Shown: in pieces, positions 1-64,000 of the stretch
How the letters are laid out: each line of letters starts with the position of its first letter
Numbering within the stretch: position 1 is the first letter of the stretch
Assembly (NCBI GenBank): GCA_027563935.2
Contig: CM050453.2
Location: forward strand, 84,542,665 to 84,606,664
Source of the DNA: Costus lasius
Lineage: Eukaryota > Streptophyta > Magnoliopsida > Zingiberales > Costaceae
Reading direction: 5' to 3'
Length of the DNA: 64,000 nt
Notes under the pieces: model-generated
What the model was told of the DNA's origin: nothing
The model's input: the letters and a program-made list of their open reading frames with translations, nothing else
Databases searched by the model: none
Program-made: the position numbers and the translations under genes

Positions 1-1571
1 TAAGTACAGATCCACAAGCGAGTTAAAACTCCTAGGGATGCTGATTAACAAACCTCACTTAAGGTGATTAAAGGCTCAAATACTCCCTTTCGGGTAGTGT
101 AGGCATAGCACACCAACGAAATGGATAAACTCTCAACCAAATGGGTCTGACACACGGTCGGACTAGAGTCTCCCCGCTACGTCTAAGCTCCTTATGACCC
201 CTTCAAGTAAGTACAGTTCTGCAAGCAAGTTATCTCCTAGAGAAGCTGATTAACAAACCTTACTAGAGTGATTAAAGGCTCAAGCATGCACTTCCGGATA
301 ATGCATCCCTATAATCCCACGAGTAAGTACAATTCCGCAAGCGAGTTTCCTCCTAGAGAAGCTAATTGACAAACCTCACTAGAGTGATTAAAGGCTCAAG
401 CATATCCCTCTGGATAATGCTTCCCATTAGTCCCATGAGTAAGTACAGATCCGCAAGCGAGTAAACTCCTAGAGATACTGATTAACAAACCTCACTCAGG
501 TAACTAAAGGTTAAGCATGTTCTTTGGGGTTACGCAGGTAATGTGTACTCATAGGGTCAAGCAAGAACTTTAGGCTAATAGAGTCAAACCATTACAACTA
601 GTAATTCATCAAGGGATACCCCACATCCTGATTTGGTGTTTAGCCTAACATGTTCATGGTGAAAGCGTAATCAATGTACTCAAACCTAAACATCAAGCAT
701 AATACCAGACTTGCACAGGAGTTGTAATAGAAAGGTAAGATCATGCTATGTTTTGCAAAGATTATATAATAAGCGTATCAAATTGAGTATGAATCTAAGA
801 TCTTTCTTACAAATTATCCCTAAGACGCTCATGCAAGATGATATCTTCAATAAGTGCTCATGCGTGGCTCTTCCTTCCCTTCCTCCTCAAGCTTTGCCGC
901 TTCTCCTCTACCGTGTGAATCCTCCTGCCGAGCGATTGAAGGCTCCTTTCTCCTCTCTTCTTTTCACCCTTTTATTCTTCTCCCTTCTGTGCTTTTCTCC
1001 GTCTTCCCATACCCTGCCAAAGCTCTCTGAAATCATCGTCTCTGCTCAGCTGAAAGAAAACTCTGCCGCTAGCATTCATGCCCTGCCGAATTTGCTATCT
1101 AAAGCCTGCTCCTCGCCCCTTTGTCAATGGTGGATGAAAGTCCTAAGTTCCATCAGCCTTCCCTCAGGTTAGATTGAAGAAATCTGGGCTAAAATCGCGA
1201 TTTCGTAACAGGTGGGTCTGCGATCTCGGGCGAGAATTTGGTCATGATTTATCGCTTACAGCTTAAGTGCGAAGACGAGTCATGGGCATGATTCTGGTCA
1301 GGATCCGGTCGTGATTTCCAACGAAGGCTTCAATGACTCCAAAATCTTCCAGTTAGGAGCATCTTCAGTTAGGATGAGCTCTTCTATTGCAAAAATTCCA
1401 GAATCTACCCCTTTTGTGGTCATTTCGACCTGAAAACGTAAAAATACCAAGAGATGTGCAGATTCCATAGATGTATCCAAATAAAGGCAATTATGAGACT
1501 TAAAGTCGTAAAATGGGGATAATTTCTTTAGTAAAATGGCATGTAAAACTCTATATAAATCTGTATCAACA
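1..1571 (-). repeat. 3' LTR of element C, cut by the window edge
   Basis: This stretch matches 23087-24714 nearly base for base apart from small indels. The largest indel is about 60 bp near 1085. In element orientation it starts TGTTGATACAG at 1571. The matching 5' LTR starts TGTTGACACAG at 24714. The 153-codon open frame at 711-1172 recurs in the 5' LTR copy only because the LTR is duplicated, and I do not treat it as a gene. Confidence 0.9.
2..545. repeat. Direct repeats inside the C LTR, units about 115-205 bp
   Basis: A phrase beginning AAGTACAGWTCCRCAAGCRAG, followed by CTCCTAGAGA, GCTGATTAACAAACCT and GTGATTAAAGGCTCAAGC, recurs at about 2, 208, 322 and 438. The same units recur in the 5' LTR at about 23087-23640. 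A diverged series lies in the related LTR of element G at about 27080-27660. The repeats therefore belong to the LTR family. Confidence 0.75.
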
Positions 1572-1582
1572 TAATACCTACG

Positions 1583-1610
1583 ACTTAAATCTTTGCTTGT
1601 CCTCAAACAA
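1583..1610 (-). promoter_or_regulatory. Conserved pre-LTR tract motif of element C
   Basis: In element orientation this reads TTGTTTGAGGACAAGCAAAG followed by ATTTAAGT, 12 bases before the 3' LTR. The same motif lies before the 3' LTR of A, D, F, G and H. Its core GCTTG-AGGA-CAAGC can form a 5-bp stem. It occupies the place of the plus-strand priming region. Confidence 0.7.
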
Positions 1611-2964
1611 ATAGAAAGAAATGAAGTTCCATAAGGGTGGTTCAACTGCAATTATACTCCCCAATGATCTATAAATGCGAAATGATTACAGCTAGTCACA
1701 GGATGCACAAATCACTGTAGACTTTAAGGATGTCAAGATGAAAAGCAGAGTATCCAGGTTAAATTTATGGACAACAGTTGTACGATAATATTGGACAAAA
1801 ATAGTTTCTTACCACATGAAGCACGAATCCAGTTAAAGCACCCAGATGGTAAACTCTTAGGTATTAGTAAAGGCCTTGCTCATAACCTCGGTACCACTGC
1901 ACTTTTTCTTCTTTTCTGCAGTGCCAAGCCGTAGCTTCGGTACCACTACCTTCTTTTCTTTCTGGTTGGCAGTGCCAAGTTAGAACTTCGGTACCACTAC
2001 CCTTTCTTTTCTTTCATTTTCTTTTCTTTCAATGGCAGTGCCAAGTCGAAACATCGGTACCACTGCTCTTTCTATTCTTTTCTCTTTTTGTCGGGCAGTG
2101 CCAAGTTGTAACTTCGGTACCACTGCCTTTTGTTTTCCATCACTCTCTTTTTCATTCTATTTCTTGTACGGTGCCAAGTTAGAGGAGCTCGAACCAAAAC
2201 TAATACTGAGAGTTACTAAGGGTGATAAGTGTGTGTCAAGTGGTTTGGTCTATAATTTTCCAAACAAATCATAGTCATGTCGATACACAGCTATTTCCTA
2301 GACTCAAAGCCTGTCAATGTTCGATCCCCAAGTTTCCAGTGTATAAGGAATCAAGTGACTAGTTGTTCATCGTGAATTATGCCCTTAATGTAGTGTGAGA
2401 GTATAAATCAATGGTAAATCAGTAAATGAACAAAAATTAACCATGAAAGATATCAATGAATGAAAACAGGAAATTTCAGCCAGGACCTACGACTTAGGTC
2501 TTTTGCGTATTCAGGTAGTAGTCATCAACGAGGTTCAACGCCTATCAACAAAATTACGATAAAAGCATAGCAGAAAAGTGCAGACATGATAGTAAAGCAA
2601 TAATAAAGATGTCCTTGCAAAGTTGAAATGTCATCAAAGTAACATGTAATAAAAATAGCATGAAGATGACCTAAATGCTGTTCATCATCATTGGTTTAGT
2701 AGTAAAGAGGTTTAAAGTTTCAGCATGTTTACTACAGTATCATATCAGTAGCATCACATCAAACAGTAGCAGTTCAACAGCACATGCAACATCATAAAGT
2801 TAAAGTATCAGTACAACATCTCATCATAAAATGCATACAAGTCACGATGACCCATCAAAATACGCAAGTCCCCTCACCCAAATCAAAATATTGCATCACC
2901 TAGGATGCATATAGTATAGGTATGTATCAAAAAGGGGTGAGGGAAGACTTACTAGAATGCAGCC
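1611..2964 (-). other. Non-coding spacer between the env-like ORF and the 3' LTR of element C
   Basis: This is about 1.35 kb of AT-rich sequence without a credible ORF. It contains the GGTACC/TTGGCACT repeat cluster at 1886-2180, listed separately. I see nothing else that I can name. Confidence 0.6.
1886..2180 (-). repeat. Tandem GGTACC / TTGGCACTGCC repeats
   Basis: Four to five tandem units of about 60-70 bp occur here. On the plus strand each has GGCAGTGCCAAG, a few bases, then CTTCGGTACCACTGCC, separated by pyrimidine-rich filler (TTTCTTTTC). The related module occurs once or a few times at the same place in elements A, D, F and H. C has expanded it. Confidence 0.75.
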
Positions 2965-3970
2965 CTACTCACTGCACTCAGCTGGGTCGTCGCCATCGTC
3001 GTCGACTTCCTCAGAGGAGTCGGAGACGTGGATAGTATCGTCAGCATCCTCATCGTCATCTCGAGGTGGTGGTGGTGCCATGTTGCACTGGAGAAAGATT
3101 TCGATCGACTTTACCGTCTCTACCAAGGTTGTTAGCTGCTTCCCTTGGTTCAGCTGCTCCTGCCGGAGAAGATGAAGCATATCGTCCGTAGAAGGGCGCG
3201 CTGTGGTCAGAGGCTGTCCACCGATAGAGGAGCTAGGGTCCATGTCAAGTGGTGTAGTCTGGTCTTCCGGTACAGTAGAGTCGGGATGAAGGCGCCAGTT
3301 GGCGCTATCTCTGATATCGGTACACGCAGTATTTGGTAGAACCATAGTGGTAGTGGTATCTGCGAAAGTAAGATGGTAAATGTCCCCTCGCTTGATGATC
3401 ATCTTCATCAAAAGCAGGTGCTCAAGGTCCAGTCGTCTGCTCCCTACTGCCTCTGGCTGTCCATAAGGGTTGTGGCCCAGAGATAAAGCGATAGTAGTGA
3501 TCATGCCACCAATACAAATATTCCCCTTTTGTGCGTGGGCGACACGGAGGAACTGCCGGGCAAGGTGATACCCAGCATTAATCTGAAATTGATGTAGAAG
3601 TCCCCACAAGCAAAGCAGTTCCGGCAGGCGGACGATCCCATCCCCATCTCGTGCAAAGATCGAGTGTGCGAGCAGAGGATGGGCATTGCAAATACATGGA
3701 TTTGAAATGGTGGAAGCCCTGGCATTCCTTGGTGAGTAGGCGGACATGGAGGAGATGCACTTCTAAAAGATGTCTTCGTTGAAATTCGACGGACCAAGCC
3801 TGGATGCGTAAGCTGGAAATCCAAAAATATCATTCAGATCGGCGACAGTGAGGCAATACTCGTTGTTGGAAAACCTGAAGGTGATCAAGCTTGGATTAGC
3901 TTCTAGCACCAAAACCTTAACCTCCACAGAACTGAGAAATTCGAGCGTAAAGGGGATGTAAGTAGGATGT
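2965..3970 (-). pseudogene. ATHILA ORF-1-like (env-position) protein of element C, C-terminal part
   Basis: In element orientation this is the downstream part of the env-position ORF, cut off from its first part (15294-15564) by element A. Visible blocks are PTYIPFTLEFLSS, then LLCLWGLLHQF, NAGYHLARQFLRVA, GGMITTIALSLG and IIKRGD. They align block by block with the A protein at 9544-10200. A stop interrupts the frame near 3762. The end has a probable coiled-coil (RQEQLNQGKQLTTLVETVKS) and then a strongly acidic tail of Asp and Glu runs. I see no signal peptide or clear membrane segment, so 'envelope' describes position only. The family match (Arabidopsis retrotransposon ORF-1 type) is from memory of its motifs. 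Confidence 0.8.
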
Positions 3971-4224
3971 TGATGCCTTGCATTTTAGTAGTAATATTCA
4001 TAGCTATTTCATGTTAAATCTAGGCTTGTTTTGACACTATTATACTCTTTTAAGGCTTATTTACTTGAATGCTTCGGAATCTTCACTTTTTCGTGCTTTT
4101 GTGGAATTTCTAGTAAAATCACCCATTTTCAACATATTTTGAAGATTCTGAGGCCATAGGGTGATTTCTTATACGAAGATGAAGCTACACAGGGCTTAAA
4201 CGGAGTTAGCCTGAAAAATGCGTC

Positions 4225-4434
4225 CTGGTGAACCCCATGCCCAGTCGCCAGCCAGCAGAACCTCACAGAGAGCTTCACGGCCGTGTGAACCCCGCGGGGT
4301 TCACTAGTATTCCTTTAGGCCGAGAACTGCACAGAACAAAGCACAGCCAGGTGAACCCGGCGGGGTTCACCGTGATTCTTTCAGCCAGAATACACATATT
4401 GAATCATGGCCAGGTGAACCCGGCGGGGTTCACC
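4225..4434. repeat. Palindrome array in the A LTR, four modules
   Basis: Modules of the form GGTGAACCC-GGGTTCACC lie at about 4227, 4285, 4350 and 4413, so about 60 bp apart. The module at 4285-4304 is a perfect 20-bp palindrome, GTGAACCCCGCGGGGTTCAC. The first is degenerate in this LTR, but its counterpart at 12147-12165 is a clean 8-bp stem. The same sequence type recurs before the env-position ORF at 8621-8842. Confidence 0.85.
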
Positions 4435-4563
4435 CGTGATTTCAACCCAGGCACACGCGGACACGACTTCGACTCGGATTTTACCTGATTTCTCACCCGT
4501 TTGAAGTCCGAATTTGGCAAGTAAGGACTCTATGGAAAGCTCTTTCAAAGGAGAACGTGTGGG

Positions 4564-4571
4564 ATATAAAA
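4564..4571 (+). promoter_or_regulatory. TATA-like box in the A LTR
   Basis: GGGATATAAAAGACC lies mid-LTR and is kept in the 3' LTR at about 14409. It suits a U3 promoter start for the element's RNA. No transcription start can be fixed from sequence alone. Confidence 0.5.
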
Positions 4572-5459
4572 GACCTAATTTTTATGCCCTAAGGAGGAAG
4601 TAATCATGCAAGGAAGTTGCTAGGGCAAAAGAACATGGTGGACATACGAGTTCGAGGCGATTTTCAGAGATCTGATCATCGGAGCACTTCAATTCTTGAG
4701 GATTTGTTTCGGTTATTGTCTCCTATCCCTTAGAAACTCTTCCTTGCAATTTTCCTATGTTAAAAGAGAGATTTTGAACGTTTCAATGATGATTATAGCG
4801 TAAACCCTATTTCGGGGCTCGATCGAAGCCCGTTGACGATTCTTATTCGCAAACTTTATTTTAATTCTATTATTTGGATTGATTTGTGAGCATATTTTAC
4901 TTTGATGCACTTATATCATGATTTTACCTTGGCCGAGTATTTTCATGTATTAGCCGTTATGATTCATATCGAGAGGAGGATCGTAGGGGTGGAATGTCTT
5001 AGTAAAACTTGCATGACCTCGACACGATAGTGCTTGGTCTTCGCTCGAGGGTTTCATAATCTGCCATAGAACTCATTGGGTTTGTCTAAAATGATCCACC
5101 GTGAGAGTAGGAGATTGTCTCAGTCGAACACCGGGCTGTACACTCGAGAGAGGGCACCTTGTACCCTAGGGTTAGATTCCTTGTGCAAAATCAATATTCC
5201 CAATAACTAATATCTTTCTTGTGCGATTAAGATCGTCATCGTGGTGGAAACCATAGCCCTGATATCTCTCTCATATCTACTCTCTACCGTCGTAGTTGTG
5301 ATTGCTTATTTTTTTCGATTTTAGTTCTCAAACCCACATTTTGATTCGCCTAGCTATTAAAACTTGGATTTTCTGGTACTTAACCTTGTTCCCTGTGGGA
5401 TTCGACATCTTTTATATTACTTCAACATAACTGTGCACTTGCAGGATGTGTCAAGTTTT

Positions 5460-5477
5460 TGGCGCCATTGCCGGGGA
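5460..5477 (+). promoter_or_regulatory. Primer-binding site of element A (tRNA-Asp)
   Basis: TGGCGCCATTGCCGGGGA begins six bases after the LTR end. It complements the 3' end of plant tRNA-Asp(GUC) with one mismatch (A for G). The same PBS is used by C, H and D. Confidence 0.88.
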
Positions 5478-5601
5478 ACAACGGTTGATATTAGTATACT
5501 TCTGAGAATTGGTAGACTAGGCCTTAGCTAGTTTTATTACTTTACTGTACTGCTATTTTCTTTTTCTCTTTATTTACTCACTGTCTTAGAACTTTATAAT
5601 T

Positions 5602-7373
5602 TTGACTGACAGTTTTATGCAAAGAAGTTCTAGGGCAGGTACATTCTTTAACATTGATTCAGTGATCGAGCGCACCTTCAGGACAAGAAGAAAGCTGAAC
5701 CAACTTCAGAAGAAAGAAAACATGAACCATCCTGGAGGAGAAAATCAGATAGAGCACAATCAGCTTGATGTGAACAATAACCGAGTGCCACAACCAATGG
5801 GGAATAACTACAACAATAGGACATTGAAAGATTATTCTGCTCCCTACGCTCATGGTTTTCAATCAGGAATTGCGAGGCCCGCTGTTGAGGCCAATAATTT
5901 TGAAAAAAAACCTGCTCTTCTTTCTATGGTGCAACAAAACCAATTTGGTGGTTCTCTTCTTGAGGACCCCAACATGCACCTCTCTATTTTTCTGGAATAT
6001 TGTGATATGCTAAAAATTAACGGTGTGTCTGCTGATGCTATCAGGTTGCTATTGTTTCCCTTCTCTTTGAGGGACAGAGCGAGAGCTTAGCTGCACACAC
6101 TACCTTCTACTTCAATAAGAACATGGGCAGAGCTTTCTCAAGCCTTTCTCTCCAAGTACTTTCCTCCATCCAAGACGATCCAGTTGGGGAACCAGATAAC
6201 GAGTTTCATGCAAAAAGATGGAGAATCCTTATATGAAGCTTGGGAGAGGTTTAAAGAGCTCCAAAGGATGTGTCCACATCATGGAATAGAGACTTGGGTT
6301 TTAATCCAAACGTTTTATAGCGGTTTAGATTACAACACAAGACTCACAGTGGACGCAGCAGCAGGAGGCGCCTTGATGAATAGGAGAGTTGAAGATGCAA
6401 TGAACCTTCTCGAGGGCATGGCAATCAACCATCACTAATAGACATCTGAGAGAGGTACCTCAACCAAGAAGTCAGGTAAGTATGACCTAGACTCTCTAAC
6501 TGCTCTTACGGCTAAGGTAGATAATCTGACTAGAAAGATTGATTCTTGGTCTGTTAATTCAATGGATGTTAACGCTATTTCTTGTGAGGTCTGTGGAGTT
6601 GTAGGTCATGCAGGGGCAGATTGTCAGGCAGGAGACGGACAGATGGCTGCAGTTCACTCTGAGCAATTGAATGTTGTTGGAAATTTCAATCCAACAACAG
6701 TCCATACTCTAGCACATTCAATCCAGGATAGGGCAACCACCCAAATTTCTCATACCGAACAACTCAGCCAATGCAGCCTGGACAAGTTCCATTACAACAA
6801 GCCCAGCCCCCACAAGAAAATTTCAGGCAGCCCCAGCAGAGCAATTTCAGACCACCAGGATTTCAGGCTAGGAACTATAATACGCCACCACCATAGCCAA
6901 GGCCGAATAATGATTCAAATTTGAGCAAACAACTTGAAGGACTTACAGATATGATGAAGCTTATGATGACAAGGATGGACTCCCTGGAGACATATAATAA
7001 AATGCTAGAGAGTCAGCTAGCACAACAAGCTAGCTCATCTTCCAGAGCACCAGGCAAGCTTCCATCCCAACCAAAGGTAAACCCGAGGGAGCATTGCAAT
7101 GCAATCTCCACTCGGAGTGACAAGCAACTTGAAGATCCAAAGATGCCGACCGATGACAGGATAGATGAGTTGACTACCGAACCGGTGATACCACAGTCAA
7201 ATGCAACACCGGTGGCACTGAACCAGTTGAAGAGGAGCGGCCCTATGTGGGACCGCCTGCATACAAGTCACCGATTCCTTTTTCACAGAGGCTTGTCAAT
7301 GCTAAATTGGACAAGCAGTTCGGTAGTTTTTAGAAGTTTTGAAGAAACCATATATGAACATCCCTTTCGTTGA
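5602..7373 (+). pseudogene. gag of element A (broken)
   Basis: This is the capsid/nucleocapsid precursor that would build the cytoplasmic particle. Family blocks are NFEKKPALLSMVQQNQFGG, LFPFSLRDRARA, AWERFKELQRMCPHHGIE and DAAAGGALMN. A CCHC zinc knuckle (CEVCGVVGHAGADC) follows near 6580-6625. Later come a Lys/Glu-rich helix and an EHCNAISTRSDKQL block. The frame breaks at a TAG after RARA (a Trp elsewhere), at TAA-TAG after INHH, and by a frameshift near 6690. Another in-frame start at about 5722 (MNHPGG) is possible. Confidence 0.82.
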
Positions 7374-8361
7374 TGCTCTTTCGCAGATGCCGACTTATGC
7401 AAAATTCCTGAAAGACATCTTATCAAACAAGAGAAAGCTAGAGGATCAAGGGACTGTTGCGCTTACTGAGGAGTGCAGTGCCATTATTCAGAACAAGCTC
7501 CCTCAGAAGCTTAAAGACCCAGGCAGTTTCTCCATACCCTGCCAAATTGGGGAGATGTCCTTTTAGAGAGCTCTGTGCGATCTAGGAGCAAGCATTAGCC
7601 TCATGCCATTATCACTTTGTAAAAGGCTAGATCTAGGGGATTTGCAACCTACTAACATCTCCATACAGCTTGTAGATAGATCGGTGCATCAACTAGTTGG
7701 TATTTTAGAGGACATACCTGTTAAAGTAGGAGATTACTTTATTCCTGCTGATTTTGTTGTTTTGGAGATTGATGAGGATGACAGGCTCCCTATCATTCTA
7801 GGGAGACCTTTTCTTGCTACTGCAGGCGCTGTCATGGATGTCAAGAATGGGAAACTGTCCTTGAACATCTGTGGTAATGCTATTCAATTTGATTTGGCTG
7901 ACACCTTGAAAAAACCTTCTCTTGCAGGAACATGTTGTAGCGTGGACATAGTGGAAAAAGCTGTACAGCATGCCGAGCCCTTCAGGAAAGAAGTTGACCC
8001 CTTGGAACTTGACCTGATAAACTCTATCAAGAACGCCGGTAGAAATGAGAATGCCAAGATCTATAAAGCATGCACAAAGTTCTGGCATGACAAGCGCATA
8101 GTGAAGAAAGAATTTCATGAAGGGGCTAAAGTACTTCTGTTTAATTCAAGACTTCGCCTATTTCCAGGAAAGCTTCGCACGAGATGGTCCGACCCCTTTA
8201 CAGTTCAGAAAGTTCAATCATATGGTGCCATCACAATTTGGATAGAATAAACTGGCAGTTTCACAGTTAACGAGCACCGCCTCAAGCACTACTTCGAAGA
8301 TGAGCGGGTCGAAAGAGAGAAAGTTTTAGCTCTCTCAGACCCCACGAATTTGCAACTCTGA
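7339..8361 (+). pseudogene. Protease fused in frame to the integrase C-terminal tail, element A
   Basis: The frame opens with the gag-protease linker (PYMNIPFVDALSQMPTYAKF). It then gives an aspartic protease with active-site CDLGAS and the flap-side block [13 protein letters not shown]. Around 8020-8045 it passes directly into integrase C-terminal sequence: [28 protein letters not shown], a GPY/F-like [13 protein letters not shown], then [10 protein letters not shown]. In C and D about 3 kb of RT, RNase H and integrase core lie between these parts. The junction keeps the frame. There is a TAG at 7564-7566 and a TAA at 8248-8250. It cannot encode polymerase, so any movement would have relied on enzymes from a relative. 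Confidence 0.85.
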
Positions 8362-8400
8362 AAACTCTCACGGTCGAGCTACCGACCTTAAACTAGCGCT

Positions 8401-8418
8401 CTTGGGAGGCAACCCAAG
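8401..8418 (+). other. Conserved post-pol hairpin, element A
   Basis: CTTGGGAGGCAACCCAAG lies 40 bases after the pol stop and forms a perfect 6-bp stem with a 6-base loop. It is preceded by AGCGCT. The same element is found just after pol in C (17062-17079), H (36632-36649) and D (48731-48748). Confidence 0.75.
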
Positions 8419-8620
8419 TTCTTGATTGCTTTTTAGTCTTCTTGCATTGATTTAGACCTTGTTTTACACTATTTATTTATTTTTCATTTAATTTTTGGTT
8501 TTCTAGAGGGGATCGCTACTAATTTGATGTCTTTTTATGTTGTAAGAGGAAGATGTAGTGCATGAAATTTTTCCAGATTTTTTCAGAATTTTTTGAGTTG
8601 ATCAGTGCACTTCACGGGCA

Positions 8621-8842
8621 GGTGAACCCCACGGGGTTCACCAGTATTTCTTTCTACGTAGGAATCCTCCAGTGAGCTTCACAGGTAGGTGAACCCCATG
8701 GGGTTCACCATCTTTTCTGCACACAAAGAAAACCATCAGAATACTTCACGGGCTGGTGAACCCCAGCAGGTTCACCCGTGCTTCTGTAGCAACAGCTCGA
8801 CACCAGTAAACATCACAGGCTGGTGAACCTGGGTGGGTTCAC
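8621..8842. repeat. Palindrome array before the env-position ORF of element A
   Basis: Four modules at 8621, 8688, 8755 and 8821 are spaced 66-67 bp. The one at 8688-8709 is a perfect 22-bp palindrome with half-site GGTGAACCCCA. The second and third are preceded by TTCACRGG; the spacers otherwise differ. The half-sites equal those in A's own LTR, not those in the other families. Confidence 0.85.
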
Positions 8843-9159
8843 CCGTATTTTCATCTGCTCCTCACCCCGACTCGAAGCGTTGCGTAGCTAGGGTTTCCAC
8901 TGCCCCCAAATGTCGCCAAGATCCCACCGATTTCGCCGCTCTCTCGTCTTTTCGAATATGAAGGGGATCTCTTCGGTCTAGATCAGAGTTTCCTTGCAAG
9001 CGGGACAGGTTTATTTTCTATTTAGTGCCCGATTTTTGCATCGCCAGATTTCTGAGTTCTGTTTCCGCCAATCTACCGCCGCCTTCGCTTCTCCTCGCGC
9101 TTCCAGCCAGATCTTCTCACCGAAACTTATCGGCCTCTTTCCGATCATCTTTAGCCATC

Positions 9160-10648
9160 ATGCCTCCAAGAACCAAAGCCATGGCTTCCAAGAAGACCGC
9201 ACCTCCACAGGTGTTCTCTGACTCGTTCGCCACCGACAACGAAGAGTACGAGCCATCACCAACTCCTCCATCCTTCAGGCCATCTTCAGCCACACCTGGT
9301 TCTTCATCATCTAGGCATGGACGCACGCCTACCAGCCGACCTCAGCCCTACGTCTCTCCCCCAAACGAGTTCGGGATCATCTTTCGCAACGCCAGGCAAG
9401 AGGAGCGTTATCAGACGCTGCGTCAACGCTGAGTGCTCAACACAAGATACCTTGACAGAGGCACGTTGCAGATGCTTGGGCTAAGAGAAGACGTTGACAT
9501 GATGTATGCAGCAGTTGGGTGGGAACAGTTCTAGCAGTTATTCTCTCCAACTTACATTGGCGTCACACTGGAGTTTCTGAGTTCCTTGGATGTGAAAGCA
9601 GATCCGATACTTGAGGATGACCCAGGCCGCCTGACCTTTCGCTTGGGTAACATTGAACATACTCTTACTCTTTCCCAGTTGCACAGCATTTATGGTTTTC
9701 CTGAGTCTTGTGTACGCATGGTCCCCACTGAGTACAGTGAGCAGAGTTTCTGGGGAGCAATTACTAATGAATATATACTCTGCTCGCGTGGCCTGTGCAT
9801 CCAGCCTATGCAACCCAGTGATTAAGTATGTCCACCGCGTATTGTCCCATACCCTCTTTGGCCGCGGTGAGAGTGATGGCATGATCTGGCAGACGGAGTT
9901 ATTCTATCTCTGGTGCATGCTCCACAGTTTCCGTGTGGACTCTGGGTACTATTTGGCAAAACAGTTCAGCCGCGTCGCCCGTTCTTTAAAGGGGGGGATT
10001 GTGATTGGCGGTTTGATCACCCCTTTGGAAGTTTCCTTGGGCGTCATTCCATACGGCACATTAGAGGCTACCAGCAACAACAGGCTTGAGATCGAGTCCT
10101 ATGTCGCCATGAAGCTGATTATTCGCAAAGGAGATTCTTATTGTATGACGTTCAAAGGGAGCCCATTTTGCCTGCCCTTACCGAACCCAGAGCGCACCAC
10201 TGTGCGTGTGTGAGGGAACTGGCGTATCTAGTCGACTGAAGATCAACAGCCTAACCCCGTTGACACCACACCACCTGCACCGGGCGCCTTCTCTTTTGGT
10301 GGCACCTCCTCTCATAATTCTATGATGTTTGTGTTGCAGGAAATTAGGGAGGAGCAACTCCATCAACGGGAGGTGATCGATCATATGGACACCACTCTAT
10401 CTTATATTCAGCAAGATCATTCTTCACGTTGGGAATCTATGAAAGCACATATGCAAAGGCAGAACAAGATGATGGGGTTCGTTTGGGAGAAGTTATCAAG
10501 CATGGATGAGAGGCTTGCCTTCATTAATGAAGAGAACATGGCACGCATGGAAATTTCTTCAGACGAGGAGGTCGAGCTAGACTATAGTGCACGCGGGAAG
10601 AGCAAGAGCTCACGAGCTATTGGCTCTCGCTCACGCAAGCGAAGATAG
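9160..10648 (+). pseudogene. ATHILA ORF-1-like (env-position) protein of element A
   Basis: The start is chosen at MPPRTKAMASKK (9160), which resembles the MPPQWKN start of the C copy. A Ser/Pro-rich leader is followed by RNARQEERYQTLRQR, VGWEQF, SPTYIGVTLEFLSS, LSQLHSIYGFPE, RVLSHTLFGRG, ELFYLWCMLHSF and GGLITPLEVSLG. A coiled-coil-like stretch (REEQLHQREVIDHMDTT) comes next. The tail is first acidic (SSDEEVELD) and then basic (SRSRKRR). Breaks are TGA at 9430 (likely from CGA), TAG at about 9532, a frameshift near 9790-9825, TGA at 10211 and one more TAG. I see no signal peptide or clear membrane span, and its function is unknown. Confidence 0.82.
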
Positions 10649-11845
10649 CTTCCCAGAGCATCAACATCATCATCCATTCCTCTCACATCATGGTATTGCA
10701 CAGAGGACTATGCAAACTTTTAGAGTGGGTGAGCTGTCTTTACTCCGATCTCTACTTATTGTCTTCATGTGCTGTGGTTTGCTATGTTTGGATTGAGACT
10801 GTTATTCTATGATAGATAGTATTTAGGCATTATATCTTATATGCCATTATATTCGTGGGCCTGGTCCACATCTTCAGGCCCCACTCTGTGACAGATTTGT
10901 ATGACATTACTTGGTTTGCTTGTGTTGGTACTCTACCGTGTTTATTATGCTTTTCATACATGCTGTGCGATATCTTTCCATGAGTTTGCATGTGAGTTAT
11001 GTGAATGAAATATCCTATGATAGCTATTGCTATTGCAAATTTTTTTTTAGTTGAATGCATGATTGGTTAAGAATAATCCAAGATTGTTGATAATACCTTC
11101 TTGTTAGGGATACTTTTTGATCATATCCATATGCTCTATGATTTTGAAATTTTATAATTTGGATTAACTTTAGGTTGTTCATTAGTGGGTCAAACATTTC
11201 TATGATTGTTTAATCAACTCAAGCTTGCAACTTACATGTGAATCATATCAAGATGCATATTCACTTAGTTATTCTTTTAATCCCTTTCAGTTATTGGGGA
11301 GACACTGCATTTGTTAAAAAGGATGTGTTATTAACTGCTGAGCATGAAATAAAATAAAAAAAATCACCCTTAGATTCCTCTACTTGGCACTGCAAAAAAA
11401 ATTGGCAGTGGTACCGAAGGACATGAGTTGAAATCTAAGGGATGCGAAGTTGAAATCAATAAAGAGACTCCTCTACTTTGCATTGCGAAAAATTGGCCAT
11501 GGTACCTAAGGTTATGAGTTGAAGTCTAATGCAATAATCAGTGTATCATACCCTAAATGAAACATTTGAGTTAACCCCAACGATTTGTTTAGGAAGGATT
11601 TGAATTGCATGAGTGTTGTGTGTAAACTTGATTGAATCCTATGTCTGCTGCTTACTAGGTTGTTTGGCATCTAGTTATTGTGGGATCAAACTGTTGAACA
11701 CTTGAAACAACCATTTACTTGATTTATCCTGATTATATTTTGGATTGCTATTGAATGTTTTTCTAACTTGGATGTATACCTCAATACAAAAGATTGCTCT
11801 TATACCCATCTTGTATTTCATCTTATTTTATTTCATCTTATTTTA
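10649..11845 (+). other. Non-coding spacer before the 3' LTR of element A
   Basis: AT-rich, about 1.2 kb, with no credible ORF. It holds two copies of the TTGGCACT/GGTACCGAAG block (11380-11525, listed separately). Otherwise I see nothing nameable. Confidence 0.6.
11380..11525 (+). repeat. TTGGCACTGC / GGTACCGAAG block, two copies
   Basis: Copy one has CCTCTACTTGGCACTGC, an A-run, then GGCAGTGGTACCGAAGGACA and TGAGTTGAA. Copy two (about 11465-11525) is a diverged repeat. D has an almost identical block at 47769-47830 although its LTR family differs. CACTGC and GCAGTG can pair. Confidence 0.75.
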
Positions 11846-11873
11846 TTGCTTGAGGACAAACAAAGATTTAAGT
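11846..11873 (+). promoter_or_regulatory. Conserved pre-LTR tract motif, element A
   Basis: TTGCTTGAGGACAAACAAAG followed by ATTTAAGT lies 11 bases before the 3' LTR. It is the same motif as in the other Athila elements, with one change in the stem (AACAA for AGCAA). Confidence 0.7.
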
Positions 11874-12276
11874 CTAGAATATTTTGATGTCTTGCATTTT
11901 AGTAGTAATATTCATAGGTATTTCATGTTAAATCTAGACTTGTTTTGACACTTTTATACTCTTTTAAGGCTTATTTACTTGAATGCTTCGGAATCTTCAC
12001 TTTTTCGTGCTTTTGTGGAATTTCAGGTAAAATCACCCATTTTGACATATTTTGAAGATTCTGAGGCCATAGGGTGATTTCTTATATGAAGATGAAGCTA
12101 CAGGTCAAATTTGGGCTTAAACGGAGTTAGCCTAAAAAATACAGCCTGGTGAACCCCGTTCACCAGCCTAGTCGCCAACCAGCAGAACCTCACAGAGAGC
12201 TTCACGGCCAGGTGAAACCCGCGGGGTTCACCAGTATTCCTTTAGGCCGAGAACTGCACAGAACAAAGCATAGCCA

Positions 12277-12281
12277 GGTGA
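12277..12281 (+). repeat. Left target-site duplication of the solo LTR
   Basis: GGTGA here is repeated at 14193-14197, exactly flanking the TG...CA ends. It is the arm of one of element A's palindromes. Confidence 0.88.
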
Positions 12282-13339
12282 TGTTGGTGTATATGCCCTA
12301 AGGACCTAATTCTGGTCCGTTACTTGTACTACTTGACATTGATATTTATATCATACTGGCATTGTCGTTATCATTATTTGTTTACATCTACGAATATGTA
12401 CTTATATGATAATGTCCCTGGAGACAGATTGGATCTGTGCTCAAACGATCGTCCCCAGTCAATGTACCTGAGTGGATAAGGGACTGGTACTTGTGAGACT
12501 GGTATATGGGCTGGCTAAGCACGAGGTGCTAACGCAGACATATGGGTATATCAGTGGTGGATATACTGGACCGACCCGCTGTGAGGCAATGACTTGGTGT
12601 CACAAGTTATCCTCACAAGTGATAGGAGATGCATTGATACCTTGACTTGAGGTCATTGGCCATTCTATATGGTTAGGGATATGCTTTGATACAACCTAAC
12701 GTCTTGCCGTAGTTGGGAGGTAATAACGGTTGTCATTGGGCATGTCAGTACGGCAAAGAGACTATAATGCATCTGTACTTAATTGCGATGATGGGGATGT
12801 CGATGTCGATATCCATTCCAATGACCTGGGTAGCAGCGATGCACTGCTAGGTGCCACTCACTGCTTATGGTGGCTTTTGGTCAGCACTGCCAGCGTCAGA
12901 GGAACCTACAGGGTCACACACCTTGATACTCGAGTTCTCGTAATGATCGAGAAGCCTTATGATCGAGTTATTGGGTAACTCGGATCGATTTTGGAGATTT
13001 CATCAGCGCCAATGGGCCTGATGAGATGGAAGAGATTTATTGAAGTCAACTTCCATTTACGATATATTAACCATGGTTAGCCCAGTTTGACCTAGGGTTA
13101 AATTGGATTGGATCCAAGGGCTTGGTTAACATGCATAATGGACATTGGGTTGGGCCCATTGAAAAGTTGGGCTTATTGGGCTCAAGGAGAAAGGGAATTG
13201 TAGGCGTGTGCTTAACTCTAGTTAAACTAGGGTTAACGCCTAGAATTTGAAATTAACCATGTGAGGGTTAATTAATTAATTAATATGAATCCTGATTGGA
13301 TTGGGACTAATTAATTGATTAATTATGGGCTGATTTATT

Positions 13340-13585
13340 TGAATTAATTAGAGTCCTAATTGGATTAGAATTTAATTAATTAAATAAATAATTAGAGTCC
13401 TAATTGGATTAGGACTTGAGTCAAAATTTGAATCTTGGTCAATCCGCCCACTTGAGTTCTAGTTGGACTAGGACTTGAGGGCTTGTTTTATCATGACCAA
13501 TTCGCCCACTTAAGTAGTCCTAATTGGATTAGGACTCACTTGATCAAACCACCAATGCAAGTCCTAATTAGATTAGGATTTGATT
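13340..13585. repeat. Palindromic repeats in the solo LTR
   Basis: AGTCCTAATTGGATTAGGAC and close variants lie at about 13350, 13397, 13453, 13519 and 13560. Each is an inverted repeat with arms of up to 9 bp and a 3-base loop. TTAATTAA-rich sequence precedes them. Repeated palindromes are known in Sirevirus LTRs. Confidence 0.75.
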
Positions 13586-13651
13586 CCCCCTTTCTCTCCT
13601 AGCCGCAAATTCCAATTGAATTGTGGCCACACTCTAAACCGCCTCTTGTCT

Positions 13652-13659
13652 CTATAAAT
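13652..13659 (+). promoter_or_regulatory. TATA box of the solo LTR
   Basis: TCTCTATAAATAGAGACC contains a canonical plant TATAAATA on the plus strand, about 540 bp from the LTR end. This supports plus orientation. Confidence 0.6.
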
Positions 13660-14192
13660 AGAGACCTTGGCCGCCCCTCTTGATGGATAGTCTGATCTTG
13701 AAGTCGTGAGCAACATCATGGGCGAGAGCAAGAGGTGGTCGCGAGGTGGTGGCGCACTTCATCTTCTTCCATCAAACCCTAGCCGCAAGCAAGCTTCCTC
13801 CTTTCCTCTTGGCGCTTGGAGCATTGGAGCTTGGCGACTTGTCTCCTTCCCTCTTCCTCCTTGGCGCAACTTCTCTAGAAGGTGGCACAAGTGAAGTAGA
13901 GATCTCTCAAGGCTTGGATCTTCTTCCCGAGGCTAGCACCGGGCGTGGAAGAAGAGAGCTCGAGGTGATCCATGTGTGTGAGACTGCAGAGGGTGCACGA
14001 TTGGGTGCCTATGTTGACATCGGCCTCACCCTACTTCAAGGTATTTTCTATCACATCATGTCGACTCTCTCGCTTGACGATCTTCACTGGTTTTTGGGAA
14101 TGACCTGTTTCGGGGATATTCTTCCGCTGCGCAATGTATTTGTGTCCATAAACCTCTGAAAAATTATAAAATATCCCCGGGGTTTCCCAACA

Positions 14193-14197
14193 GGTGA
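14193..14197 (+). repeat. Right target-site duplication of the solo LTR
   Basis: GGTGA directly follows CCAACA and matches 12277-12281. Confidence 0.88.
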
Positions 14198-15293
14198 AGC
14201 CGGCGGGGTTCACCGTGCTTCTTTCAGCTAGAATACATAGATCGAATCACGGCCAGGTGAACCCAGCGGGGTTCACCCGTGATTTTAACCCAGGCACGCG
14301 CGGACATGACTTCGACTCGGATTTTACTTGATTTCTCACCCGTTTGAAGTCTGAATTTGGCAAGTAGGGACTCTATGGAAAGATCTTTTGAAGGAGAACA
14401 CATGGGATATAAAAGCCTTAATTTTTATGCCCTAAGGAGGAAACAATCACATGACGAAGCGGCTAGGGCGAAAGAACATGGCGGAAATACGAGTTCGAGG
14501 TGATTTTCGGAGATCTGATCATCGGAGCGCTTCGACTCTTGAGGATTTGTTTCGGTTTATTGTCTCCTAGCCCTTAAAACTCTCCCTTGCAATTTTCCTA
14601 TGTTAAAAGAGAGATTTTTGAACATTTCAATGATGATTGTAGCGTAAACCCTATTTCCAGGCTCGGTCGAAGCCCGTTGACGATTCTTATTTGCTTTTAT
14701 TTTAATTCTATTATTTGGATTGATTTGTGGGCATATTTTACTTTGATGCACTTATATCATGATTTTACCTTGGCCGAGTATTTTCATGTATTAGCCATTA
14801 CGATTCATACCGAGAGGAAGATCGTAGCGGTGGAATCTCTTAGTAAAACTTGCGAGGCCTCGACACGAGAGTGTTTGGTCTTCGCTTAAGGGTTTCATAA
14901 TCTGCCATAGAACTCATTGGGTTCGTCTAAAATGATCCACCGTGAGAGTAGGAGATTGTCTTAGTCAAACACTGGGGTGTACACTCGAGAAAGGGCACCT
15001 TGTACCCTAGGGTTAGATTCCTTGTGCAAAACCAATATTCCAAATAACTAATATCTTTCTTGTGAGATTAAGATCGTCATCGTGGTAGAAACCGTAGCCC
15101 TGATATCTGTCTCATATCTACTCTCTACTGTCATAGTTGTGATTGCTTATTTTTTCGATTTTAGTTCTCAAAACCACGTTTTGATTCGCCTAGCTATTAA
15201 AACTTGGATTTTCTAGTACTCAACCTTGTTCCCTATGAGATTTGACATTTTTTATATTACTTCGACATAACCGTGCACGTGCGGGATGTGTCA

Positions 15294-15564
15294 CCTGCGC
15301 ATATTGCAAGAAGCGCCCCCAACCGAACTGCCTAAACATCCAGAGTAGATCATCAAAAATCCCCAACGCGGCTAGTGATGGAGGATCTATGTATCGGGTG
15401 TTGATTATGCGGCGGTTTGATAGAACTTGGTATCGAGCAGCTTGGTGATTATCCCTCATTTGAATCTCAGGCGGAGCGGGTTGTTGCTGCGGCGCTACGG
15501 GTCGAGGACTGGTGGCTCCAGCTGGTCGTTTGCCAGTATTTTTCCATTGTGGCGGCATGGTCAC
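15294..15564 (-). pseudogene. ATHILA ORF-1-like (env-position) protein of element C, N-terminal part
   Basis: This reads from 15564 downwards: MTMPPQWKN, a Pro/Ala/Gln-rich leader, the family blocks RYQVLSNRRIINTRYIDPPS and FRQFGWGRFLQYAQ, and then element A's LTR. The next family block (PTY...LEFLSS) resumes beyond A at about 3965. The two parts form one gene split by the insertion. The likely start is the MPPQ methionine at about 15558, by analogy with MPPRTK in A. Confidence 0.8.
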
Positions 15565-15889
15565 TCAAGTGGATAATAATGGAACAAAGGCTTGAGCGAA
15601 AAGAACATAATACGTTGTGAGAAAGAGGTTGAAAACCTAGATTGAGAGCTCGCCAGAGGTCGCTGATGTCGCCGAAAGAGTCACCGGCAGTCAGTTGCCG
15701 ATGGCGAGGTAGGTGGCGGCGTAAGGTGGGGCACACAGTGGGGTCGGTGACTCATACGGAAGGGAAAATCGGGAACCCTAACGAAGAGATTTGGGGCGAG
15801 AGTTAAATGGGTAGCTTAGCGGGTCGGGCTTGCCAGGCGGATCCGTTAAGCTGCCAAGGTTTTGCACCTGAGATTCCTGTCAGGACCTG

Positions 15890-16375
15890 GTCATGAAACT
15901 CTGTAGGAGCATCCGCTGGGAAATCATGATCGAGAGATTCGTCGGTACCCATGCATGATCTTCTCGCAGATTTTTTATGCAAGTCTTCACGGTGGTGACT
16001 TCAACCACCGGGCAGCCGTGACGTCCTCGTAAATTTTGTACTCATTCTGTCTCCTAAGAATCTTCCCCATGATTTTCGTCATGACCCACCCCTGATTGCT
16101 TCTACAAGATTGTGCGCAAGTTTCACGGCTGTGCCTCTAGTTACGGGTCTGCCGTGAACCTTTCGGCAGATAAGTCTCATTTTGCTTCTTCAGAAAATCT
16201 CAGTCACGACTTTCAGCGTTCCCTAGTCATGATTTCCTTGTGTAATTCTATGTTGCTGATTATGGCTGTGGCTTTTGTCACCTTCCTACCGTAATATCCT
16301 CAGCGAGTCTTTCTGATGTTGAACTGAGAGAGAATCACGGTCGAGATTTTTGTCAAGACTCGCCCGTGATTTTGG
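15890..16375. repeat. Hairpin array before the env-position ORF of element C
   Basis: At least five imperfect inverted repeats of TCACGG...CCGTGA or TCATGA type are spaced about 70 bp. Clear ones are CTTCACGGTGGTGACTTC with GGCAGCCGTGACG at about 15989-16025, TTTCACGGCTG with TCTGCCGTGAACC at 16120-16160, and AATCACGGTCGAG with CTCGCCCGTGATT at 16333-16374. C's LTR carries the same half-site type (1190-1320 and 24325-24465). Confidence 0.75.
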
Positions 16376-17061
16376 GAAAAACTAGTAGAAAATGCCTCTC
16401 TTTACTGCATCAGTTTTGCAATATCCCAGTGTCATTTTGAGCCAAGCAGAGGCATCAATATCATAGCAAGATAGGCAGAAACATACAAAAATAAGGAAAT
16501 AATCAATATAAGCAATGGAAGGCACAACTAGGCCCTCATATCACTTCCAAATTATTACAAACTGAATGTCAATGTGGGGGATAATAAATGAGCAGTAAAT
16601 GAGCGTGGGCAGTCCCCCAAGAGAGCAATTCATTTTCGAGAATAGCTTGCATCATTCTTGGTGAGTGATTTGGTATTTCCCTTTTGTAGTAGCCAATTGG
16701 CAAAACTCTTATGATGACTTCAATATCAGTGTTCAGAATCTTGTGGTCAGCATCAGTCGAGTGTGTATGTGTTATCTATAAGATTACCACCAACGTTAGA
16801 TATCAAGACTCAGAAGTAGAGTAAAATAGAAATAGCTACGAGGAGGAAAGCCAAACTCAGAGCAGAGAAAATCAAGATTTTTCAAAATTGATTGATACCT
16901 CCTAGTGTCATTTCGATATATAACGGAAATATGCGATTACTAAGGATTTTGGATCAACCAGCAAGAAAGCTCATCAAAACATATTAGAATGACTAAACTA
17001 TGCAAACCATGAAAGCAAGTACGGAAAAATGCTGGAAATAAAATTCAACTAGAGTAAGAAG
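16376..17061 (-). other. Spacer between pol and the hairpin array of element C
   Basis: AT-rich, about 690 bp, with no credible ORF. It matches the untranslated stretch that separates pol from the env-position ORF in this lineage. Confidence 0.5.
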
Positions 17062-17079
17062 CTTGGGTTGCCTCCCAAG
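17062..17079 (-). other. Conserved post-pol hairpin, element C
   Basis: In element orientation this is CTTGGGAGGCAACCCAAG, preceded by AGCGCTT, 42 bases after the pol stop. It is identical to the A copy. Confidence 0.75.
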
Positions 17080-17121
17080 AAGCGCTAATTTAATGGTCTG
17101 TCAGCTTGACCGCAGTCAGTG

Positions 17122-18500
17122 TCATTCTGGTGAAGGAGGGTCCATGAGGAGTAGTGCAGTCCCCTCTGGTATTGGTTCATGGAAGAAGTAGTGCTTAAGT
17201 CTTTGTTCGTTAATTTTGAATGTGCCAGTTGACTCTCGGTAAATGTCCACAGCGCCATGAGGGTAAACCTTTTGTAGTACATATGGTCCCGTCCATTTAG
17301 TTCAAAGCTTACCAGGGAAAAGTTTGATCCTGGAGTTAAACAAGAGTACTAATTCACCTTCGCGAAACTCTCTCCTCATAATCCTTTGATCGTGCCATCT
17401 TTTGGTGTGTTCTTTATAAATCATGGCATTCTCATAGGCTTCCTGTCTAAATTCATCTAGCTCATTAAGTTGAAGTTTTCTGGCCTCGCCAGCTCGGTTT
17501 ACATTAAAATTCAGTTGTCGTATCGCCCAATAGGCCTTGTGTTTGATTTCGACCGGTAAATGGCACGATTTACCGTACACTAGCTGGAATGGGGACATAC
17601 CTATTGGAGTCTTAAATGCCGTATGGTATGCCCATAAAGCTTCGTCAAGTTTGAGTGACCAGTTGGTGCGAGTCTGCGACACTATTTTCTCAAGGATGTG
17701 CTTAATCTCTCGATTTGATATCTCCACTTGGCCACTAGTTTGAGGATGGTAAGCGGTGGCCACTTTGTGTAATACTCCATACTTTTTGAGAAGTGATTCA
17801 AATCCTTGCTCAATAAAATGTGATCCGCCGTCACTGATTACCACACGAGGCGTTCCAAATCGTTGGGAGTATTAATTTCTTGAAAAATCTGGCTACCACT
17901 TTGGAGTCGTTTGTTGGTGCGGCCAAAGCTTCTACCCACTTGGAGACATAATCGACTCCAACTAAAATAAATTTGTTACCACAAGAAGGTGGGAACGGAC
18001 CCATAAAGTTAATTCCCCATACGTCAAATATCTCGATTTCAAGCATGGTATTCAGAGGCATCTCATTTCTTCGTGATATTCCACCCATCTATTGGCAATA
18101 ATCACAAGATTGTACATAGTCCCTTGCGTCTCTGAATAGGGTTGGCCAAAAGAAACCACATTGGAGAACCTTGTATGTTGTTTTCTTGCCACTACAATGC
18201 CCTCCATAGGAAGAAGAATGACATTGGAATAGGACATCTAAAATTTCCTCTTCTGGTAGGCATCTCCGAATGATACAATCAGCACAGTGCTTGAACAAGA
18301 GTGGTTCATCCCAATAATAGTATTTTTCCATAGACATAAACTTTCTTCGCTGTTGGTATGTGAGATTCGGAGGCGTAATACTAGCTGCCAAGTAATTTAC
18401 TAAATCGGCGTACCATGGTATTTTCACTGTGGTGACAGCTAATAAGTTTTTGTTTGGGAATGCATCATCAATTTCTTCCTCCAAACTGTTCTCGGGGGTA
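17122..18500 (-). pseudogene. Integrase of element C (broken)
   Basis: This would insert the cDNA into the host genome. Domains in element order: an HHCC zinc-binding region with CHSSSYGGH and SCDYC; the catalytic core with [17 protein letters not shown] and SNREIK; then [20 protein letters not shown], a GPY/F block (WTGPYVLQKV) and HYFFHEPIPEG, with the stop at 17122-17124. The first catalytic Asp, kept as QIDFMGPF in D, is Asn here. Stops follow SCDYCQ and FPGKL, and a frameshift lies near 17840-17860. Confidence 0.88.
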
Positions 18501-20073
18501 GATGTTAGACGGGAGAGATGGTCTGCTACCAAATTATCAGCTCCCTTCTTATCCTTGATCTGAACATCGAATTCTTTCAACAACAATATCCACCTAATTA
18601 GCCGTGGTTTTGCATCCTTTTTTGTCATGAGATATCAGATTGCCGCGTGATCTGTATAAATAATAGCACGCAAGTTAACTAAATACGATCGAAACTTATC
18701 AAATGCAAAAACTACAGCCAGAAGTTCTTTTTCTGTTGTAATTGCTCTATGCCCCATCAAGCATTCGGCTTGCGTAGTAGATGGCATGTGTGCTGTTGTC
18801 TTTCCGCTGCCTAATACGGCCCCTACTGCATAGTCGCTAGCGTCACACATAATTTCAAAGGGCAGCAATCAATCCGGAGGTTGTACTATTGGAGCAGAAG
18901 TGAGCAGAAGTCAACGTCTTCTTTAGTTGTTGAAACACATCCATGCAATTCTGGTCAAAAACAAATGGGACATCCTTAGCAAGTAAAGATGTTAAAGGCC
19001 TAGCAATTTTAGAAAAATTTTCAATGAAACGTCTATAAAATCTTGCGTGTCCCAGGAAACTTCTGATTCCTCTGACAGATTTCGGAGGCGGCATTCTCTC
19101 TATCACACTAATTTTTGTTTTCACTTCGATACCGCGCTCCGATATCAAATGACCAAGAACGATCCCTTCCTTTACCATAAAGTGATATTTCTCCCAATTT
19201 AACACTAGGCTCGTCTCTTCACAACGCTGCAAAACATGGGCCAAATTAGATAAACAAGAGTCAAAACTGGACCCATATATTGAAAAGTCGTCCATGATGT
19301 CTTCAATGAAATCTGAGAAAATTGCCATCATGGACCGCTGAAAGGTAGCTCGAGCATTACATAAACCAAACGGCATACGTCGGTAAGCGAAAGTACTGAA
19401 GGGACATGTGAACGTGGTTTTCTCTTGGTCGTCTGGATGTATCGGTATTTGAAAAAATCCTGAGTATCCATCCAAGAAATAAAAATAAGAGTTAGTGGCT
19501 AATCTTTCAAGCATTTGATCAATAAAGGGGAGAGGAAAATGATCCTTGCGGGTGGCTTTGTTCAGTTTTTGGTAGTCGATACACATGCGCCACCCGGTGA
19601 TAGTTCTTTGCGGTATCAATTCGTTGTCATCGTTCTTTTAGTACCGTTACTCCTTCTTTCTTTGGTACCACATGTACTGGACTTACCCATTGGCTATCTG
19701 AAATAGGGTAAATAACCCCAGCATCCAATAGTTTCAAAATTTCTTTCTTAACCACCTCCTTCAGGTTCTGATTCAGACGTCTCTGGTATTTGATATATTG
19801 TTTGCTATCCTCTTCGAGATATATCCTGTGCATGCATAAGGAAGGGTTAATACCTTTTATGACATCTAATGTGTAGCCAATTACCTTCTTATATTGTTGA
19901 AGTTTATCCAGGAGAAGGCTCGTTTGTTCTGAATCGAGATGATTTGCTATGATAACAGGATAAGTAGAATTCTCACCTAAAAACTCATACCTGAGGTTGC
20001 TTGGCAAGGATTTGAGCACTAGGTTGAGTTGTTTACAGACCTCAAATTTTGGTGCAGTTGATTCCTCAAGCAT
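18501..20073 (-). pseudogene. Reverse transcriptase-RNase H of element C (broken)
   Basis: This would make cDNA from element RNA. RT blocks are LLDAGVIYPISDSQWVSP, GWRMCIDYQKLNKAT, DHFPLPFIDQMLERL, FLDGYSGFFQIPIHPDDQEK and MPFGLCNARATFQ. Where D has DVFMDDFSVYG, C has DIMDDFSIYG, so four residues are missing at the catalytic box. RNase H shows CDASDYAVGAVLG, TEKELLAVVFAFDKFRSY, YTDHAAI and ADHLSRL. Frameshifts lie near 19620 and 18860, with further breaks near 18630. Confidence 0.88.
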
Positions 20074-20075
20074 TT

Positions 20076-20699
20076 CTACATCTGGCTCAACTGCGGTGCT
20101 TGAGTCGAGAATATCGGCATAAGCACAGACTTCTTCTTCTTGCTCTTCGTCATAGTCACCCAGCAGGAAAATCTCGAGAGGGTCAACGTTTGTTCAAGGG
20201 AAGTAAGTCGAATCAAGCTCATCGTCGACGACTCCGATACTACAGTAGGAATCTGCAAAAATAGTTTTTTCAGGCTTCCAGTAATATCAAATTCAACCGT
20301 GTCCTCACCTACGCGCAGTGTCAACTTCCCATTTTTAATGTCGATTATAGCACCAGCAGTTGCCAAAAATGGTCTGCCCAGTATTATAGGAAGTTTGGAG
20401 TCTTCCTCCATCTCAAGTACAATGAAATCAGCTAGAACAAAAAATTTACCGACCTTTATTGGCACGTCCTCTAGAATTCCTACCGGATGTCGTACGGAAC
20501 AGTCGGCCAATGGCAAAGAGATATTTGTCATCTTTAAGTCTCCGAGTTTCTTGTAAAGAGAGAGTGGCATCAGACTTACACTAGCTCCAAGATCACACAA
20601 AGCACGGTCGAAAGGAGTGTCTCCGATCAGGCATTGAATGGTAAAGCTGCCTGGATCTTTCAATTTTGGTAGTAACTTATTTTGGATGATTGTGTGCAC
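20076..20699 (-). pseudogene. Aspartic protease region of element C
   Basis: This cleaves the gag-pol precursor. Visible are CDLGASVSLMPLSLYKK (active-site Asp in the Athila DLGAS form), [15 protein letters not shown] and [14 protein letters not shown], then a linker into RT. The frame is open for 207 codons, so this is one of the better preserved parts of C. It is linked to gag by a frameshift around 20680. Confidence 0.85.
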
Positions 20700-22479
20700 T
20701 CCTCAGTTAACGCCACTGTATCATGTTCTTCCATTTTTCTTTTATTTGATAGGATCTCCTTCAAAAACTTAGCATAGGATGACATTTGTGACAAAGCATC
20801 GGTAAATGGTATGTTAATATACAATTTCTTTAAAATTTCTAAATATTTACCAAATTGATGATCGAGTTTTGCTTTTGCCAACCTCTGGGGAAATGGAATG
20901 GGTGGTTTGTATGGTGGTGGAGGCACATAAACAGGTTCAATCTCCTTCATCTGGGGTTCACTCTTAACAGATTCATTCGGTTCCTCAGACTCAGGAGTTC
21001 TAGTTTCATTCTCACAATGGTCATCCTTGGCCATTTCTGGCTCCTCAAGTTGCTTGTCACTACGTGTGGTAATGGCATTACAATGCTCTTTAAGATTCGT
21101 TTCAGGCTGTCCAGGCAATCTTCCCGATGGTCTAGTAGATGTACTAGCCTGTTGGGCTATTTGGTTTTCCTTTATCTTCTAGTTTGTGGTTAAGTTTTTG
21201 ATTGCTTTTAGCATGCAATCCATGGCTTTTGTTTGCGCTGACACAAAGTTGTCAAAGCGCATTTCTAAGGTTTGTTCTTGTGGTACCGTGTTGGTGCTTG
21301 GTTGTGGTGGTTGGTCAAATTGTTTAGGCTGATACCCGGTGTTGGACGAATGAAATCCAGGGGGTTGCCTATAGTTTGATGGTTGAACTGCATTGTTATT
21401 TCTATAGGAGAAGTTGGTATGATTCTTCCACCCAGGGTTGTAGGTATTAGAATAAGGGTTGTTTTGGACCCTCGGGTTAAAGTTACCTACAACATTCACC
21501 AAGGCGGGTGGGGGTCTTGTGATACCATATTTCCCAATTGACATGTGTCAGAAAAATGACCTTCCACACCACAAATTTCACACAAAGCAGAATTAGAAGC
21601 ACTGTGACGCATATTCATAGAATCAAGCTTGTGAGATAATGAATCTACTTTTGCAACGAGGGAACTAAGTGCGTCAAGTTCATATTTACCGGCTTATCGG
21701 GATGAAGTACATTTTTTGCCCGACCATTGGTAGTGGTTGAGCGCCATCTCTTCGATCAAATTGTAGGCTTCATCAACTGCCTTGTTCATCAAAGCTCCTC
21801 CAGCGGCTGCATCAATGGTAAGATGAGTGTTATAAAGCAAGCCATTATAAAACGTATGTACCAGTACCCTTTTCTCGAGGCCGTGGTGAGGACACATTCG
21901 CTGCAATTCCTTGAAGTGGTCCCATGCCTCATACTATGATTTGCCTTCTTTTTGAGAGAAATTGGTAATCTGGTTTCTTAGTTGCGTGGTTTTGCTCGGA
22001 GGAAAGTATTTTGCAAGGAAAGCATTTGAGAGTTGTTCCTAGGTGGTAATGGATCCAGATGATAATGAATGTAACCAAGCCCACGCCCTGTCTCTAAGTG
22101 AAAAAGGAAAAAGTCGTAGTCGTAGAGCGTTAGTGGTTACACCATTCATTTTAAAAGTGTCATAGTATTCAAGAAAAACAGATAGATGCATATTTGGATC
22201 TTCAGTCGGTGATCCACTGAATTGGTTTTGTTGTAACATTGACAGAAGTGATGGTTTTATCTCAAAATTGTTCGCTTCTATTAGCGGACGTGCAATGCTC
22301 GAATGCAGTCCTTGAACATTTGGTGTAGCGAAGTCTCAGAGTGACTTGTTACCGTCCATGATTGTTGTTTCTGAATTCTTCTTGGGCTAATATTTTTGAA
22401 GATTTCTGTGACGCCGGAACGTTCTTTCAATTTTCGAATCAAATGGTATTACAAGTTTCGGTCGCGGAGTTCTATGCAT
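20700..22479 (-). pseudogene. gag of element C (broken)
   Basis: It reads from about 22479 (MHRTPRPK). Blocks are NNFEIKPSLLSMLQQNQFSG, LEYYDTFKMNG, LFPFSLRDRAWAWLHSL, FKELQRMCPHHGLEK and DAAAGGALMNKAVDEA. A CCHC knuckle (CEICGVEGHFSDTC) lies near 21545-21590, followed by NPYSNTYNPGWKNH, EHCNAITTRSDKQL and PPPPYKPPIPFPQRL. Several TAG stops interrupt it, including TGG to TAG after GSITT near 22040 and one after EGKS near 21936. D has the same Trp changed to TAG. Confidence 0.82.
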
Positions 22480-22613
22480 AAACTAAAATTCTAATCAAGC
22501 AAGTAACTCGTTAAATCAAGAAAGGTATAAAATGAAGTAAAAGAAAGTATACTAAAAAGGTAAAAATGTCTAGTCTAATAACTTCTAAATCTTATCAATA
22601 TTACCAAAATTAG

Positions 22614-22631
22614 TCCCCGGCAATAGCGCCA
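22614..22631 (-). promoter_or_regulatory. Primer-binding site of element C (tRNA-Asp)
   Basis: In element orientation TGGCGCTATTGCCGGGGA begins six bases after the 5' LTR end. It complements the tRNA-Asp 3' end with two mismatches. Confidence 0.87.
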
Positions 22632-22637
22632 AAAACT

Positions 22638-24714
22638 TGATAGCGCCCACAAATGTAGTAGGGGTTCCCGCAAGTGCACGGGCCTATCAAAGTAATAAAA
22701 TATCGATCCCATAGGGACTAATGGGCAAGTACCGATAGATCTCGAGATTGCTAGCTAGACTACGTCGAAATTGATGAAGTTTAAGACGATGAAATAATTA
22801 AATGCGCAAAACGTAAACGGGAGAAATAACACGAGAGGATTATAATGAGAAGATGCATCAGGATATGGGTTCACAGCTTTGACTTCTTACAATTGAATAG
22901 TTAAACTCTATTGCCAATGTCCTGTCTAGTTCAAGGGATTTAGCTTCCTTTGTCACGTAGGTAGCTCCCCTCCAACAACCTCGTTCGCTCCCACAGACTA
23001 GATTATCGGTCCAATCCGTAGGGTTCTAATGCGCGGTCGGACTAGAGTCTCCCCGCTATGTCTAAGCTCCTTATAATCCCCTTAAGTAAGTACAGATCCA
23101 CAAGCGAGTTAAAACTCCTAGAGATGCTGATTAACAAACCTCACTTAAGGTGATTAAAGGCTCAAACACTCCCTTTCGGGTAGTGTAGGCATAGCACACT
23201 AACGAAATGGATAAACTCTCAACCAAATGGGTCTGATGCGCGGTCGGACTAGAGTCTCCCCGCTACATCTAAGCTCCTTATAACCCCTTCAAGTAAGTAC
23301 AGTTCCGCAAGCGAGTTATCTCCTAGAGAAGCTGATTAACAAACCTTACTAGAGTGATTAAAGGCTCAAGCATGCACTTTCGGATAATGCATCCCTATGA
23401 TCCCACGAGTAAGTACAGTTCCGCAAGCGAGTTTCCTCCTAGAGAAGCTGATTGACAAACCTCACTAGAGTGATTAAAGGCTCAAGCGTATCCCTCCAGA
23501 TAATGCTTCCCATTAGTCCCATGAGTAAGTACAGATCCGCAAGCAAGTAAACTCCTAGAGATACTGATTAACAAACCTCACTCAGGTAACTAAAGGTTAA
23601 GCATGCTCTTTGGGGTTACGCAGGCAATGTGTACTCATAGGGTCAAGAAAGAACTTTAGGCTAATAGAGTCAAACCATTACAACTAGTAATTCATCAAGG
23701 GCTACCCCACATCCTGATTTGGTGTTTAGCCTAACATGTTCATGGTGAAAGCATAATCAATGTACTCAAACCTAAACATCAAGCATAATACCAGACTTGC
23801 ACAAGAGTTGTAATAGAAAGGTAAGATCATGCTATGTTTTGCAAAGATTATATAATAAGCGTAGCAAATTGAGTACGAATCTAAGATCTTTCTTACAAAT
23901 TATCCCTAAGATGCTCACGCAAGATGATATCTTGAATAAGTGCTCATGCGTGGCTCTTCCTTCCCTTCCTCCTCAAGCTTTGCCGCTTCTCCTCTACCGT
24001 GCGAATCCTCTTGCCGAGAGATTGAAGGCTCCTTTCTCCTCTCTTCTTTTCACCCTTTCATCCTTCTCCCCTTTGCGCTTTTCTCCCTCTTCCCATACCC
24101 TGCCAAAGCTCTCTGAAATTGCCATCTCTGCTCAGCCGAAAGAAAACTCTACCGCCAGCCTCCATGCCCTACACGCCGCCAGCCAACTTTTCCTCCATGA
24201 AATGATGATTCTGTGGCCGAATTTGATGTCTAAAGCTTGCTCCTCGCCCCTTTGTCAATGGTGAATGAAAGTCCTAAGTGCCCTTCAGCCTTCCCTCAAG
24301 TTAGATTGAAGAAATCTGGGCTAAAATCATGATTTCGTAACAGGCGGGTCCGCGATCTCAGGCGAGAATTTGGTCATGAGCCAGTCGTGATTTATCGCTT
24401 ACAGCTGAAGTGTGGAGATGAGTCACGGGCATGATTCTGGTCGAGACCCAGTTGTGATTTCCTACGAAGGCTTCAATGACTCTGAAATCTTCCAATTAGG
24501 AGCATCCTGAGTTAGGATGAGCTCTTCTACTGCAAAAGTTCCAGAATCTACCCCTTTTGTGGTCGTTTCGACCTGAAAACGTAAAAATACCAAGAGAGGT
24601 GCAGATTCCATAGATGTATCTAAATAAAGGCAATTATGAGACTTAAAGTCGTAAAACGGGGATGATTTCATTAGTAAAATTACATGTATAACTCTATATA
24701 AATCTGTGTCAACA
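22638..24714 (-). repeat. 5' LTR of element C
   Basis: It is 2077 bp, runs TGTTGACACAGATTTATATA to GGGCGCTATCA in element orientation, and is followed by AGTTTT and the PBS. It pairs with 1-1571. The LTR at 26086-28025 is a relative with the same TGTTGACACA start and CCCCTATCA end. A hairpin region lies at 24325-24465. Confidence 0.92.
23087..23640. repeat. Direct repeats in the 5' LTR of element C
   Basis: These are the same units as at 2-545, starting at about 23087, 23293, 23407 and 23524. Confidence 0.75.
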
Positions 24715-25763
24715 GAGAACATACCCCAAAAGTTTCAACGCAAAAGGGTCTCGATCAGAGAGAAATCGATGAAGAACCCAGTGCTATCACTATTCATACG
24801 CATATTACGGTTGTAATTTTGATTACAACCGTGTGGTTATTCGTTCTTCCCCTTTCTTTTTGATTTCTGATCGCTAGAAGCTATGGTTTATTGTAATCTT
24901 TTCTCCATGCTAACTTAAACCTTTTGTGGGACATGGGGGAGTAATTCCCTTTGATTTCTTAATGACTAGATAAACTTTTCATTACTTCATCACGTATAAT
25001 TTTAGCATGATAATTCTACTTATGTGATAATTGCTCTTTGATTCTCCATAGATTTATGTTATTAATCATGTTTTAGAGTTTTCACAATAAGGACCGAAAG
25101 GTGACTTGCTTGAGAACTTGAAACCCTAGAATTGCATGATAGGAACTTATTGTAAGAAATTAGGTTAATTCTTATTTCTCGATTTTAGAAGAATAATTGC
25201 CATGTTTAATAATATGAATCTAGGATTGAGTCAATTTATCAAACATGAAGATCTTGTGCGAAAGTAAGGATCGGAACATTGGAGAACCATAAATTGAGAC
25301 TTGGATGCACGAAAGTGATCCTTGAGATTCCACTTGAGATGATCCACTTAGAATTCGGATGCACGAAAGTGTTCCTTGAGTTCTTTGATGGATGATTTAC
25401 TTATTTTCAGCTTGGGATAGATCTTGCGCGAAAGCGAGGATCGGTCTCTACATGATTTTCTGCACGAAAGTGAGATAATCCTTTTATGAAGTAAATTGTA
25501 TGTTTATCATGATAATATTAAACTGACAAATTTTTATTCATATCTAGTCATAGAAATCAAAGTGGATGAAACCCTAGTCCCAGTTTCTCTCTCTGGTATT
25601 TTCGTTAGCTTTCGATAATTCACTTGCATAGTTTCGACTGCCTAGATAATAAGAAATCAATTATTCGGTACTTGAGAAACGAGGTCTCTGTGGGATCGAT
25701 AGTTTTTTATTACTTCGAGTATCCGTGCACTTGCAGACACAACAGGTTTTTGGACACAACAAG
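24715..25763 (+). repeat. Partial LTR of an older element (target of element C)
   Basis: It ends in Athila-LTR style: GAAACCCTAGTCCC, CTCTGTGGGATCGATAG, ATCCGTGCACTTGCAGACAC and AACA. A 19-21 bp piece around GACACAACARGTTTTTGG is duplicated at the end. A degenerate PBS-like TGGCGGCAACGCCAGG follows at 25768. Its left part lies beyond the insertion of C and outside the window. A related copy is at 33650-34370 in opposite orientation. Short GCGAAAGTGAGGATCG-type phrases repeat at 25258-25470. Confidence 0.65.
24807..24832. repeat. Hairpin in the older LTR
   Basis: ACGGTTGTAAT, loop TTTG, ATTACAACCGT forms a perfect 11-bp stem, in a different sequence from the arrays in the other LTR families. 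Confidence 0.7.
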
Positions 25764-26046
25764 TTTTTGGCGGCAACGCCAGGTCTAGCTACTTGTTGGG
25801 ATACAATAGGCACTCAAGTGGATTTCGACTTGTGTGGTGGGTAAATTTCTGACATCGATATCCAACTCATAGTACAAATGTTATCAATAGATTTAACCTT
25901 GATACCTAGCTTTACATTTTGACATCTTTACAAGCTCCAGTGCTTTGTGCATCTTGTGACTAGATTATGTCTTAGCATTTTCAGATCATTAAGAAATATG
26001 ACTTTAGTTGAAACATTATTGTCCTGATCATTTCTTATCATTCCTT

Positions 26047-26074
26047 TTGCTTGAGGACAAGCAAAGATTTAAGT
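26047..26074 (+). promoter_or_regulatory. Conserved pre-LTR tract motif, element G
   Basis: TTGCTTGAGGACAAGCAAAG followed by ATTTAAGT, 11 bases before the LTR. The GCTTG/CAAGC stem is intact. Confidence 0.7.
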
Positions 26075-26085
26075 CTATGGGTATT

Positions 26086-28025
26086 TGTTGACACAAATTT
26101 ATATAACATTTTACGTGTAATTTTACTAACGGAATCATCTCTGTTTCATGGTTTACGTCCCATTATTGCCTCAATTACTATACATCTATGGAATCTACAC
26201 CTCTTTTGGCATTTTCACACTTTCATGTGAAAACGACCACAAAGAGGGTGGATTTTGGGACTTTTGAGGTTAGAGGAACCCCTCCTAATTCAAGAAGAGT
26301 CTAACTGAAAATTCTTAGATTTATCGGAGCCTCCGCTGAAAATCACAACCAGGTCACGATTAGAATCACGCTTGTGACTCGTCTTTGTGCCTGAAGCTAC
26401 AACTGAAAATCACAACCGGGTCACGACCAGAATCACGCCCGTGATCGCAGACCTGCCTATTTCGAAACCGTGATTTTAATCAGGGTTTCTTTAACCTAAC
26501 CTAAGGGGAAGCTAGAGGGCAACCAAGTTCTTTCTCCCCCATTGACCAGAGGCCCTAGAGCAGCCTTTGGAGGGAAAAATTTATCAAAAGAAATGATGAT
26601 TTCATGGAGATAAGGCTGGTAGCATTTGCAGGATATGGGGAAGGAAGCAACGAAGACTTTCTGGGCTGGAAAGCTGCAGTAACTTTGCAGAGCCTTGGAA
26701 AGGGGTAGCAGCCCACTAGGAGGAGGGGAATAAGAGCCTTTGGAGGAACACTTGCAAAGTGGATTGGATTCGGCAGGAGGAAACAAGAGGAAGAAACCAT
26801 CGCCTGGGAAAAATCCAGCGCAGGGCAAGAACGAAGACATCTTTTGCAGCGCAAGGAGAAGAAGAAGAACTCCCCAAAACTCTCCACTGATCATCTCAAG
26901 CATCAAATCTGGTTTGGGGAAGTCCTCAATCTCATTTTCTACACCTTCTAGATAAAGATTTGGAATGAATGAGCATATCTTTATGTGTACTTATGTTACG
27001 AACATGGATCTTGTAGCTTAAACCTTGAATCAGGATGTGGGCTAACCCTTTGATGACTTACTAGTTGTAATAATCTTACTCCAAATGCCCTAGATCCTTG
27101 CTTAACCTTATGTGTGCTCTTTGCCTACATTACCTGAAAGAGGATGCTTGAGCCTTCAGTCGCCCAAGTGAGGTTCATAAACTAGAAATTCTAGGAGGAG
27201 ACCCCTTGACGAACTGTACTCACCTAGGGGAATTGTCAGGATTTTAGACGTGTCGGGAAGACCAAAAGTTTGCCCACGCGTTGAAATCATTCGGTTGAGA
27301 GTTTATCTAGTCTGTTTGTGTCCTTTGCCTATGCTGCCCGAAAGGGAGCATTTGAGCCTATACTTTCCTGAGCGAGGTTCATAAATCAGGGGCTCGGGGA
27401 AACCCGTTGACGAACTATACTTCCTGGCGTGAGTATTAGGATTTTAGACGCAGCTGGTAAACCAAAAGTTCGCCAGTGCATTGGATTGTCTCGGTGCCCT
27501 TTGCTTGCGCTGCCCGAAAGGGAGCGCTTGAGCCAGTATTCCGCAGGTGGAGGTTCCTAAATCAGGAATTCTGGGGGGGACCTCTTTGTAAACCTGTGCT
27601 CGCCCTGAAAGTATTAGGAACTTAGACGTGTTTTGGTAGACCACAAGACCATCCGAATGTCAAAACCTTACGGATTAGATCGGTAACCAGTCCATGGGAG
27701 TGGATGAGGGTATCGGTGGGAATGACTTGTATGTTAGGAGCGGAATCCCTTGAACTAGATTGGATGTTGGCAATGGAGTTTAATTATTCAATTGTAAGGA
27801 GTCAAAGCGGTGGACCCATATCCTGATGCATCTTTCATCAAATTTCTCTCGTACGATTCGTCCATTTACACTCTCGTTCATTTAAGTAGTTCAACATTTA
27901 AACTTCACTAATTTTGATGTCGTCTAGCTAGCAAATTCGAGATCTGTTGGTACTTGCCCATTAGTCCCTGTGGGATTGATATTTTACTACTTCGATATAC
28001 CTGAGCACTTGCAGGACCCCTATCA
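26086..28025 (+). repeat. 3' LTR of element G
   Basis: It is about 1940 bp, runs TGTTGACACAAATTTATATA to GGACCCCTATCA, and belongs to the element C LTR family. Hairpin half-sites (AATCACAACCGGGTCACG with AATCACGCCCGTGAT) lie at 26340-26440. A diverged series of GCCCGAAAGGGAGC repeats lies at 27080-27660. Open frames at 26496-26955 have no recognisable domain and are not called genes. Confidence 0.85.
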
Positions 28026-28452
28026 CCTATCATATGGAGCAAGCCCATGGGAACTCCCAGCTTGACCTTGATTCCTGCATCTCGATGCGGATGATAGTCA
28101 AGGAAGGAGAGCTTTACAGTCTGCTTTTGCCCGGGAGTAATGTTAAGCTACCACTATCAAATCCTGCATGCACCACAGTCCGCAAGTAGCGGAATTGGAG
28201 GGTGGAGGCAGTCGAGGATCATGATGTTCCTCTTGAGACTGCACCACCGCTCCCTTCTCAGCGACCTACCACCTAGTTGGACCGCATGGAGACGATGATC
28301 AGATTTGTCTAGGATGCCCAACAAGAAGGGTTTGATCGGCTTCGCGACCTTGAGGCTGAAGTAGGACGCCAAGGACGGGTCTAGTCTTCCATCCTGGAGT
28401 TCGTTCATGAGCTTCAGCAACGACTGCATCGGCATTGGGGATAGCATCATTG
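28026..28452 (+). pseudogene. ATHILA ORF-1-like fragment of element F
   Basis: Straight after the G LTR one frame gives QLDLDSCISMRMIVKEGEL, LPLSNPACTTVRK, VGRQGRV and SSILEFVHELQQRLHRHWG, broken by TAG codons. It matches the later half of the A and C env-position proteins (RLEIESYVAMKLIIRKGD in A). Stops after VRK, FV and GRV sit where CAG is plausible. The end is coiled-coil-like. The first half was displaced by the G insertion or lost. Confidence 0.78.
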
Positions 28453-28894
28453 GTTTCACCATCACTTGGTCAGCTACTCTATTACCAGTAGTTTCATTTC
28501 AGTTGTTAGTTTTCTTTTGCCAGATTGTCATTTCCCTTTTTGCATGACTTTACTTTTCTAGTAGCTTCAACATCTTAGGCGTCTAGCCCACCCCGTATCT
28601 ATGATATTTGCTTTGCCTTTGGGATTGATTTGTTCTTTGAGTACTTGATTGATTGAGATGAGGATCTTGCATGCTTTGAAGTCTATATTGATTATAGTTT
28701 GCACACATAGCTTGTTGTTTGGTGCAGTTGAAAGATTAAGTTAACTCAATTCATTATTGTTCCATTCATGAGAAGTGTACTTGTTGACTTTATTTTAACC
28801 ATGACATGCATCATATGTGACATGATTATTTGCGTCTTACTTCATAACTCAACTATTACTTGTAGATCTTGTCATGGGAATGAGAAATAACAAT

Positions 28895-29145
28895 AGTAGT
28901 ACCGAAGTGTTTTTGTACATAGTACTTCCACTTGGCACTGTTATTAGCATTACAATAAAAGAAAAAAGGGATAGTTGTACCTAAGTTCATTGTCCATCAT
29001 GCTTAACACTATCCCCTGATTTGAAATAATAGCAGTGGTACCAAAGCCATGATGTTCTCGCTCATTTGGCTTGGCACTGTTTTACATACGCTTAAGGCTT
29101 AAAAAAAAAGGGCACCACATAGGTACTATGTGGCACCGATGCTAT
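28895..29145 (+). repeat. TTGGCACTG / GGTACCGAAG blocks, element F
   Basis: Within the 28453-29403 spacer, CACTTGGCACTGTTATT, GTAGTACCGAAGTG, GCAGTGGTACCAAAG and GCTTGGCACTG occur as degenerate repeats of the block seen in A and D. The rest of the spacer is AT-rich and featureless. Confidence 0.65.
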
Positions 29146-29403
29146 TTCCCCATGACTTGATATACAATCATTTGATTTGTGAATGCTTGATCAAAGATAT
29201 CATTTATATGAGATGTATTGTAAAGGTTGTTGATATTGTCAACTTTGCATAGTTCAATGAATTGTATTAGTAATATTTGATTTAATTTGCTTTCAACACT
29301 GCATTATAACTTGAGGCTTGCTGTGACTAAATTATAACCTTGCTAGACTTACCAAAGTTGACTGAGATTCTTCATTTTATTTCATCACTTCTAGACAATT
29401 CAA

Positions 29404-29431
29404 TTGCTTGAGGACAAGCAAAACTTTAAGT
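29404..29431 (+). promoter_or_regulatory. Conserved pre-LTR tract motif, element F
   Basis: TTGCTTGAGGACAAGCAAAA followed by CTTTAAGT, 11 bases before the LTR start at 29443. Confidence 0.7.
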
Positions 29432-29442
29432 CCGATGTGTTT

Positions 29443-30165
29443 TGATATTATGCATATATATAATATATTGTGGCTTAATTCTATTATTATTTTAGAGCAA
29501 AATGCATACTTTGTCTCATTTATTTGTCTAAATACTTTATATTATTCAGAATCTTCACTTTTCCTTGGTTTTATTAAAATGTAGGGATTTCACCCAAACA
29601 TTGGTGGAATTTGGAAGATCTGAAGTTATGGGATGATCCCTCATGATGAGACAAAGCTACATGTCAAATTTCAGCTCAAACGGAGTTTTCTACGCTCTTC
29701 ACGGGCATGGCCGTGAATCCATGCACGGCTGTGTATGAGCCTGCTTTCCCAGGCTGCGTCGAGCCATTCACAGGCATGCCCGTGCATGCATGCATGACCA
29801 TGAAGGACTCAGCTGACTTTTCCAAAACATGACGAGATATTTTCAGGCACACTCGTGAACCCATACATGACCGTGAAGAGTTAGTTTTCTAAAAAATAAA
29901 GATCACCGAACCATTCATGGGCATGGCCGTGCATCCATGCATGGCCGTGAACGGTTCCACCTGTTCGACATCCATTCAATTTTTCATCAATTTCTTACTA
30001 TTTTAGAGCAGAATTCACTGAAATTTCTTGGAGACCTTTCTAACTTAATAACAAACATTTTGGGACAAGGATCATGCAATTTCGTGGAGCGGTTGGGGAG
30101 AACGAGGCGAAAGGGCGACACCTAGGGTTTGACGGCGATTTTGGCTTTCCTTGTTTTTTATGAAA
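29443..30165 (+). repeat. 3' LTR of element F, truncated
   Basis: It starts TGATATTATGC. The start matches, inverted, the LTR at 35066-35320 of element H. The right end merges into duplicated LTR scraps (GTATAGAATCTTCACTTG occurs twice at 30171-30206) where element J begins, so this boundary is approximate. Confidence 0.75.
29698..29954. repeat. Hairpin array in the F LTR, four modules
   Basis: Modules TTCACGGGCATGGCCGTG / CCATGCACGGC at 29698, 29765, 29841 and 29912 are spaced 67-76 bp. Element H, which has this LTR type, carries the same half-sites in its internal spacer at 36457-36500. Confidence 0.8.
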
Positions 30166-30475
30166 ATACAGGTATAGAATCTTCACTTGGTATAGAATCT
30201 TCACTTTTCTTGGTTTTTATGAAAATGCAAGTAAAATATCACATTTTTACCTGTATTTTATAGGATATTTTGGGCTTATTTCATGATTTTATACTAATTT
30301 TAAGCATTTTTACTTCACTTGGTATAGAATCTTCACTTTCCTTGGTTTTTATGAAAATGCAGGTAAAATGACCCAAAAATGATGGATTTCATGAGTTTTG
30401 AAGTCATGACATGATTCCCGAGGAGATTACGAGTTTGCACGTCAAATTTGGGGCGAAAAAAGTGAAAAACACGAC

Positions 30476-30680
30476 TTTCACGGCCTTGGCCATGAGTTTT
30501 TCGGCCGGCTGCGAGTTATGCGTTCGAAGGGCGAAAATGCGGCTAGGTTAAAAAGTCCACAGAAACTTTCACGGGTGAGGCTGTAAATCCTTCATGGTTT
30601 ATGATTCTTTCTGTGTACAAAGAGCCTTATTCATAGAGACATTTACGGCCGCAGTCGTAAAGTGTTTACGGGCCATGAAT
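30476..30680. repeat. Hairpin modules in the J LTR
   Basis: TTTCACGGCCTTGGCCATGAG, TTTCACGGGTGAGGCTGTAAA and ATTTACGGCCGCAGTCGTAAAG form imperfect inverted repeats about 80 bp apart. They are positional equivalents of those in the D LTRs. Confidence 0.65.
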
Positions 30681-30784
30681 TTTTCCGCCACTTCGAGTTT
30701 TTCATTCGATTCGACTCTAAATCAAGCCGGATTTGAACCAAACTCTCTAGAATTCTTCCTTGATGGGTTCCGAACTGATTAGAC

Positions 30785-30791
30785 TATAAAA
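30785..30791 (+). promoter_or_regulatory. TATA-like box in the J LTR
   Basis: GACTATAAAAGGTGGG lies mid-LTR. The same box occurs at 55188-55195 (minus) in D and at about 38876 in the solo copy. Confidence 0.5.
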
Positions 30792-31766
30792 GGTGGGATT
30801 TTTGGAGGGCAAAAGAGACACTTTTTGGACAAACACAAGCAGCGGCGGCTGTTAGGGCGAAACGAGGTTCCAGAGCAAATTTCCGGTGAGATTTCACGCA
30901 AAAGAGAAGATTGATCACTTCTTCTTCATCTCAAGATAGAGGGGAAGCTTTTCTATTCATTTTCTTAGTGAAATTTTGTATCTTTGATAGGATTCAATGC
31001 AAGTTTATTCTATATACGTGCTGTCAACTTCGAACATGAGTGAATAAACTTGATTTCAGGATTTTGGAGATGTAATGCACTGATATTATGAATTAATTAT
31101 TTTATTTTCACTCTTTGGTATGATTATTGTGTCATCATTTGATTAGAATTGTGTTCACTTCATAATTTACCCTGACCAAGTACAATTGTGTCTTAGACCT
31201 TGCGAGAAGAACCGGGAGGTGAATCGCAATGTTAGATCTATTCTATTCAAATCTACGAATCTAATCACGAGAGTAGTTTGGATTTGTTTGAAGGATTACC
31301 ATGGTTTTTCATAAAACTTAATGGGCTTAGTTACATTAATTGTCACAAGAGTAGGGAATTAGTGTAATTAAGTACCGAGTTATGCTTCGGGAGGAGATAA
31401 CCTGTACCCAAGGAAAAGTCCCTTTCATGATTATAAGTTTTTGTTCAAAGAGTTTATTTTTATAATATCCATACTGTCAGTGTGGTGAAACCCTAAGTCC
31501 CGATCTTCCAAAACCTGATTTTCCCTAAAACACTATTTCCCTTGCTTTTTGCACTTAGAGCCCAAAAAGAATCGAAGATTTGATTAGCCTAGATTTAGAT
31601 AAGTCATATAATCGGTACTTGACCACCTGATCCTCGTGGGAACGATGTTAATTTTATTACTTCGATAAATCTGTGCACTTGCGGACGCATCAACTGAACC
31701 TTTCGTCTGATTTGTAGAAATTTGAAGAGATTAAAGCTTTCATAAGAGTTTTCTAACAATTAGACC

Positions 31767-33182
31767 ATGGAAGCCAACCGCTCCCTCAAGGACTTTGCAG
31801 CACCCACCATCTCTGGTGTGCACTCGAGTATCTCACGACCGGCTATTGAAGCTAACAACTTCGAAATCAAGCTGTCTCTAGTACAAATGGTGCAACAGAA
31901 CCAATTCAGTGGAGCAGCCACAAAAGACCCTAACCTTCATCTCTCTATTTTCTTAGAATGCTGCGACACTTTGAAAATTAATGGTGCTCCCCTGATGCTA
32001 TTAAACTAAAACTTTTCCCATTTTCTCTCAAGGACCGAGTTAGAGCATGGTTACAATCTCTACCGCAGGGCTCCATCACGACGTGGGATCAATTATCATA
32101 GGCTTTTATGTCAAAATACTTCCTACCGAGAAAAATGGCCTGGCTGAGAAATCAAATTATAAACTTTGCTCTGCGAGATGGAAAGACCCTCTATGAAGCT
32201 TGGGACCGGTTCAAGGAGCTACTGAGGATGTGCCCACATCATGGTCTACAGAAATGGGTAATCATACATACTTTTTATAGTGGTTTATTGTATCAAACCA
32301 GAGTTTCGCTAGATGCTGCTACTGGTAGGGGCACTTACGAACAAAAATTATGATGATGCTATGGAATCGATTAAGAACATGGCCCTCAACCATTACTAGT
32401 GGTCACGAGAGAGGAGCCAGCCAGTGCGAAATTCAGGGAAGTATGATCTGAACATAATTAATTCCTAGGTAGCAAAAGTAGATTCTCTTTCATCCAAGCT
32501 TGATTCTATGAATGTTTCTACTTCTAATGCTATGACTTGTGATGTTTGTGGAGTGTCAGGACATGCTGCAGATGATTGCTACATTTTGAGCACTCCATCT
32601 GAACAAGCCAACGCTATCGGGAACTTTAGAAATCAGAACGATCCCTACTCGACCACGTACAACCCAGGATGGAGAAATCACCCAAATTTCTCCTACAGGC
32701 TTAGCCAAGGGCAAGTCCCTCTTGCAAATTTCTCTAATCCAAATTCCTCTTCTAATTTCAGGCCTCCTCCCGGAATTCAACATCCATTTGCCATCCAAAG
32801 ATAGCCAAACCCTCCTCATAGGTCGAGATTAGAATTGATGATTAAGAGCTTTATGGCTAACTAGATGAAGCAAAATGACAGCATGAATGAGCATATTCGC
32901 CAGCTGCATTTGAAGGTGGACTTTATGTCCACACACTAAAAAATGTTGGAGACTAAGATTACACAGTTAGACCAGCAGACTAATTCATCTTCAAGAGCCG
33001 CGGGCATGCTTCTTGCTCAACTAGAAGCAAGTCTAAGGGACCACTGCAATGCCATCATAATAGATGGTGATGAGCAATTAGAAGACTCCAAAGCTGAGAA
33101 TGTTGATAATGAAGAAGAGGAGTTTAATAATCAAAAGGAGAAATCTGATCCAGAAACTCCAGGCAACATCACAGACCTGTGA
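31767..33182 (+). pseudogene. gag of element J (broken)
   Basis: It starts MEANRSLKDFAAPTISG. Family blocks are NNFEIKLSLVQMVQQNQFSG, LFPFSLKDRVRAWLQSLPQG, AWDRFKELLRMCPHHGLQK and DAATG. The CCHC knuckle is CDVCGVSGHAADDC (about 32535-32580), followed by DPYSTTYNPGWRNHPNFSYR and a C-terminal acidic region. Frameshifts lie near 31990 and 32335. TAG stops replace CAG (NHY then TAG near 32398) and other codons. The frame ends at 33180 and no protease follows. Confidence 0.8.
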
Positions 33183-33649
33183 TTGCAAAAATTGGGCAAA
33201 AATTATGCAAAGCAACTTGAGTCTCCCTGGCCTTCACCCTAACTCAATTTTTTGAGTTTCGAATGCGAAATCATCAGTCCAGAGGCTTAAATCAGAGATG
33301 GGAAAATGATTATTTGACAAAAGGAGAGGCTATTTTTGAGGTATCACGTGCTCACAAAAGAAATCAGAGGAGAAATCAATATTGACATTGCTAGAGTTTG
33401 AGCTTACACTGAGAGGCATGCTGAGCATCTCCAATGATGAAACATGGAGGGGAGTTACGCATCAAGGAGGAGAAGACACACACAAATTTTGGGAAGAAAG
33501 GAGATCAGAATCGGGAGAAATCGACAATGGAATCTGTGGCCCTTGTAGAAGGAAAGTAGCGGCTATAGTAGGATTCTGCTTTTGCAATCATAGGGCTCTG
33601 GAAATTTGTCACACCACTGTGATGACAGAATAAGTTTTCATGTCAGTTA
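33183..33649. other. Unassigned stretch between J gag and an inverted LTR fragment
   Basis: A short open frame (33382-33633) has no recognisable domain. I see no LTR end, PBS or repeat here. It is probably decayed element sequence. Confidence 0.3.
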
Positions 33650-34370
33650 CACAAATCATGTTAAAGAAACAATTTTCAAAATAAAAGTTGTCTCATCTTG
33701 GATGCCCAACTTACACTAATTCAACCTTCACTCTCGTGACTTACTATTTTAGTGAATTAGCTAAGGAGTAATTTTAGACCTTAAGAACCAAGGGTCATTT
33801 TCATGTCTCAATTCCTAACTCAATTTCTCAAGTAAAAATAAATACTTTTGTAGTTTAATTTTACAAGTTTTACCTAAGGGGTTCTAATAATTTAACTCAC
33901 TTCTTGGTGCAATTATCTTGTTTGCCACAATGTAATCGTTAAATTAAAATAACCACTTGTAAATAGGCATCAATAATTAGATTTATAGAACTTATCTACT
34001 CTCATAGTCTATGTTGCTAGGTCTAATTATAGGGATCTGGGTTTGTAAGTCACCTCTCGGTTCATGGTATAAACCCTAAAACATGCAATTATTTTGAATC
34101 TAACAACTACAATGTAAAAAAATCACAAAGGTAAAATTAACATTCATTGAATAACTGACAAATAAAAAGTTTATCTAGTCATTGTAAAAAATCAAAGGGA
34201 TTACTATCATCATCCCAAAATAAGTTTTACGCTATCATGGTCATGAGAACACAATGAACATTCATGAAGCAAAAGATTCAAAATTTAGAAAAGCGAAATA
34301 AAAATTATATTGTTGTCATAGGGGTGTGACGATTGTAGTGCAATTCATCACAGTCATGTGATTACAAATT
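33650..34370 (-). repeat. LTR fragment related to 24715-25763, opposite orientation
   Basis: Read on the minus strand it shares AATCCCTTTGATTTTTTA, ATGACTAGATAAACTTTT and the GAGGTGACTT neighbourhood with the older LTR at 24715-25763. No ends or PBS survive, so the boundaries are approximate. Confidence 0.55.
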
Positions 34371-34820
34371 GAATTTTGGGTTAGCTGCTTGTGTGTGTAA
34401 TGTAGCTGATCCTTTCTTTCGCTGATTTATCCCAACTCTGATCTCCGCTCCTTCTAAAAATTTGCGCTCGGTTGCGATTTGAGCTCTATTTCTTAGTGCA
34501 CTAACCTCAGAATTTGGTATGGCTAACTTTTCCTGTTTTGCTTTGCTCGGGTCAATTGTTGTGTTCAAATTGTGCTTCTTCTTCACACTTCGCATCGTCC
34601 TCATCCATCAGGTAGATCTCAAGGGGATCAATGCCTGTCCGAGAGACATGGGGCAAGACAAGTTCATCCTCAAGGACTCCAACACTTTAACAAGAATCTG
34701 TAAGGAGAGGCTTTTTTAAACTTTTAGTTATATCAAATTAGCCGTATTCTCACCTATGTGCAGTGTCAACTTCCCATTTTTAATATCAATTATGGCCCCG
34801 ACAGTTGCCAAAAATGGAAA
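34371..34820 (-). pseudogene. Protease C-terminus and linker scrap of an Athila element
   Basis: Read on the minus strand from 34820: PFLATVGAIIDIKNGKLTL, then an acidic/basic linker containing KAKQEKLAIPNSE. This corresponds to the C element at about 20110-20375, to which the DNA is clearly similar. Both ends are abrupt and join unrelated LTR pieces, so it is a stranded fragment. Confidence 0.7.
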
Positions 34821-35320
34821 GGCCGTGAAGAGTCCAGAAATGCAATATTTAGATTTCGCCGACAGCTTCACGGGCATGGTCGTACATCCATGCACAGCCA
34901 TGAAGATGTCCGCCTATTCGACACCTGTTTGATTTTTCGCCCATTTCTTGTTATTTTTGGACTGGAATTTGGCATAAATTTGCGCAAACCTTACTAACTT
35001 ACACATGGACATTTTGGGACAAGAATCACATGATTTCGTGGAGCAAATTGGGGGGTCGTGAACTCTATAGAGGGCTCCATTTTAGCTGAAAATTGACATG
35101 TAACTTCGTCTCATCATGAGGAATTATCTCATATCTTCAAATCCTCCAAATTTCACCGATTTTGGGTGATAATCCCTACATTTAAATAAAACCAAATAGA
35201 AGTGAAGATTCAGAATAATATGAAGCTTTTAAGCAAATAAATGAGACAAAACTATAAAATCAACCCTAGAATAATAACAAAATTAAGCCGTAATGTGCTA
35301 TATATATATGCATGTTATCA
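34821..35320. repeat. Partly inverted LTR (F/H family)
   Basis: 35066-35320 is the start of the F-type LTR on the minus strand (TGATAACATGCATATATATA from 35320). 34821-35065 is later LTR sequence but on the plus strand, matching 29860-30110 (GACATTTTGGGACAAGAATCA, CATGATTTCGTGGAGC). The orientation flips at about 35065. The LTR is cut off at 34820. Confidence 0.75.
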
Positions 35321-35330
35321 AATACATCAG

Positions 35331-35358
35331 ACTTAAAATTTTGCTTGTCCTCAAGCAA
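35331..35358 (-). promoter_or_regulatory. Conserved pre-LTR tract motif, element H
   Basis: In element orientation TTGCTTGAGGACAAGCAAAA followed by TTTTAAGT, 10 bases before the 3' LTR start at 35320. Confidence 0.7.
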
Positions 35359-35680
35359 CTGAATTGTTTAAAACATAGTAATGAAATAAAAAGGAAATCT
35401 CAATCAAATAAGCATAGTCTGTCAAGGTTATAGTTTAACAACACAAATTCTTATGTTATGGTATAATACTGAAGAGAAATTAAATCTAATGTCTCAAATA
35501 CAATCCCTCGGGGTATGCAAAATTGAAAACAAAAGCCTGTGTAACACACCTCATATTAAGCTATATGATATCAAGCATTCATAAAAAATGTAACTGTGCA
35601 TTGAGTTATGAGAAAATAGCATCGGAGTCAAATAAATTCTAGCATTTGGCTCCCTTTTTATGTTTTTTTTAACTCTGCAA

Positions 35681-35890
35681 ATAGTGCCAAGTAGATATGG
35701 AGAATCATGAGTTAGGTACCATTGTGTTGCCTTTATTTTGTAGTCATAGAGTAGTGCCAAACTAGATGATGTGTATCGCACATAGTCATTTCAGTACCAC
35801 TACCCATTTTTTTTGTAAAACAACATGCTGAGACAAGTGCCAAGTATAGTATCGTGGACACCAATACTTCGATACCACTGTCATATTTTT
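35681..35890 (-). repeat. TTGGCACT / GGTACC blocks, element H
   Basis: On the plus strand AGTGCCAAGTAGA, GGTACCATTGTG, AGTGCCAAACTAG, CAGTACCACTACCC, AGTGCCAAGTATAG and CGATACCACTGTC repeat about every 60-70 bp. This is the block at its usual place before the 3' LTR. Confidence 0.7.
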
Positions 35891-36294
35891 CTGATTCTCA
35901 TGAAATAATGAACAAGTGAATATGAATATGAAGGCAAGAAGTAGGGAAGCTATGTACATGAGGTGGTTAACAATTGGTCGTTAAGTCAATATGCATACTC
36001 ACCAGGATCGTATAAATAACAATAAGATTTAATTAAGATAAATAATATCATCCAACAAAACGTATGTATGTAAACTGTAACCAATTCAAACATCCAAACA
36101 TAATCGAGATTCCTAAACCTATCATGCATGTATGCATAGAACAATTCAGTTTGAAGGACAGAGCAATTACAATAAATGAGGGATGGGCAAAGACACCTAA
36201 AGTGTTGAAAACACTAAAATGCAATGCAGTGCAAGAAAGGAAATAGCAAAAACTAAAGGAAGTGCAAAAGCTAACCAAGGAGTGGAAGAACAAC

Positions 36295-36440
36295 ATCGGG
36301 AGCTCATCCCTAGTGTCAACGCAGCCGCTGCTGAACCTCGAGGACGAACTCGAGGATAGTAGACTGGAGTTGTCCTTGACGTTCCACCTTAGTGTCAACA
36401 TTTTTGAGCCGCCTATAAAAGCTTTGGTGAAAAATATAGA
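36295..36440 (-). pseudogene. Possible env-position ORF C-terminal scrap, element H
   Basis: Read on the minus strand one frame gives RRLKNVD, VERQGQLQSTILEFVLEVQQ and RLR before stops. This resembles the end of the F protein (VGRQGRV, SSILEFVHELQQRLH). It is short and degenerate, and nothing of the earlier part is visible. Confidence 0.5.
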
Positions 36441-36456
36441 GATGTGTGACAAGCTC

Positions 36457-36500
36457 ATCACGGCCATGCATGGATGCACGGCCATGACCATGAATGTCAT
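36457..36500. repeat. Hairpin module in the internal spacer of element H
   Basis: TCACGGCCATGCATGGATGCACGGCCATGA is an imperfect inverted repeat with the half-sites of the F/H LTR array at 29698-29954. Confidence 0.7.
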
Positions 36501-36631
36501 TGAAGTACCTGAAAATTTAAAAAAATTATCAGTGATTGCACAATACAATAAGAGTAAGAATATATTAAGAAACCTAAAATCTAAGGAAAGGAAATCAAGT
36601 AATAAAATAAAAAGAAGAACAAGAATAAGAA

Positions 36632-36649
36632 CTTGGGTTGCCTCCTAAG
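36632..36649 (-). other. Conserved post-pol hairpin, element H
   Basis: In element orientation CTTAGGAGGCAACCCAAG, preceded by AGCGCTT. One base differs from the A and C copies. Confidence 0.72.
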
Positions 36650-36689
36650 AAGCGCTTGATTAAGGTCATTAGCTTGACCAATGTTTGAA

Positions 36690-37018
36690 GATTATGGTGT
36701 TGCTGGTGGGTCACTGGCATAGTAAAGTGCATGTAGTCTCCTGCCTTTTTGCCGTCTTGAAAGCATTCTCACCAAAATAAATATCATATGTTTCAATAGC
36801 AAGTTGATCATTGTCATGTTAAACACCTGCAGTCTTGGGACAGATTTAAATTCAAATTTCAGATTTTCACTTTCCTCAAAGTTGATGTTGTTAAGTGTCG
36901 AAGGTCGTACCTTTTCTGTATCAAGAGTTGGATTTAAGTCTTGTAGTTGGGAGTTTACTTGAATATCAATCTCAGGCACGTCATCATTATCATCATTATC
37001 AATCATGTAAATTTCCAA
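36690..37018 (-). pseudogene. Residual pol of element H
   Basis: The frame starts in the protease-RT linker (ESENLKFEFKSVPRLQ, compare the LELKSLPPKLKYEF region of D). It then passes to QKGRRLHALYYAS, which resembles early RNase H, and ends in DPPATP like the pol terminus. Protease core, RT and integrase are gone. Confidence 0.6.
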
Positions 37019-37033
37019 TAAATCTTTGTTGAT

Positions 37034-37715
37034 CTAGGGGACATGAATTTTCTCAACTACTTTGTTCAAAATTTCTATGTTATAGCATAACCTAAATCGC
37101 TTATCAGTTTTAATCATCAACCTTTGGGGAATAGGAATTAGTGGTTTAGACGGTGGTGGTAAAATGCACACTGGTTCCTCTTCGTCAACATTTATGATAT
37201 TAGTATTTAAGTTTTTCTCATCCAAATGACTCCAATTCACACTCACTGAACCCGCTGCTCTTCACCTGAGGCTCCTCTAACTCTCCCATGGGTTTGGCTA
37301 AAGAGATGGTTTGCTGGGCTATTTGGTTTTCCAATATCTCACATGGAGTAGCTAAGACATCCACTTTAGATACAACTTGCAAGGTCTCCTTGCTTCTCTT
37401 AGCTTGAACAATCAAGCACTCAAGCAGGGTTTCTAGGTTCGATTTTTGGGGTTGATCAAATTGCTATTGATGGAAATCTAAAGATTCTCTAAAATTTACT
37501 TTCAGCATAGGGTTTGGGTTACTCTCATAAAAGAAGTTTAGTCCCCCCAATCCAGATCATAAGTGCTAGAGTATGGGTCAATAGAAAATGAAATCCCCAA
37601 TTGACATTCATTAGGAAAATGACCTGTATATCCACAAATATCACAAGAAACATACGGTAACAATGCAGGATTGATATTCGATGAATCAAGCATCATGCAC
37701 ATTAACCAAGTGAAA
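37034..37715 (-). pseudogene. gag remnant of element H
   Basis: Read downwards from about 37715. It has a CCHC knuckle (CDICGYTGHFPNEC, near 37605-37650), then a helical region with ENQIAQQTISLAKPMGELEE, then VCILPPPSKPLIPIPQRL, the Pro-rich block before protease in this lineage. The capsid part is missing and several frame breaks occur. Confidence 0.7.
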
Positions 37716-37859
37716 ACTTTTAGAAAAATTTGAAAACTCTATATGATAAGGAAAAAAAATTCAACAACAAGAAACAAAAATTATAGAAAATAAAAATTTA
37801 AAAAAAAGGAAAAGCCTAGTCTATCATTGTCCTGATCGTGCTAATATTGGCAAACCTAG

Positions 37860-37877
37860 TCCCCGGCAACGACGCCA
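37860..37877 (-). promoter_or_regulatory. Primer-binding site of element H (tRNA-Asp)
   Basis: In element orientation TGGCGTCGTTGCCGGGGA, one mismatch to the tRNA-Asp complement. It starts six bases after the LTR end. Confidence 0.85.
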
Positions 37878-37883
37878 AAAACT

Positions 37884-40010
37884 TGATAGGGTCCCGCAAG
37901 TGCACGGTTCTATTACGTAATAAAAAGTATTTGATCCCACAGGGACTAGGGGTCAAGTACTAATGCATCCGCAAGTGCACAGATTCATCGAAGTAATAAA
38001 AAGATTATCGTTCCCAACGAGGATCTGGCGGTCAAGTACTGATTACACGATTGATCTATATCTAGACGAATCAAATCTGTGGTTTTTTGCTTTGGAGACT
38101 TCTAAGTACAAATAAAAAGAAACAGATATAGTGTTTTGGGTAAAAATCAATTTGGATAAAATTAGGATTCGGGGTTTCACCACGCTGACGATTATGAATT
38201 TGATGAAAATAAACTTTTGAACAGAAAATTAAAGCGTTGAAAGGGATTTTTCCTAAGGTACAGATTACCTCCTCCTGAAGGGTAATCCGGTACTTAATTA
38301 TGTTAATTCCCTACTATCGTGACAATTAACGTAATTATATCCTTTAAGTTTTGTGAAAAAACATGAAATTTTTCAAGTGAATCCGAACTACTCTTGTGAT
38401 CGAATTCATAGGTTTGAAAAGAATAGATCAGACATCGCGATTCACCTCTCGGTCCTTCTCTCGATGTCTCAACGTAATAAAACTTGTCCAAAGTATTAAA
38501 GCGGGATACGTACAATTCTAATCAAATCAACTCAATAATATTCTTAACAAAGATTCATACAAAAGATGTAATTTATAAATCAATCAACAGGCTACTTCCC
38601 AAATCCCGAAAAGGAGTTTACACATTCATGTTCAAAGCAAACAATATGTTCATCGATGAAAATTGCATGAAAACTCAATAATATTACAAGAAATCGCTAG
38701 ACAAGATACTAGAAAGGCTTCCCCTCAATCTGGAGATGAAGATGAAACCTCTAATTCTTTCTTTGCATGGCTTTCCTGTTCGAATTCTACCCTGAAAGTG
38801 ATTTTCGCCGCCGCCACTGCCTCCGTTCGTTTTCATCCATAGAAGGCCCTCTTAAACCCTCCAAAATCCTTCCTTTTATAGTTTAATCAGTGTAGAACCC
38901 ATCTAAGAAGGCTTCTACAAAGTTTGGTTCAATTCCGACTCGATTCGGGGTCGAATCGAGTGAAAAATGTGAAGGGGCAGAAATATTCATGGCCCGTAAA
39001 CTATTTATGGCCATGGGTGTGAAAGTTTCTGTTTACTGCACATAAGTGTTTTCACAGTTCGTGAATATATTTATGGCCACGAGTGTGAAAGTTGCGTTTG
39101 ACCTCCGATTTGGCTCAAATTTGACGTACAACCTCATCTTTTCATCACCAATCATCCTATGGCATCAAAACTCATAAAATCCATTGTTTTGAGTGATATT
39201 CATGGCCTACAAAAGATTCACGGGTGCAACCGTGAATATTGCATCTGGCCTCCGTTTCACTCCAAATTTGATGTGCGACCTCGTATTTTCCTTGGGAATC
39301 ATGCTATGGCATCAAAAATTACAAAATCCATCATTTTTATGTCATTTTACTTGCATTTTCATAAAAAACCATGAAAAGTGAAGATTTTATACCAAGTGAA
39401 GTAAAAACACTAAAAATTGGTATAAAATCATAAAATAAGCCCAAAATATAATATAAAATACAGGCAAAATTATGATGTAAATGCAACTCATCAGTCTATT
39501 GAAAGCTAGGCGGTCAAATAATGACAAGAGTTGCTAATGTCCTAATGCAAGAAAGTAAACTTAAACAAATCTAGAGCAAACAAAGGTGTGAGAATTCTTG
39601 AGAGAAAATCAGAGTTTTAGGTTTCACCACACTGAAGGATAAGGGAAAGATGATGCTAAGTGTTTTAACTCATTTATTCTATGCTCTTAAGGAAATTCTT
39701 CCTAGGGTACAGATCATTCCCTCTCAGGCCACGATCCAGTATCTAACTTAACCCAAGTCTCCTACTCTCGTGGCTTACTAGGTTAAGCAGATCTAATGGG
39801 TTATGTGAAGAATTATTAACTCCTCGAGTAATTTTGACCTACTTTCGTGATCAAAATTAAAAGTCCAATCCTAAGGGTTCTGACGTTGTGGTTCACCTCT
39901 TAGTACTTCCCACAACATCTAAAACATATGAATGCATGGCCAGTGCAATAATATGAAATAGATGCAATCAGGATTGAGCAGTCAATAATCTTTGCCTAAT
40001 CTATTTAACA
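37884..40010 (-). repeat. 5' LTR of element H, split and truncated
   Basis: 37884-37960 is the LTR end (GTGCACTTGCGGGACCCTATCA in element orientation). 39494 to about 40010 continues it (the GGTTTCACCACACTGA region). Between them lies a D-family LTR. The left part of the LTR is missing where it meets element I. Confidence 0.65.
37961..39493 (-). mobile_element. Solo LTR of the D family
   Basis: It is 1533 bp and aligns with the D LTRs, from TGATGAGTTGCATTTACA at 39493 to GTGCACTTGCGGATGCATTA at 37961 in element orientation. Foreign LTR sequence flanks both sides, so it is a solo LTR. The neighbouring five bases (agtac, gtcta) do not match cleanly. Hairpin modules lie at 38984-39241. Confidence 0.75.
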
Positions 40011-40700
40011 ATTTTCAACATCCCTTTGAATCATCTCAGGACCAACAGAAAATTTTTCCCCTACCTCATCCCAACAAATAGGTGACCTACACTTTCTTCC
40101 ATAAAGAGCTTCAAATGGTGCCATTTGAATTCCATAGTTAAAACTATTATTGTAAGAAAATTCTACTAAATGAAAATGCTTATCCCAAGAAGTTTTCATG
40201 TCTAAAGTACAAGCTCTCAGCAAATCTTCTAAAGTTTGAATAGTTCTTTCAGACTGACCATCAGTCTGAGGATGAAAAGTTGTACTGAAAATCAATTTAG
40301 TACCCAAAGCTTTCTACAAAGCTGCCCAAAATTTAGAAGTGAAACTGAGCTTTAACATAAATATCTGCTAACTTACTCAAGAGAAAATTTTTTTTAACAT
40401 GAAGAAACTGAGCTAATTTGGTCAATCTATCAACAATCACCCAAATAGAATCAAATCCACCTTGAGTCACAAGTAAACCAGAGACAAAGTCCATAGTTAT
40501 ATTATCCCACTTCCATTCAGGAATTGGTAAACTTTGCAATTTTCTAGCAGGTTTCTAATGTTCAATTTTAATTTGCTGGCATACTAAACATTTAGTCACA
40601 AATTTAGCAATTTCCTTTTTCATACAGGCCACCAATAATTTACTTTTAAATCTCTATACATCTTTGTACTTCCTGGATGAATTGAAAATTTAGAATTATG
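40005..40700 (-). pseudogene. Integrase of element I (truncated, core deletion)
   Basis: Visible are the zinc-region histidines ([14 protein letters not shown]), PIPEWKWDNITMDFVSGL with the first catalytic Asp, VDRLTKLAQFLHVKK, then FHPQTDGQSERTIQTLED (with the catalytic Glu) and APFEALYGRKCRSP. Between ADIYVKA and the F-T-S-K-F-W region a frame-changing deletion removed the second catalytic Asp block. Sequence ends after SVGPEMIQRDVEN, where element H begins. GPY/F and chromodomain are absent. Confidence 0.82.
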
Positions 40701-42174
40701 AGATTCCTCTAGTAACTTCCTTTTAAGTTCAACATTGTTAGGCACACATAAAAGATTATCATAAATTATTACACCATCAAATCTAACTTGAAACTCTGGT
40801 TTATTCTTATCTACCTGCAATACTAGATCACTAAGTTGTGCTTCTTTTATTTCATCAACTAAAACTGATATTGTCATTAAGCAAACTACCATACTATAAG
40901 GTGTATAACTGAGAGGTGTTAGAGTTAAGTCTGCAAACTCTGATATCATCTTTGAATGAGAAAGTCGAAAGTGAGCTAACTGACTTATAGACTTTCTACT
41001 AAGGGCATCTGCAATGACATTAGCCTTACCAGGATGATATTTAATATCACAATTATAATCTTTTAAGTAATCCATCCATCTTCTTTGTCTCATATTTAAT
41101 TTCTTCTGTGAAAAGATGTATTCAAGACTCTTATGATCAGTAAAAATTTCAAAGATATTTCCATACAGATAATGACGCCATATTTTTAATGCAAATATTA
41201 TAGCAGCCAATTCCAAATCATGGATAGGATAATTTCTCTCATGAATTTTTAACTGTCTGGAAGCATAATCTACAATCTTATGGTGTTGCATCAAAACACA
41301 ACCCAATCCTTGGTAGGATGCGTCACTATAAATCACAATCCGTTAGTACCACTAGGTAAAGTTAAAACAGGGGCACTAGTTAATCTTACCTTTAACTCTT
41401 GAAAACTCTTCTCACAACTATTATCCCAAACAAATTTAATATTTTTCTGAGTAAGTCTTGTCAGTGGTAAAGCTAATTTAGAAAACCCTTCAACAAATCT
41501 TCTGTAATAACCATCAAAGCCAAGAAAACTTCTTACCTCAGAAACATTGGTACACTGTGACCACTGATATTCCTTTTCCTGAAATAACATGTCTAAGAAA
41601 TACTACTTCATTAAACCAAAAACCACATTTACTCAACTTAGCATATAATTTCACCTTATGCAAAACATGTAAAGCCAACCTTAGATGACGTTCATGTTCC
41701 TGATGAGACTTAGAATAGATCAAGATATCATCAATAAAAACTATAACAAATTTATCTAAATACTCATGAAAATTTCTGTTCATCAAATTCATGAAAACAG
41801 TAGGAGCATTTGTCTTGTCAATCCAAACGGCATGACTAAAAATTCATAGTGCCCATACCTTGTTCTGAAAGCTGTCTTACTGATATCTGAATCCTTGATT
41901 CTCAATTGGTGATATCTAGACCTTAAATCAATCTTTGAATATAACTGAGTATTCTGTAATTGATCAAATAAATCATCAATTCTAGGTAAAGGGTACTTTT
42001 TTTAACAGTCACTTGATTAAGTTGCCTATAATCAATACACAGCCTCATCGACTCATCTTTCTTTTTAACAAAGCGAACTGGGGCTCCCCAGGGTGAGACA
42101 CTTGGGCAAATCAAGCCCTTGTCTAATAATTCTTGGAGTTGCTTCTTCAACTCCTCTAACTCTTTAGGAGCCAT
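40701..42174 (-). pseudogene. RT-RNase H of element I (broken)
   Basis: RT blocks are [40 protein letters not shown], and after a break [19 protein letters not shown], with the FIDD catalytic box kept. Then come FLGFDGYYRRFVEGFSK and TSAPVLTLPSGT. RNase H shows [46 protein letters not shown] and ADALSRKS, so its acidic residues are present. At least four frameshifts or stops occur, including near 41930, 41800, 41560 and 41335. Confidence 0.85.
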
Positions 42175-42210
42175 TCTATATGGTGCCTTAGAAATCAGGT
42201 TAGTTCCAGG

Positions 42211-42770
42211 CTATAAATCTAGAGTGAAATCTATTTCTCTAGACGGAGGAAGACCAAGTAAAACATCATGGAAAACATCAGGAAGTTCCTTAACAACAGG
42301 AATATTCTCCAATTTAACATCTAAATTAATCTTTTCTAAAATACAAGCAAGGAAACCACAACAACCTAACTTCAAAACCTGATTCGCCTGAATAGTAAAA
42401 ACAAGAGGTAACTGGTCTCCAGTCAAACCTCTAAATACCACCTTAAGATTTTCTTGAGGAGATAAAATGATAACTCTAGGTGGGCAATCAACAATGGCAT
42501 TATAGCAAGTCAACCAATCCATCCCCAAAATCACATCAAAATCATGAAAGTCAAGTACAATTAAATCATGGTCATATTTATAATCATTTATGGCAATCTC
42601 ACAAGTTTTGAAAACAAATTGAGCCCCTACTGATGCACCCAAAGGAGTTTCAACTGATAGATTACTCTCAAGCAAAGAAGGTTGTATATCAAATATACTT
42701 GCAAAATGTGATGCAATGAAAGAGTGAGTAGCACCCATATCAAATAGAGCATTAGCAGGTAAACCAAAAA
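42211..42770 (-). pseudogene. Aspartic protease region of element I
   Basis: The active-site neighbourhood is DMGATHSFIASHFAS, with Met where DSGA or DTGA is usual, followed by DVILGMDWLTCYNAIVDC and GLPPSREIDFTLDL leading to RT. It overlaps the end of the gag frame by a shift. Apart from the Met the domain is well preserved. Confidence 0.8.
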
Positions 42771-43759
42771 CATAATTGTACCTCTAATGACAGAATCAGA
42801 TTCTTGGGCCTCCTGCTTAGAGACAGCATAAACCTTGCCCTTATTTGACAACTGATCTCTTTTAGGGCAATCACTCTTATAATGACCAGACTTTTTACAA
42901 TAGAAACAATCTGCTTCTCCTTTTGGACAATCAACAGAGACATGTCTAGTATCTCCACAAAACTTACAATAAACTTGGGTGGAAGAATCTAATGATGATA
43001 TGCCTGCCTGAACCTGAGAAGCTTTACTTCTCCCAGCAGGGGACTTGAACCATTTGAAAGGTACCTGCTCTTTATCTCTAGACCCACTATTGCTTCCTAC
43101 TTTAGTGCCAATAGTTCTCTTGGTATTTACTTCCTGAGCCAACAGTTTAATATTTTGCTCAGCCCAACGGGCTTTTCCCAAAACCTCTGCATGTGAGGGT
43201 AACTCAAACATAGAGACCCACAACCTCAAATTAGGGCGCAAACCCTTCTCAAACAACCTAGCTCTTTTCTCTAGGTTAGCAACCCACTCAGGAGCAAAAT
43301 GAGCCAAATTGCTAAAACTTTTATCATACTCTGCAACCGACATATCTCCCTGAGATAAACTGAGAAATTCTTGTAGCTTGATGGTACGAATAGAATTTAG
43401 GAAATATTGTCCTAGGAAAGCCTCGGTGATCTGGAGCCAAGTGATTCGAGTGTTAGTAGGCAAACTCCTTTTATGGTTGCCCCACCTTTCATCTGCATCC
43501 CCACGCAGAAGATGACTAACAAATCTTATCTTGTCTTCATCCATGCACACTACCAATTCAAAGGTTTTTTCATAAGTCTTAACCACTCCTCTGCTTCAAC
43601 CAGATCTACAACCCCTTGGAAAGGTCCCGGACCATGCTTTTGCAATTCAGCGAGCTTAGCGTTCGTGGTTGAACCGTGCATGGCTTGTGTTATGGCTGCT
43701 CCTAACTCCACGTTAGCAGGTTCGTTTCTATTTGTCCGTCTCCTTCTTGGTGGATCCAT
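42771..43759 (-). pseudogene. gag of element I
   Basis: It starts MDPPRRRRTNRNEP at 43759 and shifts frame near 43560. Capsid blocks are VSHLLRGDADERWGNHK, EAFLGQYFLNSIRTIKLQEF, QGDMSVAEYDKSFSNLAHFA and RARLFEKGLRPNLR. Two zinc knuckles follow: CKFCGDTRHVSVDC and CFYCKKSGHYKSDC. Two knuckles set it apart from the Athila gags here, which have one. Confidence 0.85.
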
Positions 43760-43855
43760 GCTCTAAAGTCAAGAAAGAATTGTTAGACACCACTAACAAA
43801 GAGTTTACAAACCAATCCTAAACCTTATGTCTTATCAGTGCAAGGATCGTTGTCC

Positions 43856-43866
43856 CTCTGATACCA
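43856..43866 (-). promoter_or_regulatory. Primer-binding site of element I (tRNA-iMet)
   Basis: In element orientation TGGTATCAGAG complements the last 11 bases of plant initiator tRNA-Met. It lies two bases after the LTR end (GGGTTGTAACA). Confidence 0.85.
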
Positions 43867-45805
43867 AATGTTACAACCCATTTATCTTTAATGCAGAATT
43901 AATGATATAAAACAAAAGTTCACTGAATTTATTTATCTCTCAATAGGATAACACATCAAACCTAAATGACTTTATTACAATAATAAAACATAATCACTCC
44001 ACTTTAAATCCCAATATCCTTTATTACATTGAATATTTAAAAGAAACATACAAACTAAACCAAATAACTAAGAGCATGGAGCTGGACCACCTTTTGAGTC
44101 AAATGTAAGAGCATTTTCGGGGGTTAGCTAAAGACCTTGAAATATCTTGAGAAGGATCTGCAACTAAAGCCCTCACGGGTCAGCATTTATGCCAAGCAAG
44201 CCTCTCTCCAAGAGAAAGGGGAAATCCCTTAACAAGTATACGTATGATATGATAACCAATGAGCCAATAAGGAAAACTGTTTAACAATTTCTGTATAAAT
44301 ACTATCATGATGAGCAAGGATCGTAATGAGCAAAGAATAATACAAATTCAAATATGATCAATTGCACAGTAAAGCTGGATAATTATAAATATAAGCATTT
44401 AAGAACACAACTAATTAACTAGAAATAATCTTAACATGATATTTGAAATTGGCATACTGAACATAAAGTAAACTGTCTAACTTCATCAAAGACATATCAC
44501 AATATGATAAGCATACAATTGGTTTACTGGTTAACTGGTTTAGCCTATGGGTCATCACCCTAAACCGCACCTGCAGGTGGTGAACACACTCGCTACAGTG
44601 TGCCACGAGTTCAAAGCATGCATTGATTGAACACCGGATCCACAACGTGGATATACTGGTATGCACATGCATATGACTAGTCAAATAAATACATCTCAAA
44701 AGAAACTATTCCAAAGACTGTATACAAATAGTTGTACATGATCATGCTAGTTTAACTTAAAATTACTGAATGATAATATACAAGAACTGAAACTTGGTTT
44801 GAGAACTTACAAATTTGATGATGTCTAAGGACAAAGCCAATAATCCTAGATTTAGTGTATTCAGGAAATCTATTATTTAACATGCAGGAACACAATAAAT
44901 ACTATCATAATGCTCAAAGAAAGACCACTTAAACCCCTAATTAACCTCTAAAACTTCTGATTAGACTCTAGTCCCAAGAACCAAGCCACAACTCTTCCGA
45001 ACCAGCCAGAATCCCACTGAATCGATTAGAATTAAGCTTGAACAAAGCTGATTTTTACTGAACTGAACACTTTGACCTCAAATTACTCGTACAATACAAA
45101 CCATAAAGATACAAAACCTACATCAATGGATAGGCATTTGAAAGAGCTTTCCAACGCCTACTTAAACCGGCTGAGATTCCACCGAAATCTCACTAAACCG
45201 ACCCAAAAACTATCACTGGGTTGAAATAGAAATTAAACTAGTTAAATTGTTGACGTGGCCCAAATCAGATTCCAACTTAGCCCGAATATGCCCGATCCAA
45301 TTTGAAATTAAACCGATTGAACCCGGTTTTCTCCAAATCAATGCAAACAAGCGGCGCTACTAGTTTTCTACCGCCCACGGCTGCCGGAGCCAAAGCTCGC
45401 GACGTCGCCAGCGGGAAATCCAGCACACGCCAGACCTCCAACCTCCTCCATACATTCCAGATCAGAAATTAGTAGGAAATAGAAGATCCCTAGCAATTCG
45501 CAGCAAGCTTTGGTCACCGTCCAAAGTTCTCTAGTGAATCGCATCCGAACTACGCGGCGGCCCCGCCACCACCAAAATAAAAAATTGATAGAACACAACA
45601 AAAATGATAGGAATAGAGAAATACCTAGAGCAGTGTTGGGCGAAGAGGTTAGGCTTCGCCGGCTTCAGTCGAAGACGAAATCACCAGTGGTGGCATTCCT
45701 CTCTAGTGATCCTTTCCACGGCTTTCGATGGTGCTATCGAAGATGAAAACTAGAACTAGAAGTTCTGAGAGCACGAGGGGAAAGTTGCGTAACTTTCCAT
45801 GCTTA

Positions 45806-45810
45806 AAAAC
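45806..45810. repeat. Target-site duplication of element D, left
   Basis: AAAAC precedes TGATGCGTCC and equals 55761-55765. Confidence 0.88.
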
Positions 45811-47278
45811 TGATGCGTCCGCAAGTAATAAAAAGATTATCGTTCCCAACGAGGATCAGGTGGTCAAGTACCAATTACACGATTGATCTATATCTAGACA
45901 ATTCAAAGTGTGATTTTTGTTTTGTTTAGAAACTTCTAAGTGCAAATAAAAGAAACAGAGGTAACGCTTTGGGTAAAAATCAATTCGAATAAAATCAGGA
46001 CTCGGGGTTTCACCACATTGACAAATATGAATTTAGTAAGAATAAATTTTTAAACAGAAAATTACAGCATTGAAAGGGATTTTTCCTAAGGTACAGATTA
46101 CCTCCTCCCGAAGTGTAATCCAGAATCTAACTACACTAACTCCCTACTCTCATGACAGTTAACATAACTAGATCCATTAAGTTCTATGAAAAACCATGTA
46201 AATCCTTCAAACGAATCTGAACTACTCCCGTGATCGGATTCGTAGGATTGAAAATAATAGTTCCGACGTTGCGATTCACCTCCTAGTCCTTCTCGCAACG
46301 TCTAAAATGTAAGCTTACTTGATTAGAGTAAATTATGGAATAACACAATTCTAATCAAATCAATTCTATAAAAATCATGATAAAGATTTAAGACAATAGA
46401 TTTAATCCATGAATCGTCAACGGGCTACACCCCTAATCCCGAAATAAGGTTTACACGTTCATGTTTATAGAAAATAGCATGTTCATCTATGAAAATCGCA
46501 TGAAAACCTAAGAAGATTACAGGAAATCGCTTAACAATATACTAGAAAGGCTTCCCCTCAATCTAGAGACGAAGATGAAGCATCCAATTCTTCCTTGGCG
46601 TGGCTTTCCTGATCGAATTATGCCCTGGAAGTGATTTTCACCATCGCCGCCGCCTCCGCTCGTTTTTGTCTGTAGAAGCCCCCTTTAACCCTCAAAAAAT
46701 CTGATCTTTTATAGCTTGACCAGTCCGGAACCCATGAAGGAACGTTTCTGCAAAGTTTGGCTCGGATCCGGTTCAATTTGGAAAAAAATCGAGTGAAAAA
46801 CTCGATGGGCGGACATTTTCACGGTTCGTGATGAGTTCATGAGCAAGGCCGTAAAAGCTTCTGTGCGTACATGCCTTTGTGCACAGAAAGTTTCATGGAC
46901 CATAATGGATTTACAGCTTCACCCGTGAAAGTTTCAGTGCATTTCCATACTTAGCCGTTTTTCGCCCTTTGCTCGAACGTCAAAATTATGGCCGACCCCA
47001 GAATTACGGTCAAGGCCGTAATTATTGAAATCTTCGTCATTTTCACTCCAAATTTGACATGTAACCTCATGATCTCCTTGGGAATTGTGTTGTGGCTTTA
47101 AAACTCATGAAATCTATCATTTTCGTGCATTTTTACCTACATTTTCAATAAAACCAAGAAAAGTGAAGATTCTGTGCCAAATGAAGTAAAAATACCAAAA
47201 TTAGCACAAAATCATGCAATTAAGCCTAAAATTTAGTATAAAATATTGGTAAAAATGTGGTGTAAATACAACGCATCA
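45811..47278 (-). repeat. 3' LTR of element D
   Basis: It is 1468 bp, TGATGCGTTGTATTTACA at 47278 to GGACGCATCA at 45811. Near its end it lacks about 18 bp present in the 5' copy (the TGTACGGATTTATCGAAG region). It has a TATA-like box (minus) at about 46706 and hairpin modules at 46817-47030. Confidence 0.9.
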
Positions 47279-47289
47279 AAATACCCGAG

Positions 47290-47317
47290 ACTTAAAATTT
47301 TGCTTGTCCTCAAGCAA
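47290..47317 (-). promoter_or_regulatory. Conserved pre-LTR tract motif, element D
   Basis: In element orientation TTGCTTGAGGACAAGCAAAA followed by TTTTAAGT, then CTCGGGTATTT up to the LTR. Confidence 0.72.
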
Positions 47318-47768
47318 CACATTGATATGTATAAAGAATGTAAAGATAAGGGACACTCAATTGTTCTTTCATCAACAAAGTTCTTAGTTTACATTTCAGG
47401 CAAGCAACTCTTCAGATCTTAAATAATTTAAGAGAGATCACAGCAAAAATAAATCATCAAGAATTTACAATCCAAGAAAGATAAAATTCACAATTCATGT
47501 CATAATGTTCATTCAACACGTATAAAGCATCAAATACTTTTAGGCTTAATAAATCTTCTTTAATCAATAGATAGAAATTTACTTCAAGTCCTTTGGTGAA
47601 GCTAAAGATAGGAGATTTTTAATGCAATTTGGTCTTTAAACTGTCATGTGCCATAACATTATTTAAAGCATACCGCAGAGCAGTATAATTTAACTCAGTC
47701 TTGATCTTAAAGTCAGCGGAATTATCCACATAGCCTACAGCTTTCTCTTCTCTCTCTTTTTTTTTTTA

Positions 47769-47830
47769 GACTTCAACTCATGTCTTCGGTACCACCGCTA
47801 ATTTTTTGTAGTGCCAAGTAGAGGAGTCTC
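47769..47830 (-). repeat. TTGGCACT / GGTACCGAAG block, element D
   Basis: In element orientation CTCTACTTGGCACTAC, an A-run, GCGGTGGTACCGAAGACA, TGAGTTGAAG. It is nearly the same as 11380-11430 of element A. Confidence 0.75.
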
Positions 47831-48730
47831 TCCCCTTTTTTTTTTAGAGTAAGCCGGCCAGGGATAACTCATAACCTCAAATTATACAACCAGAGGAGTT
47901 GAAGCAAATCTCAAATTAAATATATACATCACCAAATTTCTATCCATAAAAAAAACTTTTTATCAGCCAAAGGAAGATAAATTAAACTTAACGTATAAAA
48001 ACACCATGCATATATCGTTTGAACATATAACAATCTATATATAAATTTTATCAATACCAGAATTGAACTTACTCAACAGTCTAAGTCGATATGAAATCTC
48101 AAAAATTTTCTAAGTCATCAAATTAAATGCCCAAAATGCTTTCTAAGTGCAAAATTGAGGGTAAAAACAATCTAGTGCATTCTAAAAAAATCATAAATAT
48201 TCAGAATTCATATCTATAAAGCTTTAAAGGAATAGCAAAACATGAAGGAACACCCTAGACTAAAATTGTTGCATGTGTATAAACATTAATAGAATGAATG
48301 AAGGATTTCAGAAAAATTTTTGCAAGAGTTCTCTTTGTAAAGTTGACGAAACCCTGTACAATTATATCAAAAGAATGAAACATGACTTAGAAAAATCCAA
48401 AAACTATGTCAAATCAAAGATATTCATATTTTATACAGTAAACAAAACTCAAACATCAAATACCGTCATGTTTCATCATCTAAATCACTTCTACATATAC
48501 TCACAATGGAGATATCACAAGAATCACGGTTTATGATTGATTCATGGCTGCACCCGTGATGATCTCGTTAATCACTTTTCTCTCACATAAAAATTCTCCA
48601 AAAATTCCTACAAATAAAACAACTTATTAGAAGATTTTCCATCAATAAAGTTTCATCAAAACATGCTATAAAATTCCTAAAAATTTAAATAAAATTAAAA
48701 ACTAAAATTAAGAGTAATAAAAGTTAAAAA
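47831..48730 (-). other. Spacer after pol of element D
   Basis: AT-rich with no credible ORF. It holds a hairpin module at 48522-48562 (AATCACGGTTTATGATTG / GGCTGCACCCGTGATG), at the place where C and A have arrays. Here no env-position ORF follows it. Confidence 0.6.
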
Positions 48731-48748
48731 TTTGGGTTGCCACCCAAA
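48731..48748 (-). other. Conserved post-pol hairpin, element D
   Basis: In element orientation TTTGGGTGGCAACCCAAA, 41 bases after the pol stop. Relative to A and C the outer pair changes from C-G to T-A on both sides, so pairing is kept. Confidence 0.75.
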
Positions 48749-48788
48749 AAGTGCTTGTTTAAGGTCATTAGCTTCAACAAAGCTAGGA

Positions 48789-49940
48789 TTAAGGATGTTC
48801 TGATGGATCAGATAGAATCAAGTGCACATCTTCTTCAATTTGTTCGTCTTCAAAATAATGCTTCAAGCGTTGCCCATTCACTTTGAAACTTTCTTGTCCT
48901 TCCTTTGATATCTCTACTCTGCCATACGGGAATATTCTCTGAACAACAAAGGGCCTTGACCAGCGACTACTTAATTTCCCTAGGAATAGTCTAAGATGTG
49001 AGTTATATAGTAAAACTTTGTCTCCTTCAAAAAATTCTTGCTTTGAAATTCGCTGATCATGCCACTTTTTAGCACACTCTTTATATATCCAGGCACTCTC
49101 GTAGGCAGAATTCCTGATCTCATCTAGTTCATTCAATTGAAATTTTCTTCTCTCCTCAGCACTCTTTAGGTCATAATTTAGCTTCTTCACCGCCCAATAA
49201 GCTCTGTGCTCAAGTTCCACGAGTAAATGGCAAGATTTGCCATAAATAATTTGGAACGGAGACATACCTAAAGGGGTTTTGAAAGCTGTCCGATTGGCCC
49301 AAAGAGCATCATCAAGCTTTAGCGCCCAATCCTCCCTTGCCCCCGACACAGTTTTCTCTAAAATCCTTTTTATCTCACGATTTGAAACCTCAGCTTGTCC
49401 ACTCGTCTGTGAGTGGTACGGTGTAGCAATCTTATGGTGTACCCCATATGTCCTTAACAACGACTCGAGCTTATGTTCAATGAAATGAGATGCTCCGTCA
49501 CTAATCAGAACTCTAGGAACACAAAATCTAGGAAAAATTATTTTCTTAAACAACCTGGCTACAACACGCGAATCATTAGTGGCTTCAGCAGATGCCTCAA
49601 CCCATTTAGATACATAATCAACGCAGAGAAGGATATATTTCTTTCCACAGGAGGTAGGAAAAGGACCCATAAAGTCTATTTGCCAAACATCAAAGATTTC
49701 AACTTCTAAAATCCCGTGTTGAGGGAGTTCATCTTTTCTAGTAACATTACCAGCTTGCTGGCATTTATCACAAGATTGGATAAATTTTCTAGCATCACGA
49801 AAAATTGTTGGCCAATAGAAACCTGATTGGAGAATTTTGAATGCTGTTTTTGATGCACTGGCATGCCCTCCATAAGGAGAAGAGTGACAGTGAGAAAGCA
49901 CATTGTGAATCCCTTCCTTTGGCAAACATCTTTTAAACAA
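48789..49940 (-). CDS. Integrase of element D (unbroken frame)
   Basis: 383 codons open from the methionine at 49940, which is inside pol and not a true start. The zinc region is CHSSPYGGH with SCDKC. Catalytic residues lie in [18 protein letters not shown] and VSNREIKR, so the D,D,E triad is present. [20 protein letters not shown] follows, then a GPY/F-like [17 protein letters not shown] and HYFEDEQ. The stop is at 48789. It is the only complete catalytic domain in this window. The upstream RT frame is broken, so the protein is unlikely to be made in its normal form. Confidence 0.85.
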
Positions 49941-50149
49941 ACTGTCTGCGCATCGTCGATATAAATATGGTTCATCCTAGAAAAAATGTTTAACATCTGA
50001 TTTGAATTTCTTCTTCCTCTGTGATGTTAGATCAGGAGGCATAATATTAGAGACGGGAAAGTTTACAATATCCGCATGCCACGGTGTCTCCTGTCTTATG
50101 ATAGTAAAAAAGATACTCTTCTGGAAAAGAGTCATTGATCTCCAAATCA

Positions 50150-51550
50150 TCCTCCACATCTTTTTCCTTGGTTAGTCTAGACAAATGATCTACCACTAAA
50201 TTCTGTGTTCCTTTCCTATCTTTTATCTCAAAATCAAATTCTTGTTGGAGCAATATCCATCGAATCAATCAAGGCTTTGCATCCTTTTTACTCACCAAGT
50301 ATTTAATCGCCGAATGATCTGTAAAGACAACAACCTTAGAGTTAATAATATAGGAGCGAAATTTATTAAAAGCAAAAACAATGGCAAGAAGCTCCTTTTC
50401 GGTCTTTGCGTAATTGATTTGTGCCCCGTTTAAAGTCTTTCTGGCATAGTAAATGGCATGAAGTCTGTTATCTTTTCATTGTCCTAACACTGCTCCCACT
50501 GCTTGGTCACTTGCATCACACATCAACTCATATGGAAGTGTCCAGTCCGGTGGTTGCATAATGGGTGCGGAGACAAGGGCCTTCTTCAATTTTTCAAAAG
50601 CTTCAGTACAGTCCCTGTCAAAAAGAAAATCAACATCATTAGCTAGTAAATTTGTGAGAGGCCTAGCAATTTTAGAAAAATCTTTAATGAATCGGCGATA
50701 AAATCTAGGATGTCCCAAGAAACTTTGAATTGCTTTGATTGAGGTGGGTGGAGGTAGTTTCTCAATAACTTCAATCTTAGCCTTATCCACTTCTATGCCT
50801 CTCTGTGAGATAAGATGCCCAAGGACGATTCCCTCTTGAACCATAAAGTGGTATTTCTCCCCATTAAGGACTAGATTCACCTCCTCACATCTCTGCAAAA
50901 CACGTGACAAGTTAGATAGACGATCATCAAATGAAGAGCCATAAACTGAAAAATCATCCATAAAAACGTCCATAATGTTTTCAATGAAATCAGAAAAAAT
51001 GGCTATCATGCATCGTTGAAAAGTAGTCGGTGCATTGCATAAACCAAAAGGCATGTGCCTATAGGCAAAAGTTCCATATGGACACGTAAAGGTAATCTTC
51101 TCTTGATCTTCAGGATGAATAGGTAGGTATCTGAAAGAATCCTGAAAAACCATCAAGAAAACTAAAGTAAGAATTAGTGGCCAATCGTTCAAGCATTTGG
51201 TCAATAAAAGGAAGGGGAAAATGATCTTTCTGAGTGGCCTTATTTAATTTTCGATAATCAATGCACATGCGCCACCCGGTTACCATTCTCATCGAAATCA
51301 ATTTGTTGTTCTCATTTCTTACTGCTGTAACTCCCCCTTTCTTTGGAACCACTTGAATGGGACTAACCCATTCACTATCAGAAATTGGGTAGATTACCCC
51401 AGCATCCAGTAACTTAAGAACTTCCTTTTTTACCACCTCTTTCATGACAGGATTCAGTCGATGTTGGTACTCAATAGAGGCTTTGCAGTCCTCTTCAAGG
51501 TAAATCCTGTGCATACACAAAGAAGGGTTAATTTCATGTATATCATCCAA
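50150..51550 (-). pseudogene. Reverse transcriptase-RNase H of element D (broken)
   Basis: RT blocks are LLDAGVIYPISDSEWVSP, GWRMCIDYRKLNKAT, DHFPLPFIDQMLERL, MPFGLCNAPTTFQR and VFMDDFSVYG (catalytic box kept), then SFLGHPRFYRRFIKDFSK. RNase H shows [43 protein letters not shown] and VVDHLSRL. Breaks are a frameshift near 51120, a stop after VLGQ, and TAG after KDAKP (CGA or CAG elsewhere). RT and RNase H active-site residues are otherwise intact. Confidence 0.88.
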
Positions 51551-51610
51551 TGAACATTCAATTACCTTTCTATGCCGTCGAAGCTCATCAAGCAGTCTGT
51601 TCGTCTGAAT

Positions 51611-52304
51611 TTAATCCAAAGAGGCACTCACAATCACCGGATATGTAGAGTCTTCTCCCAAGAACTCGTATTTTAATTTTGGTGGAAGCGACTTGAGTTC
51701 TAATTTATTTGTCTTCAGTGGTTCAAGTTTTACCTGAATAAGTCTCTCAATTTTGGCCTTATGTGGCTCAATCGCCGGTCTCAAATCCAACATCTCAGCA
51801 TAAACTTGAGCTTTTTCCCCAATGTTCTCTTTATCTTCTTCTCCATGAGGCACACCTCTAGAGGGTCTATTTCTCTCTTCAGATCCCCTTCCTTTGCCTC
51901 AAGCTCTAAAGCATCAACATTAAAACAGGAATCTGCAAAGGAAGGCTTTTTTAGAGAGGAGGAAAGATCAAAATCAATATTGTTATCTCCGATATTTAGA
52001 GTCAACCTCCCTCTCTTCACATCTATCACAGCACCCGTAGTAGCTAAAAACGGTCTTCCCAGAATAATAGGCAATTTCATATCTTCCTCCATTTCCAATA
52101 CCACAAATCTGCGGGTATGAAAAATTGACCAACTTTAATAGGGACATCTTCAAGAATCCCCACAGGACATCGAACAGATCGATCTGCCAGTCGTAGTGAG
52201 ATAATAGTTGGCTTCATGTCACCCATGTCGAGTTTTTTACAAATTGACAAGGGCATCAGACTCACGCTTGCACCCAAGTCACATAAAGCTCCTTCAAAAG
52301 ACAT
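51611..52304 (-). pseudogene. Aspartic protease and linker of element D
   Basis: [38 protein letters not shown], then a one-base shift near 52100, [17 protein letters not shown] and a charged linker to KLELKSLPPKLKYEFLGE. The DLGAS active site is kept. It is joined to gag by a TAG before MSFEGALCD near 52314. Confidence 0.84.
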
Positions 52305-54145
52305 GTCGCTAATCTAGCAAGGAATTGAGAAACTCCCTAGATCTTTTAACTTCGGAGGAATCTTGTTTTGAATTATTGTGCTGCATTCCTCTGTAAGAGC
52401 CACTGTTCCATACTCTTCAATCTTTCGCTTGTTTGATAATATGTCTTTCAAAAATTTTGCGTAAGTAGGCATCTATGATAGAGCATCAGTGAAAGGAATA
52501 TTGATGTATAATTTCTTCAGTACTTCCAGGAATTTGCCAAATTGCTTATCCAACTTTGCCTTGGCTAGCCTCTGAGGAAATGGGATAGGCGGAACATATG
52601 CAGGTGGTTCCTCATAGATTTCCTCCTCTTTTTCTTCGGGATTTCCCTTATCAGGCTGGGATTCTTCAGGTTATTTTTCAGCAACTTCGGGTGTGGCTTC
52701 CTCATCAGGCATCTAGGGCTCATCCAGTTGTTTATCACTCCTTATGGTTATCGCACTACACTGCTCCTCAGAATTCTCCTCTGGTTGTCTTGTAGATCTT
52801 CCCGTCATCACATTGAAGGTTCTGGCCTGCTGAACTATTTGGCCCTTTAACACCTTGTTGTGGGTTGTCAAAACATCCACACGAGATGTTAGATGCTTAA
52901 TAGCATCAGTGACGTCCTTATTATATTTCTTTTGTTGTACAACAAATCCTTCTAGGAGGGTTTCCAAGTTAGACTTCTAGGGCTGTCCAAATTGCCTGGA
53001 TTGAAAACCCGATGGTGGCCTGTTATCTGCTGATTGTACTGTGGAGGAATTTTCCCTTGATTGCTCTTGTAAGAAAACTTGGGTTGGTTCCTCCATCCTG
53101 GATTGTAAGTTGCAGAATACGGATCATTCACTGGTCTCTGGTTGAAATTTCTCAAGGCATTGACCTACTCCTGATTAGAGTATTCTTGGGAAGAAGCTGC
53201 GAGTTGACAATCAGATGAAGTATGTCCTGTTATACCACATACTTCACAAGAAATAGCATTAACGACAACTGAGGGAAAAGTGAAACAATCTAATTTCTGC
53301 GCTAAAGAATCTACCTTTGCCGCTAGAGATGTTAAGGAATCATTACTATACTTACCAAGTCAGGTGGAAGTAGTACCTCGCTCATTGGACTAGTGGTTAT
53401 GGTTCATAGCCATGTCCTCAAGCAAAGTAGTCGCCTCCTCCACGCCCTTGCTCATAATAGCCCCTCCAGCAGCAGCGTCCACCATCAACTTTGTCTTGTA
53501 GTCCAATCCATTATAGAAGATGTGGATTAGGACCCACTTTTCAAGTCCATGATGTGGACACATACGCTAAAGCTCCTTGAAGCCATCCCATGCGTCGTAG
53601 AGAGATTCTCCCTCACGTTGTCCAAAATAAGTAATCATGTTACGCAATTGGACTGTCTTGCTAGATGAAAAATATTTGTTTAGAAAGGCTCTGGAAAGCT
53701 CGTCCTAGGTGGTAATCGATCCTGCTGGTAATGAATACAACCAAGCTCTCGCACGATCCTTGAGAGAAAACGGAAAAAGTCTCAGTCTTATTATGTCAGA
53801 TGAAACACCATTAACTTTAACAGTATCGCAATATTCTAAAAACACAGCGAGATGGAGATTAGGGTCCTAATTCGGGGAACCCCCAAACTGATTTTGCTGG
53901 ACCATCGTCATCAGCGCTGGCTTGAGCTCAAAATTGTTCGCCTCTACATTGGGTCGAACTATGCTTGAATTGAAACCCTGTATATTTGGTACTGCAAAAT
54001 CTCTCAAAGACTGGTTGTTTGCCGCCATTACACCTTCTTCAGAAGTCTTTTGAGTCTGAAACCGTAATCTTCTTCGAAGGCGAAATGTGTGTTCGATCTC
54101 TAGGTCTTCAGGAAATAAAGTACATGTATGTGAAACTCTGGGCAT
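52305..54145 (-). pseudogene. gag of element D (broken)
   Basis: It starts near MPRVSHTCTLFPEDLEIEHT (54145). Blocks are NNFELKPALMTMVQQNQFGG, LFPFSLKDRARAWLYSLPAG, NMITYFGQREGESLYDAWDG and RMCPHHGLEKW. The CCHC knuckle is CEVCGITGHTSSDC (near 53215-53260), then NDPYSATYNPGWRNQPKFSY and AITIRSDKQLDEP. At least five TAG stops occur: GGSPN then TAG, GSITT then TAG (Trp), FKEL then TAG (Gln), NHNH then TAG (Trp), and others. Confidence 0.83.
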
Positions 54146-54250
54146 GCAACGTGTAAGTCAAAGTGGAAGTAAAATAAAAGTAAAAAAGAAAAGAAAAAAA
54201 ACTATGCCTAGTCTCCAAACTTATCAATCAAGTCAATATTAACTAGCCGA

Positions 54251-54269
54251 ATCCCCGGCAACGGCGCCA
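54251..54269 (-). promoter_or_regulatory. Primer-binding site of element D (tRNA-Asp, perfect)
   Basis: On the plus strand ATCCCCGGCAACGGCGCCA equals the last 19 bases of plant tRNA-Asp(GUC) including CCA. It lies six bases from the LTR end. Confidence 0.92.
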
Positions 54270-54275
54270 AAAACT

Positions 54276-55760
54276 TGATGCGTCCACAAGTGTACGGATT
54301 TATCGAAGTAATAAAAAGATTATCATTCCCAACAAGGATCAGGTGGTCAAGTACCGATTACACAATTGATCTATATCTAGACAATTCAAAGAGTGGTTTT
54401 TGTTTTGTTTGGAAACTTCTAAGTACAAATAAAAGAAACAGAGATAGCGCTTTGGGTAAAAATCAATTCGAATAAAATTAGGACTCGGGGTTTCACCACA
54501 TTGACAAATATGAATTTAGTAAAAATAAATCTTTAAACAAAAAATTACAGCATTGAAAGGGATTTTTCCTAAGGTATAGATTACCTCCTCCCGAAGTGTA
54601 ATCTGATATCTAACTATGCTAACTCCCTACTCTCGTGACAGTTAAAATAACTAGAACCATTAAGTTCTATGAAAAACCATGTAAATCCTTCAAACGAATC
54701 CAAACTACTCCCGTGATCGGATTCGTAGATTTGAAAAGAATAGTTCCGACATTGCGATTCACCTCTTGGTCCTTCTCGCAACGTCTAAGACGTAAACTTA
54801 CTTGATCAGAGTAAATTACGGAATAACACAATTCTAATCAAATCAATTCTAAAAAAATCATGACAAAGATTTAAGACAATAGATTTAATCCATGAATCAT
54901 CAACGGGTTACACCCCTAATCCCGAAATAAGGTTTACACATTCATGTTTATAGAAAATAGCATGTTCATCGATAAAATTGCATGAAAACCTAAGAAGATT
55001 ATAGGAAATCGCTAGACAAGATACTAGAAAGGCTTCCCCTCAATCTGGAGACAAAGATGAAGCATCCAATTCTTCCTTTGCGTGGCTTTCTTGATCGAAT
55101 TCTTCCCTGGAAGTGATTTTCGTCGTCGCTGCCGCCCCCGTTCATTTTTGTTCGTAGAAGCCCCCTTTAACCCTCAAAAAATTTGATCTTTTATAGCTTG
55201 ACCAGTCTCGAACCCATGAAGGAATGTTTCTGCAAAGTTTGGTTCGGATCCGATTCGATTTGGAAAAGAATAGAGTGAAAAACTCGACGAGCGGACATTT
55301 TCACGGTCCGTGATGAGTTCACGGGCAAGGCCGTAAAAAGCTTCTGTGCGTACACGGCTTTGTGCACATAAAGTTCACGGACCGTAATGGATTTACGGCT
55401 TCACCTGTGAAAGTTTCTGTGCATTTCCATACTCAGTCGCTTTTCGCCCTTTGCTCGAACGTCAAAATTACGGCCGACCCGAGAATTACGGCCAAGGCCG
55501 TAATTATTGAAATCTTCGCCATTTTTGCTCCAAATTTGACATGTAAGCTCGTGATCTCCTTGGGAATCGTGATGTGGCTTTAAAACTTGCAAAATCTATT
55601 ATTTTCGTGCATTTTTACCTACATTTTCAATAAAACTAAGAAAAGTAAAGATTCTGTGCCAAGTGAAGTAAAAATACTAAAATTAGCACAAAATCATGCA
55701 ATTAAGCCTAAAATTTAGTATAAAATATAGGTAAAAATATGGTGTAAATACAATGCATTA
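54276..55760 (-). repeat. 5' LTR of element D
   Basis: It is 1485 bp. In element orientation it starts TAATGCATTG (TG mutated to TA) and ends GTGGACGCATCA. TATA-like TATAAAAG (minus) is at 55188-55195. Hairpin modules at 55298-55508 include AATTACGGCC with GGCCGTAATT. Confidence 0.9.
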
Positions 55761-55765
55761 AAAAC
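55761..55765. repeat. Target-site duplication of element D, right
   Basis: AAAAC follows the LTR end and equals 45806-45810. Confidence 0.88.
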
Positions 55766-56133
55766 CCAAACTTTACCCCACCCACAAAAACAACGAATCG
55801 AGTTGAAGACTTGATCGTTGGAAGAAGCGGAGGCGTACTGGTTTTTTTTGCCCTAAAACACACCAATTCAGGTTTTGATTAAGAAACCTGGTTCCTATTG
55901 CAACCCGCCCGATAGCATGGCAGTTACGAAATTTATGTGTCGTTCGGCGCATCACGCGATTGAATCCACTATGGCCGCCATTTTAGCGATTTTTGAATTT
56001 ATATGTTTTTTAAAAAAAACATTTAAAACCCTTTTTTATTTAAATAAACCATTAAAATACTATATAATTTCAGAAAAATACTTAAAAATCTAGAAAATTA
56101 CAAAATTATTAAAAATAAAACTAGGGTATAACA

Positions 56134-56749
56134 CACATATGTTGTTTCAACAATCATATCTACCATAAATCATTTACAAGTGGCAAAATAAATGAGAAAA
56201 CGACTAGGAGATGAAGATCTAGCATTCCTTCAAGAGAATCGACGAAGTCAATGCAGATCCTAGCCTCCGAACGATGAAGATTGATGTAGTCATTGTTTTT
56301 GTCACCCTAGCGGTCGCCTAGTCAAAATCCTCTTTGAAAACTTGCCACAAAGTATGTCCAAACCTTCCAAAACTCCCTTTAAAATATAGGACCTTCTATT
56401 TAAATTTCCCCCAAATTTGGTTCGAAAATAAGCCAAATTGGGCAAGAAAACAAGGAGTTATCGCGGTTAGCAAGCAGAATCATAGCTATGACAAATTTCA
56501 CAAGTAGGGTGTGATGCTTTCTATGGGTTATACAAAGTTTATCCAATAGAATCATGTGTTGATTATATAGTAAAAATATTCTAAAAATACTATATAAATA
56601 TAAGACATCAGCCATCACATGTTGATTTTCATTAAGAGGCTCAGGGCCAAAAGGTTCCATATAGATCTGGTAGGATTCATCTTGAGCCCGATAAGTATGG
56701 GTCACTTATGACTAAATAGGATGAAATCTTTATTTTAGAGGATGAACTA
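56134..56749. other. Unassigned AT-rich stretch
   Basis: This is the flank into which element I inserted. I see no gene or repeat that I can name. Confidence 0.3.
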
Positions 56750-56852
56750 AAGACCTACGAGAAAGCGGTTTAGTCAACCAAACTCTGAGAGATGGCTAGA
56801 AGCTATGAAAATTGAGATGGATTCCATATCAGATAACTAAGTCTTGTTGGTG
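56750..56852 (+). pseudogene. Copia reverse transcriptase N-terminal scrap
   Basis: KTYEKAV, then after a frame change NSERWLEAMKIEMDSISDN, a TAA and VL. This is the start of the Copia RT domain (the S-x-x-W-x-x-A-M-x-x-E-M pattern, followed normally by N-Q-x-W). The Gln after N is TAA here. Sequence on both sides does not continue the domain. Confidence 0.65.
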
Positions 56853-57194
56853 AATGTTCGGTTGGCCTACTGGTACTAGAAGTCTGGAAAAACCTAGGGA
56901 AGTCATTTCCAGGGTTTGAAGCTTGGAGGTAACTACTCTGCATTGGACGAGGGAAGTGAGGGATTGGCGGGTGAAATAAGGGTTGTGAAGTTTTTATTTG
57001 ATCTAAAGGATCCGGCCAGTGTATGACCGCATCCCACCAGCTAGAGGCACGATCTAGAGAGGTGAGGACATGAAAAAACTTTGGAGGTGATCCATTAGAT
57101 GGATCATCGATGATGTCTAGACAACAACATAGTCCAAATATGGATTGGATACTAGCAGGCTGTTTGGATGAAGAACTCACACCAGAGGAGAGGC
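56853..57194. other. Unassigned stretch with a minus-strand open frame
   Basis: A frame on the minus strand (about 57180-56853) gives a Pro/Ser/Phe-rich product with SSWWDAVIHW. I do not recognise it and see no other support. Confidence 0.25.
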
Positions 57195-57197
57195 GTT

Positions 57198-57447
57198 GGG
57201 TGCGTTTGGCATAGCTTTTTAGTTGCTTTTGCTGGTCGCAAAAGTAGATTTTTAAAAGTTGGAGTGTTTGGTTGTCAGCTTCTTCCTTGAGAAGCTATTG
57301 CCCTCCTATTTATGGCTAGCCAAAGCTGCTGATTGGGCAAAAAGTTGATTTTACCAAACACCTAAAAATTTTTCTAGCCAGCTCCTTTTCCATCAGCATT
57401 TTTTCAACTAACAAAAGCTAAAAATTTCAGCTATGCAAAATGGACCC
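57198..57447. mobile_element. MITE-like element, PIF/Harbinger (Tourist)-like
   Basis: 250 bp with terminal inverted repeats. The left end GGGTGCGTTTGGCATAGCT and the inverted right end GGGTCCATTTTGCATAGCT match at 16 of 19 positions. GTT flanks both ends (57195-57197, 57448-57450). The GGG...GTTTGG start and 3-bp duplication suggest Tourist type, although TWA is the usual target. It is non-coding. Confidence 0.65.
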
Positions 57448-57450
57448 GTT

Positions 57451-58280
57451 GTCCTAATTCATTCATTTGTGTGTTCTAAGAAGGCATAGCAGGTAGTAGT
57501 GTTATTGATGAGAGCAAGAGAGGATGTTTGCAGACAAGAGAAGATTCTAGGAAGAGAGGAAGCTTAGGGAAGTGAGGTAGAGAGTGTAGATCATAAGGAA
57601 TGTAAGAATTGGATGATGAGGGAGAAGAAATATGAGGAAAGAAATTCATTGCATTTGTTTCATTTCATTCATTTGCAAAATTTCTACCAAAAAATTGATG
57701 CTTACAAGGGATTTAAAGGCTTAAACTTTTCAGAACATTGGCTAAAGAAATTGAAACATTAGAAAAGTTTTCATGCCTTTCGACAACTTCCATTTGAATG
57801 AAACTCTTTCCTTCTTTCTCTAACTCTTTCCTATAGTGCAGATTGTATTAATTTTCATGCTTTATTTTTCCTTAAGTTCACGAAGCTTACTTTCTAAGTT
57901 GTTAAGATTAGTTTCTTGTTCCACTTATTTAGAAATGTTTTTCTAGGTCCCTAGTAACAATAGGTTTAGTAACTAGGTCTGTCTTAGTGTCCTTAGGTTC
58001 AAGTTCCTTAGTTTCCATGACATTTAGATTTTGGCTATGATTTGAGGATTATAGATTGTCATTATCTTCTTTATCATTTCTATAGTCATGTTGATGATCA
58101 ATAAAAGATACTCTAGATTTAGTTTTTGGACCTTTATATTTAATATATTTTGATTGAATTCTAAGGATTGCTCTTTAAGCCTATTGGATCTTAGTATTTT
58201 TTACATTATGTTGAAGCTCTTCAATTTGCTTAGCCAATTTATCAAGAGGATTAATAGTCTTAGCTTGTGTTGGTTCTTAG
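57451..58280 (-). other. AT-rich stretch with a decayed minus-strand reading frame
   Basis: Read from about 58255 on the minus strand, one frame gives NPLDKLAKQIEELQHNVKN, KYIKYKGPKTKSRVSFI and METKELEPKDTKTDL with stops between. It is Lys/Asp-rich and partly helical, as in a retroelement gag-type protein, but I cannot assign a family. The remaining bases show nothing nameable. Confidence 0.3.
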
Positions 58281-59966
58281 TGTCACACCCTTGTTTACTG
58301 TAACAAATTTTTAATTCAAATACACAAGAGTCAATGCTTGACTCAAGTCCATACACACCCACGCAGGGGCACCAAGGTCAATATCGCAAGATCAGACGCG
58401 ACCGGCCGGAATGATTCCACGAATCGAGCCCCAGCCAGATCGGGGACACAGCGGGGATCTCTACCGTCCCAATCGAACTCAGGTCAATGCTCACAAACTA
58501 CCGGAGACCGGTGGCGTTGAAGCGGACCTGACTTGCCCGAACCCTGTATGCCATCCGGAGCCGAATGCGTCGGACGGGATCCATATATAATGATGAACAC
58601 TCAATTGCAATGTCAGCGTCAATGTCGCGTACGTTACGTATAACGTTTCCGTAAGACAGGGTACACACGGCCATCCGGCAAAGACACCCCTACGTCGGGG
58701 TCCGACGCGCCCAAAGGATAGCCGGCGGCTACCCCCTCTCTGGGGTGATCCTCCCGTTCGACAACGTCGCACGCCGGAACAGGGACGAGGGGAGCGAACA
58801 CACGACCAAAGAACATCAACAGTGCCGCTAGGGGAAAGAGGTGGACGGAACTAGTTCTGTCCGCAGCCCGGGGCACCCGGAGAGTCCATCCACACGTAGG
58901 TGGAACCAAAGAAGAAGGGGGAGAGCCAGGCTCTGGCAGATGGACGAGGAGGAGTCGACGACTGACCAACGGACCACGAGACTTCGAAGTGGTGGAAAAG
59001 TCGACACCTTCGCTCGAACGTACGGAGGCGGAAAGCGGGGCCGTCAGGGAGTGTCTGCTGCCTCCCAAAGTTTGGTACGGACGCCCACGTCAAGCAGAGG
59101 GAACGAACCGAGTCCGGACGTCGCAAAACCACCAAAGAAGAAGAGGTAAGAAGGGTCTACACGCAGGTGGAACGGACGCCGACCGACGAACTCGCACGCA
59201 GGAGAGCTAAGCCTGGAAATTTTTGTACGCAGGCGAACCAGCACTCACAACGAGAGGGAAGGAGGGGCTCACCAGGGAGCACGAGAGTCGGCCAACCAGG
59301 CATGCGACGTAGAGAGCAGGAAAATAAGGTGTCACCGGAGTGGAGGCGGGCTACCGGGACGAAGGTAGAGGGGCCCCGGAACGGCGAGAATGTACCTCGG
59401 TGAACTTGCCGGCTCCTTCTTATCGGAGAAGTGGTAGCAGTAGAGCCTTCCGAGGCTGTCTGGGCCTATCGCCAGCGGCGGCAACATCGGAAGCAGCGGA
59501 GAAACGGGAACAGAGGAGGGAGCTCGTCGCGGTCCGAACCACCCGCCCACAACACCGGAAACACGAGAGAGCTTGAGGGGAGAAACGTGTAGCAAAGTCG
59601 CCGACATCGGGAAGGGGGAGTAAGGGCCAACTCAGGTGACGAGAGGAGGCAGATGTGTTTTTTTTTGTTCCAAAAAATGTTTGTATGGAATGACGGCGTC
59701 TTTCCTTCATTTTTTTTTTGTTCCCAGCCTCGATCCTCGTCCCTCTGCCGAGTCTGTCGCCAACCCATGACACGATGGGACGTGTCTGCCACCTATGCCG
59801 CACCTTGATTGCACGCGATGTATTGGCGCGGGATTCGCTCGTTTTCCTAGAAGCGGATCCGGGCAACGTCCGGTTTGTTTCATTTACCCGTCGACCCCGC
59901 CGGCTTGGATTAATAGGTGGGCTAAGATTTTGGGCCGTGCCCAAATCCTGGCCCTACAGCGTAACA
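58281..59966 (-). repeat. 3' LTR of element M
   Basis: It is 1686 bp, TGTTACGCTGTAGGGCC at 59966 to AAGGGTGTGACA at 58281 in element orientation. It is rich in CpG. It matches the 5' LTR, with many differences being C/T or G/A at CpG. Several 70-170 codon open frames on both strands come from base composition and have no domain, so I do not call them genes. Confidence 0.9.
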
Positions 59967-59980
59967 TTCTCCCCCTCCTA
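59967..59980 (-). promoter_or_regulatory. Polypurine tract of element M
   Basis: In element orientation AGGAGGGGGAGAA directly precedes the LTR start TGTTACGC. This is the plus-strand primer site. Confidence 0.85.
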
Positions 59981-60196
59981 AGTTGTTTGTCGTCCTCGAT
60001 GAATCTGTTAGTGCGGTTCGACTCGCACTCAAAATTCCAACTGAATTGTAGAAAAGGGTTCAACGATACCCGCGATCGAATTAGATCGTGTATTCACCCA
60101 GGGAGACTCATCCAACTTGGTTGTGTCTAAGTCTTCTCCTTTTCGAAGGTGTCCCATACCACCTCCGTCGAAGAGTAACTTAGCTCACCCCAATTA

Positions 60197-60781
60197 CTAT
60201 TTTGTCCCTAGATCTTCCCTCCATAAAGGCGTCCCCTCGTGACGGGAAACCCAGCTCGGACATATTTCAAGGATTTTCCCTGTTTGTTCTCCCCAGCTTC
60301 CCTTACACAAAGGCGTCCCCTTATGCAAAGTTAGTTCGGTTGAACCAAGGAGAGGGATCTCTTTTGGTTTAGTTGGACATCGTCTGCCCTCCTTGACCCA
60401 AATAGCAGTTTTAGAGTCTGCTAACACTTTCTCATTTGATTTCTCCCAAAATAGCAGTTTTAGAGTCTGCCAACTCTCCCTCGATTTATTTCTCCCTTCG
60501 TCGCCCGCGGTGATGCGAACCTGCCCGAATCCTAATCACAAATCAAGTTGGGAGAATATCCAAGCTTTTTTCAGTCTATCAAGGAGTTCCGAGACCAATG
60601 GGTTCAGGTAACAGTCCCGGACTGTCATTTTACTCAAGGTTCCGTGATCCCCTCCTCACTGAGGGCTCTTATCGGGTATCTGTGTCCCGTATAAATGCGG
60701 CATTGCCACAGTCCTAGCCTTGGCCAATAGCTCAGGGCCTAAAATGACCTCGTAGCCCATGAGGTTGAGAGTCTTTGCATG
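60197..60781 (-). pseudogene. Residual pol (RT fragment) of element M
   Basis: One minus-strand frame from 60781 to 60197 with only two TGA stops. It contains LSKMTVRDCYLNPLVSELL, DRLKKAWIFSQLDL, then GFGQVRITAGDEG, matching the part of RT from the P-L-x-x-E-L-L-D-R-L block to the Q-L-D-L and G-x-x-Q-V-R-I blocks. The first catalytic Asp of RT is in QLDL. After that comes unrelated sequence with a repeated phrase (KGTPLCKGSWGEQTG, EGTPLWREDLG). The YxDD region, RNase H and integrase are absent. Confidence 0.7.
60400..60495. repeat. Tandem duplication of about 48 bp
   Basis: AAATAGCAGTTTTAGAGTCT starts at 60400 and again at 60448. Each copy ends TTTCTCCC. It lies inside the residual pol frame. 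Confidence 0.75.
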
Positions 60782-61084
60782 GCAACAATCGTGCTAGCGA
60801 CCAATCCCAAACACTCACGTCGTAGGCCACTCCTACGACTTCAGGACCTACCCACCGACCTCACTTCATCCTGTGCCGATCCAATCCCCTGGCAGTGAAC
60901 TGCCCCTCAAAAGAAGGGGTACAATGTACCCGAATCAAACATACCATTCACATGCATATAGTTTATGAGAACACAAAATATGTATATATACATCCAAAAC
61001 AGGTCCATCAATAGCCATGTCCAAAACATGTCTGTCAATAGCCATAACAATAGTACCAAGTACAAAAAGATAAAGGAGCGCCTC
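60782..61084 (-). other. Non-coding or decayed stretch between gag and residual pol, element M
   Basis: There is no clear domain. Two near-identical phrases, GGTCCATCAATAGCCATGTC and TGTCTGTCAATAGCCATAAC, lie at 61001-61050, and a related TAGGCCTGTCAGTAGACGTA at 61086. This is probably where the protease stood. Confidence 0.4.
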
Positions 61085-62196
61085 CTATAACAAAGTAGGC
61101 CTGTCAGTAGACGTACAAGCAGCACCAAGTACAGCAGGGTTAAGGAGCGCCTCCTCCTCCTTTCCCTTGCTCTGCTCAGCTGCTACTAGGGCAGCAACCC
61201 ACTCTCTCTTGGGGCAATCCCACATCATATGGGGGCCCCTACAGATGTAGAACTCTATAGTAGTGGTCGTCTTCTTTGGTGCTAGAGTGGGTGAGCGGTC
61301 CCTGACAGACCTCGGTGATCTCGGCACAGCAGGCCAATTCTTCCTCGTGAATGGCTTCCCACCCCTCGTGGCGAATGAGCCTCTCGCCCGTGAGGTAGAA
61401 GCCCCAGCAGTAGCAACAGCAGTAGGAGGGGCCTGTCCCCTTGGGTCCCTACGGTCCGCCAGAGCGTCAGCAGCCTGCATGGTGGCCTTCAAGGTCCTCA
61501 CCTCCTGGCGGCACAGCTCATCACGGGCCCAGCCTTGGAGATGGTCCATGAATGTGTAAAGCCGACCCTCCTTCGACATATCATCAATCTCCAGCATAAG
61601 CTGGGAGAACTGTTGTACATAGTCCCGAATTCTCCTGAAATGCCGAACCTTCTTCAGTGCATCCCTTGCCACCCAAGTTGACTTCCCCGGAAGGAATTGT
61701 GCCCTGATCTCAGATTTAAGCTATTCCTAGGAGAGCTTATGGGTGGGATCGGACCCGAGCAGATTTGGTGCGGCCTAAGTCCGCCACCATAATTGCATCT
61801 CTGAAGAGATATGCGATGCCGGTCTGGGCCTGCTCCCCCTCAGGGATCTGGGCGTTCTAGAAAAAACATCTCCATATCCCATAGGAAGTTCTCAACTTCC
61901 TTGGAGCAACGTACTCCCTTAAAGGGGCTAGGCTCCGGGACGCGTTGTCGCACGATGGCCCCTTGGCCGGAGTCAACCGCAATCTGCGTCGGTACAGCCG
62001 CTGTAAGGCACTTAAGAAGCACGATCTCCACCTGAGCTGTCTCCAGCTCCCCGGTGAGTCGAGTCACCTGAGCTGCAAGACTCTCGTGTGAGACGAGCAG
62101 GGTGGAAACCAGATCCACCAGCGTCTTGGGGGCTAAGGAGCCATCCCCAACAATATCCTCTAGGGAGGAGATCCTATTGTCAGTCGTAAGCTCCAT
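61085..62196 (-). pseudogene. gag of element M (broken)
   Basis: It starts MELTTDNRISSLEDI at 62196, downstream of the PBS. A coiled-coil-like N-terminus (ESLAAQVTRLTGELETAQVE) is followed by RVPEPSPFKGVR and ENFLWDMEMFF, then a shift near 61860 and IPEGEQAQTGIAYLFRDAIM. Later come ARDALKKVRHFRRIRDYVQQ, FSQLMLEIDDMSKEGRLYTF and GWARDELCRQEVRTLKATMQ. A zinc knuckle, FYICRGPHMMWDC, has Phe where the first Cys should be. The frame ends at 61085. Confidence 0.82.
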
Positions 62197-62265
62197 CTGC
62201 AAACAAGCAACAGGGTAAGCCGAAGGCAGTTGTACAACGCTTGTACAAGTTGGAAAATGCAGAAA

Positions 62266-62281
62266 CCTGGCTCTAATACCA
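62266..62281 (-). promoter_or_regulatory. Primer-binding site of element M (tRNA-iMet type)
   Basis: In element orientation TGGTATTAGAGCCAGG, one mismatch to the initiator tRNA-Met complement. It is separated by GC from the LTR end. Confidence 0.85.
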
Positions 62282-62283
62282 GC

Positions 62284-64000
62284 TGTCACGCCCTTGTTTA
62301 CTGTAAAAAATTTTTAATTCAAATACACAAGAGTCAATGCTTGACTCAAGTCCATACACACCCACGCAAGGGCACCATGGTAAATATCGCGAGATCGGAC
62401 GCGACCGGCGGGAACGGTTCCACGAATCTAACCCCAGCCAGATCGGGGACACAGCGAGGATCTCTGCCGTCCCAATCAAACTCAGGTCAACGCTCACAAA
62501 CTACCGGAGACCGATGGTGTTGAAGCGGACCTGATTCGCCCGAACCCTGTATGCCACCCGGAGCCAAACGAGTCGGACGAGATCCATATACAAGGATGAA
62601 CACGTCAACTGCAACGTCAGCGTCGAGGACGTCGAAGACGTCACAACGTCGCTTATGTTACGTATAACGTCTCCGTAAGACAGGGTACACACGGCCATCT
62701 GGCAAGACGCCCCTATGTCGGGGTCCGACGCGCCCAAAGGATAGCGAGCGGCTACCCCCCCCCCCCCCCCCCCGGGGGTGATCCTCCCATTCAACAACGT
62801 CGCACGCCGGAACCGGGATGAGGGGAGCGAACACATGACCAAAGAACATCAACAGTGCCACTAGGGGAAAGAGGCGGACGAAACTAGTTCCGTCCGCAGC
62901 CCAGGACACCCAGAGAGTCCGTCCACACACAGGTGGAACAAAAGAAGAAGGAGGAGAGCCAGGCTCCGGCAGATCGACGAGGAGGAGCCGACGACCGACC
63001 AATGGACCACGAGGCTTCGAAGCGGCGGAAAAGTCGACACCTTCGCTCGAACGTACGGAGGCGGAAAGCGGGGCCGTCGGGGAGCGTCCGCTACCTCCCA
63101 AAGTTTCGTACGGATGCCCACGTCAAGCAGAGGGAACGAACCGAGTCCGGATGTCGCAAAGCCACCGGAGAAGAAGAGGTAAGAAGGGTCTGCATGCAGG
63201 CGGAACGGACGCCGACCGACGAACTCACACGCAGGCGAGCTGAGCCTGGAAATTTTTGCACGCAGGCAAACCAGCACTCACGACGAGAGGGAAGGAGGGG
63301 CTCACCGGGGAGCATGAGAGTCGGCCAACAAAGCATGCGACGTAGAGAGCAGGAAAATAAGGTGTCGCCAGAGTGAAGGCGGGCTACCGGGACGAAGGTA
63401 GAGGGGCGCCGGAATGGCGAGAATGTACCTCGGCAAACTTGCCGGCTCCTTCTTATCGGAGAAGTGGTAGCAGTAGAGCCTTTCGAGGTTGTCTGGGCCT
63501 ATCGCTGGCGGCGGCAATGTCGGAAGTAGTGGAGAAATGGGAACAGAGGAGGGAGCTCGTCGCGGTTCGAACCACCCGCCCACACCACCAGAAACGCGAG
63601 AGAGCTCGAAGGGAGAAACGTCTGGCAGAATCACCGGCGTCGGGAAGGGGGAGTAAGGGCGGACTTAGGTGACGAGAGGAGGCTGAGGTGTTTTTTTTTT
63701 GTTCCAAAAAACGTTTGTATGGAACGACGGCGTCGTTCCTTCATTTTTTTTTTTTTTGTTCCCAGCCTCGATCCTCGTCCCTCTACCGAGTCAGTCGCCA
63801 ACCCATGACGCGATGGGACATGTCCGCCACCTACGCCGCACCCTGATTGCACGCGATGTATTGGCGCGGGATTCGCTTGTTTTCCTAGAAGCAGATCCGG
63901 GCGTTGCCCGGTTTGCTTCATTTACCCGCCGACCCCCGCTGGCTTGGATTAATAGGTGGGCTGAGATTTTGGGCCGTGCCCAAATCCTGGCCCTAGGGCC
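62284..64000 (-). repeat. 5' LTR of element M, cut by the window edge
   Basis: It ends AAGGGCGTGACA at 62284 in element orientation and runs to the edge. Compared with the 3' LTR it has an extra stretch of about 20 bases near 62625-62645 (GAGGACGTCGAAGACGTC) and a long C run at 62755. Confidence 0.88.
62755..62773. repeat. Homopolymer run of 19 C
   Basis: It is followed by five G. The 3' LTR has ACCCCCTCTCTGGGGTG at the same place (about 58730), so the run is new or an assembly artefact. Confidence 0.8.

Follow-up and report, generated by a model that had tools for sequence, protein, structure and literature searches.

Why should the same kind of palindrome occur twice in one retroelement, once in the LTR and once in front of the gene in the env position? 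The question is raised by a stretch of 64,000 nucleotides of Costus lasius DNA (GCA_027563935.2, contig CM050453.2, positions 84,542,665–84,606,664, forward strand), referred to here as the window. Its element A consists of a 5′ LTR (3971–5453, + strand; recognised by LTR self-match and its TG...CA ends), TGGCGCC, gag-like and protease-like stretches, the integrase C-terminus, a spacer and an ORF at 9160, and ends with a 3′ LTR (11885–15293) interrupted by a nested LTR. A derives from a longer element by deletion, its integrase being reduced to the C-terminal end; a reverse transcriptase (RT) match is absent from A and present in elements E and B. The env-position ORF region (9160–10648, + strand) is broken by stops and frameshifts and matches the ATHILA ORF-1 family (PF03078; Pfam cut-off 20.2 bits) with 20.7 bits, the corresponding score in B being 44.2 bits. 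By this third ORF after pol, A is assigned to the Athila lineage of the Gypsy elements. An Athila-type PBS adjoining the 5′ LTR is a trait of the lineage, and the candidate for it in A is the TGGCGCC at 5460.

The dyads of A have the half-sites GGTGAACC/GGTTCACC with the inner core GTGAA/TTCAC, and they occupy two sites, one in U3 above the TATA box of the LTR, the other in the spacer that precedes the ATHILA ORF-1-like gene. With up to one mismatch, GGTGAACCC occurs 41 times in the window (shuffle mean 9.56; largest of 100 shuffles 17). In the U3 of the 5′ LTR, module 1 (4227–4235, +) is only a left half-site, the right arm having been lost, module 2 is a perfect 20-bp dyad (4285–4304) with an outer half-site TCACGG at 4275, module 3 (4350–4371) is a dyad of 9+4+9, and module 4 (4404–4439, +) has the inner dyad 4413–4434 enclosed by TCATGG...CCGTGA (+30). 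The TATA box (4565–4570, +) lies 131 bp downstream of where the last inner dyad ends and 126 bp downstream of the outer half-site. The four pre-env modules, all on the + strand, are at 8612–8647 (inner dyad 8621–8642), 8679–8714 (perfect 22-bp dyad 8688–8709), 8746–8781 (inner dyad 8755–8776) and 8813–8848 (inner dyad 8822–8843). The 3′ LTR contributes the full dyad of module 1 (12146–12166), module 2 (12202–12237, +) and module 4 (14247–14282, +; outer TCACGG...CCGTGA at +30, inner dyad 14256–14277). The outer half-sites TCAYGG/CCGTGA at +30 (at 4404 and 14247) thus define a wider module around A's dyads, of which one or both outer half-sites have decayed in the remaining modules of A. The module anchors were placed by hand, partly by eye. 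The eight modules in two arrays that had been predicted for A have their half-sites where expected, including the two perfect palindromes of 20 and 22 bp; it should be noted, however, that the last pre-env dyad starts at 8822 rather than 8821, that the first LTR module is a full dyad only in the 3′ LTR, and that the spacing, predicted as 58–67 bp, is indeed regular but measures 57–66 bp from start to start for the LTR modules, the pre-env modules following one another at exactly 67 bp.

A's dyads are one version of a module common to the Athila families of the window. The general module is 36 bp long and nested, with outer half-sites TYAYGG...CCRTRA 29–30 bp apart around a family-specific inner dyad and with units often about 67 bp apart, and it is present in every Athila family recognised in the window. 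Seventeen half-site pairs with this distance were found in the window, all 17 in U3 or pre-env DNA, against shuffle means of 0.025–0.035 (below 0.04) per spacing and a maximum of 1 in 200 shuffles; as predicted, the palindromes exceed shuffled expectation, for the outer pairs as for the half-site matches of A. In element B the pre-env array (15862–16369, −) comprises eight modules, four of which have both half-sites recognisable 29 bp apart, and two U3 modules 67 bp apart are present both in its 5′ LTR (24356–24457, −) and in a B-type LTR (26343–26444, +). Four U3 modules lie in LTR G (29699–29950, +), the last one with the inner dyad GGCCGTGCAT/ATGCATGGCC, one in a G-type LTR fragment (34868–34903, +), three each in LTR C (30478–30678, +), LTR D (38987–39235, −) and the 3′ (46819–47021, −) and 5′ (55301–55503, −) LTRs of element E. 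Elements E (48524–48559, −) and H (36458–36493, −), in neither of which an env match was found, each retain a single pre-env module, and the inner dyad of H is identical to that of LTR G. From the last module to the TATA box there are 106–107 bp in C, D and both LTRs of E, the distance in A being 126 bp; a comparable TATA was not found in the LTRs of G and of the B type. When U3 and pre-env dyads are compared by identity, the correct family pairing ranks best of 24 pairings, the matching being negligible in family E (0.48 within E versus 0.46 to G).

The arrangement is not confined to the window. The A-type palindrome occurs 13,585 times in the genome (control 0). The A-type regions classified, all on one contig (C1) and among the first places listed, were U3 (16) or pre-env (3) in 19 of 19 cases, and ten sampled regions of other families were likewise U3 (8) or pre-env (2); the genome-wide counts span places beyond these 29, not all of which are proven Athila modules. 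Contig C1 also holds a satellite-like array with modules every ~208 bp. Pre-env arrays are present in eight genomic copies. Of 20 mid-element regions fetched blind, 13 were without a pre-env flank match, two (L056 and L064) had only an edge or weak flank match and five were usable, one of these (L059) being cut by an inserted LTR after the first module; three further copies (L038, L045 and L051) were chosen by the pattern, L038 being based on a 57-bp flank match.

Do the palindromes persist while their surroundings diverge, as had been proposed? With respect to substitutions they do. In 22 LTRs chosen by their flanks, U3 divergence is 0.029 in the arms versus 0.073 in the linkers (P 0.003, non-CG/CHG columns), and in five pre-env copies (four flank-chosen and the window) it is 0.047 versus 0.191 (0 of 10,000 permutations as extreme), so that at both sites the arms decay more slowly than the spacers. 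The LTR set was obtained from 30 loci by removing the window's own 3′ LTR (L011), a second window locus (L007), three LTRs with a replaced upstream part (L016, L034, L028) and the near-duplicates L018, L022 and L023. Deletions, however, are concentrated in the palindromes, and single arms are often lost in the 22 LTRs. The module nearest the TATA box retains its two arms in 21 of them. The number of modules per pre-env copy is 4 or 5. The same test on the LTR pairs of the window is uninformative, since neither LTR is constrained in its decay once the element has inserted.

A variant in one arm tends to be accompanied by its complement in the other. Among outer C/T pairs in the genome, 4,233 are matched (3,069 + 1,164; controls 5 and 33) versus 1,320 mixed (control 11), and for the flanking A/T there are 5,854 matched (3,069 + 2,785; controls 5 and 10) versus 1,790 mixed (control 7), an excess of the kind anticipated from compensatory changes; the modules are, however, related by descent, so that the copies cannot be counted as independent events and covariation may be mimicked by common ancestry. 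The hexamers of the window show no covariation beyond the shared motif (124 of 198 versus 124.9 permuted), and within A the flank effect is absent. An alternative reading as two adjacent dyads (a with b, c with d) was rejected, the covariation being no more than in permutations; the first module set used in this test and in that of the flank effect numbered 16.

We consider it probable that the modules are cis-regulatory DNA dyads forming paired control arrays in U3 and before the third gene. Directly supported are the position, the presence in several families, the arm conservation, the excess of complementary variants and the family matching (weak in one family); protein binding, activation, an internal promoter and selection as the cause are what we infer from these. 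Each module would be bound by a dimeric sequence-specific protein. The U3 modules would then act as an upstream activating array roughly 105–130 bp above the TATA box, and the second array would bring the ATHILA ORF-1-like gene, directly or through an internal promoter, under control of the same factor, with full-length and third-ORF transcripts switched together. The inner dyad would turn over between families at both sites simultaneously, presumably by duplication and loss of tandem units plus selection for binding. The idea of a second promoter for the env-position ORF agrees with the position of the array, but no TATA follows it in any of nine spacers (109–317 bp looked at per spacer). A conserved promoter block shared by A and B downstream of the pre-env array was also considered and dropped, the best local alignment being matched by 97 of 200 shuffles.

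A special case of the regulatory reading, possible but doubtful, is that the factor is the ATHILA ORF-1-like protein encoded by the element itself, which would recognise the dyads in U3 as well as those in front of its gene, in autoregulation or in an anti-silencing mode resembling that of VANC. The array directly precedes this gene and the dyads are family-specific and matched at both sites; moreover, nuclear signals are predicted in a sunflower Athila relative of the ORF (as described in PMC11728184), and VANC proteins are described to recognise family-specific tandem motifs (PMC5735166). Against it, no DNA-binding domain was found: above the Pfam cut-off there is only PF03078, PF20167 is below it and the remaining weak matches are unrelated. 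The ATHILA ORF has no PDB relative (E 1), the AlphaFold fold model is unusable (pLDDT 38.7), and the modules are retained in E and H, which lack the ORF. A search with a piece of the ORF yielded no homologues at E 1e-5 (387 candidates). Two exact matches of the A palindrome in viral contigs were set aside, both being single palindromes in contigs read as non-Athila, with no integrase relative found. In its most general form, to which we give little credence, the third ORF of each Athila family would encode a sequence-specific DNA-binding protein for its own dyad at both sites, in a self-regulating, possibly anti-silencing circuit that evolves through joint changes of the palindrome arms. If this were true, part of the 'env' puzzle in plants would turn into a question about a regulator, and Sireviruses would be a parallel case in another superfamily.

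It is unlikely that the modules are selfish or neutral tandem repeats, units that spread by slippage and template switching and were copied between U3 and spacer, the persistence of the palindromes then reflecting recent amplification rather than function. The differing unit number of the pre-env copies, the frequent deletion of single arms and the satellite-like array on C1 would be expected of such repeats. They do not account for arms that outlast linkers in copies picked by their flanks, for a two-site layout retained in several families despite differing inner dyads, for the location of 29 of 29 classified genomic regions at U3 or pre-env, or for the surplus of matched over mixed variants.

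Quite unlikely, and disfavoured as far as a sense RNA hairpin is concerned, is a role of the palindromes as RNA structures in the element transcript (packaging, export or stability). The LTR and pre-env arrays of A fold better than shuffles (z −4.66 and −5.74), and full-length RNA would contain both arrays (3′ U3 and spacer), but the folding of B's pre-env array is ordinary (z −0.92; 19 of 100 shuffles as good) and the position of the U3 array is that of a promoter-upstream element. G-U pairs, but not A-C, are compatible with a sense RNA stem. In the arms of A-type modules there is slightly more G-T than A-C (17 versus 12, in 99 modules, that is 126 minus spurious matches and three near-duplicate LTRs), whereas outer arms show A-C 25 and G-T 19, and the inner dyads of 41 modules selected by their outer half-sites show A-C 35 to G-T 17 in the main register and, in the neighbouring one, A-C 42 to G-T 9; such an A-C excess of the inner dyads would be expected from an antisense-strand stem. 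Since a G-U excess is not seen consistently, the data agree better with a DNA dyad to which a dimeric factor binds than with a sense RNA hairpin.

That the modules mainly serve the host, as hairpin-prone repeats seeding small RNAs and silencing as reported in maize Sireviruses, is very improbable, since, although the palindrome regions of Sireviruses have been characterised as hotspots of small RNAs (PMC5311732; PMC10760457) and A-type arrays fold well, it would be at a cost to the element and leaves the retention of the arms unexplained.

Taken as a regulatory site in U3 and in front of the third ORF, in a lineage from a superfamily other than that of Sireviruses, the family-matched dyad bears on the expression and role of this ORF in Athila-type elements, and it suggests that env-position genes of plant retroelements may commonly share a switch with the main promoter of the element. 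The dyads provide exact DNA probes for testing, and thousands of natural variants with paired or unpaired arms can be used for association with expression or methylation.

How do the modules compare with known systems? Retand elements carry tandem repeats between pol and the 3′ LTR, which are also family-specific and lie close to an additional ORF in the 3′ part of the internal region, but the description in PMC11963269 gives neither a paired LTR copy nor a palindromic module. SIRC cassettes of Arabidopsis, whose reported hosts include ATHILA2 and ATHILA6A, are likewise short interspaced repeats in Athila, some with palindromes; in PMC10342631 they are described as CRISPR-like direct-repeat cassettes, with no U3 and pre-env pair and no constrained dyad. 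The targets of VANC in VANDAL elements are reported as family-specific short motifs, tandemly repeated in non-coding element DNA and co-evolving (PMC5735166; PMC10398659), and the Athila modules, too, are family-specific, repeated, non-coding and change together. The VANC motifs shown there, however, are non-palindromic and belong to a DNA transposon, and their binding by an element-encoded protein has been demonstrated, whereas such a binder is hypothetical for the Athila modules.

The closest known system is the RM boxes of Sirevirus (Ty1/Copia), which occupy the same two positions. They are described as palindromic repeats of differing sequence between elements, which cluster in the upper LTR half, preceding the TATA box, and a second time immediately before ENV (Bousios et al., 2010; PMC2829016), so that the original prediction, which named Sirevirus palindromes in LTRs only, has to be extended to the second site. 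Similarly, Athila has palindromic repeats in U3 above TATA (A, C, D and E) and a further cluster immediately before the third ORF (A and B; eight genomic copies). The host elements here are, in contrast, Ty3/Gypsy, with an ATHILA ORF-1 family ORF in A and B. The RM consensus is given as 10–20 bp with a CGG-CCG core in all but Tnd-1 (PMC2829016), whereas the Athila module is nested, 36 bp long and often repeated at ~67 bp, and A's inner core is GTGAA/TTCAC. Finally, RM linker copies are reported only in ENV-bearing elements, 77 of 79 upstream of ENV (PMC2829016), whereas in Athila a single pre-env module is retained by each of the env-less elements E and H.

Nested dyads in the U3 (the part of the LTR above the TATA box) and in the pre-env spacer (the pol-env DNA before the third, env-position ORF), with constrained arms, are genuine features shared by several Athila families, and we infer that the modules act by a regulatory mechanism. 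The original prediction described palindrome arrays in the LTR and the pre-env spacer of element A and suggested selection on them; the dyads are present there, with corrections. Element A, which lies on the + strand, is an Athila-like LTR element. It has its 5′ LTR at 3971–5453 and TGGCGCC at 5460, followed by gag-like and protease-like stretches (assigned by position and by similarity to the Athila-type elements B and E; the piece tested has no Pfam match), only the C-terminal end of an integrase, the pol-env spacer, an ATHILA ORF-1 family ORF that starts at 9160 and is broken, and the 3′ LTR at 11885–15293, which is interrupted by a nested LTR. Other LTRs of the window have different palindromes at a comparable place above the TATA box.

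The outer half-sites of the modules, TYAYGG...CCRTRA, form 17 inverted pairs in the window, 13 spaced by 30 bp and 4 by 29 bp (dinucleotide-shuffle means 0.025 and 0.035 pairs; maximum 1 in 200 shuffles), and 17 of 17 pairs lie inside U3 or pre-env intervals amounting to 17.9% of the window, the limits of which were drawn after the modules were seen. The fullest layout, found in the LTRs C, D and G and in element E, is a(TYACGG)-6-b(CCGTRA)-5-c(TYACGG)-1-d(CCGTRA), so that an outer dyad a·d surrounds an inner dyad b·c. A carries GGTGAACCCC/GGGGTTCACC as its inner dyad, and G and the Athila-type element H carry GGCCGTGCAT/ATGCAYGGCC; in B the outer pair is at 29 bp and the inner arms are weaker. 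A's pre-env array has a unit period of 67 bp, as do two B-type LTRs; elsewhere the period is 57–93 bp, except for a single 147-bp gap in D.

In the 1.28-Gb genome the A-type pattern GGTGAACCCN{0,10}GGGTTCACC has 13,585 matches (reversed control 0) and TTCACGGN{22,25}CCGTGAA has 3,069 (control 5), the spacer of the latter being 24 in 47 of the 50 matches listed and 23 in the other 3. Position was classed for 29 regions of these counted places: the A-type matches listed, all on contig C1, make up 19 regions, by flanking sequence 16 in U3 and 3 pre-env (one, L038, classed on a 57-bp flank match), and 10 regions sampled from the listed matches of the second pattern comprise 8 in U3 and 2 pre-env. 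At C1:17052422–17059688, B-type modules recur over 7 kb, often about every 208 bp, which looks like a repeat of the LTR or spacer expanded to a satellite-like array.

A's own LTR and pre-env modules agree at 0.94 in the arms and at 0.43 in the rest of the unit. In 22 LTR copies located by their flank without the modules, minor bases have a frequency of 0.029 in the arms, against 0.106 in the centres and 0.073 in the linkers; in non-CG/CHG columns the values are 0.021 in arms versus 0.047 in linkers (arms against linkers plus upstream U3, permutation P 0.003). Among five pre-env copies (four picked by upstream flank and the window copy), the arms diverge pairwise by 0.047, the centres by 0.254 and the linkers by 0.191, with 0 of 10,000 permutations as extreme for the arms. 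It should be noted, however, that the palindromes are deletion-prone, which counts against a simple reading of arm conservation: gaps in the 22 LTR copies amount to 0.153 in arms and 0.230 in centres versus 0.038 in linkers. Both arms are retained in 21 of the 22 copies for the TATA-proximal module and in 14, 13 and 12 for the other three. Pre-env arrays differ in length by one whole unit, with five modules (L057, L063) or four (L058, L074, window A), and the alignment break falls inside palindromes.

Variants of the two arms also tend to be complementary. At one outer-arm position, C·G is found 3,069 times in the genome (control 5) and T·A 1,164 times (control 33), with 603+717=1,320 mixed pairs (control 4+7), i.e., 4,233 matched versus ~3,103 under independence (odds ratio 8.2). 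At the next position outward, T·A is found 3,069 and A·T 2,785 times (control 10), with 844+946=1,790 mixed pairs (control 4+3). Among 33 non-redundant window modules, positions flanking the half-sites are complementary to their true partner in 66 of 132 cases versus 44.8 permuted (0 of 5,000 permutations as high), an effect seen within C/D/E/G/H (P 0.02) and B (P 0.009) and absent within family A. The hexamers in the window have no own-partner excess (124/198 versus 124.9 permuted). In 41 distinct modules selected on their outer arms only, the inner dyads have 187/369 own-partner pairs versus 170.1 permuted in the main register (0/5,000), 164/328 versus 153.7 in the neighbouring register used by G (P 0.0036), 145/369 versus 135.6 in a third (P 0.012), and no excess in six further registers. 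No b·c effect appears in the hexamers of a smaller set of 16 window modules (44/96 versus 41.7, P 0.21). Double complementary changes in 99 A-type modules number 4 versus 1.2 expected (P 0.02), at a single position. Because the copies are related by descent, none of these genomic or window counts represents independent events, and the covariation P values overstate the support.

Recognition of double-stranded DNA by a dimeric protein is the simpler account of the dyads and is preferred over an RNA stem. The A-C excess of the inner dyads (A-C 35, G-T 17 in the main register; 42 and 9 in the neighbouring one) would suit an antisense-strand stem, a less likely alternative. In a sense-strand RNA stem G-U should be tolerated and A-C rejected; the outer arms have A-C 25 and G-T 19, the A-type arms G-T 17 and A-C 12, and a G-T excess is not consistent across outer arms, inner dyads and A-type arms. 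Folding is better than that of shuffled sequences for A's arrays (z −4.66 and −5.74) but not for B's (z −0.92). If the modules are a protein-read DNA dyad, the candidate binder could come from the host or be encoded by the element itself, in its third ORF.

Besides A's, there are 8 pre-env modules in B, 1 in E and 1 in H. The ATHILA ORF is found in A and B and no env match in E or H; thus array size tracks the presence of the ORF in each of the 4 elements, a small sample. The inner-sequence identity of pre-env to LTR modules within the family is 0.78 in A (versus ≤0.38), 0.82 in G/H (≤0.49), 0.46 in B (≤0.38) and 0.48 in E (0.46, a negligible difference). The correct pairing of U3 and pre-env families ranks 1 of 24, with families set by us (H was grouped with G also because the adjoining 3′ end and LTR start resemble G's, 77% over 561 bp). 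The distance from the end of the last U3 module down to the TATA box is 106–107 bp in C, D and both LTRs of E; in A it is 126 bp, or 131 bp when counted from the inner dyad. Neither the B-type LTRs nor the truncated G LTR yielded a comparable TATA. Below the pre-env array, none of 9 spacers has a TATA within the 109–317 bp searched, and YTAGGG stands at +27 in 5 of these 9 and is present in 8 of them when any position is counted.

In the literature covered, the nearest relative is the RM-box architecture of Sirevirus, a Copia genus. RM boxes are palindromic and occupy two places, above the LTR TATA box and before ENV. Of 79 linker copies, 77 are upstream of ENV, and the four RM-bearing Sireviruses without ENV have none (PMC2829016). 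The authors suggested, without proof, that the boxes are regulatory and that there is an internal promoter (PMC2829016). Maize Sirevirus palindromes are reported to be small-RNA hotspots (PMC5311732, PMC10760457). In contrast to the RM boxes, the Athila modules belong to another superfamily, have another structure and are retained in elements that have lost the third ORF. VANC proteins bind to tandem motifs specific to a family, the third-ORF protein of a sunflower Athila relative has PF20167/PF03078 similarity and predicted nuclear signals, and SIRC repeats have been reported from ATHILA2 and ATHILA6A. A literature search judged on titles, abstract openings and the cited passages, with few subscription papers, turned up no account of Athila palindromes paired between the U3 and the pre-env spacer.

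Element A lies within the ATHILA-type ORF of the minus-strand B, pieces of which lie on either side (2965–3970, 15294–15591), with no 5-bp target duplication visible at the A/B junctions. The nested LTR (12282–14192, TGTTGG...CCAACA; region 12277–14197) lies within module 3 of A's 3′ LTR, and the 5-bp target that it duplicated, GGTGA, is the very half-site of the dyad. In the pre-env copy L059 (C1:19.75 Mb), B-type-LTR-like sequence begins shortly after the first module, and in the LTR copies L016 and L034 foreign DNA ends just above module 4; from these three copies, module arrays may be attractors of insertions. At 7600–8250, A's protease-like stretch runs directly into the integrase C-terminus. 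Similarly short LTR-to-pre-env distances in A-type elements of C1 (LTR arrays at 9.0225/9.0307 and 9.598/9.606 Mb) suggest that A-type elements are a pol-less family.
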